Positions 1-64,000 of a DNA stretch of 64,000 nt are shown in pieces. Both the position numbers and the translations under genes were made by a program. Source of the DNA: Arctopsyche grandis. Lineage: Eukaryota; Arthropoda; Insecta; Trichoptera; Hydropsychidae. The stretch spans positions 253,001 through 317,000 of the forward strand of contig NC_135366.1 of the NCBI RefSeq assembly GCF_051622035.1. The letters run 5' to 3'. Positions within the stretch are counted from its first letter, which is position 1; every line of letters begins with the position of its first letter. The notes under the pieces are model-generated. The model saw nothing but the letters and a program-made list of their open reading frames with translations. It made no database searches and was not told where the DNA came from.

Positions 1-654
1 TAATAAAACACATTTTATGAGTGAATTACATATTTGCAATTATACGTAAAACAAAATATCTGATATGATATGACTAATACAGCTTCATTTACACGGAATC
101 ATTCGAAATGACTTCAACGCGATCATTGAAAATGAATGTAAATCAGTTCCCGTTTCTAGAACATAGCGCCACATCCCTTTAGAATGATTTTAAAAGCAAA
201 GTTGTATATCAACAACCCACAAGCACTTCACATGAAAGACAACGTTCGAGTTGTCATATAACCATTTTTATTGCGAAAAGTTATCCTAAATTTTGAAATT
301 TTGGATGATTTTGTTTCACGCGAATGACAGATTCAGACGCGAAGTAAAAAAAAAAAAAAAAGCATCCAAGTTGAGTGTTGAGAATCACTCTTTACATAAT
401 ATTCGAAAGATGTATGACGCGTTGTACATAGTTAAAAGCATTGAGTTATCACTTTGCGTAATTTAATTCGAAACGCTTGCAAAATAATTAAATTTTGCCG
501 GCGCCGCCGCTTCAGTGATAATAATACTATGATGGCTGCCAGCTGATTAAACCTTACTCATAATGTGAAACTATGGAAAAGTCAAAAATTTACGATGCAG
601 ATATATCTACATATGTATGTGTGTATGTACGTAATACATATATGTAACACTTAC
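1..654. other. Gprk1 intron 4 (partial), no recognisable element
   Basis: AT-rich intronic sequence beyond exon 4 on the minus strand. It has a run of A at 348-361 and a small GC patch (GCCGGCGCCGCCGC) near 497-511. I see no exon or transposon in it. Confidence 0.5.
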
Positions 655-756
655 ATGTGCGTGTGCTAATAATTCCTTCATAATGAAATTATCGAAAATA
701 TTCCTAGCGATTTTTCTTCTCTCGTCAGGACACTCCTGCTTTTCGTACACCTTTAT
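655..756 (-). CDS. Gprk1: Gprk1 coding exon 4
   Basis: A 102-base phase-0 exon between acceptor GATTGCAG and donor GTAAGTG. It reads [19 protein letters not shown] followed by [15 protein letters not shown]. This continues the RGS-homology domain straight after exon 3. No further exon is visible from 654 down to base 1, so the remainder is outside the window. Confidence 0.92.
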
Positions 757-3700
757 CTGCAATCAAAATTAGTCCACGAATTAGAACACACATTCATATA
801 TATATAATATGATAATGGTCAATTGTCACAAAAAAAATAATATTATAAAATAATTTTAACTAGAAATTCAATAACTAGGAGGCTTCAACGAAATCCAACA
901 TTCATTTATTATGATTATTATGAAAAATACCTAATCAACATGGCTGTTTGTAAATGTAAATATTTATTTCGATATTACATTTATATCACGTTATAGACAA
1001 AAAATTTTCAATTTTAATTTTAATAAAATCACAATTACTGAAAAAAAAATGCTACTTAAAATTTTATATAAAAAACTCAATTATGGACTTGTTTTGTCGA
1101 AGTTCATATCAATGAATGATAAAGGAAAAATATAATATAATATTATATAAATAATCCAAAAGATATGTACTTATAAAGTACTTGTTGAATGTACTTATAA
1201 ACTACATTCAACCAATTGAATTGTCGTCATAGAAACGAAGTTCCCAACCAACAATATTTACATACATACAAACTTTCTTTGTATGTATGTAAATATTCGA
1301 AATTATATATTAGATTTGTTTACAGGGAAGTACATATGTCAGCCAGCAGCATATCTCGGTCGTTAAGCTTCTGCCTAGCACCGAGAGGCGCTGGGTTCGA
1401 TCCTATGAGCTGACCTCGATTGAAAAGAATTTTTCCGAGTATATCTGTAGTGCTGCTGGTCAGACCGGGATATTTGTGACTCCAGGTCGATCTTTTCCTA
1501 TCAGAGTTTGCCAATTTTGTCTAATTTCATTGTTGAAACGGTTCCCGATTAAAAATTGGCTAAGAAGCTTCCTACCTACTATGTCACCACTATTTGAGTA
1601 TTATTAATGTACAATAAAATGTATGTACAATTCATAGATGTCTCGTTAATTTGCGAGTTTTCAGTGTCTCGTAATTCAGCGACTTGTATAATAAAAAATG
1701 CTGTATTATTTGTAATTGGCCAGTAAGGCGCATTGGGTTTTACCTGTAAGGCCTTCCTGTTTATAAAATGTTATAAAAAAAATGATATATGTTTCTCTTT
1801 ATTATCGATTGCATATTTAACTATCGAAAAATATTGATAAAAGTCAATTTTGATTTTCAAAATTGTTTCATTTATTTGAAAAAATACAAAAGATTAATTC
1901 ATAATAAGCCAATTTGGATAAAAATTTCTAGTAACACTACCATTTTTCATACACGCAAAAGTCTATAAGTGATTAAATGAAAACGAAACGAAATTTGTAT
2001 GATTACTAATAACTATGTATGTATTATGCATACATATGTATAATATGTAGTATGAAATAGTCCGACATATGCACCCGAATCCGATAAAATTTATTTACGT
2101 TGAAATGATTTATTGTAAAATTTAGAAAATATTCGCCATCGAACGACAAAGGCAGTATAGTAAATGGTGCAAATGAAGTTATATCGAAAGTATCAACATA
2201 ACCCACATCCTCATATTCATACTCGTATGTACGACACACGTGAGTATCTATTTTCACATTTCGATGAACAATTATCACGGTTAATTTCGAAGGGTGGATT
2301 ATTTCAGACATACATACATTTAGGAAAATACACTCCAGTGCTTATCTATCTAGAATATAATGATACATATCTCTACATATATATAAAGTTGAAAGTGTGA
2401 TTGTATATTCGCCCAGGATTAAGTCTATGTATTGCATTTCATTTTAAGCCTACATACGTTGGATACAATATTTTAACAAATCCGCTTTGATATAAATTAT
2501 AATGTTATGATAATTTCACTTTAGCAACTAGCATACAAATACAATGTGCATACATCATTATTCGATTAATGCATACTGTACCATTCGTCGCCACGACCCT
2601 ATCCTTGGCACAGAACAATTTTTGCTGTTGATGTTTTTTTTTACTTTTGTGTAAAATCATTTAGAATAACGAAGAAACTTAACTACTGATCTTGAAAAGT
2701 ATCTTGTCTAGTTCTTTAAAAAAATGTTTTCAAGAAAAATAAAACAATATCGATGGCGAAGATAAAAGTTGGGAGAGGTCTGGTTTACTAGACGCGAGTG
2801 AGAAGACTATCGATCGGATGCAGGAAATTCAACTTTCCCAAAGATATATGTATATGTATACCCATATTAAATATTTATTTATATGTACATAAAACAGTAT
2901 ATACAATACGGGTGTATATTATAAATACATACCCTGCTCTGTAGCAGTCATTTAACATTAATTATTGTACCAACGGACCGATTTCTACTTGTTACTCGGG
3001 TTTTGTGTAAATTCTACGAAGGCAGGGTGGATTTCGCCCCATCCTTTGTTGACCTTTCTTATGCTATGACCCAAATAACTTTACTTCATTATCTTAAGAT
3101 ATGAAAGATATCGAAAAAAAAAGACAACACGAAAGAAACTGCACCCAATTTCGGTTAACATTACCGTAACGGTCTTGCGCCGAATATATGTATGTATGTA
3201 AGTTACAAACACTTGAACGAATGTCTATTTTTTTTGTACAGACTTTTATTGCCCAGGTATGATTTAGATACTTTTGTGACCAGAAAGAAACTTATGCCGC
3301 ATTTAAATCGTTCTGTGGCGTGATTATCGTATCCCAAGTGTAAAATTAAAACTGCCCCATCAATGCCCCCCCCCCCCTGTTGAATGTCAAAGATTGGATT
3401 ACCTCAAATTTCAATAATATAATTTTGAGAAAAAGATTCATCTTATTATTTTTTTTACTTAGTTTTATGTTTTGTTTTATTTTGCTGTAATATGGAATTT
3501 TAATTATTTTTTTAATTGTAATCTACGTTATTATTAACATTATTTTTTACATCATTAGGTAGTACTACTGTTATCAATATTATTATTCCTTCTTTTTTTT
3601 TATTATTTTTCCTCCTTACCTATATGTAAATTTTTTTATAAATGGTTTATCTTTTGAATAATAATATTTTATTAAAACTGCGAATTTTCCAACATAAAAT

Positions 3701-6700
3701 GATTTCCTAAAATTCCACCTTGTTTTTGTCGCACAGCCTCACTTACGTGTGCGCGTGGTATACAAGGGGACTAGGTGACGTCATACCAAGTCCTCGTGTA
3801 TTCCGCTCTAAAGTAAGGCTGTGCGACGAAAACGGGGAGATTTTCGTGGCACGCCACACATATACATAGGTAAGTACCTAATATGTATGTACATGGGAGG
3901 CAGGCAGTAACAGTAAGTGTAGTAGGTAAGTGAGGCGAAGACTCCTGGGAGAAGCGAGGCGAGACGGGTCTGCACGTAATGGCGTTTCTCGGTGTTTGTT
4001 TACGAGCGCGACACGTGCGGAAAATTGTTTCGATTCGCACACACCAACCCCCCTCCCATATTCTTTCATTAATCTTCAATTAAGCACCACTCGCATAAAA
4101 CACGATATTCTTGTCAAAATCTATTGTTTACGATCACTTTGATATTTTTAAATTTAGCACTTTTACAAACTAAACACAGTTTTTTTTATATACAATCTAT
4201 TTAAAGAACAGTTTCGTAAACAGATAACATTCGTCCGAATAGAAGATTGACGTTGGATGAAATTTTCGTTCACATGTTAATTATCCATGGAAATCATCCA
4301 TGACCATTAGACATTCTCGAAATGCGTATGCTCTATAGAGGCGGCTACTTTTCAAATCATATATGCAACCGACGAAAAAAACACGCGTCAAACGAATTGC
4401 GAAAATGCTAAATCTTGTAAATTCAACAACAATTTGCTCAAATTGAACTCTAAATTTTTAGTTTACTTTGCTACTCCACTCTACATACATAGTACCTCAT
4501 GTACGTACAATTTATTGTGAATATGGACGTACATATTAGCTACAATCAGCTCTTCACGAGTTATCCCAATTCCAATTAATGAATCTAAGTAAAACACTAT
4601 TGTTTAACAAAAAAACATCGGTCGTCGTTCATCAATGTAGCAAAGTGTAATAGTTTGGCACACGTGGCAGGGGCGAAGGAATGATACTCGTGTCAGTATA
4701 TGTAATTCATCGTATATTGTCCTGCACGAAGGGTTAACTGACACACATTTGATCTAAGCACAACCTGAATACTTAAAATTCATAAATTGAATCCTATCAT
4801 TTTTTTACAACGGTTTTGTGTGACAAAAGTCACCACACTGTTGTAGATAGAAACCAGTAAGTTTTAAGAACAAAAAAAAAATCATTACAAGGAAAGTTTA
4901 AAATCGTTATGTCCATTCCATACGATTATGAAGATCTGACCGCAAAGCGTGCGCGTAGTCGGACGTGTTATTTGCGTATAGCCGTAAACACGTCTGATGT
5001 ACGATTTTTGGTGCCACTAGTTTAAAATAAATATCATGTTTAGTATTAAACCCAATAGGCCCAATTATATGATTTAAATGTGGATATGTATTATATGAAC
5101 ATGCCAATCAAAAAACAAAATGAACATATTAATGATATGAGTCTCGTAATAGACGAATATGTACCGTATATTAGTTGGAACGAGTGTGAAAAAGAGTTTT
5201 ATGTCTGTATGTAAATAAGTTGAGCACTTTTGGTGCAGTACGAAAAGAACATTATTATCGTGTCTGAAAGTGTGTGTGTAAATATGTAATTTACCTCTTC
5301 ATAAAATCGAAGTTGCGGAACGGGCTCGTCGCACGTTGTCTCGCAGAAATCTTTAAATAATAAATATCCTGAAACAAACGAGAGAAAAAATGGTAAGCAA
5401 TCAATTTACAGTACATACATACAAATGTACCAGTGGCGTGCCGTGGATATCTCTACGTTTTCATCGCACAGCCTCTGTTACGTGTGCTTGAGCAGGACTC
5501 GGTATGACGTCACCCAATCCCCTTGTAAGGCTGTGCGACAAAAACGGGGAGATTTCCATGGCACGCCACCAATATATGTACCTACATTAAATATTATACA
5601 CTAGTATGTACATACAAAAAAGAAATAAAATACATAGAGGTATCGTATAATATAAGAGTACACATGTACACACATAACAATAGGTGCATAAGATATTGTT
5701 TGTTCACAAAGGCAGACACTCACTCCTGTTACGATGTTTCTTTTCAAGCGAGTGCCACCCCAGAGAAATTGAGATGCTGCACGAGTGGGATTGAAAAACT
5801 TGGGGTTTTTTTTTTGTTTTTTTCTTTTTGCGAAGAAAGCTTTTCTTCACACGAATAACTTTAAAACGGTTCACAATTAAACGATTTCGGACGGGTAGAA
5901 TTCCAATAGCCACGTCGTTCGGAATATGAAGGTACATATACATATGTATGCATGTATAGTGTGGTGGAAAAGCTCAAGGGAAATCAAGCGAACAACTGAA
6001 TAAATTAGCGGAAGCACTGCTAACGATATGTAGAGAACAATCTCAAAGATGACGACGCTAATTCGCCAATTATTAACGTGTACGTATTTAGAAAACTGGC
6101 CATCGTTCGGAAAAGGTGGGTCGAGAGTATACAATTTTTACATACCTCCTTTAGGTTTCACTTACGATTACAATTCAAGAAAAAGTTTGCCTCTTATCCG
6201 ATCGTTTTCATACTTTGCCATATTGCTCATTTTGGTCATCAATATAAGTAAATGGATCCTCCGCCATTACGATGGTGCAAAAATATCGTGTAAGACGCGT
6301 TTGAAATTTGAATTTCTTAAAAGTGCCCGACGTCTATCCAGTTCTTAGTTTTAAGCATAGATGGCGGTGGTAAAATAAAATTATTGGTATTTGTATTCAA
6401 AATAATAATTTTATATACAAATTATAGAAGAGGTATGTTTTTATAATATAATTAGAATTCACCCTCATCAGTTTTCTCGTGACCGATTTTAGGGTGTGAC
6501 CAGTTTTCTCATGACCAGTTTTATTGTGTCGGGTGATCACGTGTGACCGATCTAGAGAGACCGGTTGTCCTGTGACTGGTTTACGTATTAGTAGTCCGTT
6601 TACCACTGGCGAGATGTCAGGCAAATATTATTGTCCTATTACAGTAGAATGCAAGTTGTACGTAGAAACTGGCAGCTTGAAATATTCTACCTATACGAAT

Positions 6701-9700
6701 ACAAATTTTCTATCCTATTTATAGGTAGAATACACCACAAGCGAAATTGAAAACAGAACTTATTTTTATCAATAACTAGTGGTTTTACCCGGATTTGCTC
6801 TGTATTTGTAATATTAACCTCTTAAACATGGCTAATCCAATAGTAAACGTTCATTTGTTTTTTTATTAAATTATTTGAATTGGAAAAAAATGATATTTAA
6901 CGACAGCCGGCTGAAATAGGAATCCGGAAGCTAAACTGAAAAAATAATCTGGAACCGGAACTGAAAAAAGAATCCGGAATCGGAAATCGGAACTGAAATC
7001 AGAATCGAAATCGAAAACCGAATCGATATCGATGGCGTCATCGGTTCGGTGATTATTCCGCACAAAGCGATCTCGCAAACGTCATAAAAATCTCGATCAT
7101 GGAACATGTGGCACTCGAAAATTCCATCCATCGAGAGTTAAACACACGAACTATCATACTAACGAGAACTCAAATTCCAGATATTCGATATTCGCGATTT
7201 GTGTAGCAACGATTGTCGTGCGCGTAATCAAAATGTGCGAAATATTTTGTCGATGACGTCACGGATTCTACGGACGAAACGCCAAACCTTACATAGTTTC
7301 TTTCGAAATGATATATTAGATTCCTCTTCTTCGACCAAAAATGTATATACATAGTTAAGTATATTCAGATTAATGATTAGCGATAGAATTTAAATTAATG
7401 TTTTGTTTTAGCGCGAGAGAATATCACAGGCAACAGGAACCGAACCGGAACTCAAAAAACGGCTTGGTCCAAGCTTTGAATTAAGACCAGAATTTAAAAA
7501 AAAAATACTGAAACGAAAATACTGCCTATGATTTATCATTGGGGTTTAAAGCAGCAGAAATAAATAACGCTTTGGTTGCGAATCAAAAATATTTGAAATG
7601 GAATATTGTCAAGTACTTGCATATGTGTATGTACATATGTACGTGAAGATTAAAAATAACGCACCCTTCGGGTTAGCGGTAATTTCAAGTTGAGATTAAA
7701 GTATTAAAAATAGAATAGCAAGAGCAGGATGGATGCGAGAATGGATGCACCTCAGCCTTGTGTGGCCATATTTCATTTTTTTTATTTTATTTTTCCCAAG
7801 GCATTTTAATTGAAAAGAGAGAACAGAACAGATTTAAATACATATGTAGGTACATGTATGTAGGTATATCGAACGATTAAATTAGGTCGAGATCCCATTG
7901 AAAATGTTTGTTTAAAATTATCCGGATGCCAAGCAAGACAAATCAAATCGGATTCTCAAAAGCTCGTTTCGACGAATGTTTACTCGAGGGTGGCCACTTC
8001 AAACAATGCGATCTTGTCAAACAATCGATCTACATATTATATTATTTCGGATTTCTCGCACATTTCTCTACTCGTCAATTTAATTCAATACATACATATA
8101 CCTACATACATACGTACGTATCAATTCAAAATACAATACATATGTAGATATTATATTGCTTATGTATGTAAATGGGTTTATACAAAAACCGAGTTTAGCC
8201 GGTCTTCTGTATTACCATAATATTTGTAAAAAAAATATTCTAATACATAGACGCCAAATTAAATCCGATAAAAACTGTTCAATTGAAACTATTACATTTC
8301 ATCCATTTTAAACATTCGCATTTAATTCACCACTATGAGTTTACATAAATTGTAAATACAAGATTTGTACAATTGGGTACGTGTTTTCTCTGAAAGAAGG
8401 GATACTCATATTGTAAAACGAATTCGGATTATTAAAATTTTTAATAATGAAAACGAAAGCCCGAAATCGATGTTTAGCGTCTAACCTTGTCAAATACCAT
8501 ACGTACAACAGTTAATGTTTTTATTTAAAAGCAAGTCTCCAAAATGACATTTAAGATATTAAAAATATTACTACTACATACACATACATATGTACATATA
8601 TTGCATATACATATTTAAATACGTGAGTACATTAGGCCGGAGCGAAAAATGCTAAATTTGGCTTTCCAACAACGGACCCAGTTGAAAACTTTTCTAGTAC
8701 CACAGAAACGTTATAATTCTAAAACGTAAGTATTTTTTCATACATCTCTTAATCAGTCAAAACTTATCATAATCGACCCAAATAAACGTTTATTTACTTT
8801 TTAAATAGTCAAAAATCGAAACTACTTCTTTTATTTTATTTTACATAGATATATACCACGAAGGCCTAACAGGTAGACCCCAATGCACTTCCTAGAAAAT
8901 TAATTACAAACATTGCAGCATTTTTATTACACAAATCGCTGTATTTTGAGAGGCTGAAGAACACGAAATTAACAATCAATGAATCCATAGAGACATCTAT
9001 GGATTTACAATTGTACATAAATCAAATTCAGATATTTGTGCAGGGCCCACGTGGGGGGCCTGGGATGGGAAGCCCCCCCCCAGATTTGAACGGGACTATC
9101 CACGTTGTTTAATTATATTATTATGAATTAAAATATTTAAATACTAAACCAACAAACCAAATATCTTAATAGATTTTTTAAAATTATTTTACTATTAATT
9201 TTAGTGATAAAAATATATAAATAAAAAAAATGTTTAAAAGAAATAGTTAAAATTCATATACACTCATTTTTTTAATATAATACACCCCCCCCCCCTTAGA
9301 AAGTCATTCCTTAATGGTTAAAAAAGAAATGACGTCCCTAATTTGTGACATAGCGTGTAGGATGATTTTTGCCAATTTGATGGAGGAACCGTTTCAACAA
9401 TGAAATCAGATAAATTGGCAAACTCTGATAAGAAACGATCGACTTGGAGCCACAAATATCCAAGTCTGACCAGCAGTATTAAATATTAGCACGGGATCGA
9501 ACCTGATAACCTCTCGAACCTGATAAGCCCACGTTTTTTACAAGGTTTTCCACAATTTTCCTTGATACGACGCAAGTTTTCCACTAAGTTCGTCGATGAA
9601 AACCCAAAATTCTCGTTTGTCGCTCCGGCCTAATGTTCCACAAATATATTTTGGTATAAATGATTTCCTTTTTAATCTCATTTAATGCATTTAAAACATA

Positions 9701-12700
9701 TCTAGCATTGTCAAGTATGTGAACCGCTAGAGCTGGAAAAATAAAAGAGCAAGAGTTTTTAATTGCGAATAGTGTTGTTAAACAATGCATCGGCTAGTGC
9801 AGGAAGTACGTTGATTAGATATTTCCCCTTCACAGAGATACAAAACTGACTACATTTGCTGACTACACCGCATAAGATCGCTCAACCAGCTGTCAAAATC
9901 ATTTGGCATTTATTATACGTATACATATGTATATATATATATTATATAATTTACGAATACATATTTAAAATTAAAAAGTTGAATAAAATTAAGTTTGGGT
10001 GTGTTTGTGTTTTCCGCCAATGATTCGAATCGAAACGTGGCGTGTCATAAAATAAGAGAATAAATGTGTTTTGGGTATTGTTCGCCATAAAAGCCAGTTA
10101 AGCGAGAACACATTAAGAAACAACATCGATGGATCCCATCCCATAACAAAAAATACTTACATACATGTGTATATTATTTTCTGTATAATTATTTCACATA
10201 AAAAATCTACCGTTTCATTTACATATCACTTATTATACATATGTATCAACTACCTACATATTTATGTACATAAATGTATTATGTACTAGCTGAACCCGGC
10301 ATGCGTTGCAATTCCAGAATAAAGCATGCCAGTCCCGTTTCAAGTGATGGTTGGAGCTCAACTCGTGTCTCTTCAAAGCCGTGTCGTCAGAAACCAACTG
10401 ATAACGTGGTCACTAACGAACACATTTCCTTGACTACACAATGGAGCTTCAAACTTTCGCGTCGGTAAAATCGTGATTACGATTATTATTATTAAGAGGT
10501 TTTTTCCCGTTTTTTTATTCAAAGTAATCTTCCACGAAAATGCATACAACAAATCCTGAAAGTTCCATCGTAATCGGTTCAGTGGTTTGGGAGCCTATTC
10601 TAGACAGACAAACATTCAATTTTATATATGTATACATATATGTACATATATAGATATATTGAGTTCGGTCTTTCGTGTCATGCGGGGAAGACGTGCTTCT
10701 GCGTTCTTCCCGCTATTACTCGCTTAAACCCGGCTATTGCACGAAATTTAACTTAACCATCTAATCACTTATTTTACTAATTGCATCCTAGTATAATTTA
10801 AGTGTAAAAATAAACAGCAAATCGGTCGTAAAAAGCGGTTTTATATCAGTTATTTCGAAAAATTTTGTGCTAATTTTTGTGTCAAATCGGTGTCAAACGA
10901 GATACATCTCCCTACCTGAATACAAAAAAAGGGTCCTTCGCCAGTCAAGTCGGTCCCACAGAAGCAATAAATCTTCCACATAATTGCTTCCAGCCAAAAA
11001 TCTTTAACGAACTTTACTTAATAGAATAATAGCAAACAGAAACGGTGTTTCCCAACTGTCTATCAGTTCTTTTTCATATTTAAATTATATTAAAGTAATT
11101 CGTGTAATTTTATATTCTTTACTAAAGTTATTATTAAAATATTAAATTGCAAACCGCACTCACATATATAAATCCGTTGTCTCCAAAGAGGCGTCTCACG
11201 ATAAAGATCTGTAAAAAAGATCTGTAAAAAAGTAGTATAACAATTGCTAATCTATTATTATCATAACTAACTACTTTCACTTACAAAGTAACCCTGTTAA
11301 ATGGCATGTAATAACTCATAAGTGATCCAAGTGATACCTAGGATGACTATCTGTCAAAGCTGACCACAGAGAAGAGTCTATGGCGGTAAGAACTCACTCC
11401 TTGAATGGAAATCTCTCTCAAGTACCGCCTTTTTCTCAACACATCTTGGATAAATGCGAGAAAAATAATATCCAAACCTCCAACAAGGTAAGAGTGACGA
11501 TGGATGATAGCTTAGCTAATAGAAACCTGTATTTAGCCACGTACAATGTAAGAACGTTATCGAGTGAAGGAAGTGTGCTTGCATTAGAGAATGAACTAGA
11601 AAGTATCAAATGGGATTTAGTAGGACTTAGCGAAGTAAGACGAAAACAGGAAAACCAAATAATCCTAAAAAGTGGTAACTGTCTCTACTGGAGAGGGCTA
11701 CCAAATGGTAGAATAGGAGGAGTAGGGTTTCTTATCAATAAGAGAATAGAAAGAAATATTATAGAAATAAACGACATATCGGAACGTATATGCTATGTAG
11801 TATTAAGAATCTCGAGCAGGTACACTTGTCAAATCTTCCAAGTGTACGCCCCCACATCTAGCCACCCAGACGAGGAAATAGAAGACTTCTACGAAAAACT
11901 ACAGGGCGCATACGATAATAGCCGCCACCACTTTAAAATAATCATGGGCGACTTTAACGCAAAAATAGGACAAAAGGCAAACACAGAAAGAGCAGTAGGC
12001 AATTTTGGTACCGGCCAAAGAAACGACAGAGGCGATCGCCTCATAGAATTCGCAGAACACAACAGGCTCTTCATCACTAATTCATTTTTCAGGAAAAACA
12101 CCAACAATAAGTGGACTTGGGAGAGTCCTAAAGGAGACAGAAACGAGATCGATTTCATCCTAACAAATGCCCTGCACTCCGTTAAAGACGTTAGTGTTTT
12201 AAGTAAAGTAGATATAGGTAGCGATCACAGATTAGTCCGTGCCAAGATGGCCATTAATATAAATTGCGAACGTAGGAAATTAATAAAAGGATGCAGTAAC
12301 TCTCCAGATTTCGCTCAACTAAGGTCTAGGAAAAAGGAATTCGAACTCGAACTTGGAAATCGATACGGGAAATTAAACCCAGAAGCAGACATCGAGGAAT
12401 TGAACACTGTAATTAGTTCGGTTCTAACCTCAACAGGTAAGAAATTAGGTGGATTCAGGAAACAGATTAAATTAAGCAAAATTTCAGCGGAAACAAAAAA
12501 CCTAATTAAGCATAAAAGGAATTTAGATAGGGATAATAATAAGCAAGAATACAATCTAGTAAATAAGGAAATTAAGAAGAGAATAGTCAGGGATGTCAGG
12601 GATTTTAATAGCAAGCTAATAGAAAATACCATTAAGAATAACCGTAGCCTGAAAAAGTGCAAACAGGATCTTTTCTTAGGCAAAAACCAAATGATCGCAA

Positions 12701-15700
12701 TCAGATCAGAGAGCGGAGTAATAATTAGGAATAGAGAAGAAATCATAGACAGAGTTTACACGTTCTATGCAAAACTATACGAGAATGACAACGGCCAATT
12801 CCCCACTCTGGAATCGACACACGGCCAAAGGGTTCCTGCAGTATTGCCTAGCGAAGTAGAGGCCGCGCTAAAAACTGCAAAGAATGGTAAAACCCCAGGG
12901 GAAGATAATATTCCCATTGACTTACTAAAATGTGGCGGCCCCCCCCTAATTAATATCTTAGCTAGGCTTTTCAGCAAATGCATCCAGAACCAAGCTATAC
13001 CAGAAGGATGGAATAACGCAACTATCATTTTAATACACAAAAAAGGCGACAAAAGCGATATCAAGAACTACCGACCCATTAGTCTACTTTCAGCGGTCTA
13101 CAAGCTCTTCACGAAGGTTATTACAGAAAGGCTGAAGAATATCCTCGACGAGAACCAACCTATAGAGCAGGCAGGGTTTAGGGCAAATTTCAGCACAATG
13201 GACCACCTCCAAGTAGTTGGCGAACTAATCGAGCGCGCCAACGAATATCAACGGCCATTGTGCCTAGGTTTCGTCGATTATGAGAAAGCCTTCGATACAG
13301 TTAGTCATAATTTTATTTTATTTTATTTATTTGGAAAATTTACAGTTTACAGTTTATTAGATTGATAGTAAAAAAAAATATAATTATGTTAAGTAAACCA
13401 TTAATAATTTTCACATATAGGTAAAAAAAGAAAAGCTCAAACATTTAAAATAAGAAACAAAAATGATAATAGAGTAAGATAGTTAAAGAAAACAAAAAAA
13501 GAAAAAAAATAGAAATAACAGTATAATAAAAATATCAGAATAATAAGAATAATAATATGATAAAAATTATGAAATAATATAAAAAATATAATATATAACA
13601 AAAAACAAAAAGACAAAATAAATACATCAAAATAAAAATTCATAATCATAATCATAAACTTTCATTAAAATTAATCATCGAAAAACAAATTTGCAATAAT
13701 TACTCTAGCTTGTATAGCATTAATATTAAATAAGTCAAACATAGAAATTGTTAAGATTAGTGTGTTGACGGTGGAGCTTGCACGCCAGATGAATGAGCTT
13801 CTTCCATAATTAGAAAAAGTATTAGGTATGTAAAGGAGCTCATTACATCTAGTCATTCTATTTGGTACACGCAATGATAGTCTGCTCAATAATTGAGGAC
13901 AGTCAATCGAGCCGTTAAGGATGTTCAAAATTGTTGAGATGTCAGCTATCTCCCTTCTTTTGACAAGAGGAAGTAGATGCTGACACCTACAAGCATCTTC
14001 ATAGGAAGTATAGGTTAATCCAAAACGGCTACTGACGTACCTCAGGAATCTCTTCTGAATGCGCTCCAATCTGTCTCTTGCACCAGAGTAATCTGGGTTC
14101 CAAACTTGGGATGCAAACTCAACAATACTTCTTACGTATGCACAATATAGTATTTTGTATGATTTTATAGAAGTAAAGCATTTGGAGGACCGGATGACGA
14201 ACCCGAGGGCCTTCGACGCTCGAGCTACAACATTGTCAATATGTTTACTAAAGGATAGATCAGAGTTTAAAAAGACTCCCAAATCCCTAATTTCCGATAC
14301 CCTTGTGAGTCTATGTCCGTTAATTGAATGAGGAAAGTCAACTGGACATAGTTTTCTGGTGAAGGTTATGCAGGAGCATTTTGCTACATTAATTTCCAAC
14401 TTATTTATGCTGCAATAAGCCTCTAGTCTGAACAAATCATCTTGTAGGGCCAAAGCATCATTTCGGTTGTCTATTCTCTTGAAAATCTTCATATCATCAG
14501 CAAATAATAGTACATTTGAATTCTGAAAACATTTTTCAATATCGAAGATGAAAATATTGAATAATAGAGGTCCCAAGAGGGAGCCTTGTGGAACACCAGA
14601 AGGAATATTCATCCATTTCGATATAAATCCATTTAATGAGACAGCCTGTGATCGACGCGTAATGTATGAGGTGAACCATCTATAGAGATCACCATGAATA
14701 CCGATCTGTAAAAGTTTTTCAAGGAGAATATCGTGATCAATCTTGTCAAATGCCTTACTATAATCTGTATATATAGTATCAACCTGAGACCGATCGTTCA
14801 TGGCATTAGTAACGAAATCATTAAATAGTAGTAAATTTGTTGTAACTGAGCGTCCTTTCTGAAAACCATGTTGTTGCATACTAAGAGATTGCGAGATAGC
14901 TGGAAAAAGTTGGTCGTACACTAATTTTTCTAATATCTTAGCAAATATACATAGCTTTGATATAGGCCTGTAATTGGAAATTTCGTTTTTTTTTCCTTTC
15001 TTATGTACAGGAGATATGAATGCTGATTTCCAGATACAAGGTACAAGGCCCTCACTAATAGATCTTTTATAGATAATGGTTAGTGGTAAAGTTAGGCTTT
15101 CAGCACATTTTGAGATAAAAATTGGAGAAATTAAATCTGGGCCTGCTGTTTTATGAATATCAGTTGATTTCAAAATATTTAATACTTTTTCACTTCGAAT
15201 TTCAATTGATCCAATTTCAGAGGAAGATGTGACAGAACAGACGTTGGTTGGTAAGGGATAAGAGGAAGTCGATTGATTAGAGACCGGTTTAAGGAACGTC
15301 GAGTAAAAGAAGGAAGAAAACAAATTACAAATGTCCACCCCCGTATCAGCAGTAATGTCACCATGATACAGAATATGAGGTAGGACGTTGTTTTTGTTCC
15401 TTGATTTAATGTAGGACCAGAATGCTTTGGGATTCAAGGAAATGTCGTTTTCTACTAAAGTCATATAATTTTTGAAACATTCTTTCTCTAAAGTTTTTGC
15501 CCGATTGCGTAATAGTACAAAGGTATGATGGTCAGCCAGGTTGTTATAATTTTTGAATTTCTTAAAAAATTTGTACTTTTCCTTCAGGACTTTTTTTAGG
15601 GGTGCAGTATACCAAGCGGGAAATTTTCTACTTTGAACATGTTTCTGTGGGATATATTTATCCCTTAAATTATATATAAGATTATAAAATGAATTTACAG

Positions 15701-18700
15701 CATCATCAAGAGAAACAGTATGTAAATAAGACCAAGAAACAGAGTTTAATTCATTTTGAATCTCGTTATAGTTACCAAGATCAAAAAGGAATCTAGTATA
15801 AGGTTTAGATTTAAGTGATCGATAAAAAGTTAGATCAGCAGTAATTAACAGAGATTTATGATAAGGATCCTCAGGAACGAGAGGATCTAAACAGGCATCT
15901 ACTACCAAATGTTCATTTGATAAAACTAGATCAAGAATACGGCCGAATAAGTTAAGTACTCCATTATATTGTTTAAAATTACAAAAATGTAATGCATCAA
16001 TAAGAGTCATTTCGGTGCTTCTTAACGAATTGATAGGTATAAGTCCTCCTCTGGAGATATCCTGGGACCATTGGATGTTACTTAGATTGAAATCTCCAAC
16101 AATTAAAAATCTATCATCCGGGTAGTTAGTTGAAATAGTAGACATGTTTTCAAGAAAATTAGTAAGTTGAGTATTAAAAGAATTACCTATGTTCTCAGAA
16201 CATAAATACAATACACATATATGAAATTTGAGAAGGTTGCGATGATTAGTGGTGCTGCGTAAAGTGAGAGATATCCAGATATCCTCCGCAGAAGAGTGCC
16301 ACTCTGGACGTGAAACAACTCCAAGTTCACGCTTAGTTGCCACAAGGCAACCACCACCACGTATTTGGTTTAAGCTAACATAATTACGATCTCTTCGCCA
16401 CACTATATATCTTTCATCAAAGAGTTCCTGATCACTTATAGTGTCCATCAACCAAGTTTCAGTAAGCAAAATAATATCATAATTGGACATGTTTATATTT
16501 CGTAAAAAAATATCAGTTTTTGTACGGAGACCACGTACATTTTGATAATATAAATTAATAGAATCCATTAAGTGGTCTCAGAAAAATAATAAAAAGGTAC
16601 TCACACACATATATATATGTGCATATACAAATGCATATAAACACATACACACATATGTACATACAATTATACACGAAAATACACATGTCAATATGTATGC
16701 AAACATAAAAATGAAACGTATTAATAGAGTAGGAAAATAAAGCACATGGAAATAAGGAACATGGAAAGTACACAGAATAAAATATAGCAATGTAATAAAA
16801 ATAAGATAAATTGTAAAACGTAAATAGAATTGGCAATTGATGAGTACGTAGTGATAGACGTGTAGATATCTAGAAGCATAAATATCAGCAGTTATGTGTA
16901 TATGAATATAAATATACACATACATACTTGCATCCATAGAAGCGATACGGAATTACCGAGCAAACCATCACTCGTGATACCAATTGAGTTAAAATAAAAT
17001 TAATAAAGCGAATTATATAGTTTTTTGGCAAGTATTTGTTCATAATATAATAATAAACAATGATTTAGATGACAATTGATGATAGAATTGAAAATAAAGT
17101 GCGTTCAGAAATATAAGAAAGAACCAATAATTAATAAAGAAAACAAAAACCATAATATATGGGTAGAATTGATAGAGTGCATAAAGATAGACGTATAAGC
17201 CTACATGCGTAGGTAAGCATAGACATATGTATACAAATGAGCATGCATCAATAATTATAAACAAAGATATAGAACTATTGTTCAAATAATAATCATTGAT
17301 GGTAGTAAATGAATCTGAACATATATTAACAAAGTGAAAAATGGAATTAACCAGTTTATATTCTTTAACAATAATATTAATATTAAGACAATAATCAATA
17401 ATAGAAGTGAAACTATAGTTATAAATAGAGCAAAAAGTATGGAAGAAATTACAGTAAAAAATGTAATTGCATGTACAAGTATATGTAATTATAAATGAAG
17501 ATATAGAATCAATTATCAAACAACAATTATTGATGATAGCAATTGAATTGAAATAAGTATAAGCAAAATAAAATATGGAATTAGTTAGTGTATATTCTTT
17601 GATAATAATATTTATATTCAAATAATTATTATTAATAAAAGTGAAAATATAGTAAAAAATATGGTGGAAAATACAGTAAAAAATAAAGTAAGAAATGTAG
17701 ATATAAAATATAGAGAAGAGAATAACAGGATCGGTAAATATAATTGTCACATAAAAGAGAAGGTAAGAAAAATATAAATAAAAAATTAGAATTGATTGCT
17801 TATTCATTGAAAAAATATTTATATAATCTTTTTTAGATCGTCCAAAGTCTTTATGTGTAGAATCTTTGAAGTGGAGTTTTTTCTTAAAAGTATGTTTGAA
17901 TTTCTTACCCAGACGTATTGAAACCCCTTATCTTTAGCATAGGATTTTGTTTTGGTCAAAAGTTGCTTATTGGCAATGGTTAATTGATCATTTATGTAGA
18001 TTTTGGTATTATCAACACCAACACCTATATCATTAACTGTGAGATTCTTGTGTTTACGGGTAGTCGCAACAAAGTCTTCTTTAATATATCTAAATGATAA
18101 TAGATAATGCAGTACTTAACGCTCTAAAAACACAGGGAGTGCCGGAACCCTATGTGGGACTGTTAGCTGCAATATATAAGAATGCCACAGCTTCGGTTAA
18201 AATTTTTTCAGGTACAGATAGATTTAGCATAGGAAAAGGAGTAAGACAAGGAGATACAATCTCGCCCAAGTTATTCAATGCGGTGCTTGAGGGAGTTTTC
18301 AGGAAATTGGATTGGGATACAGCCGGAGTAAGCATCAATGGTCGCTTTTTGAGTCACCTTCGGTTCGCAGACGATATAGTTTTAGTAGCTCGTGATTCAG
18401 CTGACCTACTCATCAGACTAACACAGCTGGATAGGGAAAGTAGAAAAGTAGGATTAAAAATTAACGTAGATAAGACTAAACTAATGTTCAATAGTTATTG
18501 CATGCCTGATAGCATCCCCTTAGATGATAAACCAGTAGAAGTAGTAAATAGTTATTTATATTTAGGTCAAATAATTGACATGTCTGGTAGTAAAAATGAA
18601 GAGATAAAGAGACGTATGAAATTAGGGTGGAGTGCATTTGGACGGATGAATGCTGTTTTTAAATCAAAAATGCCACTCTGCCTGAAGAAAAGGATCTTTG

Positions 18701-21700
18701 ATCAATGCGTTTTGCCAGTGATGACGTATGGATGTGAAACTTGGACACTGAACGCCAAGATGCAAAATAAAATCCAATGCACTCAAAGAAGTATGGAACG
18801 CTGTATGCTTGGCATAACGAGGAAAGACAGGAAGCGGAACACGTGGGTGAGAAATATGACAAGGGTAGTGGACATAGTGAATAGAGTGAAGAGATTGAAA
18901 TGGCAATGGGCGGGTCACGTAGCTAGGAGGATGGACGACAGGTGGACAAAAGAAGTGCTTGAATGGTACCCGAGAGAAGGCAAAAGAGTAAAAGGAAGAC
19001 CGCAAGGAAGATGGGTGAACGAAATTAGGAAAATGTGCGGAATGAGATGGATGAGTGTTGCGCAAAACAGAGACGAGTGGAAGCGTGTTGGAGAGGCCTT
19101 CATCCAGCAGTGGATGGCGAATGGCTGTAAATGATGATGATGATGATGATATAGATATATTATAGATTACAAAAACACGTATAAATTTGGTTGAAAATGT
19201 TCGTTAGGTCATACATTTTATAGGATTATCTAAATATCTAAATATGGATAATAATCATATTTAATTGATGCATATTATTATATGTGAATTCCCAAGGTTA
19301 TCATGCGTTGGCGCGTCTCTACACTAATGTATGTAAAATATACATAATATTGGATAAAACCGTATACCGAAAATTACAGACACGAAAAGTCGCTCATGGA
19401 ACAAAATGACATAATACAAATATATATTATATGAGAGATAATGAGAGCCTATAAAGCAAATTTTATAAAATAAAGTTATAGGCGTTTAAACAATTAAAGT
19501 CTGACAAAACGAGTGGGTGGCGGAAAGTCGAACATATAAGGTTACTACCTATTAAGCCTCACCGTCTTCAAAAATTTACAAGCGTTTATTACGATTATTT
19601 TTCACCATCGAACTGTCAGAATCGATTTAAATGTCCATTGTTGACCAAACCGCGCAAAATGACAAAGTTTCAAAACGATCGAAAGACTAGGAATAGATAC
19701 TGAATCCTTTGAGAAGTCAAACATAGAAAAGCCTTGTAAAAAATATAATCTGTGTCTAAAGTTGATCAAAAAGCAGTCCTTACATCATAAATTGGGACAG
19801 AAATTAATGCTAGTCAATAGTTAGTTCATCGATTTTTCATTATTTATAATATGTTATGACCCGAAATACATTTACATACGATATGTACTGCCCGAACAGG
19901 CACTTAATTAATTTCGGATATGATATACAGTACATATGTCCAATTATTGTAAGTATGGGTTAAATGAAAGTGGATTCATAATTCTAGATACGTTTCCATA
20001 AGTAGAATTTACATATACAGGTGTGTATAAAAGTTGGAATAATGCATATTTCTCAAAAAATGTGAAATGTTCGTATGTATAATTTCATTCGTCTTTGTAT
20101 AATTTGTAATTTAATTATTAATTTAATTCATTCAATTTAATTTGTAATTTCTATAATTTCATTCGTCGGCCCTGCCGAGAATCGCGTCACCCAAATATCC
20201 GAATATACATACATATGTATGTACATAGGTATATTCCGTATATATGTACATACACACATATGTACATAGGACTTGGACGATTTAGCTACCGTAGAACATT
20301 CTAAATACATATGTACCTTTAAACCAGTGGTTCTTAACCTTTTCAGTGAGCCGCACCTCTTTGAATCTGAAAATATGTTCCCGCACCCCCTTGAAAAATG
20401 AGTTTTGAAATCTTTAATTTAGAAAAATACATAATAACAAATACAAGCTTTTTTTTCTTAGCGCACAGATATGCCACTTGATAGGACACTCCTAACAAGG
20501 GCTTTTGAATTATTGCGCCACATAATTTTGTGATTGTACCACTGGCATTAAATCGAGCCTTCTTTGACTTCGAGATGTTCAGACTATGAACTTCACCACC
20601 ATGCACATTGTTGAAATGTTCTAACAACTTTGATGGTTTAAGATTGGAGTTTGAAAACATCTTGGAACATCAGATGCATTGAGGTCGGTGTGTACCATAT
20701 TTTTCTGTTGTACAAGTGAATCCGAAACCAACATAATCGTCTTTCCACTAGCGGTTTTTTTTAACATGGAGGGGTTTACTAAAGTCAATTAAATAATAAT
20801 TAGAAAGAACGTATAAAATAATACTAATGTACTTCAAAATCTTGAGAGAAAAATTCTTACGTTTGTATGATTATATCCTATTCGGGCTTTAATCACTGAA
20901 CAAATTAAGTATGTATTTGTTTCTGCTTTAAAATGGTAGATAACGTTTTGCAATCGAACTTTCGTGTGTGTACACATGCTAGTCTCAACAAGTTTTTTGC
21001 TATCTATCTATCTATAGTTTTTTGCTATCTGCCACTGTCACAAAAACAATTGTAAACAGTATACCAGTGGAGACGGCGGTGTGCAAATTCTGAGAAAACT
21101 GTCTTTATTATTTGCGAGAAATGAGGAGAGAGCTTGAGGCGATATCCTCCCATAAATTATATTATTTTAGCTATAGTTACCCAAGCGCTTTCGTCACGAA
21201 AAAAATTAGCCGATGTCATCGAATATTAAAATAGTTTTCAAATATCACAAAACTAAATTTATTTTGTTAGTAACGCCTCCCGCACTCCCGGTTAAGAACC
21301 ACTGCTTTAAACTGTCAAAATTTTTCAAAACACGCAATGGTTATCTTATTTAGCAAGGTTTTGATCCATTTTGTTTTCATATTGAACAATTAAATATATT
21401 AAATATTAAAAGGTATTTGAAAAAAATATTGTATTAAATTATTGTAAAATTATATTGTAGCGTGGACGTGTAGATGGGTTTCTAGGATCGGAGTGAAAGA
21501 CGCAGTAGTAATGATAGAGGTACATAGTTTATTCATCCGTCGGCCCGCCAGCTCCGAATGACCCTCTTCGCACCGAGAAATCATTGGTCGATGGGTCGTG
21601 AGACCTTATTGGTATATGTGTTACAGTGAAAGCATATTTCAAGTGAAAACATATTTTCACCAATTCAAGCAGTGAAAATGTATCAAACAATGAATTTTAC

Positions 21701-24700
21701 AACGTTTAACTATGTAAATTTAATCCTAACAACCCAATATTAAATGAATAGGGCCAACCCTTACTTGACCTAACCTATCCTAACCCTTAAATAATACCAA
21801 CCCTAACAATCTAATCTTAAATGAATAAAACCAACCCTGAAAATGTAACTGGTTATGATTTCACTGAAACAATAAGTGAAAATATATTTTCATTCGAAAT
21901 ATAATTTCACTGTGACATGTACTATATGTTTTCATGTACACGTTCACACATACTAGCTATGAAAGCATTTTCGATACAAGTTTGAGTGCTAATGTAGGGA
22001 AATTCACACAGGACAAAAGTTCTACTTCCGGTTGTTCAAATATCACTTATTTAAAAAAAAAATATTACTTAAAATTACAATCGTAAAATAACAAGAATAT
22101 AGAAATAAAATATTGTTTATAAAAAAAAGACTACTTCCAGTTTACGAATTCTAACTAAAAAACCTTATTAGCTCCAAGTAAACGGTACACAAAGAATAAA
22201 AAAAATAATTTTTCAGGTCGATGCGTTCAGTAATGTGGAAAAAATTGTGTGTTCACTTGACATTTTTGACTTTTTTAAGAGGAAAAAGTCCCACTTCCAG
22301 TTTATCAAATTTGATAATTATTTATTTTATTAACATGACATTGATACAAAGGATTACACTGGATTTTTTTTCGTGAAGAGCATACATATTTAAAGGGTCA
22401 AAAAAATAGTGGTCGTAGTAGTACATAATAAGGTCGTTTATCATCTGATGAATCATCATACTGTCAGTTTCTAAGCCATGATTTAATGAATGGCGTAGAT
22501 CCCATGAAGTCAACGGCAAACCTATCAAATTAATGGTCATTAGGTCCGATATGTCCCTAGTAAATAAATTTACCCTTTTTGTAAACAAACGGTAATCATG
22601 AGCAAAAATCCTCGATCTGCCTCTGCAGAGCTTATTGCAAATTAATTAATTTTTTATTTTTAACTTTTCTGACCGTTTGAGGAGGTTCATTGCGATTATT
22701 TTTTTCATTTATATCAATTACAATATGTACACATGTTTAAGTATGTATGTATAGTGTTATGAAGCGTTTTGAATATGCCTACAGCTCAATCGAATAATAT
22801 TTTGACAGTTGCCCTTTAAAAAGCAATTAAAATAATTAAAGAAGGACGGAGGATGAGAATAAAATAAATATACCGTCCGTTTCTATTCCGCTAAACGACC
22901 TACTTAATTCATCCAATTCACGTTTATTGAATGAAATTTAACCTTTTGCTCTCAAATTTCATCGCTAATACAGCTCTATGTACCTACTCATGTATTTACC
23001 GATCGCCTTTGACATATGTATAACTTCCTCGCATACACATACACATATATTAATATGTAAATACCTATTAAGATAAAACCAATTACTAGAGACACATATT
23101 TTGGGCATTTTGCTATTAATACTTAATTGATGCTAATACGTAGATGCAAAATTCGTAAAATATGCGAATAGATGCTAACATAACAAACAAAAGTGAAATT
23201 TGCATAAAATTTATAAAATTAATAGACAATTTGGAAGGGTTTTCCTATCCCTTTGCCCATTTATTATGTGAAGAAATTGAGGGGATAAAACAGAGCTTGC
23301 AGTTTACCATAGACGGTGTTTATCCTGTCGAAACCAAGCAACTGCTTTTGTCTACTACTGTAAACAAAAGAAGACAAAAGACAAGAAGACAAAGACAGCT
23401 GTGTATCCAAAAGGCTGCTCAAAAAAGCATCTTTAAACTGGACTCTCATTCAAGACTAAATAAGACAAATCTATTCCTCCAGACATTGAGTAAACTATTC
23501 AATCCATCTGTGGCAGGTACAAAATATAATATTAATGTTAAAGAAACAGTTAGAAACCTGCCATTGTTTAATGTATTAACAGAGGCTCAATGTTTGGAAG
23601 GATGTCAGCACTCTTTTAGACATTTAATAGAGAATATAAAAAGTGAATCCACGCCGGATATATTGCTATTATTGATGGCAACAAAAATTAAATATGAAGA
23701 GTTTGGTTGTGCAGCTCTAAAATCTATTTGGTGTCCCGTCAATAGTGTGGATGCTGAAAGGTATTTTAGTAAATAGAATATAATTTTTACCGATCGTCGC
23801 ACGAATCTCAAAAAAGAATCTGTAGAAATATGCTCCATGTTGAGTTTTAATAAATTTTAATTGGTATTATATTTTTATATTCATATTTTTTGTCTTTGTA
23901 TTTTTATATTTATGTTTTTTTCATTGTAATTTTTAATTCTAAAACATTTTAGAATTTTTCTATTATTTTTTAATTGTTGTGTTGTTTTTAAATTATATAT
24001 ATGTATATAAATTCATCGAAATTTTTTATTATTTAAAATTAAACTCTTAATAAAAATAGATGCTAAAATTAAACATTTTTAATGCCCTAAAACGCTAAAA
24101 ATAGATGCCCAAAATACGTGTCTCTACCAATTACATATTGTATAATTCTTAAAAGTACATATGTATGTATGTTGATATTAATTCGAAATATCGATTACAT
24201 ACAGAGGATTACAAATCCTCTGTATGTAAGCCATTGTTTACCAGAAGAGAGGTCGAGGGTTTTATCGAGTAATTTTCGATTTATGTATATACGCTGCTTA
24301 CGAGATCTGAATGGTTATTAAATCCAGATCGACTGTCTTCTGTTAGAGTTACATACCATTTCATCTGTTGTTGTGACGGATCTAATAAAATTGGTTTTTT
24401 TTCTCCTTTATCGCCCCCCACCCCCCCCCCCCCTCCTTCTGCTTTTTAATTGTTAAATCTACCTACATATGTACATTGTATAATGTGTTTTGTATTTATG
24501 TAAAATTTTGGCCTGAGAAAAAAAACCTGTTATGGCATATGGTAGAGATGAAATATATGTAAATAAAATAAAATGTCAACTTTGGCATGTCATGAAGTCT
24601 TCTAAGATTTTCTGTTTGCTAGGTTTGTTACATAGACAAACACTTGTGGCACATCCCACTTTTAAAAATTTAATAAACCAAATCTTATGACTAGAGCCCG

Positions 24701-27700
24701 GAATCTGAAGGGGCTGTTTATTGTTCAAAGATTGTAAATGCATTGTTAAAGGTTTGCCGAACCTTTTTTACAAAGCATTTATCCGGCCCCTTCAGATTTC
24801 GGGCTCTACTTATGACATAAATGTCTAATATATTCTGTACGTATGTATGTATATTATAAACTACAATCAAGTGTACATAAATACGTACATCAATGATGTC
24901 TCCGCTGAAAAAATCGAATGATTGTGGACAAGAAGATGGCAATTTAATTCAATAGGGAAAACTATTAAAATTATATTTATACATATATTGGCAAAAAAAA
25001 GTAACAACGCAGCCTTCGATGGAGTCACGAACATAATGGGAAATCCCAGTATTGTTTGTGTATAAATCAGTCGAATAAAAATTGTACGAATAAAAATCGT
25101 AGACAGAAAATGCAACACGTCGAGGTTGAATTTATTTAATTAATTGAATTAAATAAATTTTAATTAGTTGAATTAACTTAATTATCTAGCATTCAAGTCA
25201 AAAGTTATCTTCAGCGATACGTAAAAAGGGGATACGCGAGGCTAGTCGATCACTAGAAGGATAGATAAAGCTAAAATAAATAATAATAAAAAAAACACAT
25301 TTACCTAGAACTTGATTGAAGATTTTGTCGAAATTAACTTCGTTCTTCTTCTCCAAATATTTGTGCATCACACTGCGAACACTGCAACAAAACATAAAGC
25401 ATATTATTATCTAAAGTTGTGGTTCTATTCAACAAGTTGGATGTAAATCACTAGGTGTCGTGGGTAGTATTCCGCGCTAGTGACTGTAGATGTACAATAA
25501 TTAGCGCTAGGCGCGGTCAGTGTTTGCGCGATATGTGTTACACTAAAAATATTGGTTATTAATACACCAATTATATGTATGTAAAATATCTTCTGGGATA
25601 TGAATCGATCAAAACATAATAATAATATGTAGATCACAGTATTCAATAGTTTTGCATATTTATCTAGATAAACCCAACATATTTCTTACATAGTGGGTGT
25701 TTAGGTTTTTCGTGATGAAATTGTACTAGTGTAGTTTGTAATACATACTAATAATTAGTGTAAAATTCACGAACAAAATTTATAAAATAATTTTATACTA
25801 TCAACGCTGACTGTTTAATATGAATAGATCGTGTCGGTTACTGTTGTTGCGGTACGCCACGTATACATTACGGAAGATATGAATGTGACATATAGAACAT
25901 ACTAAAGAATATTTTTCGTAGAGCTGTTTACGTTCAGTTGCTAGCGGGAGATGTGCAAGTATAAACGAACTGTTATACATATATCTTTAAATATGCACAT
26001 ATTTAAGTATTGTTTTATATATTTGATAGTGGAATATTTTACTCGTGTACCTATTGGTAGTCCTCATATGTATATTAAAAATAGTATAATACTTTGTTTA
26101 GCCGTTGATATTTAATAAAAAGTAACCGTTATAAACAACACGAATCGGTTGAACATGTGTTTGGGATAAACTTAAACAATGGTGTGGTTACAGTTTCATG
26201 TTTCATTACTGAAAACGTAATTGAAGACTTTCTAAGAATAAAACAAAATATGTACATATATAAGTATGTATGCAGGTTCATGAAGCCTCCCATGCAATGT
26301 TTGGCGAAATAAACGGAAATAAATAATGATACATTAATACCATTGAGCCATCTCAGCGGTTGAGAATAGAATAGATAAATATGTAGGTGGTTTCATTGAG
26401 GTGAACTTGAAATCAGTCAAGTTGGTTAACTTTTGACCTGAACAGAGCGAAGCATACATATGTATTGACAAATTGACACGAAAGTCATGAAAAATCATAA
26501 ACAATAAGAAGACAAACTGTATGGTACAATATGTATGTACATATGTATGTTTGAATGTACATACATGTGTAGGTAATTGAAGTAGCGATACGAGTCGAGT
26601 GCGTGGGTGGCTTTTTATGGGTTCGTGGGCGAAAGATAGAGATCGTAAAATAAGAAGGGTGGAAGAATTATTCCACGATTTTTATTATTTCCATGATGCA
26701 ATCGGATTTACAGCAAGATTCCGATACGACATTGCAATTTCACTTCGCCACTATGTTTCCGAACTTTAATGTTCATCTAACACTCCCTAAGCCTCCTTAT
26801 TCTGAATCTGAAATGTTATTCGCTCAGAAACGTTGTTCGTATGTATTATTTAATATAATATAAATATAATTTCTGAAAACCTTATTTAAAACAAAACAAG
26901 AAACGAAATGTCTTTCTTAAACTTAAAAGGTTTCATTCTTCATTTCTTTCTATATGTTCGTTTTCTTTTTAGTTATCATTTTACTGTTTAATTTTTTTAT
27001 CTCTGTATTTTCTTTTATTTCGTCTTTTTTTTGTTTATTTTTCCTCTTTTATTTTAATTTTATTATTATGATCTTGAATGTATAAATAAGTGAATCAAAC
27101 AAGGAATATGGGAATTCGTATGAAATATTAAATGTATATGACATGAGAGTAAATGAGTGAAAAAAGTAGTTTAAATGAGTTGCAAAGGAGTGGTAGAAAG
27201 GCGAGTATGGACAGCTAACTGTCATCGCTCTGATCTGATACAAGATTTCGATGTAAATTTTATTCAGTTCGTTAATGAACTTGAGTCCTCTAACTTCATT
27301 TCGTATGCTTACTTCGATGTCACCTAACCTCCGTATTTCGGTAAGGATTCGGTGATTATTCCGCAAAAAGCAATCACGCGCACGTCACTAAAATCTCGAT
27401 CACGGAACATCTAGCACCCAAAAACTCCATCTATCCCACGCGAAATATTGTACTAACGAGAACTCGAGTTCCAGATATTCGGTATTCGCGATTTTTGTCG
27501 AGCGCGTGATCGCAATTTGCGCAATAATCCGTTTACCGTCGGTAAGATATCAAAGCAATCCTCCCAAGTTTGTTACATAAAAATTCCTTCAAGAAACCTA
27601 CATATACATGTATGTATATACATATTTACTACCATATTCCATTCGATCATCTTTCCGATTCGACTATTATCAACTGTACATACATAGTAACGGTTATCAA

Positions 27701-30700
27701 GCAGGACTCATTAATGCTGCGCACTTAATTCTGTGCAGTAAAGATGAGATTTTGAAAATTAAATGCGGAGGAGCACACATACATATGTAAATGTATAGCA
27801 TATATTTAATAAGGTGAAATACAGACACATTTGAACATTTCAACCTGTATAATGTGATGTAATGCCGCAATTCCCATTACACAGTTGCGTGCTACTTAGG
27901 GGAGGGGGTACTAAAATTCTATAAAATTGTAATGGTCAATATTTTATAGGTATACGAAATAAGCGGCGGCGTATGCAAATTTTACAAATGTTTTTTAAAA
28001 AAAACTAGTTAGATATCAGACTAGTAACTACAACTAAAATGATAAAAAAAAACGCGATGAGGAAAAAAGGCTCCCAATAAAAAATCTCTTCTCGTCATGA
28101 CATCTTGTGACCGCAGGCAGCTCTTTGCAGTGGAAATGAGATATCTCAGATTGCAGTTTCAAGGATCGCATACGATACACAGATACGTGTATGTGTGTAC
28201 ATAAGGAAATCCTTAGAAATTGAAACGCTAAGCCTCAATGTTGAGATATCTGAATTAAGTTGGCTAGGGCTCGTGCTCAGAATGCCAGATAAAGGGTTGA
28301 CAAAGTGGATTATCTTCGCAGTAGCAGTAGGTAAAAAACCTGTGAGGCGGACCCAGAAGAGATCGAGGGAGGCAGATTATGTTAATTTGTTTAAGTACGA
28401 CACGACCACCAAGCTGACATTTATGTACATAAGTATTCTCCAAAATTATACAGAGAGAGAGATTAGGTACAAAAACTTAACTGATACTAATTCGGTGTGA
28501 GGTGTGTGCATCGTACAAGTTTCTGTCAACATCGATATCAGCGTCACTCGAAAGTGTTTCCATGGTTACGCGATTGTTGATCGTTGACATCGTCCGTGTG
28601 CGTATGAAAGTATGGAGTATATTTTATATTTTTATTATTTTAAGAAAAAATTAGAACGCAAACGCTGTGAATATGAGATAGCATGTCGTTTGCGTCAGAT
28701 GGATATACACACTGTCAAAATTCCAGCACAAAGAGTGGACGTTTCAGCCGAGGGCGTTGCTCAACATTTGGAAACCCGGATTGTATATACAAGTTTACCA
28801 AACGGATTATACATTTTATAGAAACATCTGGATAATGTTTTCATCGAGATTGAAAGAGTGGGAGTGTTAGATGGAGATGTGGATATGGAGATGGAGATGG
28901 AGATGGTGGTACATACATATTATAAATAAAGTACATGGGTAATTCACGAGTCGAGGTGGCTGTGAATGGCAGTCGATTGGCTTTAACGTTTCAGCGGTCA
29001 AATGGGTACCTGATAATGAGCCGCAATCATTAAACTGGCCACTTACGTCAATAGATACTACACGCCCCAGCCATAATCATAACAATGCGATACATATCAT
29101 ATTTTATTGGGTATCGTATATGGAAACATGTATGATGTTTCTTGGGCTTTGACTCACATCTTCGAGAAGGATTGTTGCCATTTCCAAATTGTACTTCTTT
29201 GGACTATTAAAGGGAAGTACTGACAACTTTTCTTTAATTAGAGATTAATTCTCTCCTGAATGTGTCGACTTTTCCAACCTGTTGTTGCGAGAACGTCTGC
29301 TTCTGGCAACTCATCTCTTGTAGAGGCTGTCTAGTTTTCATGAGATTCATGAGATTCAACACGAGTCTATTTGAATGAGATGAATGATTGATAATTTATT
29401 TATTTTTTGTTGTTGTTTTATTGTAAGACCGCTGTGACGCATTGGGGTAACCTGTCAGGCGACAGAGGTCATTAATTTGTTATTACTTTTTTTCCAATTT
29501 TTAATATCGTATATAATATTTGTCTAATGTGTGCGTTCTTGTGTACGTATTGCTGCTAACACCATGCTCCGTCTCTCTTTCTCCCCTTGGAATCGTGGAA
29601 AGAGATGCGGCTTGTAATGATAATATTAAAAATCGTTTTTTTTTTATAAATCTATTCTTCTGTTTATGTCGGTCGATCAAATGGCGGTTTCAGTTGATAC
29701 GAATTGCGATATTTTAACGATTGCACAATTATGTGTACACAGGCCACTATAATAGTATTTATTAATAAAAATATAATATTATTCTACATAATAATACAAT
29801 ATCAAACAACAAATGAGTAAGCCTCCAGCTTACATCAAAGCGAATGATTTCACTTTAAACGACAATCAGTATACATGCGCAGATTACGATTATCGCTCTT
29901 ATCAATGCGTGCACATGTATTATATTTGATATACATATGTACTTACGCCGTGGCTTTCGTTTAATCTATCAATTAACACTCTCGTTCCCTCCACTACTAT
30001 AATATGCTTCAATAACGTTTCAGGATGTTTTTTTTTTTCATTTTCTGCCTGGCTTCTTTTCGCATCCCCCTACGTAAAAATGGTCTGTTCATCAATCAAT
30101 GCGCGATCCATCATTCTTCCACATACGTGTACATACATTCCTCTCGATATTTATGGATGTTTCGAGCTCGTTTTAATTGCGACCATTCTTTCTTTTTACG
30201 TTGCAAATATTTCACCGACGTTTTTACACTTTTATTTTAATCAAAGCAGTCTTCCAGACGATCGTATCCTATCTAGTATGTATATGTACTATTATTTCAG
30301 GCCAATCTGGGGTTTACTCATCCGTGACACTCAATCAGGATATTTACATATAATATGTAGACATGTCAGTCATGGCAGTTTAAGCTCATTCAGAAGTGAA
30401 TCGATTCCTACACTACGACAAAGCTCTATCGCTACAAATCCAGTCTTTGAGAGACATTTTGGATAATATTATGTGTTTCGAAATCGACTGGAAGACTTTT
30501 GGCGGCTTTTTTCACCGCTGACCTGAGTGAGAGTTGGCCATTTCATACAAATTATTAATTAGAAGTCGGTATACAGGTATCCAACGACTTCTCGACGATA
30601 TGATAAGGTTTCTGATTTGTCACTTTTATACAAGATTGCTAATGGTATTCTTGACAAATCTGTTTTGAACGAAATTAATTTTAACGTTAATGCCCGATTC

Positions 30701-32282
30701 ACCAGATGTAGAAATCTGTTCTATACACCAATTTGTCATAACAACACTTCATTTAATAGTACAATCGCACGTATATGCCATGCCGTCTTTACGACGGTGT
30801 GGATGACTGTCCCGACCTTTTTGCTGACTCTTTCGGTACTTTTAAGGCTAGGGTGAAGAAGCAAATCTGTGGTTGATTTGCTTCTTCACCTTCATTGTCC
30901 TTCATTGTTTATTAATTTTAATGTTTTTGTAATTTTTCTTTTTTGTTTGCTTTATATTACCATGTGGTGCTCATTGTACCTATGTATGTGGAATATTATA
31001 TTTTTATATTTTTTGTCTCACTGTACTGAATTCTTTTTATTTTGTATGTGTGCCAATTTAAATAAACCCTTTAGGTCCACGAGACGTAGAACTAAAAGGG
31101 TCGTTCTTGAATATTGAATCGTACATATATCTCCTCGATTAATTTCGTTTTGACAAATATGTAGCTACATACATAGATATACATGTATGTATGGATAACA
31201 GGTAGAACGCAGCAGGTAGGTCGGTCGCGTCGGTATTCCACCGTGCGTTATCCACTTATCACCATCATTATCGGCAGTTTTCGTTATCGCCTACTACCAC
31301 CCCTCAACCGCCTACCACACCCCCCAGTCCCCCGTAAGCTTAGTCGTCGAAACCGGTGTTCGATTGGCGAAATCCGATCCACCGACCAGACCAGAACTCG
31401 CACGATTAACGCCGTGTTTATATTTTATTGCGTACGCACGTCGAGGACGACCTTCGCTCCGCCGCATCGCTGACACACATCAACATCCACATACCATCCT
31501 CAATATGTATGTAGTTCCGTATTCGGCATAATAACGACGAATACAACAACAACCGTAGAGCACTCGTTTCGACGCAACCGACTGACTCCTTGGGATAGTC
31601 GAAGTGCCACCACGTCGCCATATGACGGGTCGGTGGGTCGATCCCGGCTGACGACCCGACCCTCCTCTCTCCTACCCCTCCTCCACCCCACCCACTTTCC
31701 TCCTCTCCCTCCACTACTCCTCTCTGTTTATTTACCGCTTTTCCGCAGCGTCCCTTTTGTTGATCTTTTTTTTGCTTTTTTTTTCTCACGGCGCCGGAAA
31801 AATACACGGTCTTCGCCGTCTTCTCCTGTCATATTCGGCGTACGCGGATATATCATTATGCAAGTTCGGAACGAGTTATGTATTTTATAGGCGAATCTCG
31901 CGCGTGTATGTATGCAAACTTAAAAAAGTGGTTATTTACAGATGACGTCAATGGAAAAAATTTCGTCACGGATCCCGTCTCGTTTCGGAGACGACGCGAT
32001 GACGTCACGCAATCAGCGTGTAAATATGTCAATTTTTGTCGTTCGATGGTTGCGGTTTAAGGATTTGAGTAATGTGTAGTAGTAGTAGTAGTAGTAGTAG
32101 TACTGGGAAGAGTGGAGTGGATTGGAGTGGAGTGGAGTGGAGAGGAGAGTGGGGCGAAGCGGATCGTACCTAGGATCCGGAAGTACGATCTTCTTGCTAG
32201 CTCTGGCGGCCGGAGTGCACTTGGACTTCTCCATGGCCATCAGGTAGCTGACGTCGGCCAGCACGGCCTCCAGGTCGGCCAT
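655..32282 (-). CDS. Gprk1: G protein-coupled receptor kinase, GRK2/3 (Gprk1) type; first four coding exons, 3' part off the left edge
   Basis: Seen: four exons read on the minus strand at 32170-32282, 25305-25381, 5295-5368 and 655-756. They have GT-AG borders and compatible phases and give a continuous N-terminus of 122 residues. It begins [20 protein letters not shown], then [32 protein letters not shown], and [14 protein letters not shown]. Known: this is the N-terminal helix and the first half of the RGS-homology domain of beta-adrenergic receptor kinases. These kinases phosphorylate agonist-bound receptors at the plasma membrane. In insects Gprk1 acts in opsin and hedgehog/Smoothened signalling. 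The kinase and PH domains must lie beyond base 1. Inferred: intron 2 is about 20 kb and holds most of the window's large transposons. The start codon at 32282 sits in a GC-rich block and matches the family start. The gene spans at least 31.6 kb here. GRK5/6-type kinases start differently, so GRK2-type is firm. Confidence 0.95.
1330..1765 (+). repeat. tRNA-derived SINE, plus orientation
   Basis: The head is tRNA-like. An A-box-like stretch ATATCTCGGTCGTTAAGC starts near 1351, and a perfect B box GGTTCGATCC is at 1394-1403. A body follows, then a 3' module at about 1719-1762 (GGCCAGTAAGGCGCATTGGG followed by TTTTACCTGTAAGGCCTTCC) that can form a hairpin. An inverted related copy lies at 8855-9520 and stand-alone 3' modules lie near 29430 and 40410. 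The pattern is that of a Pol III SINE with a LINE-derived tail. It is not a functional tRNA: it has no acceptor stem and no proper anticodon arm. Confidence 0.7.
3718..3861. mobile_element. Foldback MITE, family 1, copy a
   Basis: The inner arms TCGCACAGCCT and AGGCTGTGCGA are inverted repeats around a short GC-richer loop. The right arm continues GAAAACGGGGAGATTTTCGT and ends GGCACGCCAC. The left arm has lost its outer part. The sister copy at 5431-5573 is more complete. Confidence 0.55.
5295..5368 (-). CDS. Gprk1: Gprk1 coding exon 3
   Basis: A 74-base exon between acceptor GTTTCAG and donor GTAAATTAC. It completes the Gly codon left by exon 2 and reads [16 protein letters not shown], then VPQLRFYEE, the core of the RGS-homology domain. 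It is separated from exon 2 by about 20 kb of transposon-rich intron. Confidence 0.92.
5431..5573. mobile_element. Foldback MITE, family 1, copy b
   Basis: The terminal inverted repeats are about 45 bases. The left begins CAGTGGCGTGCC and runs to TCGCACAGCCT. The right begins AGGCTGTGCGACAAAAACGG and ends GGCACGCCAC. Termini beginning CAGTGG suggest hAT, but I could not define a clean 8-bp target duplication. It is about 60 bases downstream (minus-strand sense, upstream of the acceptor) of Gprk1 exon 3 and is about 80% like the copy at 3718. Confidence 0.6.
6460..6610. repeat. Degenerate short tandem repeat of TGACCRGTTTT units
   Basis: At least five imperfect units of GTGACCAGTTTTCTCATGAC type lie between 6475 and 6585. 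They are followed by AGTAGTCCGTTTACC, which resembles the right end of the 9-bp-TSD MITE family (compare 27520-27537). It may be a diverged relative of that MITE with an expanded internal repeat. Confidence 0.45.
6776..7040. repeat. ACTAG...CCCGG repeat head followed by a GGAACTGAAAT minisatellite
   Basis: The segment begins ACTAGTGGTTTTACCCGG, like another copy at 39521, and like ACTAGCTGAACCCGGC at 10287. It then runs into degenerate 12-18 base units (GGAATCCGGAA, GGAACTGAAA, ATCGAAATCG) at about 6905-7035. Similar units in reverse complement recur at 42290-42400. It is probably the remains of a retroelement with an internal minisatellite. The class is not resolved. Confidence 0.45.
7043..7248 (+). 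mobile_element. 9-bp-TSD MITE family, copy 1 (empty, diverged)
   Basis: It begins GGTTCGGTGATTATTCCGC and carries the family core: AAAATCTCGATCATGGAACA near 7087, TACTAACGAGAACTC near 7158 and ATTCGCGATTT near 7190. The flanks GATGGCGTCA and GATGACGTCA are near-identical, consistent with a target duplication, although the right terminus has decayed. Confidence 0.6.
8855..9520 (-). repeat. tRNA-derived SINE, minus orientation, interrupted
   Basis: This is the reverse complement of the SINE at 1330-1765. The 3' hairpin module is at about 8858-8898 and the body at 8899-9040. It resumes at 9340 and the B box is at 9494-9503 (GGATCGAACC on the plus strand). The break at 9041-9339 is a separate insertion. 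Confidence 0.65.
9041..9339. mobile_element. Probable hAT-like MITE inserted in the SINE
   Basis: The insert begins CAGGGCCCACGT and ends GACGTCCCT. The flanks TATTTGTG (9033-9040) and AATTTGTG (9340-9347) match in 7 of 8 bases. Removing it rejoins the SINE body. The interior is AT-rich with poly-C runs. The termini are only loosely complementary, so the class is tentative. Confidence 0.5.
10283..10660 (+). repeat. Old retroelement fragment with ACTAGCTGAACCCGGC head and TATATA tail
   Basis: It starts near 10286 with ACTAGCTGAACCCGGC. It contains the stretch AAAGTTCCATCGTAATCGGT TCAGTGG near 10558-10585, then a GACAGACAAACATTC motif, and ends in a TATATATGTA-type tail. Such 'questions' of head and tail recur as copies of RTE-like or SINE elements in arthropods; I cannot name the family. 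The RTE-like element at 10661 inserted into its tail. Confidence 0.45.
11380..13311 (+). pseudogene. RTE-like endonuclease-reverse transcriptase, 5' segment
   Basis: This open segment of 644 codons makes the N-terminal two thirds of the retrotransposon protein. An APE-type endonuclease spans about residues 50-300, with [32 protein letters not shown] and the catalytic GSDHRLV all present. A linker follows, then reverse transcriptase fingers with [34 protein letters not shown] and the first catalytic aspartate block [12 protein letters not shown]. The frame stays open until the inserted LINE, whose first bases add a short foreign tail ending in a stop near 13365. I chose the first ATG of the frame; the endonuclease begins about 50 residues in, so a later start is possible. 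It cannot make a functional enzyme in this state. Confidence 0.85.
13671..16568 (-). CDS. LINE ORF2: endonuclease-reverse transcriptase (CR1/Jockey superfamily)
   Basis: An uninterrupted 965-residue protein. The endonuclease domain is at about residues 1-230, with [25 protein letters not shown] and [13 protein letters not shown]. Reverse transcriptase spans about residues 470-730: [60 protein letters not shown] and the catalytic [10 protein letters not shown]. The C-terminal region has the usual [14 protein letters not shown] and [13 protein letters not shown] motifs. All catalytic residues I can check are present. The starting [10 protein letters not shown] is close to the endonuclease, as usual for ORF2. 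Because ORF1 is truncated, this copy cannot be autonomous, but its ORF2 could still be translated. Confidence 0.88.
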   Translation of the reverse strand: MDSINLYYQNVRGLRTKTDIFLRNINMSNYDIILLTETWLMDTISDQELFDERYIVWRRDRNYVSLNQIRGGGCLVATKRELGVVSRPEWHSSAEDIWISLTLRSTTNHRNLLKFHICVLYLCSENIGNSFNTQLTNFLENMSTISTNYPDDRFLIVGDFNLSNIQWSQDISRGGLIPINSLRSTEMTLIDALHFCNFKQYNGVLNLFGRILDLVLSNEHLVVDACLDPLVPEDPYHKSLLITADLTFYRSLKSKPYTRFLFDLGNYNEIQNELNSVSWSYLHTVSLDDAVNSFYNLIYNLRDKYIPQKHVQSRKFPAWYTAPLKKVLKEKYKFFKKFKNYNNLADHHTFVLLRNRAKTLEKECFKNYMTLVENDISLNPKAFWSYIKSRNKNNVLPHILYHGDITADTGVDICNLFSSFFYSTFLKPVSNQSTSSYPLPTNVCSVTSSSEIGSIEIRSEKVLNILKSTDIHKTAGPDLISPIFISKCAESLTLPLTIIYKRSISEGLVPCIWKSAFISPVHKKGKKNEISNYRPISKLCIFAKILEKLVYDQLFPAISQSLSMQQHGFQKGRSVTTNLLLFNDFVTNAMNDRSQVDTIYTDYSKAFDKIDHDILLEKLLQIGIHGDLYRWFTSYITRRSQAVSLNGFISKWMNIPSGVPQGSLLGPLLFNIFIFDIEKCFQNSNVLLFADDMKIFKRIDNRNDALALQDDLFRLEAYCSINKLEINVAKCSCITFTRKLCPVDFPHSINGHRLTRVSEIRDLGVFLNSDLSFSKHIDNVVARASKALGFVIRSSKCFTSIKSYKILYCAYVRSIVEFASQVWNPDYSGARDRLERIQKRFLRYVSSRFGLTYTSYEDACRCQHLLPLVKRREIADISTILNILNGSIDCPQLLSRLSLRVPNRMTRCNELLYIPNTFSNYGRSSFIWRASSTVNTLILTISMFDLFNINAIQARVIIANLFFDD
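16569..17818. repeat. AT-rich ORF1-ORF2 spacer with an internal 240-base duplication
   Basis: The spacer between ORF1 and ORF2 is unusually long. Bases about 17310-17460 and 17545-17690 are imperfect copies of each other: [41 protein letters not shown] and ATGGAAGAAA/GGTGGAAAATACAG match in order. The minus-strand open frame across it (255 codons) is low complexity Ile/Tyr/Phe and is not credible as a protein. Confidence 0.6.
17819..18103 (-). pseudogene. LINE ORF1 C-terminal fragment
   Basis: On the minus strand 94 residues read in frame from the truncation point to a stop at 17821-17819. It contains the pattern [16 protein letters not shown], then [20 protein letters not shown] and [11 protein letters not shown]. 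This is the conserved end of ORF1 proteins in CR1/L2-like elements (an IYVNEHLT...YVWVRNG...VIHI type motif). The rest of ORF1 is missing. Confidence 0.75.
18104..19134 (+). pseudogene. RTE-like reverse transcriptase, 3' segment
   Basis: The frame resumes with AAT GCA GTA exactly where the 5' segment stops (VSHN, then [10 protein letters not shown]). It contributes 341 further residues, about 985 in all. It holds [11 protein letters not shown], the catalytic box [22 protein letters not shown] and YLGQI. The C-terminal part has a GHVARR motif and the RPQGRW motif usual in this group. There is no frameshift or stop other than the insertion, so the nested element is the only visible lesion. Confidence 0.85.
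20325..21304. mobile_element. Non-autonomous hAT element with ZBED5-like transposase remnant
   Basis: The terminal inverted repeats CAGTGGTTCTTAACC are perfect over 15 bases. The 8-base target duplication CTTTAAAC is at 20317-20324 and 21305-21312. Inside, on the minus strand at 20343-20660, is [20 protein letters not shown], which resembles the BED zinc finger of ZBED5-type hAT transposases. [15 protein letters not shown] follows, resembling the ASYKVAY motif. The frame is interrupted before and after, and the catalytic domain is absent, so this is an internally deleted copy. Confidence 0.85.
20343..20660 (-). pseudogene. hAT transposase N-terminal remnant (BED finger)
   Basis: The 105-residue open frame contains [19 protein letters not shown], the Cx2C...H...H half of a BED zinc finger. 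It also has [13 protein letters not shown], typical of the region just after it in ZBED5-like transposases. It is surrounded by stops and frameshifts. Confidence 0.6.
21456..21612 (-). mobile_element. Partial solo LTR, minus orientation
   Basis: Read on the minus strand it ends CACGTCCACGCTACA. Before that come an AATAAAC polyadenylation signal, a GCGTCTTTC-CTCCGAT-CCTRGAAACCC block and CATCGACCAATGATT. These blocks match the LTRs at 33201-33657 and 44251-44548. The 5' part is missing and the copy abuts the MITE at 21620. Confidence 0.6.
21620..21916. mobile_element. CAGTGAAA foldback MITE with CCTAAC-rich centre
   Basis: The inverted repeats are about 60 bases. The left reads CAGTGAAAGCATATTTC, then TGAAAACATATTTTCAC. 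The right in reverse complement reads CAGTGAAATTATATTTC, then TGAAAATATATTTTCAC. The centre (about 21718-21835) holds two copies of AACCCTAACAA-YCTAAT..TTAAATGAAT and the string GACCTAACCTATCCTAACCC. No convincing target duplication is visible. Confidence 0.6.
21990..22330. repeat. Dispersed ACTTCCRGTT motifs
   Basis: Four spaced occurrences of an ACTTCCGG/AGTT core (about 22024, 22132, 22291 and their flanks) each follow an A-rich stretch with AAAAGT. This looks like an old tandem array with a period near 100-160 bases. No coding potential is seen. Confidence 0.3.
23087..24126 (+). mobile_element. hAT element, internally deleted, with C-terminal transposase frame
   Basis: The terminal inverted repeats start TAGAGACAC and continue TATTTTGGGCAT, with one mismatch in 22. 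The 8-base duplication CCAATTAC is at 23079-23086 and 24127-24134. The single frame inside carries the C-terminal hAT dimerisation region. At 1040 bases it is too short for a whole transposase gene of about 2 kb, so it is a deletion derivative. Confidence 0.88.
23162..23776 (+). pseudogene. hAT transposase fragment, C-terminal dimerisation domain
   Basis: A 204-residue open frame. Near its end is the diagnostic pair [15 protein letters not shown], corresponding to the SVD-ER-FS box of hAT transposases. After the stop the same reading continues [17 protein letters not shown], the next conserved block, showing that a premature stop at 23774-23776 cut the protein. The N-terminal half (BED finger, DDE residues) is absent. 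It could be expressed as a short protein but lacks catalytic residues. Confidence 0.7.
24218..24400 (+). repeat. Degenerate tRNA-derived SINE fragment
   Basis: A decayed B-box-like GGTTTTATCGA near 24257, followed by CCAGATCGACTGTCTTCTGT and TAGAGTT, aligns with the SINE body at 1480-1510 (CCAGGTCGATCTTTTCC, CAGAGTTTGCC). The 3' end runs into poly-C at 24415-24433. Confidence 0.45.
24692..24808. mobile_element. 117-base hAT MITE
   Basis: The terminal inverted repeats are 23 bases, start TAGAGCCCG and have one mismatch. A perfect 8-base target duplication, CTTATGAC, is at 24684-24691 and 24809-24816. There is no coding capacity. It shares the TAGAG tip with the larger hAT at 23087, so a related transposase may have moved both. 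Confidence 0.85.
25305..25381 (-). CDS. Gprk1: Gprk1 coding exon 2
   Basis: A 77-base exon between acceptor TTGTTGCAG and donor GTAAATG. Joined to exon 1 it reads [20 protein letters not shown] and ends IFNQVL plus one base. This is the start of the RGS-homology domain. Phases 2 and 1 fit exon 1 and exon 3. Confidence 0.93.
27346..27537 (+). mobile_element. 9-bp-TSD MITE family, copy 2 (empty)
   Basis: A 192-base copy from GATTCGGTGATTATTCCGC to AATCCGTTTACC. The flanks TTCGGTAAG (27337-27345) and GTCGGTAAG (27538-27546) agree in 8 of 9 bases. The core blocks AAAATCTCGATCACGGAACA, TACTAACGAGAACTCGAG and ATTCGCGATTTTTG are shared with the other copies. Confidence 0.75.
28105..28480 (+). pseudogene. 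LINE reverse transcriptase C-terminal remnant
   Basis: On the plus strand [10 protein letters not shown] (near 28126) and then [19 protein letters not shown] and [18 protein letters not shown] follow in order. These match the conserved VEMR-LRR, W-GHVLRMP and KRPRGRP blocks at the end of RTE-like/I-like reverse transcriptases. Frames are broken between the blocks. Confidence 0.5.
29385..29480 (+). repeat. SINE/LINE 3' hairpin module
   Basis: The stretch GACGCATTGGGGTAACCTGT near 29436 resembles the SINE tail GGCGCATTGGGTTTTACCTG at 1730. It stands here without a recognisable head. Confidence 0.4.
30577..31120 (+). pseudogene. CR1/Jockey-type LINE 3' end remnant
   Basis: On the plus strand [20 protein letters not shown], then [19 protein letters not shown], and after a frameshift [20 protein letters not shown]. 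This is the usual end of CR1/Jockey ORF2, with the R-NLFYTP block and a final L-D-F--SF--FK pattern. The corresponding region of the intact ORF2 at 13671 has [14 protein letters not shown]-rich 3' UTR follows to about 31120. Confidence 0.55.
31190..31860. other. GC-rich block in Gprk1 intron 1, unexplained
   Basis: This 0.67 kb block is clearly richer in GC and CpG than its surroundings (for example GGTCGGTCGCGTCGG near 31219, and a pyrimidine-rich CTCCTCTCTCCTACCCCTCC near 31671). Short open frames on both strands resemble nothing I know. It could be an alternative promoter or a 5' non-coding exon of Gprk1, 0.5-1 kb inside intron 1, or a decayed repeat. Confidence 0.35.
32076..32155. repeat. 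TAG trinucleotide and TGGAG pentanucleotide microsatellites
   Basis: About nine TAG units lie at 32076-32102, then repeats of TGGAG at 32112-32153. They start only 15 bases inside intron 1 from the Gprk1 exon 1 donor. Confidence 0.85.
32170..32282 (-). CDS. Gprk1: Gprk1 coding exon 1 (start codon and N-terminal helix)
   Basis: The exon carries ATG at 32282-32280 and 37 codons plus two bases of the next (phase 2). It ends at GATCCTAG before the donor GTACGAT. It encodes the conserved [20 protein letters not shown] start, which forms the receptor-docking helix of GRK2-type kinases. Codon use is GC-rich, unlike the later exons. This matches the CpG-rich surroundings and suggests that the promoter or 5' UTR block continues through it. 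Confidence 0.95.
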
Positions 32283-32800
32283 GGCTGTGGCTGTGGCGGT
32301 GGCGAGCGGGCGCTTCTCTCCGTCGACACTCTCTTCTCTCTGGCGATGCAGTCGCGACGCGAGCCGAATGCGAGCGCGAACGCGAACGCGAGTGCTAGAC
32401 GCGAGCGAGCGAGAGGGACGACGACGAACGAGTGCGAGTGCGAGTGCGAGAGAAACGGAGTGTCGCCGTCGTCGTCGTCGGGAGTGGGTGAGGGGTGGTG
32501 TGGTGTGGTGTGGTGTGGTGAAGTGGGGTGGGGTGGGGAGAGACGCGCGCCTTTCGGGCGACACGCGCCGACTGCGCCCCGAGTGTTTCGGCCGTCCGAG
32601 TCGAGGCTGGCGCGACTCCGACACTCGCGCCAGTCGATACACGGCCGTTTCGAACTCTCGCTGTTCGCTCCCAATCGACGCTCGTTTCGCGGCCATACTC
32701 GCTTTCGCTTTTATCGCATGCACAATTATCGATACGAATATCGTGCACAATATTCCAACGGGTGATTTGCCCTCGTCGACTTCCACTCGCTGCCGTCGTC
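32283..32800 (-). promoter_or_regulatory. Gprk1: Gprk1 CpG-rich 5' UTR/promoter region
   Basis: Immediately upstream of the Gprk1 start codon, GC- and CpG-rich with short repeats: GCGAACGCGAACGCGAG (32370-32392), GTC repeats (32467-32480) and GGTGT repeats (32494-32520). Several overlapping open frames on both strands are a by-product of the low stop-codon density. I see no TATA box. It probably holds the transcription start, but the exact site cannot be read from the sequence. Confidence 0.55.
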
Positions 32801-33099
32801 ACAGTTCTCGCTGGAGGTGGAATCTTATTGGAATCGAGTCGGAATCTTCTCTTTTTTTACATACCTCTTGCAATCGACTTGGTCATGAGACAAAGTTTGG
32901 GTTTTCAAACTTTGTTACTAGCCCCTTCTTACTTCACTTTCGATATTTTCGTCTGACGAAATTTGGGTTCTTTTCCGCAATCTTCCGATCGTTTTCAAAC
33001 TTTGCCATTTTTATTTTTAAATCACACTATGTATGATTAATTTTAATGCATAAATAAACATCGACCGAAATCTTTTTTCAGCGTAGGTGCATTCTACAG

Positions 33100-33733
33100 G
33101 GTAATTGGATTATTAGTCACATTGCGGTGGTCACAAAGACAATTTTTTGCCATTAAAATCGCGAATACGCAATATTAGGCACTCAAGTTCTCGTTAGTAT
33201 TGTAACGTAGAGATTAGGTGAGTGGCGCTCGTGGACTGATGGTTCACGACCGCGGATCACCTGATCTCTCGTTCCCGCCAAAAAGGCCTCCACGAATGAA
33301 TCAGCCCTATGCAACGGCCAAAGGCATCGTCTGACTCATCGACCAATGATTGTTGAGATATGTATGTATGTGTACTGTGTCCAGCGAGTATAAATATGGG
33401 GCGTTCTCGGCATGGAATTCCCTGCGAGCAGCCGCCAGCCCGCACCACAACATCACCGCGAATCGGATCCCATATAATTCGCTAGATCGATAGGCATGGA
33501 GTAAACTCCATGGAACTATCTATAAAATATTACCCACTACTACATGGAATTCATTCCAGCCCGGACCGCCGCCAAGAGAGCACGAATAAACCGCTACTAC
33601 CCATCTTCCTGCGTCTTTCTCCGATTCTGGAAACCCCCCCTTTACGCCCACGCAACAGTATGATGGACTTTTCGGCTGCCAGATGTTCCGTTATAGATAT
33701 TTTAGTGACTTTGTGACCAGTAATCACCGAACC
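33100..33733 (-). mobile_element. 9-bp-TSD MITE family, copy 3, interrupted by a solo LTR
   Basis: In the minus direction it reads GGTTCGGTGATTACTGGTCA ... CCATCATAC, then the LTR, then ATACTAACGAGAACTTGAG ... AATCCAATTACC. The target duplications are ATTCTACAG (33091-33099) and ATTCCACAG (33734-33742), 8 of 9 bases. The two halves together match the uninterrupted copy at 48781-48974. Confidence 0.85.
33201..33657 (+). mobile_element. Solo LTR (probably Ty3/Gypsy class) inside MITE copy 3
   Basis: 457 bases with ends TGTAACG and CGCAACA and a 4-base duplication GTAT (33197-33200 and 33658-33661). It contains TATAAATATGGGGCG near 33390, a CGAATAAACC polyadenylation signal near 33582 and TGCGTCTTTCTCCGATTCTG, giving the expected promoter, R and U5 order. 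No internal coding region remains. It is about 155 bases longer than the copy at 44251 because of an extra stretch, with partial duplication, near 33420-33570. Confidence 0.85.
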
Positions 33734-33742
33734 ATTCCACAG

Positions 33743-35386
33743 ATACTATTTATCACTCACGCTGGCTATTTTTTTACAAGACTATTCTATGTTTTATTAC
33801 AAGCCTCATATCAAGTTGCTTTCGCTCTTTCGTCTGACGAAATTTGGGTTTTGTTAAATTTGTAAATAATGGTCACCTTATCGACAATGCATGTATACAT
33901 GTACTAAATAAATCTTCGCAAGCTTACGGAGAGAATTAATCATCAATATTGATTGCTATAGATCCGAAATTTGAATTCAACCTATTGGTTGCAATCGGTC
34001 GATAAAATTGAGACCAGATAAAATGTATTTTATTCGTCTAAAATACTCGGGGGAATTAAATTCCCAAAGGGGTTTGTTGATAAAATAAAATAAGATGAAA
34101 ACAAGAATCAAAATAAAATAAAATTAGAAGAAAAAAAATACAATAAGATGTATTCGTCTTACAGTATGCAGGACCGAGGAAAAGGGTCGGAGAGAGAACA
34201 AATTACCGGAGCCCGGCTTCTTTTAAGGGCCTGATCCGAAATGGTAAGAAAAATATGTCGACATAAACAGTCAAGTCCTTTTTTTTTTAGTCACTAAATT
34301 AAATTTTCACTCGGTACTTACATAAATACATTTGTATGTAGAAACGCGTAGAAAAAAATTAATACGATATCAATCAGAGTCTAAGTCGACATCAAACCGG
34401 GTTTTGTTTAGTGAACTCCACAGCCTAGAATAACTCCTCACTGATAGCAAACAAGAAACTGCAATATATGTTATTTACCAACTCTTATAATTTTTTTCGC
34501 CTTATATTTCTCCTTTCAGTCTGTAACGTGTCCAACTTCAGGGTAAAATATTTTATTTTAAATTTCCTTCCAGTCCTGTTGAATCTTAAGGTCTGACCGC
34601 ACTATACGACGATGCACTGCTGCAGAGCCGCCAAATATTGTTTGCATGAAATTGTATGAGATATGTAGAACGCACTACTAGAGTTGTTTTTTGTACCAAC
34701 TTTGACGTGTCGCGTAGCGTCGCAGCAACGCACTGTCGCCTAGTGCGGTCGGACCTTTTAAGTTAAATGCAGCCTGTATGTTTCCAACTAGTTTCTTAAT
34801 TTGATCAGATCGACACACCAGAAGTCATATTCTTAGTATAACGAGAAACCTACAGGTAAAAGGAATGCCACATAGTTATTTTAATATTTTCATACAAATA
34901 AAAATACACTGAAACGATTAATGTCTTTTATTTAAAAAAAAACCTAATTTATAATTACATAAAACTTATTTGAAATGTCAAAAAGCTGTATTTAAATCTA
35001 ATAAATAGTGTTAACAACAATGAAATATAAAGGGAAAACGTGATACTTAATAATCATAGTAATACATATTTGAGACTATATTATTCTATTTATCATTTTT
35101 CTTCCTACATAAAAAATTAAAGTGTCATTTGAAGAAACAATTATTTTCTTTAAATTCATACAATATGATGTCAATATATTATATGTATGTACATACATAT
35201 ATGTATATCGCATTGTTTCATTATGTTCTACATACATATGTACATTTGTCTCATTTAATATTAATAAAAAAAATTATACAAATAATTAAGAAAATCACGT
35301 GATTAACACACTATCACAATTTTAACAAGGATGGTTTCTTCATAATGCATTTATGTATACAGAACACAACTATATTATATTTTATT
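33743..35386. other. Intergenic between Gprk1 and ABCB6
   Basis: AT-rich, with simple AAATAAAAT runs near 34080-34150 and one foldback MITE at 34589-34757. TTCGTCTGACGAAATTTGGG near 33829 repeats a stretch at 32947. No gene is seen. Confidence 0.6.
34589..34757. mobile_element. Foldback MITE with AGGTCYGACCGCACTA ends
   Basis: The left end AAGGTCTGACCGCACTA matches the right end in reverse complement (AAGGTCCGACCGCACTA) with one mismatch. Further pairing continues inward (GACGATGCACTGCTGC with GACAGTGCGTTGCTGC). The flanks TTA/TTAA allow a 3-base duplication of PIF/Harbinger type, but this is not decisive. Confidence 0.6.
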
Positions 35387-38300
35387 TTAATGGTGATGAC
35401 CATGGTTAGGTGCAGGAGGTGGAGGTGGAACAGGAAGATTACTCGCAACTGTCGGTTTCGGATTTTCCGTATCTGTATCACTCAACAGTGCATCTTGGCC
35501 ATTGCTATTTTCCAATTGTTGACTCCACATATCTTGATAAATACCATTCGCTTGAACTAAATCTTCATGTCTAAAATGGAAAAATATTGATATTAAAAGT
35601 TTCCAATACATATTCACATTGAAAAAAAGGGATAAAAATATAAATACCTTCCCCTTTCTACAATTTGTCCGTCTTTTAATACCATAATTTCGTCAGCATG
35701 AATGATCGTTGACAATCTATGCGCGACTATAAAAGTTGTCCTATCTGTGCACACACGAGCCAATGCAGCCTATTTGGAATCAAAAGTTTCATAAGTAAAA
35801 CCGAAAATAATAACGTATAAGTTAACATTATTATATGTAAATATAATATAAACCTGAATATTCCTTTCTGTTTTCGTATCTAATGCTGATGTAGCTTCAT
35901 CCAACAAAACAATCATCGGAGCCTTTAGAATCGTGCGAGCTATTGCAATTCTTTGTTTTTCGCCACCACTCAATTTTAAACCTCTCTCACCAACCTGAAC
36001 ACAAATATTTTACTATTTAAATTTATAACAAAAAAACATTCAAGGCTTTGGTAAATAAAGAAAGTCATTTCACCTGTGTATCGTATGCGTCAGGGAATGT
36101 TAAAATTTTGCTGTGAATGTCTGCGTTTTTAGCTGCAGAAATTACATCCATATCTGAAGAACCTTGTTTTCCATATTGTATGTTATATCTAACAATAGAG
36201 ACAATATTACGAGTTATAGTGAATACATTTTATATTGTATTATTTAGTATTTTTCAAACTTTAGTGCAGTTTCTTAAATGTATATTTGCGCGTACATACG
36301 CCAGGGCCGGCCCCATGATTTTCAGCCCCCCTGGACAATAACTTAAATTTGCGCACCCCCCCCCTCAATTTTATTAAAACATACCACACAATATAATTTA
36401 ATAAAATGCAACATAAATTTAAAAATAAACACAAATTAAATTAATTTTAACATCAATTACACTGTTCAACAGTGACGACTTTTTTTTGGTTCAGAGACGA
36501 GATATGACTTTTCTTATACATAACATAGATCTATGCCCAGGAAACACGAATCTGGTAATAAAAAATGTTAATTGGCTCGAGATTCGGAGATATATGTATG
36601 TGTTTTTTAAATTGCGCGATTTTTCTACATCTTGGTGTTGTTCGGTCGATGTCTCAAAATCTGTCAATTTTCTGTTCAAAATGAATATTGGAATCTATAG
36701 TCGGGTATTTCATCTTTCATTTGTAGTACTTTTCAGCTTTCAAATCTCTTTAAGTAGTCGTCCAGTTCAACTCTAAAGTCAAAAGTACGTATTTTCACTT
36801 GGGATTTTTTCCCACTGTTAATACTTCTTTATATTGAGTATTTTCTATTGTAACATGTTTATTGGGATAGTGTTCTGGCCACAATTTTTTTTCGTTTAAA
36901 AGGGTTAATTGGAAGTGTCCTGAATTGTAAATCGGTAAAATTGCGAGCTAAAAAATCGTACTAGTGGAGCATGTCGTTTCGTGTTATTATTCTACTAAAA
37001 ATATTAGTTTAAATTCTGAACAAAAAAAATGAATTTGACACCACTATGAACAGGGTCAGGGTCAATATCAGAAAAATAGTAAAAGTGCTCAATCGTGTTT
37101 TTAACATTATTTTCATTAATTCTTTAATTTTGTTTAAAACTAAAGGTCTTTGTTAGCGGCGCGCACACATACTATTAACAAACCGCATTAAAATTTGAAA
37201 AATACTGTATGTAAATGGAGAAAGGGGTATAAAAGTGTATACTTAATGCTATTGTTGAAAAGTACAGTATCCTGAGGAACGACTCCGATCGACGCTCTCA
37301 GAGATTGCTGGGTCACAGTCCGTACGTCTTGACCGTCGATGGTAACAGAGCCAGCATCCACATCGTAGAAACGGAACAATAGCCTAATAATAGTCGACTT
37401 TCCAGAACCCGTCGGTCCAACCTATAATTAGCAATTAAAAATAAATTACAACACTTTTACATATTTAAAAGTAAAATAGTAAAAAAGTCACTTACTAAAG
37501 CCACAGTTTTTCCAGGCTGAACGGTGAATGAGACATCGTTGAGAATGAGACGTTCTGGCACGTAACTAAACTTAACGTTGCGGAATTCAATTGCGCCCCT
37601 TCTGGCGAGGAGTGCCGGGGCTCCGATGGCGTCTCTGATATCGGAATTTTCACGGAACAAATCAAACATATTTTCCATATCGACGAAATTTTTCTGTATA
37701 CCTCTATAATAAAAAGAATTGAATCGATCGGACTGTATTTTTCTTTTAGATATGACCTATCAATACATCTGTATGTGTGTATATTAAAAAATAAATATAA
37801 AACCAACCTGTAAAACGTCCCAAACCAATTGAGTGGCACATACAATTGAATGATGTAACTTGAAAACAATACATAATCACCGACTGATAATCCTTCTTTA
37901 TAAACTATCATCTTCATGCAAAGCAAAGATCCAGCCAACAATCCTGTAGAAAATATTGACATTACAAATTGACGATTCTATGGGTGTGGGATAAGAGTTA
38001 TAATTATAATACATGTATTTACCAGCACACACTATGACATTTTGCATCGTGTTCAAAATATTAAGAGTAAACATTGAACTCCATTCTTCTTTCTGAAAAA
38101 AAAAATTTGTTTTGAATTAGTTTAGTGACAAAAAGAATTACACACAACGGTTGATATACTCACTTGATAATCTGTGATAGCCTCTTTATAACTCATGACT
38201 TCGTATTGTTCGGCTCCGTAATACTTGACAGTTTCAAAATTCAACAGGGAATCGACAGATCTGGCTTTCTGAGCATTATCCGCTAAATTCATACGACGTT

Positions 38301-41300
38301 GGAATTTCGTCCGCCATTCGGTAATGGAAATAGTCGCAACTGTAAATTTAAATTCGACATTTCACACCTGGTTTAAATTTAATATATTTAAATATGTTCA
38401 CACAAATAAAATTACCTATATATAAAGCCATAGTTGAAAATACGATGAGCCCAAACCACATATTGAAAGCCGAGACAAAGAAAATAATGGCAATTACGAT
38501 ATCTACGAGAGTCGGCACTATTGAAAAGAGTATGTAGGAGAGAAGATTGTTGATCGAATCGGTCCCTCGGTCCATCACACGGAGGACTTCTCCAGTCTTT
38601 CTACTAAGATGCCAACGCATTGGTAAACTGTGGAGATGTTTAAAGAGTTCGGTCTGCAATCAAACGCAACAAAATTATGAAATAGGCCATTTATTTAATG
38701 TAAATATATTTTTCTTCATTCATGTTATATATGTTTAAAGAAAAATGTATTTCGAGCAATTTCGACACATTGTTTAGTAAAAATGTTAAGGTTTGAATTT
38801 ACTTGTAATTCTCTAGTTGTATATTGCTGAACTCGAATCCACAGGAATGAGCGTAGATTATTCAAGAAGCCCATACTTCCAATTCCACCGCCTTGCAGGA
38901 ATTTAAAAAGTACGTATATTAAAATCAAATCCCATCGGAATGAAATGGGAGGAATTGATATGCTGTCGACTGAAATTTTAAAAATTTATTAATACATTTT
39001 AATCTATAATGATGCGTAACGCAACAAGGAGGAATTTCAATTTAATTTTACCTATTAACTTGCTGTAAATCGGCACGTACAGATTTATAATTCTTCCAGC
39101 TAGCAGTGTCAAAACACATATCAACACGCGAAATTGAAGAATCGAGTCATTTTGAGGCCACATAAAAGGTAATAGCGTTTTTATTTTGACAAAGGCGTTC
39201 CGAAATGCAGATCGATTTTCATCGTTTATCTGCAATTTTCAGAATAAAAGATCAATTGAAAATGACAATGAAAAAAAAGGAGGGATGTAATTTCAGTAAT
39301 AATGTACATATGTGTATGTCTGTCTGTCTCACCCTTGCCGAAAGCGGAGCTCTCGTCGAATAGCGATTGGAGTTTAACGAGTCGTAACTTTGTACGATTC
39401 CTGGAGCTTTTAGACCGAGAGTGAATATCATCATGCACGACACATATCGACCAACGAATAGAAACATTTCAAGACGGTCCTCCAAACTGTAAATGGATGT
39501 TTATATTATACTATATGTACTAGTGTTTTTACCCGGCTTTGCTCAGTATTTGTAATATAAACTGCTTAGACATGGTTAATCTAATTTATTTATTATCTTA
39601 GCTATCAAGCTAATTTAAAAATACATCTTAATTACTTAACTCTAAAATTTATAATTAACTTATGTATATGTACCGTTCGTCACAGAGGTGTCTCTTCGCA
39701 CCTCGCAAGAATGCATCCATGGTCTTAGCAGACCTGATGCACTCAGGGAGGGCATTATACCTGAGCACACCCCTAGCTGTCTTATTTTTTTTCTTACTCT
39801 ACTTAAAACTAGTTTGTCCTTATTTCTAGTATAAAAACTATGTTTATCTCTTATATAATCATCAAAGTACTTAGGCATTAACATATGATCTAACTTAGTA
39901 AACAATTTATTAAATTTATTTGAATATTCATTTGCTTTTTTTATTAAATTTAACGTAACGGATTCCACCACCCAAACCTTACATAGTTACATACGGAGAA
40001 ATGTTATAAAAATAGAAGTGGCTTTAGGCGTTATATTGCTGTCAAGTGAGGATTGTCCACAGACATTCCTAAATAATTTTAGAATCAGTCGTATTTGATG
40101 CTTGATGCTCGACGTATGTCCGATAAAAACTTTTTTGTTTGTTTATATTACTCGCAAGATGGGCAAGTGCATCGTTAAAAATTGCACAATGCATTCATAA
40201 ACACACAATAAACAACATGGGATACATTTTTTTATAAGTGGATTGATCTGATTATACTATGTGCGTTGTAGCGTAGTTATGGAGACATACCGTGTAATAT
40301 TGACACAATTTATTTATTCGTTAAGGCCCTTCTATTATTATGGTGTATACGTGTAAGAATTTGTGTATATATGGATGGTGTACATATATGTTTATATAAT
40401 TGTCTTTGGCCAGGAAGGTGCATTGGCTTTACCTGTTAGGCCTTCTTGGTGTAAATTAAATAAAAAATAAATAAATAAATAACATTTCTCAAAGTACATA
40501 CATAAAAAGATGTATTAGTTGTATTATATTGCATTTGTCAAATTTTATTTTATATATTGGCTTAGACAATTATTATAAAGATTATCAATTCGTTGTTTTG
40601 TATCAAGTGCACAACAAAAATGCATTTAATCTAGACAAACAATTTTGACACATAAAAAAAATAGTAACCAGAAGGTACCTAGTTTGAGAGAAAACCTTTT
40701 TATGGATGCGGTATTTTTTGCTTATAAATATACATACATACATACATATTCGTGTATGTATTATATGTATGTATATGATATGTACATAATTGAACGTCAT
40801 TAAACTATAATATATGTATGTAGCAGCGGTCAACAGCATTCACATACATATGTATATAGTTGAAGCAGCAAGTATTTTATATTCAAATATTTACATATTA
40901 ACGATTTACCTCTTGATGGAATTTTTAAATCTGCAAATGATTTGAACTTTATAACGCTAATGAGTCGATGATAATTGTCACACTTGAAATAAATACACAG
41001 CGTTGAAATAAATAAATAAACTAAAATAATATATGAAAAATACTATATTTCCTGAAAAATGTTTTGGCCCCCCGAACTGAGCCGTGCGATAAGAAAAGTT
41101 TCGGGACAAACTGCTAACATCGACACATTTCAACCCAAGGGTAAATTATTTCATTCAATCAACACTCGAATCTTATTTAACGCACAATATTTGTGATGAT
41201 TTACATCCATAGATAACGTTTGGACAGAAATCATTAGAAAGTCTATGTATGTACAAGATGAGCTCGTTTGATGGTACAGGATTTTATTACATAAATAGGA

Positions 41301-43282
41301 CATAAAGTGTAAAACTCACGTTCTTAGATGCCACCACCATCCTTCTTTTTTGATGTTTACGAACGAGAGATTTTCAGCGACGAATAACAGTGTCCAAAAT
41401 AGCAATAGAACGAAACCATGTCCTCGTGGCGGAACAGACGGTAACAAATAAAGTCTTTCAAGTCGCATCAAATATGCAGAAAGTGGAAATATCATTATAC
41501 TCATCACTAATGACAATATCTGGAAAAATAAAAAAGGGTAAAATCTACGTTAAAGGTTTAAGGTTTAGTATTAGCATAAAATAAAATGTATTTTTGTGAC
41601 AAGTACCATGTAGCCGTAGATGTGACCGTCTTTGAATACGTACGCTTGCAGAAAAAAACGAGTTATTCCCAAAACAGGTATGAAGAATGTGAAGAATAAT
41701 TGCACGCCGTACAAGCGAGCGCAGTGGACTTCCACCATCTCTGTTGCATATCTGAAATATCATATGGTTCTTTCTGGTTTTATATATATATTTTATTTTA
41801 CATGAAAGAAATTACACTGACATATTAGTTATAAGGCGAAAAGCTGATTCCGACTTTAAAACAAAACTAAAGAGGATAATTTCATTAGAGTGAGTCATAC
41901 ATTTTGCATCACCTCAGCATAGTCTCTGAAATTCATTGAATGTTCGAAAATTGATACATAAATTAGGCGACCGTGGAGGCCAGATAATATCTCCGAAACC
42001 AGATATGACATGTTACGGGAACATTTTTCAAATGAAATTTTATGCAATCCAGTTGTCTTGTTCTATTAAAATTCGTAAAAAGTTTAGGAATTACGCCGAG
42101 TAAAATGATAGATGTCCAATAGATTTCGTTTGAATGAATTATTTAACGGTATAATGCAAAATTTTTTATTATATGTACTATGTATATAAAAACGGACGGG
42201 ATTTGCGGGGACGTGCGAGTGCACAAGTATGGAGATTTCAAAAAAATAGATTTTAGAATTATCAAGAGATACTATATCGATTTTAATTTCTTTTCTGGTT
42301 TCGGTTCCGGTTCCGATTTCAATTCTGGTAACGATTTAGATTTTTATTTCAGTTCTGATTCCCAATGCCTATTTCAGTTCCGGTTCCATATTTTAGTTTT
42401 GATTACAACATTGTCATCGAAATCAGTCGGTGTTAATCAGAACGTTACATACACATCTGAAACTTGTTACTGTATAGGCTCTGGTTATGGTTAAGGTTAC
42501 AGTTCGCTATTGAGTACGATTGCAATTTTCTTTTTAACTGATTTATTATTGTCTCGGTTGAACATCAAACTTAAGCTGTAATTCGAAACTCTGTTATAGC
42601 TAAAATCCACGTTGGTGTATTTTGAAATGAAAAAAAAATTATCAATACAGTAGATAGCACCATTTATCTTATTAAGTAGAAAAAATGTCAGTTCCGGGTC
42701 ATTGAAATCAGTATTTAGAAACATGAAACAAGTTACATAAAAATGTGACTCTACAAAAAAATGAATGTTACTATGTACTTATTATATAAGGTAACACGAA
42801 TTGTCATGATCCAATCCTTGTAGTTTTCTTTTTTCACTAAAATGCGAATAAATGTTCATTATTGTTTACAACTTTTGTTTAAAATTAGTTCAAATATCAA
42901 AGCTAAATCTTCACTTTAATGGAGAACTAAATAGTGGGTAGTGAAAGTAATCGGCATTTGAAGTTACAAAAATGATAATTCGCATTTGAAAAGTTGAAAA
43001 CAATAATGAACTTTATTCGCATTTTGGTAACAAAACTAATGAAGATTGGATTACATTGGATAGTGAACATTAGCTAATTCATTATAATTTTATACAATAA
43101 TAATTCAGCGACGGGAGGTGGGAATTAAATGATTACCTATGGTACATCACAACTTGCATGGTGCCTAGTATTAAGATAAAACCGCCGATGACCGAAGCGC
43201 ACACAGTCTCCATAAAGCATTGCGAAATTCCGTGATCCACCCATACTTCGTTCAAAGTGACGTTCGGCGGGCAGTATAACAT
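35387..43282 (-). CDS. ABCB6: ABC transporter ABCB6 / HMT-1 type half-transporter
   Basis: Sixteen exons (minus strand, 5' to 3'): 43137-43282, 41607-41751, 41320-41519, 39333-39486, 39052-39229, 38803-38969, 38416-38653, 38164-38339, 38023-38092, 37808-37943, 37496-37703, 37243-37421, 36074-36188, 35854-35994, 35648-35769, 35387-35570. Phases agree throughout and give 852 residues, close to human ABCB6 (842). An N-terminal five-helix domain ([20 protein letters not shown]) is followed by a six-helix ABC core with [14 protein letters not shown] and [10 protein letters not shown]. The nucleotide-binding domain has Walker [11 protein letters not shown]-loop VVPQDTVLF, signature LSGGE, Walker [13 protein letters not shown] and H-loop VAHRLS, all intact. 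Known: homodimers move porphyrins or phytochelatin/metal complexes across mitochondrial or endolysosomal membranes. The C-terminus ends in a proline run and HGHHH. The 1.8 kb intron 3 and 1.05 kb intron 12 carry repeats. Confidence 0.96.
36300..36370 (+). repeat. CAGGGCCGGCCCC terminal motif in ABCB6 intron 12
   Basis: CCAGGGCCGGCCCCATGATT, then CAGCCCCCCTGG and GCGCACCCCCCCCC, resembles the tip of DNA transposons with CAGGGCCGGCC ends. I found no matching opposite end in the intron, so only one end, or a fragment, remains. Confidence 0.35.
39521..39975 (-). pseudogene. LINE remnant in ABCB6 intron 3
   Basis: An ACTAGTGTTTTTACCCGGCT head (39521) is followed by a minus-strand frame at 39660-39971. 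It contains [17 protein letters not shown], then [20 protein letters not shown], and [12 protein letters not shown]. This resembles a degraded CR1/Jockey ORF2 C-terminus. No complete domain survives. Confidence 0.45.
40395..40480 (+). repeat. SINE/LINE 3' hairpin module with AAATA tail
   Basis: GGCCAGGAAGGTGCATTGGC followed by TTTACCTGTTAGGCCTTCTT matches the SINE tail at 1719-1762, and ends in AAATAAATAAAT. It sits in ABCB6 intron 3. Confidence 0.6.
42280..42420. repeat. TTCCGGTTCCGATTTC-type minisatellite in ABCB6 intron 1
   Basis: Degenerate units of GGTTTCGGTTCCGGTTCCGA, GATTTCAATTCTGG and CAGTTCCGGTTCC run for about 140 bases. They are reverse-complement relatives of the array at 6905-7035. 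Confidence 0.5.
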
Positions 43283-43917
43283 CTCGCGGCCTGGAAACAG
43301 AAATGCAATAAAGTTTATCCGAACAGCTATTAAAGTTTATCACGCCTTCGAGAATGAGTACGTATTGTTTTATTCGAACGACCGCACTCGTTTACATACG
43401 GTGTATTAGGGTTAGTGAGTGGTGAATTTAAAATTTGAATGTGCGTATTACAATGAAATACATATGTAATATGAATCGAAAATATCGCGGATCAAGTGTG
43501 TTGATGTTGATGGAGGGGGTTTGGTTATGTGTGTGAATTGATGCCATTCGATCGTTTTGTCAGTGATGATGTATCGATTGTAGTGTGATTGAAAAATACC
43601 GGCGAGCGGCGAACGTCAAACGCAGAGCGGACGCAATACACTACGCAAGTCACTATTCACATCACTGACAGCTGATCGCGCAAATCGTGCCCAAACACTT
43701 TCGTTCACGACCATTCACTCGATGCTGATGCTTTCTTTTTAGGGAGATAAGGGTTCAATATAATAACTGCTGCCCCTTATTCTCTTCAGGCTACCAAGGG
43801 GTTGCAGCTCGTCGCAAATAGTCGTGGAAGGGCACGTATATTTTTTATGTCATATTTGCATATTAAATTTTTTTTTATAATCTGATCATTTCTCAATATT
43901 TTTGATAATTTCTACAA
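43283..43917. other. ABCB6 upstream region
   Basis: This stretch holds the presumed ABCB6 5' UTR and promoter. CpG density rises near 43590-43700 (GGCGAGCGGCGAACGTC). A short GGCACGT-containing tract follows. No TATA box or other gene is recognised. Confidence 0.4.
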
Positions 43918-44053
43918 TGGGGCCGTCCACACACAAGATATCAACTAACGATATTTACTGAATCTAGTAAATACCGTGCGTTCGAACGCAATGCTCTCAT
44001 ACTCTCATACCTATCGAAATATCGTTAGTTGATATCTTGTGTGTGGACGACGC
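43918..44053. mobile_element. Near-perfect palindromic MITE
   Basis: The left arm CGTCCACACACAAGATATCA ACTAACGATAT (43924-43954) is the exact reverse complement of the right arm ATATCGTTAGTTGATATCTT GTGTGTGGACG (44019-44049). The arms extend outward with mismatches to TGGGG/CGCCA. The loop is 64 bases. AATG on both sides is a possible target duplication. The high arm identity suggests recent movement or gene conversion. Confidence 0.7.
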
Positions 44054-44174
44054 CAATGTATGTACATACATTACTTTTTCTTCACGTGCCATGTCCTCCC
44101 AGAACGTCGGCAACTAGATGTCCCATTCATACTTTGTCAACGGCTGCTCGAAATTGTGCTTTGGTGCTAAGGTC

Positions 44175-44646
44175 GGTTCGGTGATTACTGGTCACAAAGT
44201 CACTAAAATCTCTATAACAGAATATCTGGCAGCCAAAAAGTTCATCATACTGTAACGTAGAGATAGTTACGAGTGCTAATCAGCTGATCTCTCGTTCGCG
44301 CAAAAATGTCCTCACAGAATGAATAAGCCGTATGTAACGGCCAATAGAATCGCCTGACTCATCGACCAATAGTTTATTACATGTCTATGTATGTGTGTTG
44401 CGCCCAACGGGTATAAATATGGGGCGCTCTCGGCCTGGAAACCATTCCGACCTGGAGCGCCGACGAGAGCAGACGGATAAACGACTTCTACAACACTCCT
44501 GCGTCTTTCTCTCCGATTCTGGAAGCCCCTCTTCACGTCCACGCAACAATACAAACTAGAACTTGAAAGCCAAATATTGTGTATTCGCGATTTTCATGGC
44601 AAAAATTGTCTTTGACCACCGCAATTTGACGAATAGTCCAATTACC
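44175..44646 (+). mobile_element. 9-bp-TSD MITE family, copy 4, interrupted by a solo LTR
   Basis: It starts GGTTCGGTGATTACTGGTCA and ends GAATAGTCCAATTACC. The flanking nonamers GCTAAGGTC and TCTGAGGCC agree in 6 of 9. It disrupts the LINE remnant described above, which continues on both sides. The solo LTR at 44251-44548 sits between CATCATAC and ATACAAACTAGAAC. Confidence 0.82.
44251..44548 (+). mobile_element. Solo LTR (probably Ty3/Gypsy class) inside MITE copy 4
   Basis: 298 bases, ends TGTAACG and CGCAACA, with a 4-base duplication ATAC (44247-44250 and 44549-44552). TATAAATATGGGGCG is near 44411, GGATAAACG near 44475 and TGCGTCTTTCTCTCCGATTC near 44500. It is the same family as 33201-33657, and here it lies in the same direction as the host MITE. 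Confidence 0.85.
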
Positions 44647-45653
44647 TCTGAGGCCGTACCAGTGCCGAAGATTATTTAGCCAAAATGTTTTCCGCCTGCC
44701 CCGAGTGCGTTGGCCTACGATTTTCCCCTGGATTACACTGAGCAACAAAAAAAATTACCAGTACTCCAATTTACGCCTGTTCAAACTTTTGAGCACTTCG
44801 ACATGCTTTCCCATCAGGGCTAGCACCTCGGCATTGGTATGACGCGCCATCCATGAGATTCTCAGCTTCCTTTTGTATGTCTACATCTCAAAATCCTGTA
44901 GTTTTTTGCACGTAGCATCTGTCAGGGTCCATGCTTCTGTCTCACACAGAAGGATACTGAAAGCGTAACATCGTAGAAGTCTAAGACAAAGTGCTATACT
45001 GAGATTACGTGTGGTTAGGACATTTTTCAATTTTAAGAATGCAGCTCTTGCTTGCTCCACTCTAACGCGAATTTCCTGTTTACTTTCACACGTTTCACCC
45101 AGATATCTGAAACTATTTCCTTTTTCCACCACATTGTTATTAATTTTTATATGAGAGTTGACCATATTGTGCGTCGACTTGCTGAATATCATCCATTTGG
45201 TTTTTTTATAGAGCTATGCACAACAACTGCGTCCATTGTTGCCTGCAAGTCGTTGAAGTTAGTGGTCAGTAGTACAGTACATTCCGCGTACCGAATGTTA
45301 TTGATGACTGTGCCATGTATTGTAATTCCGGAATCTGTCTTCCAAGGCTTCAGCAATAATATTTTCGGGATATGAATTAAACAGTAGCAGTGAGTGTACA
45401 CACCCTTGACGATACATTTGATTATTATATTCTATTGTTCATTAAACAAACCAATATTTTATCGACCTTTGCATATTTATATTTATCTTCTATATGTACA
45501 TATGTATGTATAATATTTGTAGGGTTTAAATAAATAAAGCATAAATTCTGTTTTTGGATAACATTATTATTACTAAAATTTTTGGTATTAAATTAAAACA
45601 TGGTTTCGCAACAAATTTTACTATCAACAATAAAAATTGGGTGTTGTATTGTA

Positions 45654-47819
45654 TTATACCGGATAGAAAAAAATTGTTTTAAGTTTACTATCACATATTT
45701 TCTTTACTTCCTCTGAAAAAAGAAATAAAAAATAAGGATTTATGTTTGTAATATTAGGTAAATTAATACGAAATGTGATAAATACAGACCATGAATTTCT
45801 TTCAGATTGGCGTTTTTCTGTTGAATAATAATATAAAATTCTCGCTGATTCGAAACCTTTCCGACGAGCCAATAATCGTTTCCAGCTTTCATAGTGATTT
45901 CGCCATATTTTTCTAGACTGCTCGAACACAAAAAAATTAAGTAATATATTAAAATAAATATTCATCAATAATTAAATAATAATATTTAAATTACCTCTTT
46001 CTATCAGAATTTATATCCGCTACGAGTTTTAAAACATCCGAATGTACCGATATATTTCCACTACATCTGTTATCAAGATGAACCTAATTACAAGAAAAAC
46101 ACGTGTGTTTTATTTTCGATTAATCGTATTCCAAAGTTATCGATAAAAGCATACGTACAGTGCTCTTGTAAGCCACGTTTAGTTGGTTAAAGTACAGGTA
46201 TTTCGGAGTCGCTTGATCTACTTGATTTGTAACCGAAGAGCTTTCTTTGCCACACTGTTCGCCAATTTCAGATGCAATGCTAGTCAACTGTGGGCCGACA
46301 AACGCATCGATCTTTTGCATCAGTTCAATGGTTGGATTTATGTCGCCTGTCGTTAATACAAACATTTAACTTTTATAATACATACATACACGTGTGATTT
46401 TTACATTTATTTCTCCATATTAAAATATACAAACCATCGATGAAAAAACAAACGGTGGCAGCAAGTGCCCTGTATATAACCAAATATGATACTCCAACGT
46501 TGGTGTCATAATTCAGATGCACTTTTGTTATCTTAAAAAGGTCGCTTGCTTGATGGAATCCACCCGGAGGACTTATAAAGCATCCAAAATGCTGTGCGTT
46601 AACTTGAGGTCTCCCCTGCAACTCATTTTCAATCTGAGCCGGTAAAAGGGAACCTACTAAATATTTGTACACAACTTGCAGGTCATCAGGCGATATTCCA
46701 TTCCTACAATTATATATGATAAATATATATGAGTATGTACATATATATATGTATATAAAAAGAAAATTAAATATCATACCATATAAGTTGGTCGTTATAA
46801 AAGAATACAGATTGTTTTATTTCAGAAAAGTGAGCTTCGATCAGATTAATAAGACATTGCACCTTCAAGAATGAGAGTCGATCCAAAGGCAAATATTGAA
46901 CGCCTTGAAAAACGTTCAGTATATCGCAATAAGGTAAATTCAGTTGTTGCAAATACTAAAAATGAATATAGTACCTTGTAGAGACAACAAAAATGAACAA
47001 AAAATAAGTAGTAAAGATAAAACCATACTCACTGGTAGAAAAAAATTATCTAATTTTCGTTTTAGGGCATCCATAGGAATTTCTTTGAAGGAACCCGTGA
47101 AAAATCTAAACATTCGGTGAGCAGCTGCAAGCACTGATTTCAAAACGTTTGTTTGAACCTAAAATTTGAGCCATCAAATTAAATTTGAAATATGTATGAT
47201 ATTAAAATAAACGTGTGAATTTTTAAAAAACCTGATCTCCGTGATATTCATGGTATTTCATTCCTTCGATTGATGTCTTTTCAACAAATGGTACATTGAC
47301 TATCTACAAATGTAACATGATTTTAGTTTAAATATTTCGTAATAATCGATGTGTAATTATATTTCGTAATTAGTGATAGCAAAAATAAATACCATAACCA
47401 TCCAAAAATCTTTTTCCGGCTGATGAAATATCTGTCTAGTCCGCTGCGTATGCAAAGATTCACAATTGTCTATAGAGAACGACCTGAAATGATGTTTTTC
47501 AATCAATAAAAGTTTAAGTTGAACGCATAATAATACTAATAATTGTAAAGAAAACATACGCTGTAAATTTAATGATGGCTTCGCATAATCCAACGTTCAT
47601 CTTTTTGGTTTCGACGTCAACATCGTCGGGATAGTAGTATAAAATTTTCTCATTCTCCTGTGAGAAACGATAAGATTTTGGTAATTAGCGTCCATACAAT
47701 ATTGACAGTCAAATATTTATTTAATGTGAAAATAAACAAGTTTTTACCTGTCCTTCATCGGAACCAAGGGTAGAGTTGAATATAAAGAATGCGTTCAATT
47801 CACATTCGTTCTTAATCAT
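45654..47819 (-). CDS. Ccz1: Vacuolar fusion protein CCZ1 homologue
   Basis: Eleven exons (5' to 3'): 47748-47819, 47560-47657, 47393-47483, 47232-47303, 47033-47158, 46780-46955, 46435-46703, 46159-46346, 45995-46083, 45790-45917, 45654-45712. Phases agree and yield 455 residues (human CCZ1 482). Landmarks in order: AFFIFNSTLGSDEGQENEKI, MNVGLCEAIIKF, LHTQRTRQIFHQPEKDFWMV, FFYNDQLIW, KYLYFNQLNVAYKST, VLKLVADINSD, DYWLVGKVSNQREFYIIIQQ and a final IFFYPV. Known: CCZ1 is a three-longin-domain protein. With MON1 (and RMC1/Bulli in animals) it forms the guanine-nucleotide exchange factor that activates Rab7 on late endosomes and autophagosomes. The introns are all under 330 bases. The last CAG of exon 10 allows two in-frame acceptors (GAG or CAG). 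Confidence 0.96.
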
Positions 47820-48771
47820 CTTTAATGACCATGCGTACTTGGGTAAAACAAAGTGGAGTGATAGTAGACAGAGAGAGAATAGTCAAGTGACAAGTGTAAC
47901 GAATCGAGCGATCACAGTCGACAATGGCGACCGATAACACGCGCGGCCTTAAAAGCACATTAGTTGTCGTTATCTCGAAATGGCGTAACTTTACCCTACG
48001 ACGCACGCTGTCCAAAAAGAAAATATGTACATGAAATCAATATTTATATTATGACAATGGTGTCCACAATTAATTATTTAAATATTTTTTTCTATTTGGT
48101 CAACTTTTTGAATTATAGACAAAAATAATTATTAATTCATTTTAAATCAATTTTTGTCTCAAAAGTCTAATTATATAAAAAATAATTAAGATCAGTGGGT
48201 ATGAATTAGTGGAGATTTGGTGGTACGGCAATATTGAAAATGTGTTATTTTCCATATAAATTTTTTTGTATGGAATATTGCTAAAATAAGTATTTTTTGT
48301 TTTCGTGAAATGATTTCGAACGAATACAAAAGTTTCTTACTCAGACGCATGAACGACAGAATGTTTAATATCGAAACCACCATATGGAACTGTAGCGATA
48401 AACTTATACATATTTTAAATACTTGACACAATGGACAAATCTAAAGGACATATTCGCAATGAAAAGGTTTGAATCGATAACATTTATTAGATTTGAAGCG
48501 ATGCGTAAAAATGGTACAGTCATCAAATAAAATGAGTGCTGTATGGTTTTTTTATAGCAGTGCAAATTCCTATATTCAAAGTAAGCATTTTTAAATAAAT
48601 AAATAAAATTAACCATCGACTGAAAGTCACGTGGTGAGTTGATCGAATATATCGACGTATTATTTTCATTAAAATAGTCGACAACTTGGATCGATGTCAT
48701 CGCAAGAGTTTTATAAAGATGAAAAATCATAATAATTTCAAAATTAGATATGTTCAGTGATTAAACACGAT
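47820..48771. other. Ccz1 upstream region
   Basis: AT-rich sequence upstream of Ccz1, on the side facing Rpn6 (the two genes diverge). 47900-48010 is somewhat GC-richer and probably includes the Ccz1 promoter. Open frames at 48192-48730 on the minus strand resemble no protein I know. Confidence 0.4.
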
Positions 48772-48780
48772 ATATTCTAC

Positions 48781-48974
48781 GGTTCGGTGATTACTGGTCA
48801 CAAATTACTCGTCACAAAGTCACTAAAATCTCTATAACGGAACATCTGGCAGCCGAAAAGTCCATCATACTAATGATAACTATCATAGTAACGAGAACTT
48901 GAGTGCCAAATATTGATTTTCATGGCAAAAATTGTCTTTGTGAACATCCCAATGTGACGAATAGTCCAATTACC
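48781..48974 (+). mobile_element. 9-bp-TSD MITE family, copy 5 (empty, best preserved)
   Basis: 194 bases from GGTTCGGTGATTACTGGTCA to GAATAGTCCAATTACC, with a perfect 9-base duplication ATATTCTAC (48772-48780 and 48975-48983). The centre reads CCATCATACTAATGATAACT ATCATAGTAACGAG. Left and right halves are imperfect inverted repeats (both outer arms carry GGTCACAAAG-like and AAAATC blocks). This copy defines the family. Confidence 0.85.
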
Positions 48975-49022
48975 ATATTCTACATATATGTTTTGCCGCT
49001 TAAAATAATTTTTTTTTAATAT

Positions 49023-49493
49023 TGTAGGCATATAGTACAACTGAAATGATCTCATCAGGTCACTGCGACACATATCCAGGAAAGTCATTAACGCGTGGCA
49101 CACGCTCGCCTCGTCAAAAGGTCGACACGTGTTTCTATACACGTGTCTTGGAAACAAAGGAAGAACTCACTGAACCCATAAAAACCACGAACTACGTCCA
49201 GGCGTATGAACCCATAAAACCACGCTCGCAGCATAACTATGGCAGCGCGAGTACCAAGAACAAAAGATGTGCACACGACACACTTCAACCCAAAACGTTT
49301 ATAAAGCAACGCAGCAACCTCCACCGGCAGAGTGAGCCTCTAGAGTTCAAACAGATCACTTCTCCGAAGAAACCTCTTCGTACATACGATAACCATTGTA
49401 CCAATTGAACGAAAATAAACGATCCTCTTTCAAACTACACAACACGTGTTTCGTTAGACCGGGATACGGTCAACATACCTTCCCTGTCTTACA
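49023..49493 (+). mobile_element. Solo LTR between Ccz1 and Rpn6
   Basis: 471 bases with ends TGTAGGCA and GTCTTACA and a 4-base duplication ATAT (49019-49022 and 49494-49497). It carries TATAAAGC near 49300 and an AAAATAAACGATCC polyadenylation signal near 49410. GGGATACGGTCAACATACC is near the end. It differs from the 33201/44251 family, so it is a second LTR lineage. The 120-codon open frame through it is not credible as protein. Confidence 0.65.
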
Positions 49494-49700
49494 ATATTCA
49501 AATTTCCTTCATTCAGAGATTTCTAGTTTGGAGCCAAAAGGAGCCCGGCAATGACATACCTGGAGTATTAACCAGATGTCTGATTTTATAGATGACGTTT
49601 GACATTGTATTCTATTCAAAATAAATATTTTGAAATCTCGGATGATAAATGACAAAAAGAAAAAGCTTAAATTATTTTGAAAATTGCAACAAAAGAGAGA

Positions 49701-49763
49701 GTGTGTGTGTGTGTGTGTGTGTGTGGGTTGGCGGCAGTGGCGGCAGTGGCGGCAGTGGCGGCG
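49701..49763. repeat. GT microsatellite and GGCGGCAGT minisatellite upstream of Rpn6
   Basis: GT units run from 49701 to about 49726. Three and a half GGCGGCAGT units follow at 49730-49763, about 50 bases before the Rpn6 start codon, so both are probably in the 5' UTR or core promoter. Confidence 0.85.
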
Positions 49764-49810
49764 TAGGCAGCGCAACGCAGTGTGTGTCAGTGCATGACTG
49801 GCGCTTCAGC

Positions 49811-51079
49811 ATGGCGGGCGCCGTAACGATGGAGTCGCGCACGGACCTGCAGGCGCTGTCGAGGGGGTCGGTGGGGGCGGCCGTGGGGGGCGCAGGCAAG
49901 GGGGGCGCGGGGGCGGCGGCGGCGCGGGACGAGGCGGTGCGCGAGCAGGAGGCGCGGATCCTGCGGCTGGCGGAGCGGCTGCGCGCGGAGAACAACGCCG
50001 AGGAGTTGGCGCAGCTGATTCGCTCGGTGCGCCCCTTCCTCGGCGACATCAGCAAGGCGAAGGCGGCCAAGATCGTGCGCCACCTCGTCGACTGCTTCCT
50101 CGACCTGGAGGCGGCCATCGGCATCGAAGTGCAGCTGTGCAAGGAGTGCATCGAGTGGGCCAAGACCGAGAAGCGCACCTTCCTGCGCCAGAGCCTGGAG
50201 GCGCGCCTCGTCGCGCTCTACTTCGACACGGGCATGTTCGCCGAGGCGCTCCTCCTAGCCGGCACCCTGCTCAAGGAGCTGAAGAAGCTCGACGACAAGA
50301 ACCTGCTGGTGGAGGTGCAGCTGCTCGAGAGCAAGACGTACCACGCGCTGACGAACCTGAGCAAGGCGCGCGCGGCGCTGACGTCGGCGCGCACCACCGC
50401 CAACGCCATCTACTGCCCGCCGAAGCTGCAGGCGGCGCTGGACCTGCAGGCGGGGGTGCTGCACGCCGCCGACGAGAAGGACTTCAAGACCGCCTACTCC
50501 TACTTCTACGAGGCCTTCGAGGGCTACGACAGCGTCGACAACCCCAAGGCGCTCACCGCGCTCAAGTACATGCTGCTCTCCAAGATCATGCTCAACCAGC
50601 CCGAGGACGTGCAGCAGATCACGGGCGGCAAGCTCGCGCTCAAGTACGCCGGCTCCGACATCGAGGCCATGAAGAACGTGGCCAAGGCCTCGCACAAGCG
50701 CTCGCTCGCCGACTTCCAGACCTGCCTCGAGAACTTCAAGAAGGAGCTGGAGGACGACGTGATCGTGCGCGCTCACCTCGGCACGCTCTACGACACCATG
50801 CTCGAGCAGAACCTCTGCCGCATCATCGAGCCCTACAGCCGCGTCGAGGTCGACTACGTCAGCGAGTGCATCAAGCTGCCCATGCCGCAGGTCGAGAAGA
50901 AGCTCTCGCAGATGATCCTCGACAAGAAGTTCCACGGCATCCTGGATCAGGGCGAGGGCGTGTTGATCGTCTTCGAGGAGGCGACCGTCGACGCGATGTA
51001 CGAGACCGCGCTCGAGACCATCCACCACATGAGCAAAGTCGTCGACACGCTCTATCAAAAGGCGAAAAAACTCTCGTAG
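49811..51079 (+). CDS. Rpn6: 26S proteasome lid subunit Rpn6 (PSMD11)
   Basis: A single uninterrupted frame of 422 residues, the same length as Drosophila Rpn6. From about residue 65 on it is unmistakable: SISKAKAAK-like [75 protein letters not shown], then the PCI domain with [40 protein letters not shown] and a final [14 protein letters not shown]. Known: Rpn6 clamps the lid to the 20S core and is essential for 26S assembly. Start: ATG at 49811 gives MAGAVTME, like the family start MAGA. Odd: residues 10-45 are an Ala/Gly-rich stretch in place of the usual FERAQAL helix, there are no introns, and codon use is extremely GC-rich compared with every neighbour. An AATAAA signal is at 51272-51277. 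Confidence 0.97.
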
Positions 51080-53394
51080 AGCTCGTCGTAGAGCTCGCCT
51101 CGCCTCTGAACACTATGTCGTATGTCGCGATAGAGATATTGTAAAAATATGTAACGAAGGATTCCGAGTGCTTATTTTTTTTTTTTTTTTTTTTTATCAT
51201 CTCCGGAGTGTGTAATTTTTCTTGCTCTTTCAAAAATCTGTACGATTTATATGTACGAGTATGTAATCTCGAATAAAGGGTGCCCCCCCCCCGCTTTGTA
51301 ACCAAAAACTAACATTACTTTTTATTCCGTTTCTTTCACGTTAACACCCGTCGCTGTCAGTAAAGCGACAATAAATATTATGTACAATTGAAATATTTGA
51401 AACATTTTCTATTTTAAAGATTGTAATAAATGCAAAAATCATTTTAATAAAACTATTAAAACTGTTTCCGAGTGTTTGTTTGTTTGTATTTTGTATAATG
51501 AAATTTTAGTAAATATTGCAACGTCATGGGAACCTGTGGATGTTTGCCAATATTTTCTCGATTCACTTTACGCATCGTAGACATGTGTGCGCCTTGTGAC
51601 TGTCTATATTTTATATGTATAATGAATTGCATTTATGTGCATACTACTTGTAACAATTGTCCATTTTAAGAAAATGTTCTCAACACATACTAATATGTAG
51701 TGTCTTTATTGCCTATATCGAGCAGCTGGAACTGAGAATATAGTTGGTTTGCTTTATTTGCTGACTTGTATCATGGCTAGTGCTAAAAAGTTCACTTTTA
51801 CATATGTATACAAATACAATAATTCCAAAGATGTACAATGTTTACAATGACATTTCAAATTTCGATTTTGGCATCGCTGTAAGATACTTTAAATGTTAAA
51901 ACGATTCTGCTAGTTCCCGTTAAATTATAATTGAGTTCTCACTACTTTGGAGTCATATATTATAAAGAAATTCCACCGTTTTCTATAACCTTTGGAATAT
52001 TCTCAATCTTCAGACAATTTCACATTCATACTAACCAGCACATATTATAAAAGGCCGGGCGAGAGGTACTAGCCAATGCTAATAACCAGGGCTCGGTCTC
52101 ATATTTTATAAGATTTAAATTATGGTGATTGTTTATACCAAAGACTAGTAATTAATGAACCTTGTAGAATAAGCAACTTGCATCAATTGAAAATAAATAA
52201 AATTGTCTTTGTGTGTGCAATGAAAAAAAACCAACAGAGCGGGTCCGTTGTTATGATACTACACCAGGGCTCCGATTCTCTCTTGGCGGCTCTGGATTAT
52301 ACATATGTACATTTATTTATTTATTTACATACATATTTTTGCCTGTGAAAATTTTACAATATAATTACAAAAATCTTTTAATTCGCCTTCATTGAATCAA
52401 TTCAAGTCTGTATATTCTTTTCATTATAAGGTGTTATCTTCTTGTTTTTGTTTTGATCTTGACGTAAAATAGATAACTACTGAAAAATGTATTCAATCAC
52501 TAGAAAATAATAAAAATATATGTCCATATAAAGTTTTTATCAACAAAATTAAAATGCATACAATACAAAGAATCACAAAGTATAGCATTTTTTTAAAACT
52601 TCACCATATGTAGTTTACTTTTATGTACATATTTTCAAATAACTATAACACGTTTTTTAAAATCTGAAATATTTTCAACCCCATGTTGGTAGGTATTCTG
52701 CAATAAGAATATTTCAGTAGTATATATTTTAGCATACATATGTTAATTAGTATTGACGCTGATGTACAACTCGAGACCTGTGCAGAAAATGAAAATAATT
52801 TTTTTCAGGGTAAGAGGGAGCCGTTGACCATTTGGATTAAATGATTGACCGTAAATTATAATACTTGATATTAGGTAGTAGTGAATAGTTACGATACTAA
52901 ATAAATAAGCGAATACAAGGTTCTTATTAAACTTTAAAATTCAAGTGATTAACGACTGTTGCATTTCCTCTAATTTGTTTAGCTAGTATGTATAATATGA
53001 ACGCATTGATCACATGAATTAAAACGATACATTTACACAAATTGATACAAAAATATTGCTGTCGTTTATATTGAATTTGATATAACAAGATTCTTTGAAA
53101 TATGTATCAAGTTACTATTTGGATTAAAATGATCGACTGTAAATTATAATACTAAAGTTGATATTAGGTAGTAGTGAATAGTTACGATACTTTGTAAATA
53201 CAAGATTCTTATTTTTAAACTTTAAAATTCAAGTGATTAACGACTGTTGCATCACATGAATTAAAACGATACATTTACACAAATTGATACAAAAATATTG
53301 CTGTCATTTATGTATATTGAATTTGATATAACAAGATTTTTTGAAATATGTATCAGTTATTATTTTTTTTATTTAATGTGGGCTTAAGAATTTT
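51080..53394. other. Rpn6 3' UTR and intergenic DNA
   Basis: The Rpn6 3' UTR includes a run of about 24 T at 51174-51196 and the signal AATAAA at 51272. A run of ten C follows at 51283. From there to 52830 it is AT-rich with nothing recognisable. 52831-53362 is a tandem duplication listed separately. Confidence 0.55.
52831..53362. repeat. Tandem duplication, unit about 245-287 bases
   Basis: The unit starts TTTGGATTAAA(A)TGATYG at 52831 and again at 53118. Blocks such as GATATTAGGTAGTAGTGAAT, AAGTGATTAACGACTGTTGC and CACAAATTGATACAAAAATA recur in the same order. The second unit lacks about 40 bases after CTGTTGCAT. Both copies are AT-rich and non-coding. Confidence 0.8.
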
Positions 53395-53804
53395 TTTTCT
53401 TGAAATTTATTTATTTTGGGAAAATTAAGCAGCTTAAATAACAAGCATGCATAAAATATATATTTTTTAAAAGTAAACCGTTTGTAAAATTTTCACATAG
53501 GTAAAAAAAATTAGATGTTAATACAATAAAAAAAAGTAATAATAACAACAATAAAATAATAATAATTCCATATATCAACAAATAATTTAAAACTAAAACA
53601 AAGCACAAAAGTAATTAAAATAAATGCATTACTAATCTACATATACACCAAACAATCTGATGGACATTGAAAAAACAAATCCAACAAAACCATTTGGTTG
53701 AATTCATCCTTACATCAAAAAAATTATAAACAAACGAACTCCTTCCATAATGTAAACAGACATTGGGCTTATAAAAGAGCTCGTTATATCTGATTCCTCT
53801 ATAT

Positions 53805-54043
53805 CAGAGCATCGTAACCTCTGGATATTCGCGGCATACATTATTTACGACTCGTAGAGTTTGTCAGCTACGTACATACATATATACTTCATCGGCAGTT
53901 GCTAGTTATTCCGTATATGCATAGCGACAAAACAGTAACTAAAATCGGTTTTCTCCCTCACGCGCGATCTCACTCGCACGCATTAGGCCGAAGTGCTGTT
54001 CCAAGAACACATATTACCGCGGTGCATAGGTTACGATGCTCTG
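53805..54043. mobile_element. hAT MITE inserted in the LINE fragment
   Basis: 239 bases with perfect 16-base terminal inverted repeats CAGAGCATCGTAACCT, and a perfect 8-base duplication CTCTATAT at 53797-53804 and 54044-54051. Removing it restores the LINE alignment. No coding capacity. Confidence 0.88.
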
Positions 54044-54217
54044 CTCTATATGATATTCGCAAGGAAATCTTACTCGGTCATTGAGGACGGTCAATCGTCC
54101 TGTACAGAATATTTAAAATTGAATTAAAATTCCCTCTTTTTTTAATAAGTAACATCAAATGCTGTTATCAAACATTCTCGAAGGACGCATGGTTAGCCCA
54201 AAACGACCGTTGACGTA

Positions 54218-55272
54218 CAGGTAGTCTTCGACTTACGACGGTTCGCACTTACGACCGAAAAAAAAAATTTTTATTAATTAATTATTTTTCAAAAATTTGT
54301 TGATAAATCTCAAGCGGATGTGAGTTATGAAAACGGGGAATTCTCTTTTGGAAGAAATGAAACATCGCAGTAGTTTTAAAAATTAAGTTATGACTCATTT
54401 TTTTGAGATTCGTCACCAGTCGCACGACGGCAACAAACTCATACGGTCGTTACTGTTTGTTACATAACTGTTCGTTATTGTTTTAGGATGTTTATTTTCT
54501 CAATTTCATGTTGATTAGTGCTCAAATTTTTATTTATAAGAACATTTATAATGTGTGATAAAGAAACGTGATAATCACTGATAAAGGAACTCTTGTTAAA
54601 AAAAAGAGAAAGGTGATAGATTTAGAAATGAAACTTGAAGTGATAAAACAATATGATAGTGGTAAAAAAGTGATGGACTTGGCAAATAATTTGAAATTGT
54701 CACATTCAACGGTCTCCACTATTTTAAAAGATAAAGAAAAAATTCGTAAAGCCGTTAAAGGGTCCTTGTCAATCAAATCTAAAATAATAAATAAAAAAAG
54801 ACTCGGACCCATTCAACAAATGGAAAATTACCAGTGATTTGGAATTAATCAAGGAATACAAATGTTTGAAATGATGGACCCAGACAGTAAAAGATTTTCA
54901 AATGTGAACCGCAGGATTCAAGAAAATCTCGCATGCTACCAATATATAGAAAAAAAAAACAGGATACTGTTCAAACAAAATTAGACACATTTTTCAAAAA
55001 AACTCATACGACTCATCTGAAACTGAAGATGAAGAAATGGATTGTAATTATGTGATAAGTGATGAGGATCTATAATTTATAATTAATAAGTACGGATGAT
55101 ATAGATGTTAAATTTTTTTTAATTTAAATATGAATTCATTTGAATTACTGTATATTAAAGTAAGTAAAATCACCGAAAAAAAAAATAAAAAATATATTCC
55201 TCGACTTACGACGGATTCGACTTACGACCGAGGTTCAGGAACGTATTTCCGTCGTAAGTCGAGGAATACCTG
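54218..55272 (+). mobile_element. Tigger/pogo-type element, internally deleted, inserted in the LINE fragment
   Basis: The ends are CAGGTAGTCTTCGACTTACG and, in reverse complement, CAGGTATTCCTCGACTTACG. TA flanks both sides (54216-54217 and 55273-55274). The right end adds a second inward copy of the CGACTTACGACGG motif. Inside are the transposase N-terminus (54568-54837) and a C-terminal scrap (TKLDTFFKKTHTT near 54978, then ETEDEEMDCNYV). The DDD catalytic core is deleted. Confidence 0.88.
54568..54837 (+). pseudogene. Tigger transposase N-terminal fragment (CENP-B helix-turn-helix)
   Basis: 89 residues with KKKRKVIDLEMKLEVIKQYD, GKKVMDLANNLKLSHSTVST and ILKDKEKIRKAV, the CENP-B-like DNA-binding helix-turn-helix of pogo/Tigger transposases. 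It stops at 54835-54837 and the catalytic region is missing. The basic tract after the start (VKKKRKV) resembles a nuclear localisation signal. It could act as a DNA-binding fragment if expressed, but nothing shows that it is. Confidence 0.8.
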
Positions 55273-55543
55273 TACTTCCAAAATCTTTTTTGTACTCGCT
55301 CCAATCTGTTTAAATGATATAAATAAAAAACATGGTAGATTTACATGAAAACAAGTATGAAAATTACTGTAAAAGATGAGTATGACGTGAAATATTGTTT
55401 GAACGTCACAATAAATTTAAAAATTAAGACATTAAAATGGGTGTTAAGACTTTTTGTCGGTGTTTGACAAGTGTTGGCGTCACTGTACGTCAGTTGAACC
55501 GATTAAGTGAGGTTAAGTGCTCTTGTTGACGAATCCGAGCGAG

Positions 55544-57468
55544 ATGCATCCTCGAAATATATACAAAACTCCACCAGATTTCTCCAAGCTTGCTGTCAAA
55601 TTTCCAGAATTTATGAAAATAGTTAATATAGTGGGTGATTTTCTATATTTTTGTACATTTGTACAACTAAAATTTGTTAGGTAAAAAGGTTAGGAATACT
55701 TTTCAAACTGCCTGTAACTTTTAGGATTTAAATGGAACCGTGCGTATCGATTTCCAAGATTTGAATTCTTTGCGAATTCTGACGAGATGTCTGCTGCATC
55801 AGGATTTTGATTTGAATGTCGACATCCCCGCTAATAAACTAGTGCCGACTGTTCCGCTGAGATTAAACTATTTACTGTGGATCGAAGACCTGCTCAATTC
55901 GGCTGGAATGAAAGCAAATGTTAACGGAATCGATATAGGTAAAGTTGAATATGAATATTCTTTAGAATTTTTTTTCATACATATATACGAGTATGCATGT
56001 TTAACTTGAAAATTTGGTTTCATAATTTTGTTATAGGTACTGGAGCTAGTTGTATATATCCATTGATCGCAGCTAAACAGTTCAAATGGAAAATGATCGG
56101 AACTGAAATCGATAAAGACAGTTTAAATTCTGCACTTAAAAATATCAAACAGAATAATTTAGAAAATTATATCACAGGTTAGCTATCGTATTTTAAATAT
56201 AATATCAAATCTATTATTTTATCTGTAGCTTACGTATTTTCATAATTTTAGTTAGAAAATCAACATCGGATGGATTTCTGATATCAGATTGTTTTGACGA
56301 GCTAACTAAAGCTGTAGATTTTTGCATGTGCAATCCACCGTTTTATTCGTCGACTGATGAAATGGATTGTGATAGGAACGTATCAAGGTTAGTCTTAAGT
56401 TTTTTAATTTATTTATTACATGTGGGATATTATTATTTTGAGTTCATGTATTTATTTAGGGCTCCACCTCGCAATGCTCGTTCTGGATCGTTTGAAGAAA
56501 TCATTACACCTGGAGGAGAGGAGGTCTTCATCCAAAAACTTATAAGCGAAAGTATTAAATTGAAAGATTCTGTAAGGTGTTGTAATGATATTTACTATTA
56601 TATTGTAAATTAGTTTGGTTCTCGGTTATTTTTACTTACGTCGTAATCAAACTTTTACTTACAGAATTTATACGACAATGTTAGGTCATAAAAAATCATT
56701 GAAAAGTCTACTTAAAATTATACGACAATCTGGAATACCCCAATATACTCAAACGGAATTTCAACAGGGAAAAACAACTCGATGGGGACTAGCGTGGTCA
56801 TTTTCAGACACTCCATTCTCTAAGCGTAAGAATCATATCACATATGAATGCTTTTAAACTATGATAAATTTAATATTGAAACTTATAATATTGTTCTTAT
56901 AGAAATACAACACAAGAAAGAAAAAGCTGCTGCCCCCATAAGTTTCATTATACCTCAATTGCAATCAGTAAATTATTCCGTAAAAGATGTCACCAAGAAA
57001 GTGTTAGAAATATTAAACAAATTGGAAATCAAAATAGGAGTTGTCGAGAAAACCGATTGTATTTGCACTATGGAATTGAAAGCGTACAAAAATACGTGGT
57101 CCTATCAACGCAGAAAGAGGAGGGAAATAAAAATGAAAAATACCGACAGTAGTAATAATGATGACACAGAACCCAAATCTGGAGTGCCCGAATTAGATAC
57201 TTATGAGGTTCCTCGTAAAAAAATTAAAATACAAACTTCTCTGGATATGGACAAGCAGTGTGATAGTATCAATAACAACAAAATTGATGATCGTAGCAGC
57301 ACCGTTGAAATTAACGGTGATGGTGATAGTTATGATTTTTTAAAGGCAGCACTCTGCATTAGAAAAGATAATGATTATTTATTATTAGAGATAGCATATT
57401 TAAGCGGTTCGTGTGGCAAAGATGGTGTTAATCAAATCGTTCAATATGTCAAGAACAATTGGATTTGA
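55544..57468 (+). CDS. Mettl16: U6 snRNA / MAT2A mRNA N6-adenosine methyltransferase METTL16
   Basis: Seven exons: 55544-55630, 55725-55938, 56037-56177, 56252-56387, 56460-56576, 56665-56825, 56903-57468. Phases agree and give 473 residues (human 562). Start MHPRNIYKTPPDFSKLAVKF matches the family. The methyltransferase domain spans about residues 30-290 with LVPTVPLRLNYLLWIEDLL, the SAM-binding GIDIGTGASCIYPL (split by intron 2), the catalytic FCMCNPPFY, and TRWGLAWSF. The C-terminal third keeps both halves of the vertebrate-conserved region (FIIPQLQSVNYSV-like and FLKAALCIRKDNDYLLLEIA) around an acidic, poly-Asn linker. Known: METTL16 methylates A43 of U6 and hairpins of the SAM synthetase mRNA. 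Exon 5 uses a donor after GTAAG, not the earlier GT, because only that keeps the frame VRIYTTMLGHKK. Confidence 0.95.
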
Positions 57469-58126
57469 TACGAATAAATATTTTTTCTACTAAAAAGTTA
57501 TTGATTTCTTATTGTTAGTTATTATAATAAATATTCATTCAAAAATACACACATATACATTAAATACATCTTTTTGATCAATTTAGCACTTGCAAATATG
57601 GTGAAAATTCAGAGAGATGTACATTTACATACATATAAGTCATATATTTTCTTTTTTCTGTATGTATGTATTACATTAATATGTATGTATTACAATAAGG
57701 AAATATGTATTTGAAATCGAATAACTTTTTTGCATTTACGATTCCAAAATGAAAATGCTAACTATTTTGGAAATTGCAACTGTTTCATCAATATATATTT
57801 TTCTGAACCACTACACTATAATATGAATATATGATATCAAAATAAATATTTCCTTTTACAAACAGATATTATTATTTTGACGATTGACTTAAATTGATAG
57901 TCATAATGAGTAAATGTTGAATTTCGTTGAACGTCCAAAGTTTCAAAATAATAATTGTGTGAAACTTGACAAAATCACATTATTAACAGTTTTTTTCGAT
58001 TTTGTGACTTGAATCACTGTCATAATAGGATGCAGCACGTGTGGATATTGATTTATAAATGTGACATATATACATTTAGTTAAAATTAGCATTTACAAAT
58101 GTATTGATTATGAATGTAAAACTTTT
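57469..58126. other. Intergenic between Mettl16 and the EFHC2-like gene
   Basis: AT-rich. AATAAA-like signals lie at 57471-57478 and 57527-57532, close after the Mettl16 stop. No gene or repeat is recognised. The next gene's promoter must lie here. Confidence 0.5.
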
Positions 58127-61100
58127 ATGATGGTTACGGTAGTCTCTAAGCAACCATCATTAAGTTTGATAGATCCCTGCTTTACAATGTTTGTTAAAGA
58201 CTTGCATTCACCTCTTTCATCGACGTCGTCTTTAGTTTGTATTTTCTTATTGGTATAATATAGAATAAAGTAATAGAATTATAAATTTCATCTGTTTATA
58301 GATTGGTAAGGAGTATTTTGGGAAAAAGCAATATTTATCCTTAGTCGGAGACACACGTACTATGCGTGACAATATAAAATTGATTAAACAACCCTTTTGT
58401 CGAGGTCAAATTCCCGATGTACCTTTTTGGATATTGTTTGATAAACAGGTTAAACTTTTAACATTTAAAGAAATTGTGATGTACTTGGGTTTTTATTGAT
58501 TTTGGTACATTTACAGATCCTTACATTCTATGCTAATTTTGAAAAAGATTCAGACGCTAGACCTGTAAAGATTATGTATTATCTTGAAGACGGTACGATG
58601 AAAGTTGTCGAGCTTAAAAATAAATTTTCTATGAATCAAGGTGACTTAAAAACGTAGCATACATATTAATGAAAAGTTTTCAGTTAATTCATTAATAATA
58701 AATATTATAGGAACTATCGTTGGCCGTCAGAGAATTCCACTTCCCGGTAGTAATCAAAGCTATTTTGGAATAACCGATCTCAACATTGGTTACCAAGTCG
58801 AAATTTATGGAAAACATTTTTTGGTATGGAAAAATACATAATTGTATACATGTACATATATAAGTTTATAGAATAGTTATTTTTTTTTATAGATTATGGA
58901 TTGTGATTACTTTACAAGACAGTTTCTTAATCGTCTAGGTGTAAAAGTGCCAAGTTCGCTTAATTATGCCGAGGTTTGTACAAACGGTTATTTCATACAA
59001 TAACATTTCACAACCTTTTATTTTATTAAAGTGTAATTTTATCAGGAAATAAATCAATTGTCGAAGAGTAATAAACCATACAACAAGGAGAATAGAAAAT
59101 CTCTTCAATTTTTGCAATTTGATGGAATGATTTTAAGGTTTGTAATAAATTTTGCAATTTTTTAGACAAAAATACGACATATAATTGAACATTACAATTC
59201 AAAGGTTCTCAGGTTATTGGGATGATAGACAATCAGAGTATGGTACGATTCATTATTTGGAAGTGCTGTATTATCTTGCCGATGACACAATGGAAATTTT
59301 GGAGAAGTCTCCTTCCGCTTCTAAAGCAGAGAATGGTGCAGTATTTTTAAGAAGAGCTCTCCTGCCAAAAGTATTCAAAAACTTCAGTTTTCAATACGAT
59401 TTGAATGTAAATTTGTCTGAAATGAAATGAATTTTTGGTAGACGATGCATCAACCTCAATTAGCAAACTATGGAGCCCCCGTTGAGACGTATCGTCCTCC
59501 TGATCTCACTGTCGGTGCTCCTATAAATGTGTACGGTCGATTGGTTATACTCACAGATTGTGATCTGTATACTAAAGAATACTATCGGTCCAAATATGGC
59601 ATCGGTAAGCTTTGGATTATAAAATGAATAAGTTTTAAAAACAATCCATTGCTCTAACAAATGGTATTTTACTAGAAAACATTGAGGCAGTTTCACCACC
59701 TGATGTTTCGTCTGATTCTTCCCAGACTATTGGACAGTGGGGAGTCCGGCAACTGCCACCGTGGAATGGTTTAGGAAGTCATGCCGATTCAGCTGGGAAT
59801 TGCAACACTATGAGTCCTAAAGCACCGCATTGCGATTTTTATAAATTTCTACACAAAGATAGGTACATAGTAAATAAAAAATTCCATTATGTTTTATAAT
59901 TTGAATGTTGCGGTTGTCTGATCACCAAAATAATAATAATATAATTTTTATTTACGTTGAAGTATTGGCCCCGATTCTCATATATTAAGATTTACGGCTC
60001 GTCTTTTGTCTGATATTTCTGATGATGATATGAGACAATTTATCGTCAGTTACTATTTAAAAGACGATGCCATATCAGTATTCGAAGTTGGCATAAGGAA
60101 CTCTGGCTTTCGGGTAATATAATATAGTATTTTTGTATTATGTATGCATGTTTAAAATAGTATATTGAATTTTACTGCATACATTTCAGGGTGGCATGTT
60201 TTATAAAAGAAACGTCGTAATGTTGCCTGAACAGAACTTGTTTCAGTCAAATTACCCCGTTTGTTACACAATCAAAGATATGTGGATTGGAAACGTACTT
60301 AGTATTAACAATTACCGCTTTCTTTTGGTCGGTGGAGACGATTATTCTTTGGGTTATATGGAACAGAATGCACTTCAGGTACACTTATGGTATATACAAT
60401 TTTTAAAAGTATATTCAATATGTGTGCATGTCATAGTGATACTTTGAATTAACACATTTTTAGTATCCAAAATCGAACATTGTCGTTATAATGAATAAAA
60501 TACGGGATCGCTTGGCGGCTGAAGAAAACGGTTTCAAATATTTTATTGCTAGCAATTTACAATATTTGCACTCTGTTCATAAAAGTCTGATGCCTGTGCA
60601 GTGTCTAGAGTTTGTATTATACCTGCGTTATATATGAACATTGTATAAGTTACATAGTACATTTTTTATACGCATGTAATCAATTTACAGACAAGCGATT
60701 AAGAAAGTCGCCGGAGATCTGTTAACTCAACAAGAATTCATAACTATAGTGCGCCACTTTCAAGTGAAGACTGATAAAATTGAATCTCAACGAGAAAGTA
60801 TAAGGTTTGTAAGCGATATTATATAAATTGTAATTTGAATTTGCATTTATATACATAATTTGGTAGGTCGCAAGTGTATACCTACACGAGTCGATATCTC
60901 TGGCAAGACAATGCTCAATTGCACAAACACTTCAAGTACTTGGACGATGATAAAACTGGATTTTTAGCGAGGAATGAAATTCGAAACGCTTTGAAAGGCA
61001 ACAGGCTTCCGATTCCGAACGATCTTCTCGATAAAATGCTCGATGTGTAAAAAAAATAGCCAATCAAATTGAAATAATTTGAGTAACATTCATATACATA

Positions 61101-61485
61101 CTTACATATTTATATGCATGTATAATACATATTTCAGAATACAAGTGAACGAAGAGCAACGTCTCGGCTATGACGATGTGATAGATTTTTTGAATTTTAA
61201 ATTAAAACCAGCTCAATCGATCATTGCACATCCTGCCAAGTCTACAAAGAAAATTCAAAACTTTTCTGTGTGTACTTTAAATATTATATTATCATTATTC
61301 CACAAATGCCCATACAAAATATCAATTCATATTATAATATGATATATGTAATATTGAGAAAGATTGTAAATTTATTGCAGGTCAATCCGGATTATAGTGG
61401 GAAGTTTTCTAAAGATGATTTAGTGAATTGGGACGCTTTTACAAACTATTTCAATCTGGAGCACACTATCAATGAAAAATCTTGA
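58127..61485 (+). CDS. EFHC2: EF-hand domain-containing family member C2 (EFHC2)-like, DM10 protein
   Basis: Sixteen exons: 58127-58234, 58302-58448, 58517-58640, 58711-58823, 58893-58973, 59046-59137, 59205-59370, 59442-59604, 59676-59862, 59963-60113, 60190-60378, 60464-60609, 60691-60804, 60867-61046, 61138-61267, 61381-61485. All phases agree; about 731 residues (human EFHC2 749). Three DM10 domains are visible: FYANFEKDSDARP...YYLEDG, FSGYWDDRQSEYGT...YYLADDTMEI...FLRRALLPK with INVYGRLVILTDCD, and LRFTARLLSDI...SYYLKDDAISVFEV with NYRFLLVGGDDYSL. A C-terminal EF-hand loop DDDKTGFLARNE has the needed D, D, G and E positions. Known: EFHC proteins are microtubule inner proteins of axonemal doublets, so in an insect I expect sperm and chordotonal cilia. 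Exon 1 (ATG 58127; 58130 or 58187 also possible) is the weakest part. Confidence 0.92.
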
Positions 61486-62198
61486 AAAAAATAGTACATA
61501 GTAGTCTATGAATAAATAATATGTATGTATGTATTTTTGGAGAATCTTTATTATCACATTTAGATATTAAAAAATAAGCAATTGTAACAGTCACATCATC
61601 AAATTATATTAACTTATATATAAAGTTCAGTTAACTTACTTTTATGGCAAAAAGTCATCGTTGTTGTGTGTATTGATGAAAGAGTTTCATGTGTGTATTC
61701 ACGAATAAATGTCGAATCACAATAATACTCTTAAATTTTATTTAATTTTAACTAAAAAGATGAGATTCTTTCACAAATACCCTATACAAAGTATCTTATC
61801 TACGTTCATATATCACATTCAAAAATTCATTATGAAATGTATGTACATACACACAAGTCACATTTTATATATAAAAAAAAAAAAAAACACGATACATCTA
61901 TGTATTGATAGGTTAATTTTAAGTTATTCAATATATATATTGCATTAAAAATTTAATAAAAACTGGATCTGTAGTCAATGAATTGTTTAAATTCGCGTTT
62001 AAAAATAAATAATTTGATATAGTATAATTAATTATAAAAGTTTGCTACCACGCAGCGCTATCACGTACATTCTCGACTTGCGAATGCTGAGGTCGTACTC
62101 TGCAAACAAAAGCACAACGATAAAATGCATTCATTAATAAAACAGTTTGTGTATACGATTAGCTTAGTGCTTATATGTAAGTAAAAGTATAACAGAGG
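61486..62198. other. Convergent 3' intergenic region
   Basis: The stretch lies between the converging EFHC2-like (+) and mol (-) genes. AATAAA-like signals occur at 61510-61517 and 61703 on the plus strand. A run of A lies at 61872-61886. No gene is seen. Confidence 0.5.
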
Positions 62199-63145
62199 TT
62201 ACACTGACTGACAAGTAGTCCTAGTGAGTTCTTTATGTACTGGCGGAGTGTCCTTCTTGAAACCCTGAAGCTCCATAGCCAAAGGCGATATTTTAGGAGG
62301 CGTCGGTGCTATGCTGGACGCGATGCTGCTCGTCGAATCGTTCCTTTCATACGGTGGAGGAACGAAGGGTTGTTTTCTGAAGGCGAAGCGCCACGGAGAC
62401 TTCGGGGCGTCCATCTGATAGCCGCGGTTATCGATGCCTCCGCGGTTCGGCTTATTCGTTTCGTTGACGCTCGTCGTCATTGTCGTCGTCGTCGTCGTCA
62501 TATCTCGAGTCTTTGATGACAATCTCCTGTTTATTTAATGTATAATTAAAATTAAATTAACGAAAACATGTCCTAATAAAAAAAAAACACTTATTTACAT
62601 AGCGGTGTACTTTATAATATTTTTTTAGGAACACTTTTATAACTCAAACACACCTCAATATTCTAGATCCCAAACTATGATCGTCCTTGCTGCCTCTCTT
62701 TTTAAACCTTGTATCGTGACTTTCTTCGATGATTACGTGGCGATCGTACGGCGTGTCATAATCCACTTCTATCACCGTAGAGAAACGGTGAGGGTACATC
62801 CAATCCACGGCTGAAATTATTATACCAGCTAACAAACAGCCACACCCTGTCAAACAAAACAAAATATGTATTTATTGTATAATACAAATTTGTACGCTAA
62901 AAGTAAGTACGATGTCCGAGAATGTACATATACCTGCAACGATCACTAGCCAGAAGCACCAGCCTAGGGTGAAAAGCAGACGTCCACCTTCCAACTGAAC
63001 GGACAGTGGACAAGCAGGCAACAAAGCCCAATATCCGAGAGCAGAAGCCAACAACCAACATCCGGTTCCTACCATAAGATAGCCGCCATATCTCGGTACG
63101 ACGACCACCAGCAGATTCATCAACAGCCATGACGCAAAAGACACC
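62199..63145 (-). CDS. mol: Dual oxidase maturation factor (DUOXA/NIP, moladietz); last three exons
   Basis: Exons (minus strand): 62934-63145, 62654-62846, 62199-62526, with consistent phases and stop TAA at 62201-62199. Seen: SFASWLLMNLLVVVVPRYGG, then YLMVGTGCWLLASALGYWAL, a CPLSVQLEGG loop, and LGWCFWLVIVAG-CGCLLAGI, giving at least three membrane segments. The juxtamembrane stretch MYPHRFSTVIEVDYDTPYDR follows, and then a polar tail of about 150 residues with poly-Thr and a PPP motif. Known: DUOXA proteins bring Duox out of the ER and are needed for H2O2 production. In Drosophila the protein is NIP, product of mol. The N-terminal half (first helices and glycosylated loop) is not visible up to 64000, so it lies beyond the right edge. 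The minus-strand frames at 62897-63274 are not coding. Confidence 0.9.
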
Positions 63146-64000
63146 CTGAAAGTTATCAAAAATTAAGATCATTGCGTGTAACGACATAACAACATTATTT
63201 GTTGTAATATAGGCGAGATCGTGTAACAAAAGCCGGGTACGTTTCAAAACTGATCTGTTGACCAGATCTTTCATATGAAAATTTCAAAGCGTTCACCTTT
63301 GGCCGTTCTCAGGGTTTTCGTTTGTCTAATGGCTACAGGTGGTTATGTTCAACTATGAAATCACAGTAAATAAATTAGCAGTCAAAATCGGTGTATGTAT
63401 AAGTATATATTTACAGACACAATTATTTTTCAAATTAGGTCACTGTGGATACCCCAATACGTGGTTATGACTAGATAGTTATAATATACATACATTTAAT
63501 GATTACAAATGAAACAAATAAGATTATAAAAAACATAAGAAATATTTCAATCCAACAAAATAAGCAAATATTCTGGGAGTGTAGCTTATTTATGGTTGTT
63601 AATCGTTAAAACGGTGAGATAATCACATCAGATAGAGGAGAATAAATAAACGATATTAAATAAACGGTTAATCGACGGCCTTGCTCGACAGATCAATCGA
63701 TCCTTTCCACTGGAAATTGATTACAGATTGTAGATTCAAATTATATTTACCAATAATATGTGCATACAATAATTTTAAATTTTTAAATAATGTTTTTTAA
63801 TTTATTTCAAACATCATGTAGACAATTGATGAATTCATATGTACCAGGGCATTTGTATGGCTGTGGATATGTATTATAGATAATAATCTAACTATGTATC
63901 TCAAGCATTGACACGCACACCATGAGAACACGTACATCAATGTCAGTAAGTATTTATATCGATGTTGTTAAATTAGATCCAAGTGTCGAACGAGTGATAA
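63146..64000 (-). other. Intron of the DUOXA/mol gene, continuing past the right edge
   Basis: AT-rich sequence upstream of the acceptor at 63146-63147. I see no further exon of mol, and no repeat beyond short TACATA-type stretches. The expected preceding exon would encode the glycosylated loop and its following RY-LAGHY-like region and is absent. Confidence 0.55.

Follow-up and report, generated by a model that had tools for sequence, protein, structure and literature searches.

Solo LTRs at the same central base of two MITE copies in Arctopsyche grandis, and a target motif shared by LTR insertions elsewhere in the genome

Two copies of a short, non-coding, high-copy MITE in a 64,000-nt stretch of the Arctopsyche grandis genome (assembly GCF_051622035.1, contig NC_135366.1, positions 253,001 to 317,000; here called the window) are broken at the identical base; the interrupting sequence is in each case a complete solo LTR from a single Gypsy-type family, with a 4-bp duplication, ATAC in the MITE sense, on its flanks (Table 1). 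As the LTRs share the plus strand while the MITE is on the minus strand in copy A and on the plus strand in copy B, LTR and MITE are opposed in A and parallel in B. All this apart from the Gypsy assignment was already stated in a preliminary description of the window and holds, as does its claim of two separate insertions rather than a single copied composite. The best explanation, held with considerable confidence, is a weak integrase target motif combined with a MITE that offers few good matches to it, giving independent insertions at the same base in both orientations. The surprising part, the same base in opposite orientation, then follows from ordinary target preference; an extra pull exerted by an 18-bp unit in the MITE centre is possible.

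The split copies and their LTRs

The letters given for the break in the preliminary description are correct for copy A, while in copy B the left arm ends in TTCATCATAC rather than CCATCATAC and the right flank is ATACAAACTAGAAC. Both window LTRs run from TGTAACG to GCAACA and contain TATAAATA; the polyadenylation signal is AATAAA in LTR A and GATAAA at the matching place in LTR B. The family that they represent (LTR-1) is, to judge from its LTR ends and from protease, reverse transcriptase, and RNase H sequences, of the Ty3/Gypsy type. One LTR pair (L003/L039) spans about 5.4 kb end to end and is a full element of the family, and an inner piece (L071) has one 743-aa open frame with gag-asp_proteas, RVT_1, RT_RNaseH_2, and RT_RNaseH. 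LTR A is some 93–100% alike, over two long stretches, to copies of the family with the ~5.4-kb full elements, and LTR B is no more than 94% alike to any other scored member of its subfamily. LINE frames and genes are also found within the window.

Table 1. Positions of MITE copies, LTRs, duplications, and motif-ranked sites, counted from the first base of the window. Motif ranks are among the 181 positions of copy C; percentages refer to all window positions.
Feature	Positions	Strand	Details
MITE relative E	7043..7217	+	uninterrupted, diverged; end approximate
MITE relative D	27346..27535	+	uninterrupted, diverged; end approximate
MITE A target duplication, one side	33091..33099		9 bp, one mismatch to 33734-33742
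Split MITE copy A, whole	33100..33733	-	
MITE copy A, second half	33100..33200	-	starts ATACTAACGAGAAC in MITE sense
LTR A target duplication, low-coordinate side	33197..33200		GTAT (ATAC in MITE sense)
Solo LTR in copy A	33201..33657	+	457 bp, TGTAACG..ACGCAACA; TATA box and AATAAA; against MITE
MITE copy A, first half	33658..33733	-	ends ..CCATCATAC in MITE sense
LTR A target duplication, high-coordinate side	33658..33661		GTAT
MITE A target duplication, other side	33734..33742		9 bp
Split MITE copy B, whole	44175..44646	+	
MITE copy B, first half	44175..44250	+	ends ..TTCATCATAC
LTR B target duplication, left	44247..44250		ATAC
Solo LTR in copy B	44251..44548	+	298 bp, ends as in A; shorter and more diverged subfamily; with MITE
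MITE copy B, second half	44549..44646	+	starts ATACAAACTAGAAC
LTR B target duplication, right	44549..44552		ATAC
MITE copy C	48781..48974	+	uninterrupted, two units; 9-bp duplications ATATTCTAC at 48772-48780 and 48975-48983
ATAC of unit 1, copy C	48867..48870	+	motif rank 1 of 181, top 0.35%
CTAT, copy C	48880..48883	+	motif rank 3, 0.65%; L129, L103, and L121 insertions at matching place
ATAG of unit 2, copy C (ATAC in the commoner two-unit form)	48885..48888	+	motif rank 2, 0.55%

The LTRs of A and B are identical at 228 of 297 aligned bases (77%), with 161 gap columns, and the MITE arms at 71 of 76 and 84 of 98 bases (86–93%). Since the LTRs are more diverged than the arms that surround them, and are in opposite orientation, A and B are independent events.

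The MITE centre and its insertions genome-wide

The MITE is 170–194 bp long (A and B minus their LTRs, and C), with weak inverted repeats at its ends (GGTTCGGTGATTA/TAATCCAATTACC) and target duplications of 8–9 bp. Both flanks were fetched for a sample of 15 genomic copies; if the alignment may shift by as many as 2 bases, 14 of them carry flanks that match at 8 or 9 of the 9 positions, and for the fifteenth, L112, no left end could be located. In the window, C is flanked by ATATTCTAC at either end, the flanks of A (CTGTRGAAT) agree at 8 of 9 bases, and those of B at just 6 of 9. The 9-bp duplication presumably points to a Mutator-like element as the source of the MITE. Uninterrupted copies had been reported at 7043, 27346, and 48781, and all three are present.

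The centre of the MITE consists of one or two 18-bp units, TATCATACTAACGAKAAC. Every unit has an ATAC set in ATC-ATAC-TAA, and CTAT is an additional feature of the copies with two units. The 18 extra bases of copy C are a repeat of the unit (CCATCATACTAATGATAAC, then TATCATAGTAACGAGAAC); other two-unit copies have CCATCATACTAACGATAACTATCATACTAACGAGAAC or something near it. A search of the 475.7-Mb assembly (189 contigs) with one MITE arm gave 1517 first-look candidates, of which 40 were scored. The best 20 right arms of these 40, picked on arm similarity with the centre disregarded and leaving out the window copy itself and 19 other places (11 of those on contig C2), comprise ten with an empty one-unit centre, seven with an empty two-unit centre, one with an LTR of a family here called X at CTAT (L121), and two with other structures (L109, L124). 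The one-unit string CCATCATACTAACGAGAAC, with up to two mismatches, has 4794 matches in the genome, including single units of two-unit copies, and its control none. A short MITE subfamily, suggested in the preliminary description as a caveat, is therefore the right account of the empty state: one-unit empty copies are common, and neither loss nor replacement of a spacer has to be assumed for A and B.

Insertion into this centre has happened repeatedly. Allowing at most one mismatch, the junction pattern ACAATACTAACGAGAAC matches the genome 159 times, some of these not being insertions, compared to once for a reversed-letter control. Exact junctions of the form ACA + ATACTAACGAGAAC number 36 genome-wide, and all were inspected; three LTR families and an LTR-like element account for 33 of them (X, 24; z, 5; LTR-1, 3; V, 1), two are unclassified (L013, L207), and L209 is MITE sequence without an insertion. 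Both X and LTR-1 occur in both orientations, X lying with the MITE in 17 cases and against it in seven (two-sided p 0.06). X, LTR-1, and z were called LTRs by their ends, their 4-bp duplications, and copies with a preceding purine-rich tract; V, a single copy, was judged from ends and duplications alone. Among the 64 one-mismatch matches listed, 36 keep the ACA end, by reading. All eight one-mismatch loci inspected over a longer stretch (L068, L072–L078) have LTR or LTR-like ends at the junction. A further 14, at 40 bases each, comprise eight X, one X-like, three with other ACA endings (L216, L217, L221), one uncertain (L219), and one that is MITE sequence (L214).

In two-unit copies the insertion can be in unit 1 (L068, L074, L077, L078), in unit 2 (L025, L027), or in both (L032, L075). 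L032, considered at one point as a palindromic hairpin element (“Z”), is instead two 163-bp z LTRs, face to face, one per unit. At CTAT, the insertion in L129 has MITE sequence on both sides and that in L103 on one side only; for L121 one side was read.

Target sites of the LTR families

The LTR samples considered here were not chosen for the MITE. The X sample of 30 loci and four flanks reduces to 25 sites, with L095 counted by one flank and the following removed: L106 (end differing by two bases), the duplicated loci L097 and L099–L102, L079 (the query copy), L080 (a near-copy of L079 flanked by MITE on a single side), and L105 (the L087 locus). The LTR-1 sample has 21 insertions, after removal of duplicates (L004, L005, L050, L052, L053) and of loci with one end missing or complex (L002, L049, L060/L061, L062). 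For the B subfamily, 36 flanks less two leading into the element and two duplicates leave 32. A 4-bp duplication is present in 20 of the 21 distinct LTR-1 insertions, both sides being read. Outside MITEs, the duplications of LTR-1 and X are mostly NTAN, chiefly RTAY; the 32 distinct outward 3′ flanks of the B subfamily include 26 NTAN and 23 RTAY. The z family is looser, with a 4-bp duplication in eight of the 13 single copies read and NTAN in four of those eight.

A symmetrised matrix was built from non-MITE insertions, 35 distinct sites in all (16 X and 19 LTR-1; L068, a MITE site, is excluded), and scored over the window; the motif that emerges is WWN-RTAY-NWW. The three places where insertions occur in the genome are also the top three of the 181 positions scored in copy C (Table 1), and ranks 4 and 5 are at 1.5 and 3.2% of window positions. 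In the reconstructed empty sites the centre is rank 1 of 157 for B (0.78%) and rank 2 of 160 for A (0.36%). Copy A has an unused site, ctaaaATATctata (ATAT), that outscores its centre; most other copies read have ATCT there, and the ATAT may be a later mutation. Ranks are unchanged if 36 sites are used instead of 35. At the one control site, the NTAN position GTAT in GTATTCGCG of the MITE, none of 21 matches with up to one mismatch has an ACA end. The earlier proposal that insertion within the MITE truly favors a particular site is thus borne out by the 36 exact junctions, the motif ranks of 1–3, and the single control site. The shared position of the LTRs in A and B is most likely the outcome of ordinary integrase target preference, this spot being among the best matches to the LTR motif that the MITE contains.

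The sequence of events that best explains these observations is as follows. The high-copy MITE brings with it ATAC, in one or two units, and CTAT if there are two. The integrases of several LTR families, themselves presumably the readers of the motif, would prefer weakly palindromic, AT-rich WWN-RTAY-NWW sites and cut with a 4-bp stagger. Because the MITE has only one to three good sites, with few such elsewhere in its 170–194 bp, independent insertions would coincide to the base, or fall a few bases off, in either orientation. Later recombination between LTRs, likewise a presumed step, would leave a solo LTR between two ATACs, and A and B are two independent events of this kind in one-unit MITEs. 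Points that weigh against this account include the unused higher-scoring site of copy A, the derivation of the motif from 35 sites, and the presence in the centre of z, with its looser duplications.

Most copies of these families are not in a single target sequence: of the 78 sites sampled for X, LTR-1, and the B subfamily, 75 or 76 lie somewhere other than a MITE centre, ruling out a strictly site-specific LTR retrotransposon. In number, the LTR flanks thus mostly behave as if placed at random relative to the MITE, an outcome that the preliminary description had named as refuting its proposal, but the outside flanks share the target motif.

Alternative explanations and comparison with known systems

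Other histories could in principle produce the structures of A and B. If one MITE–LTR composite had been copied by MITE transposition, with the LTR inverted in one lineage, the identical base and identical duplication would be explained at once, but the greater divergence of the LTRs than of the arms and their opposite orientation led to its rejection for A and B. The internal lengths differ as well, other LTR families are found at that base in other MITEs, and no pair among 14 complete centre inserts compared is more than 93.4% alike; such an origin is extremely improbable here, while some individual X pairs, and the pair L216/L217, could be copied composites or duplicated segments. Replacement of the spacer, also raised in the preliminary description, could have come about through gene conversion or recombination between the two ATACs of a two-unit copy, or through recombination of unit-1 and unit-2 LTRs with loss of the 18 bp. 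It fits the 18-bp distance between ATACs in two-unit copies and the filling of both units in L032 and L075. However, the unit between the LTRs is kept in both of these doubly filled loci, the only ones read, and with empty one-unit centres common, plain insertion yields the same structure; replacement is unneeded and improbable. A cruciform or hairpin drawing integration to the centre of an imperfect palindrome is, if anything, a shade more improbable than spacer replacement. The centre does lie between weakly inverted MITE ends, but the fold of copy C, the one copy folded, is only 1.1 standard deviations better than shuffled sequences (z −1.1; 26 of 200 shuffles fold as well), and the sites used, 4-bp NTAN sequences, include the ATAC of either unit and the adjacent CTAT rather than a single point of symmetry. 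With no unusual folding in copy C, hairpin targeting was set aside, and with it the earlier suggestion of a preference for the palindrome centre as such. Independent insertion guided by a weak motif remains the preferred explanation of the position.

How often the centre is hit is a separate matter. The 78 different LTR sites comprise 25 of X and 53 of LTR-1 plus the B subfamily. Two of them, L068 and L090, are enclosed by MITE halves, and another, L103, adjoins the MITE centre with one flank, while the 4794 centre units account, by the motif matrix, for about 0.07% of the target weight of the genome. The chance of at least two in 78 is 0.003 at a weight of 0.1% and 0.04 at 0.4%; for at least three it is 7e-5 and 0.004, respectively. 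The excess is unexplained and consists of two or three events, and the motif alone may be insufficient to account for the frequency. Conceivably the centre is a hotspot beyond the 10-bp motif, with chromatin, bendability, or a host factor acting on the 18-bp unit to attract several LTR families. Besides the excess itself, the presence of z in the centre despite its looser duplications favors this, but the events are few, and the figures for LTR copies and for diverged centre units are minimum counts or first-look candidates. Neutral regions common to MITEs and LTRs, where insertions survive, may raise the figure; the X query was itself taken from a MITE copy; none of the 32 B-subfamily flanks is in the MITE centre (L166 adjoins a MITE end); and the position inside the MITE needs no additional factor. 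A hotspot of this kind is accordingly judged rather unlikely, though well short of negligible. Slightly more tentative is the stronger form of the idea, that the 18-bp unit is a spreading landing pad to which several LTR families are drawn some ten times or more above the prediction from the 10-bp motif. If so, a DNA transposon would be spreading neutral retrotransposon targets across the genome.

Thousands of near-identical centre units are a natural target library offered to several integrases, a constant background for measuring which targets LTRs prefer, how their orientation is biased, and how well their insertions survive. They are also an example of how same-base nesting can mimic site-specific targeting and yet stem from a weak integrase motif and few good host sites. 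The titles and abstract openings of the literature searched contain no account of LTRs inserting again and again at the centre of a MITE.

Related target preferences are known from other systems. A Drosophila study of 22 TIR and LTR families reports, for every one of them, a palindromic target motif that extends past the duplication (PMC3276498), so that the rarity ascribed to such a preference in the preliminary description is not supported. In that study, the Gypsy 412/mdg1 and Idefix/297 clades have a 4-bp duplication and an AT-rich palindromic motif centred on ATAT (PMC3276498). The A. grandis families are similar in both the length of the duplication and a motif of this kind wider than it; they differ in that GTAT, ATAC, and CTAT are also common, and in that the motif recurs in a high-copy MITE, which becomes a repeated landing place. 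Plant nested LTR retrotransposons likewise show non-random nesting in other elements, with a palindromic motif at the duplication and only a slight preference for longer palindromes (PMC6911290). There, LTR elements serve as hosts and the preferred regions are broad; in A. grandis insertion is into a MITE, at one exact base.

Pairing and variation among the LTRs

Inverted pairs of the 163-bp LTRs of family z, which are also found in MITE centres, occur at L032 and at L129-L135, loci read elsewhere in the same genome. At L032 and L129 the pair fills two target sites within a single MITE. The MITE was not seen beside z pairs such as those at L131, L132, L134 and L135, where the flanks read are short.

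LTR A, the solo LTR of the Gypsy-type family LTR-1 in MITE copy A, has about 120 bp in its middle (window 33421-33542) that are absent from the closest LTR-1 copies; with LTR A as query, their alignment breaks off at 321 and restarts at 444. This segment is covered without a break by a few other copies, L002 and C2:28527948.

Junctions with other elements

At L059, an LTR-1 solo LTR lies exactly at GTAT and immediately adjoins the start of a z LTR, possibly having inserted into the z element's own target duplication. At L166, about 4 bp separate the end of an LTR of the B subfamily (relatives of the solo LTR in MITE copy B) from a MITE-like start (cggttcggtgat). A different repeat (AATACACGGCCCCCTCAGGCT..) was found in the left flank of L111 and at L124, where the motif ATACTAACGATAACTA adjoins it.

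Apparently nested LINEs and a proteasome gene in the window

The interval 11347-19134 looks like one LINE interrupted by a second, reverse-strand LINE, which is located between two RT frames.

LINE frames and proteasome gene, in window coordinates
Feature	Position	Strand	Remarks
First RT frame	11347-13365		stops at profile position 91 near 13365
LINE, 968-aa frame	13671-16577	minus	endonuclease and RT
Second RT frame	18094-19134		resumes at profile position 93 from 18094
RPN6 (PSMD11) proteasome subunit gene	49649-51079		single unbroken frame
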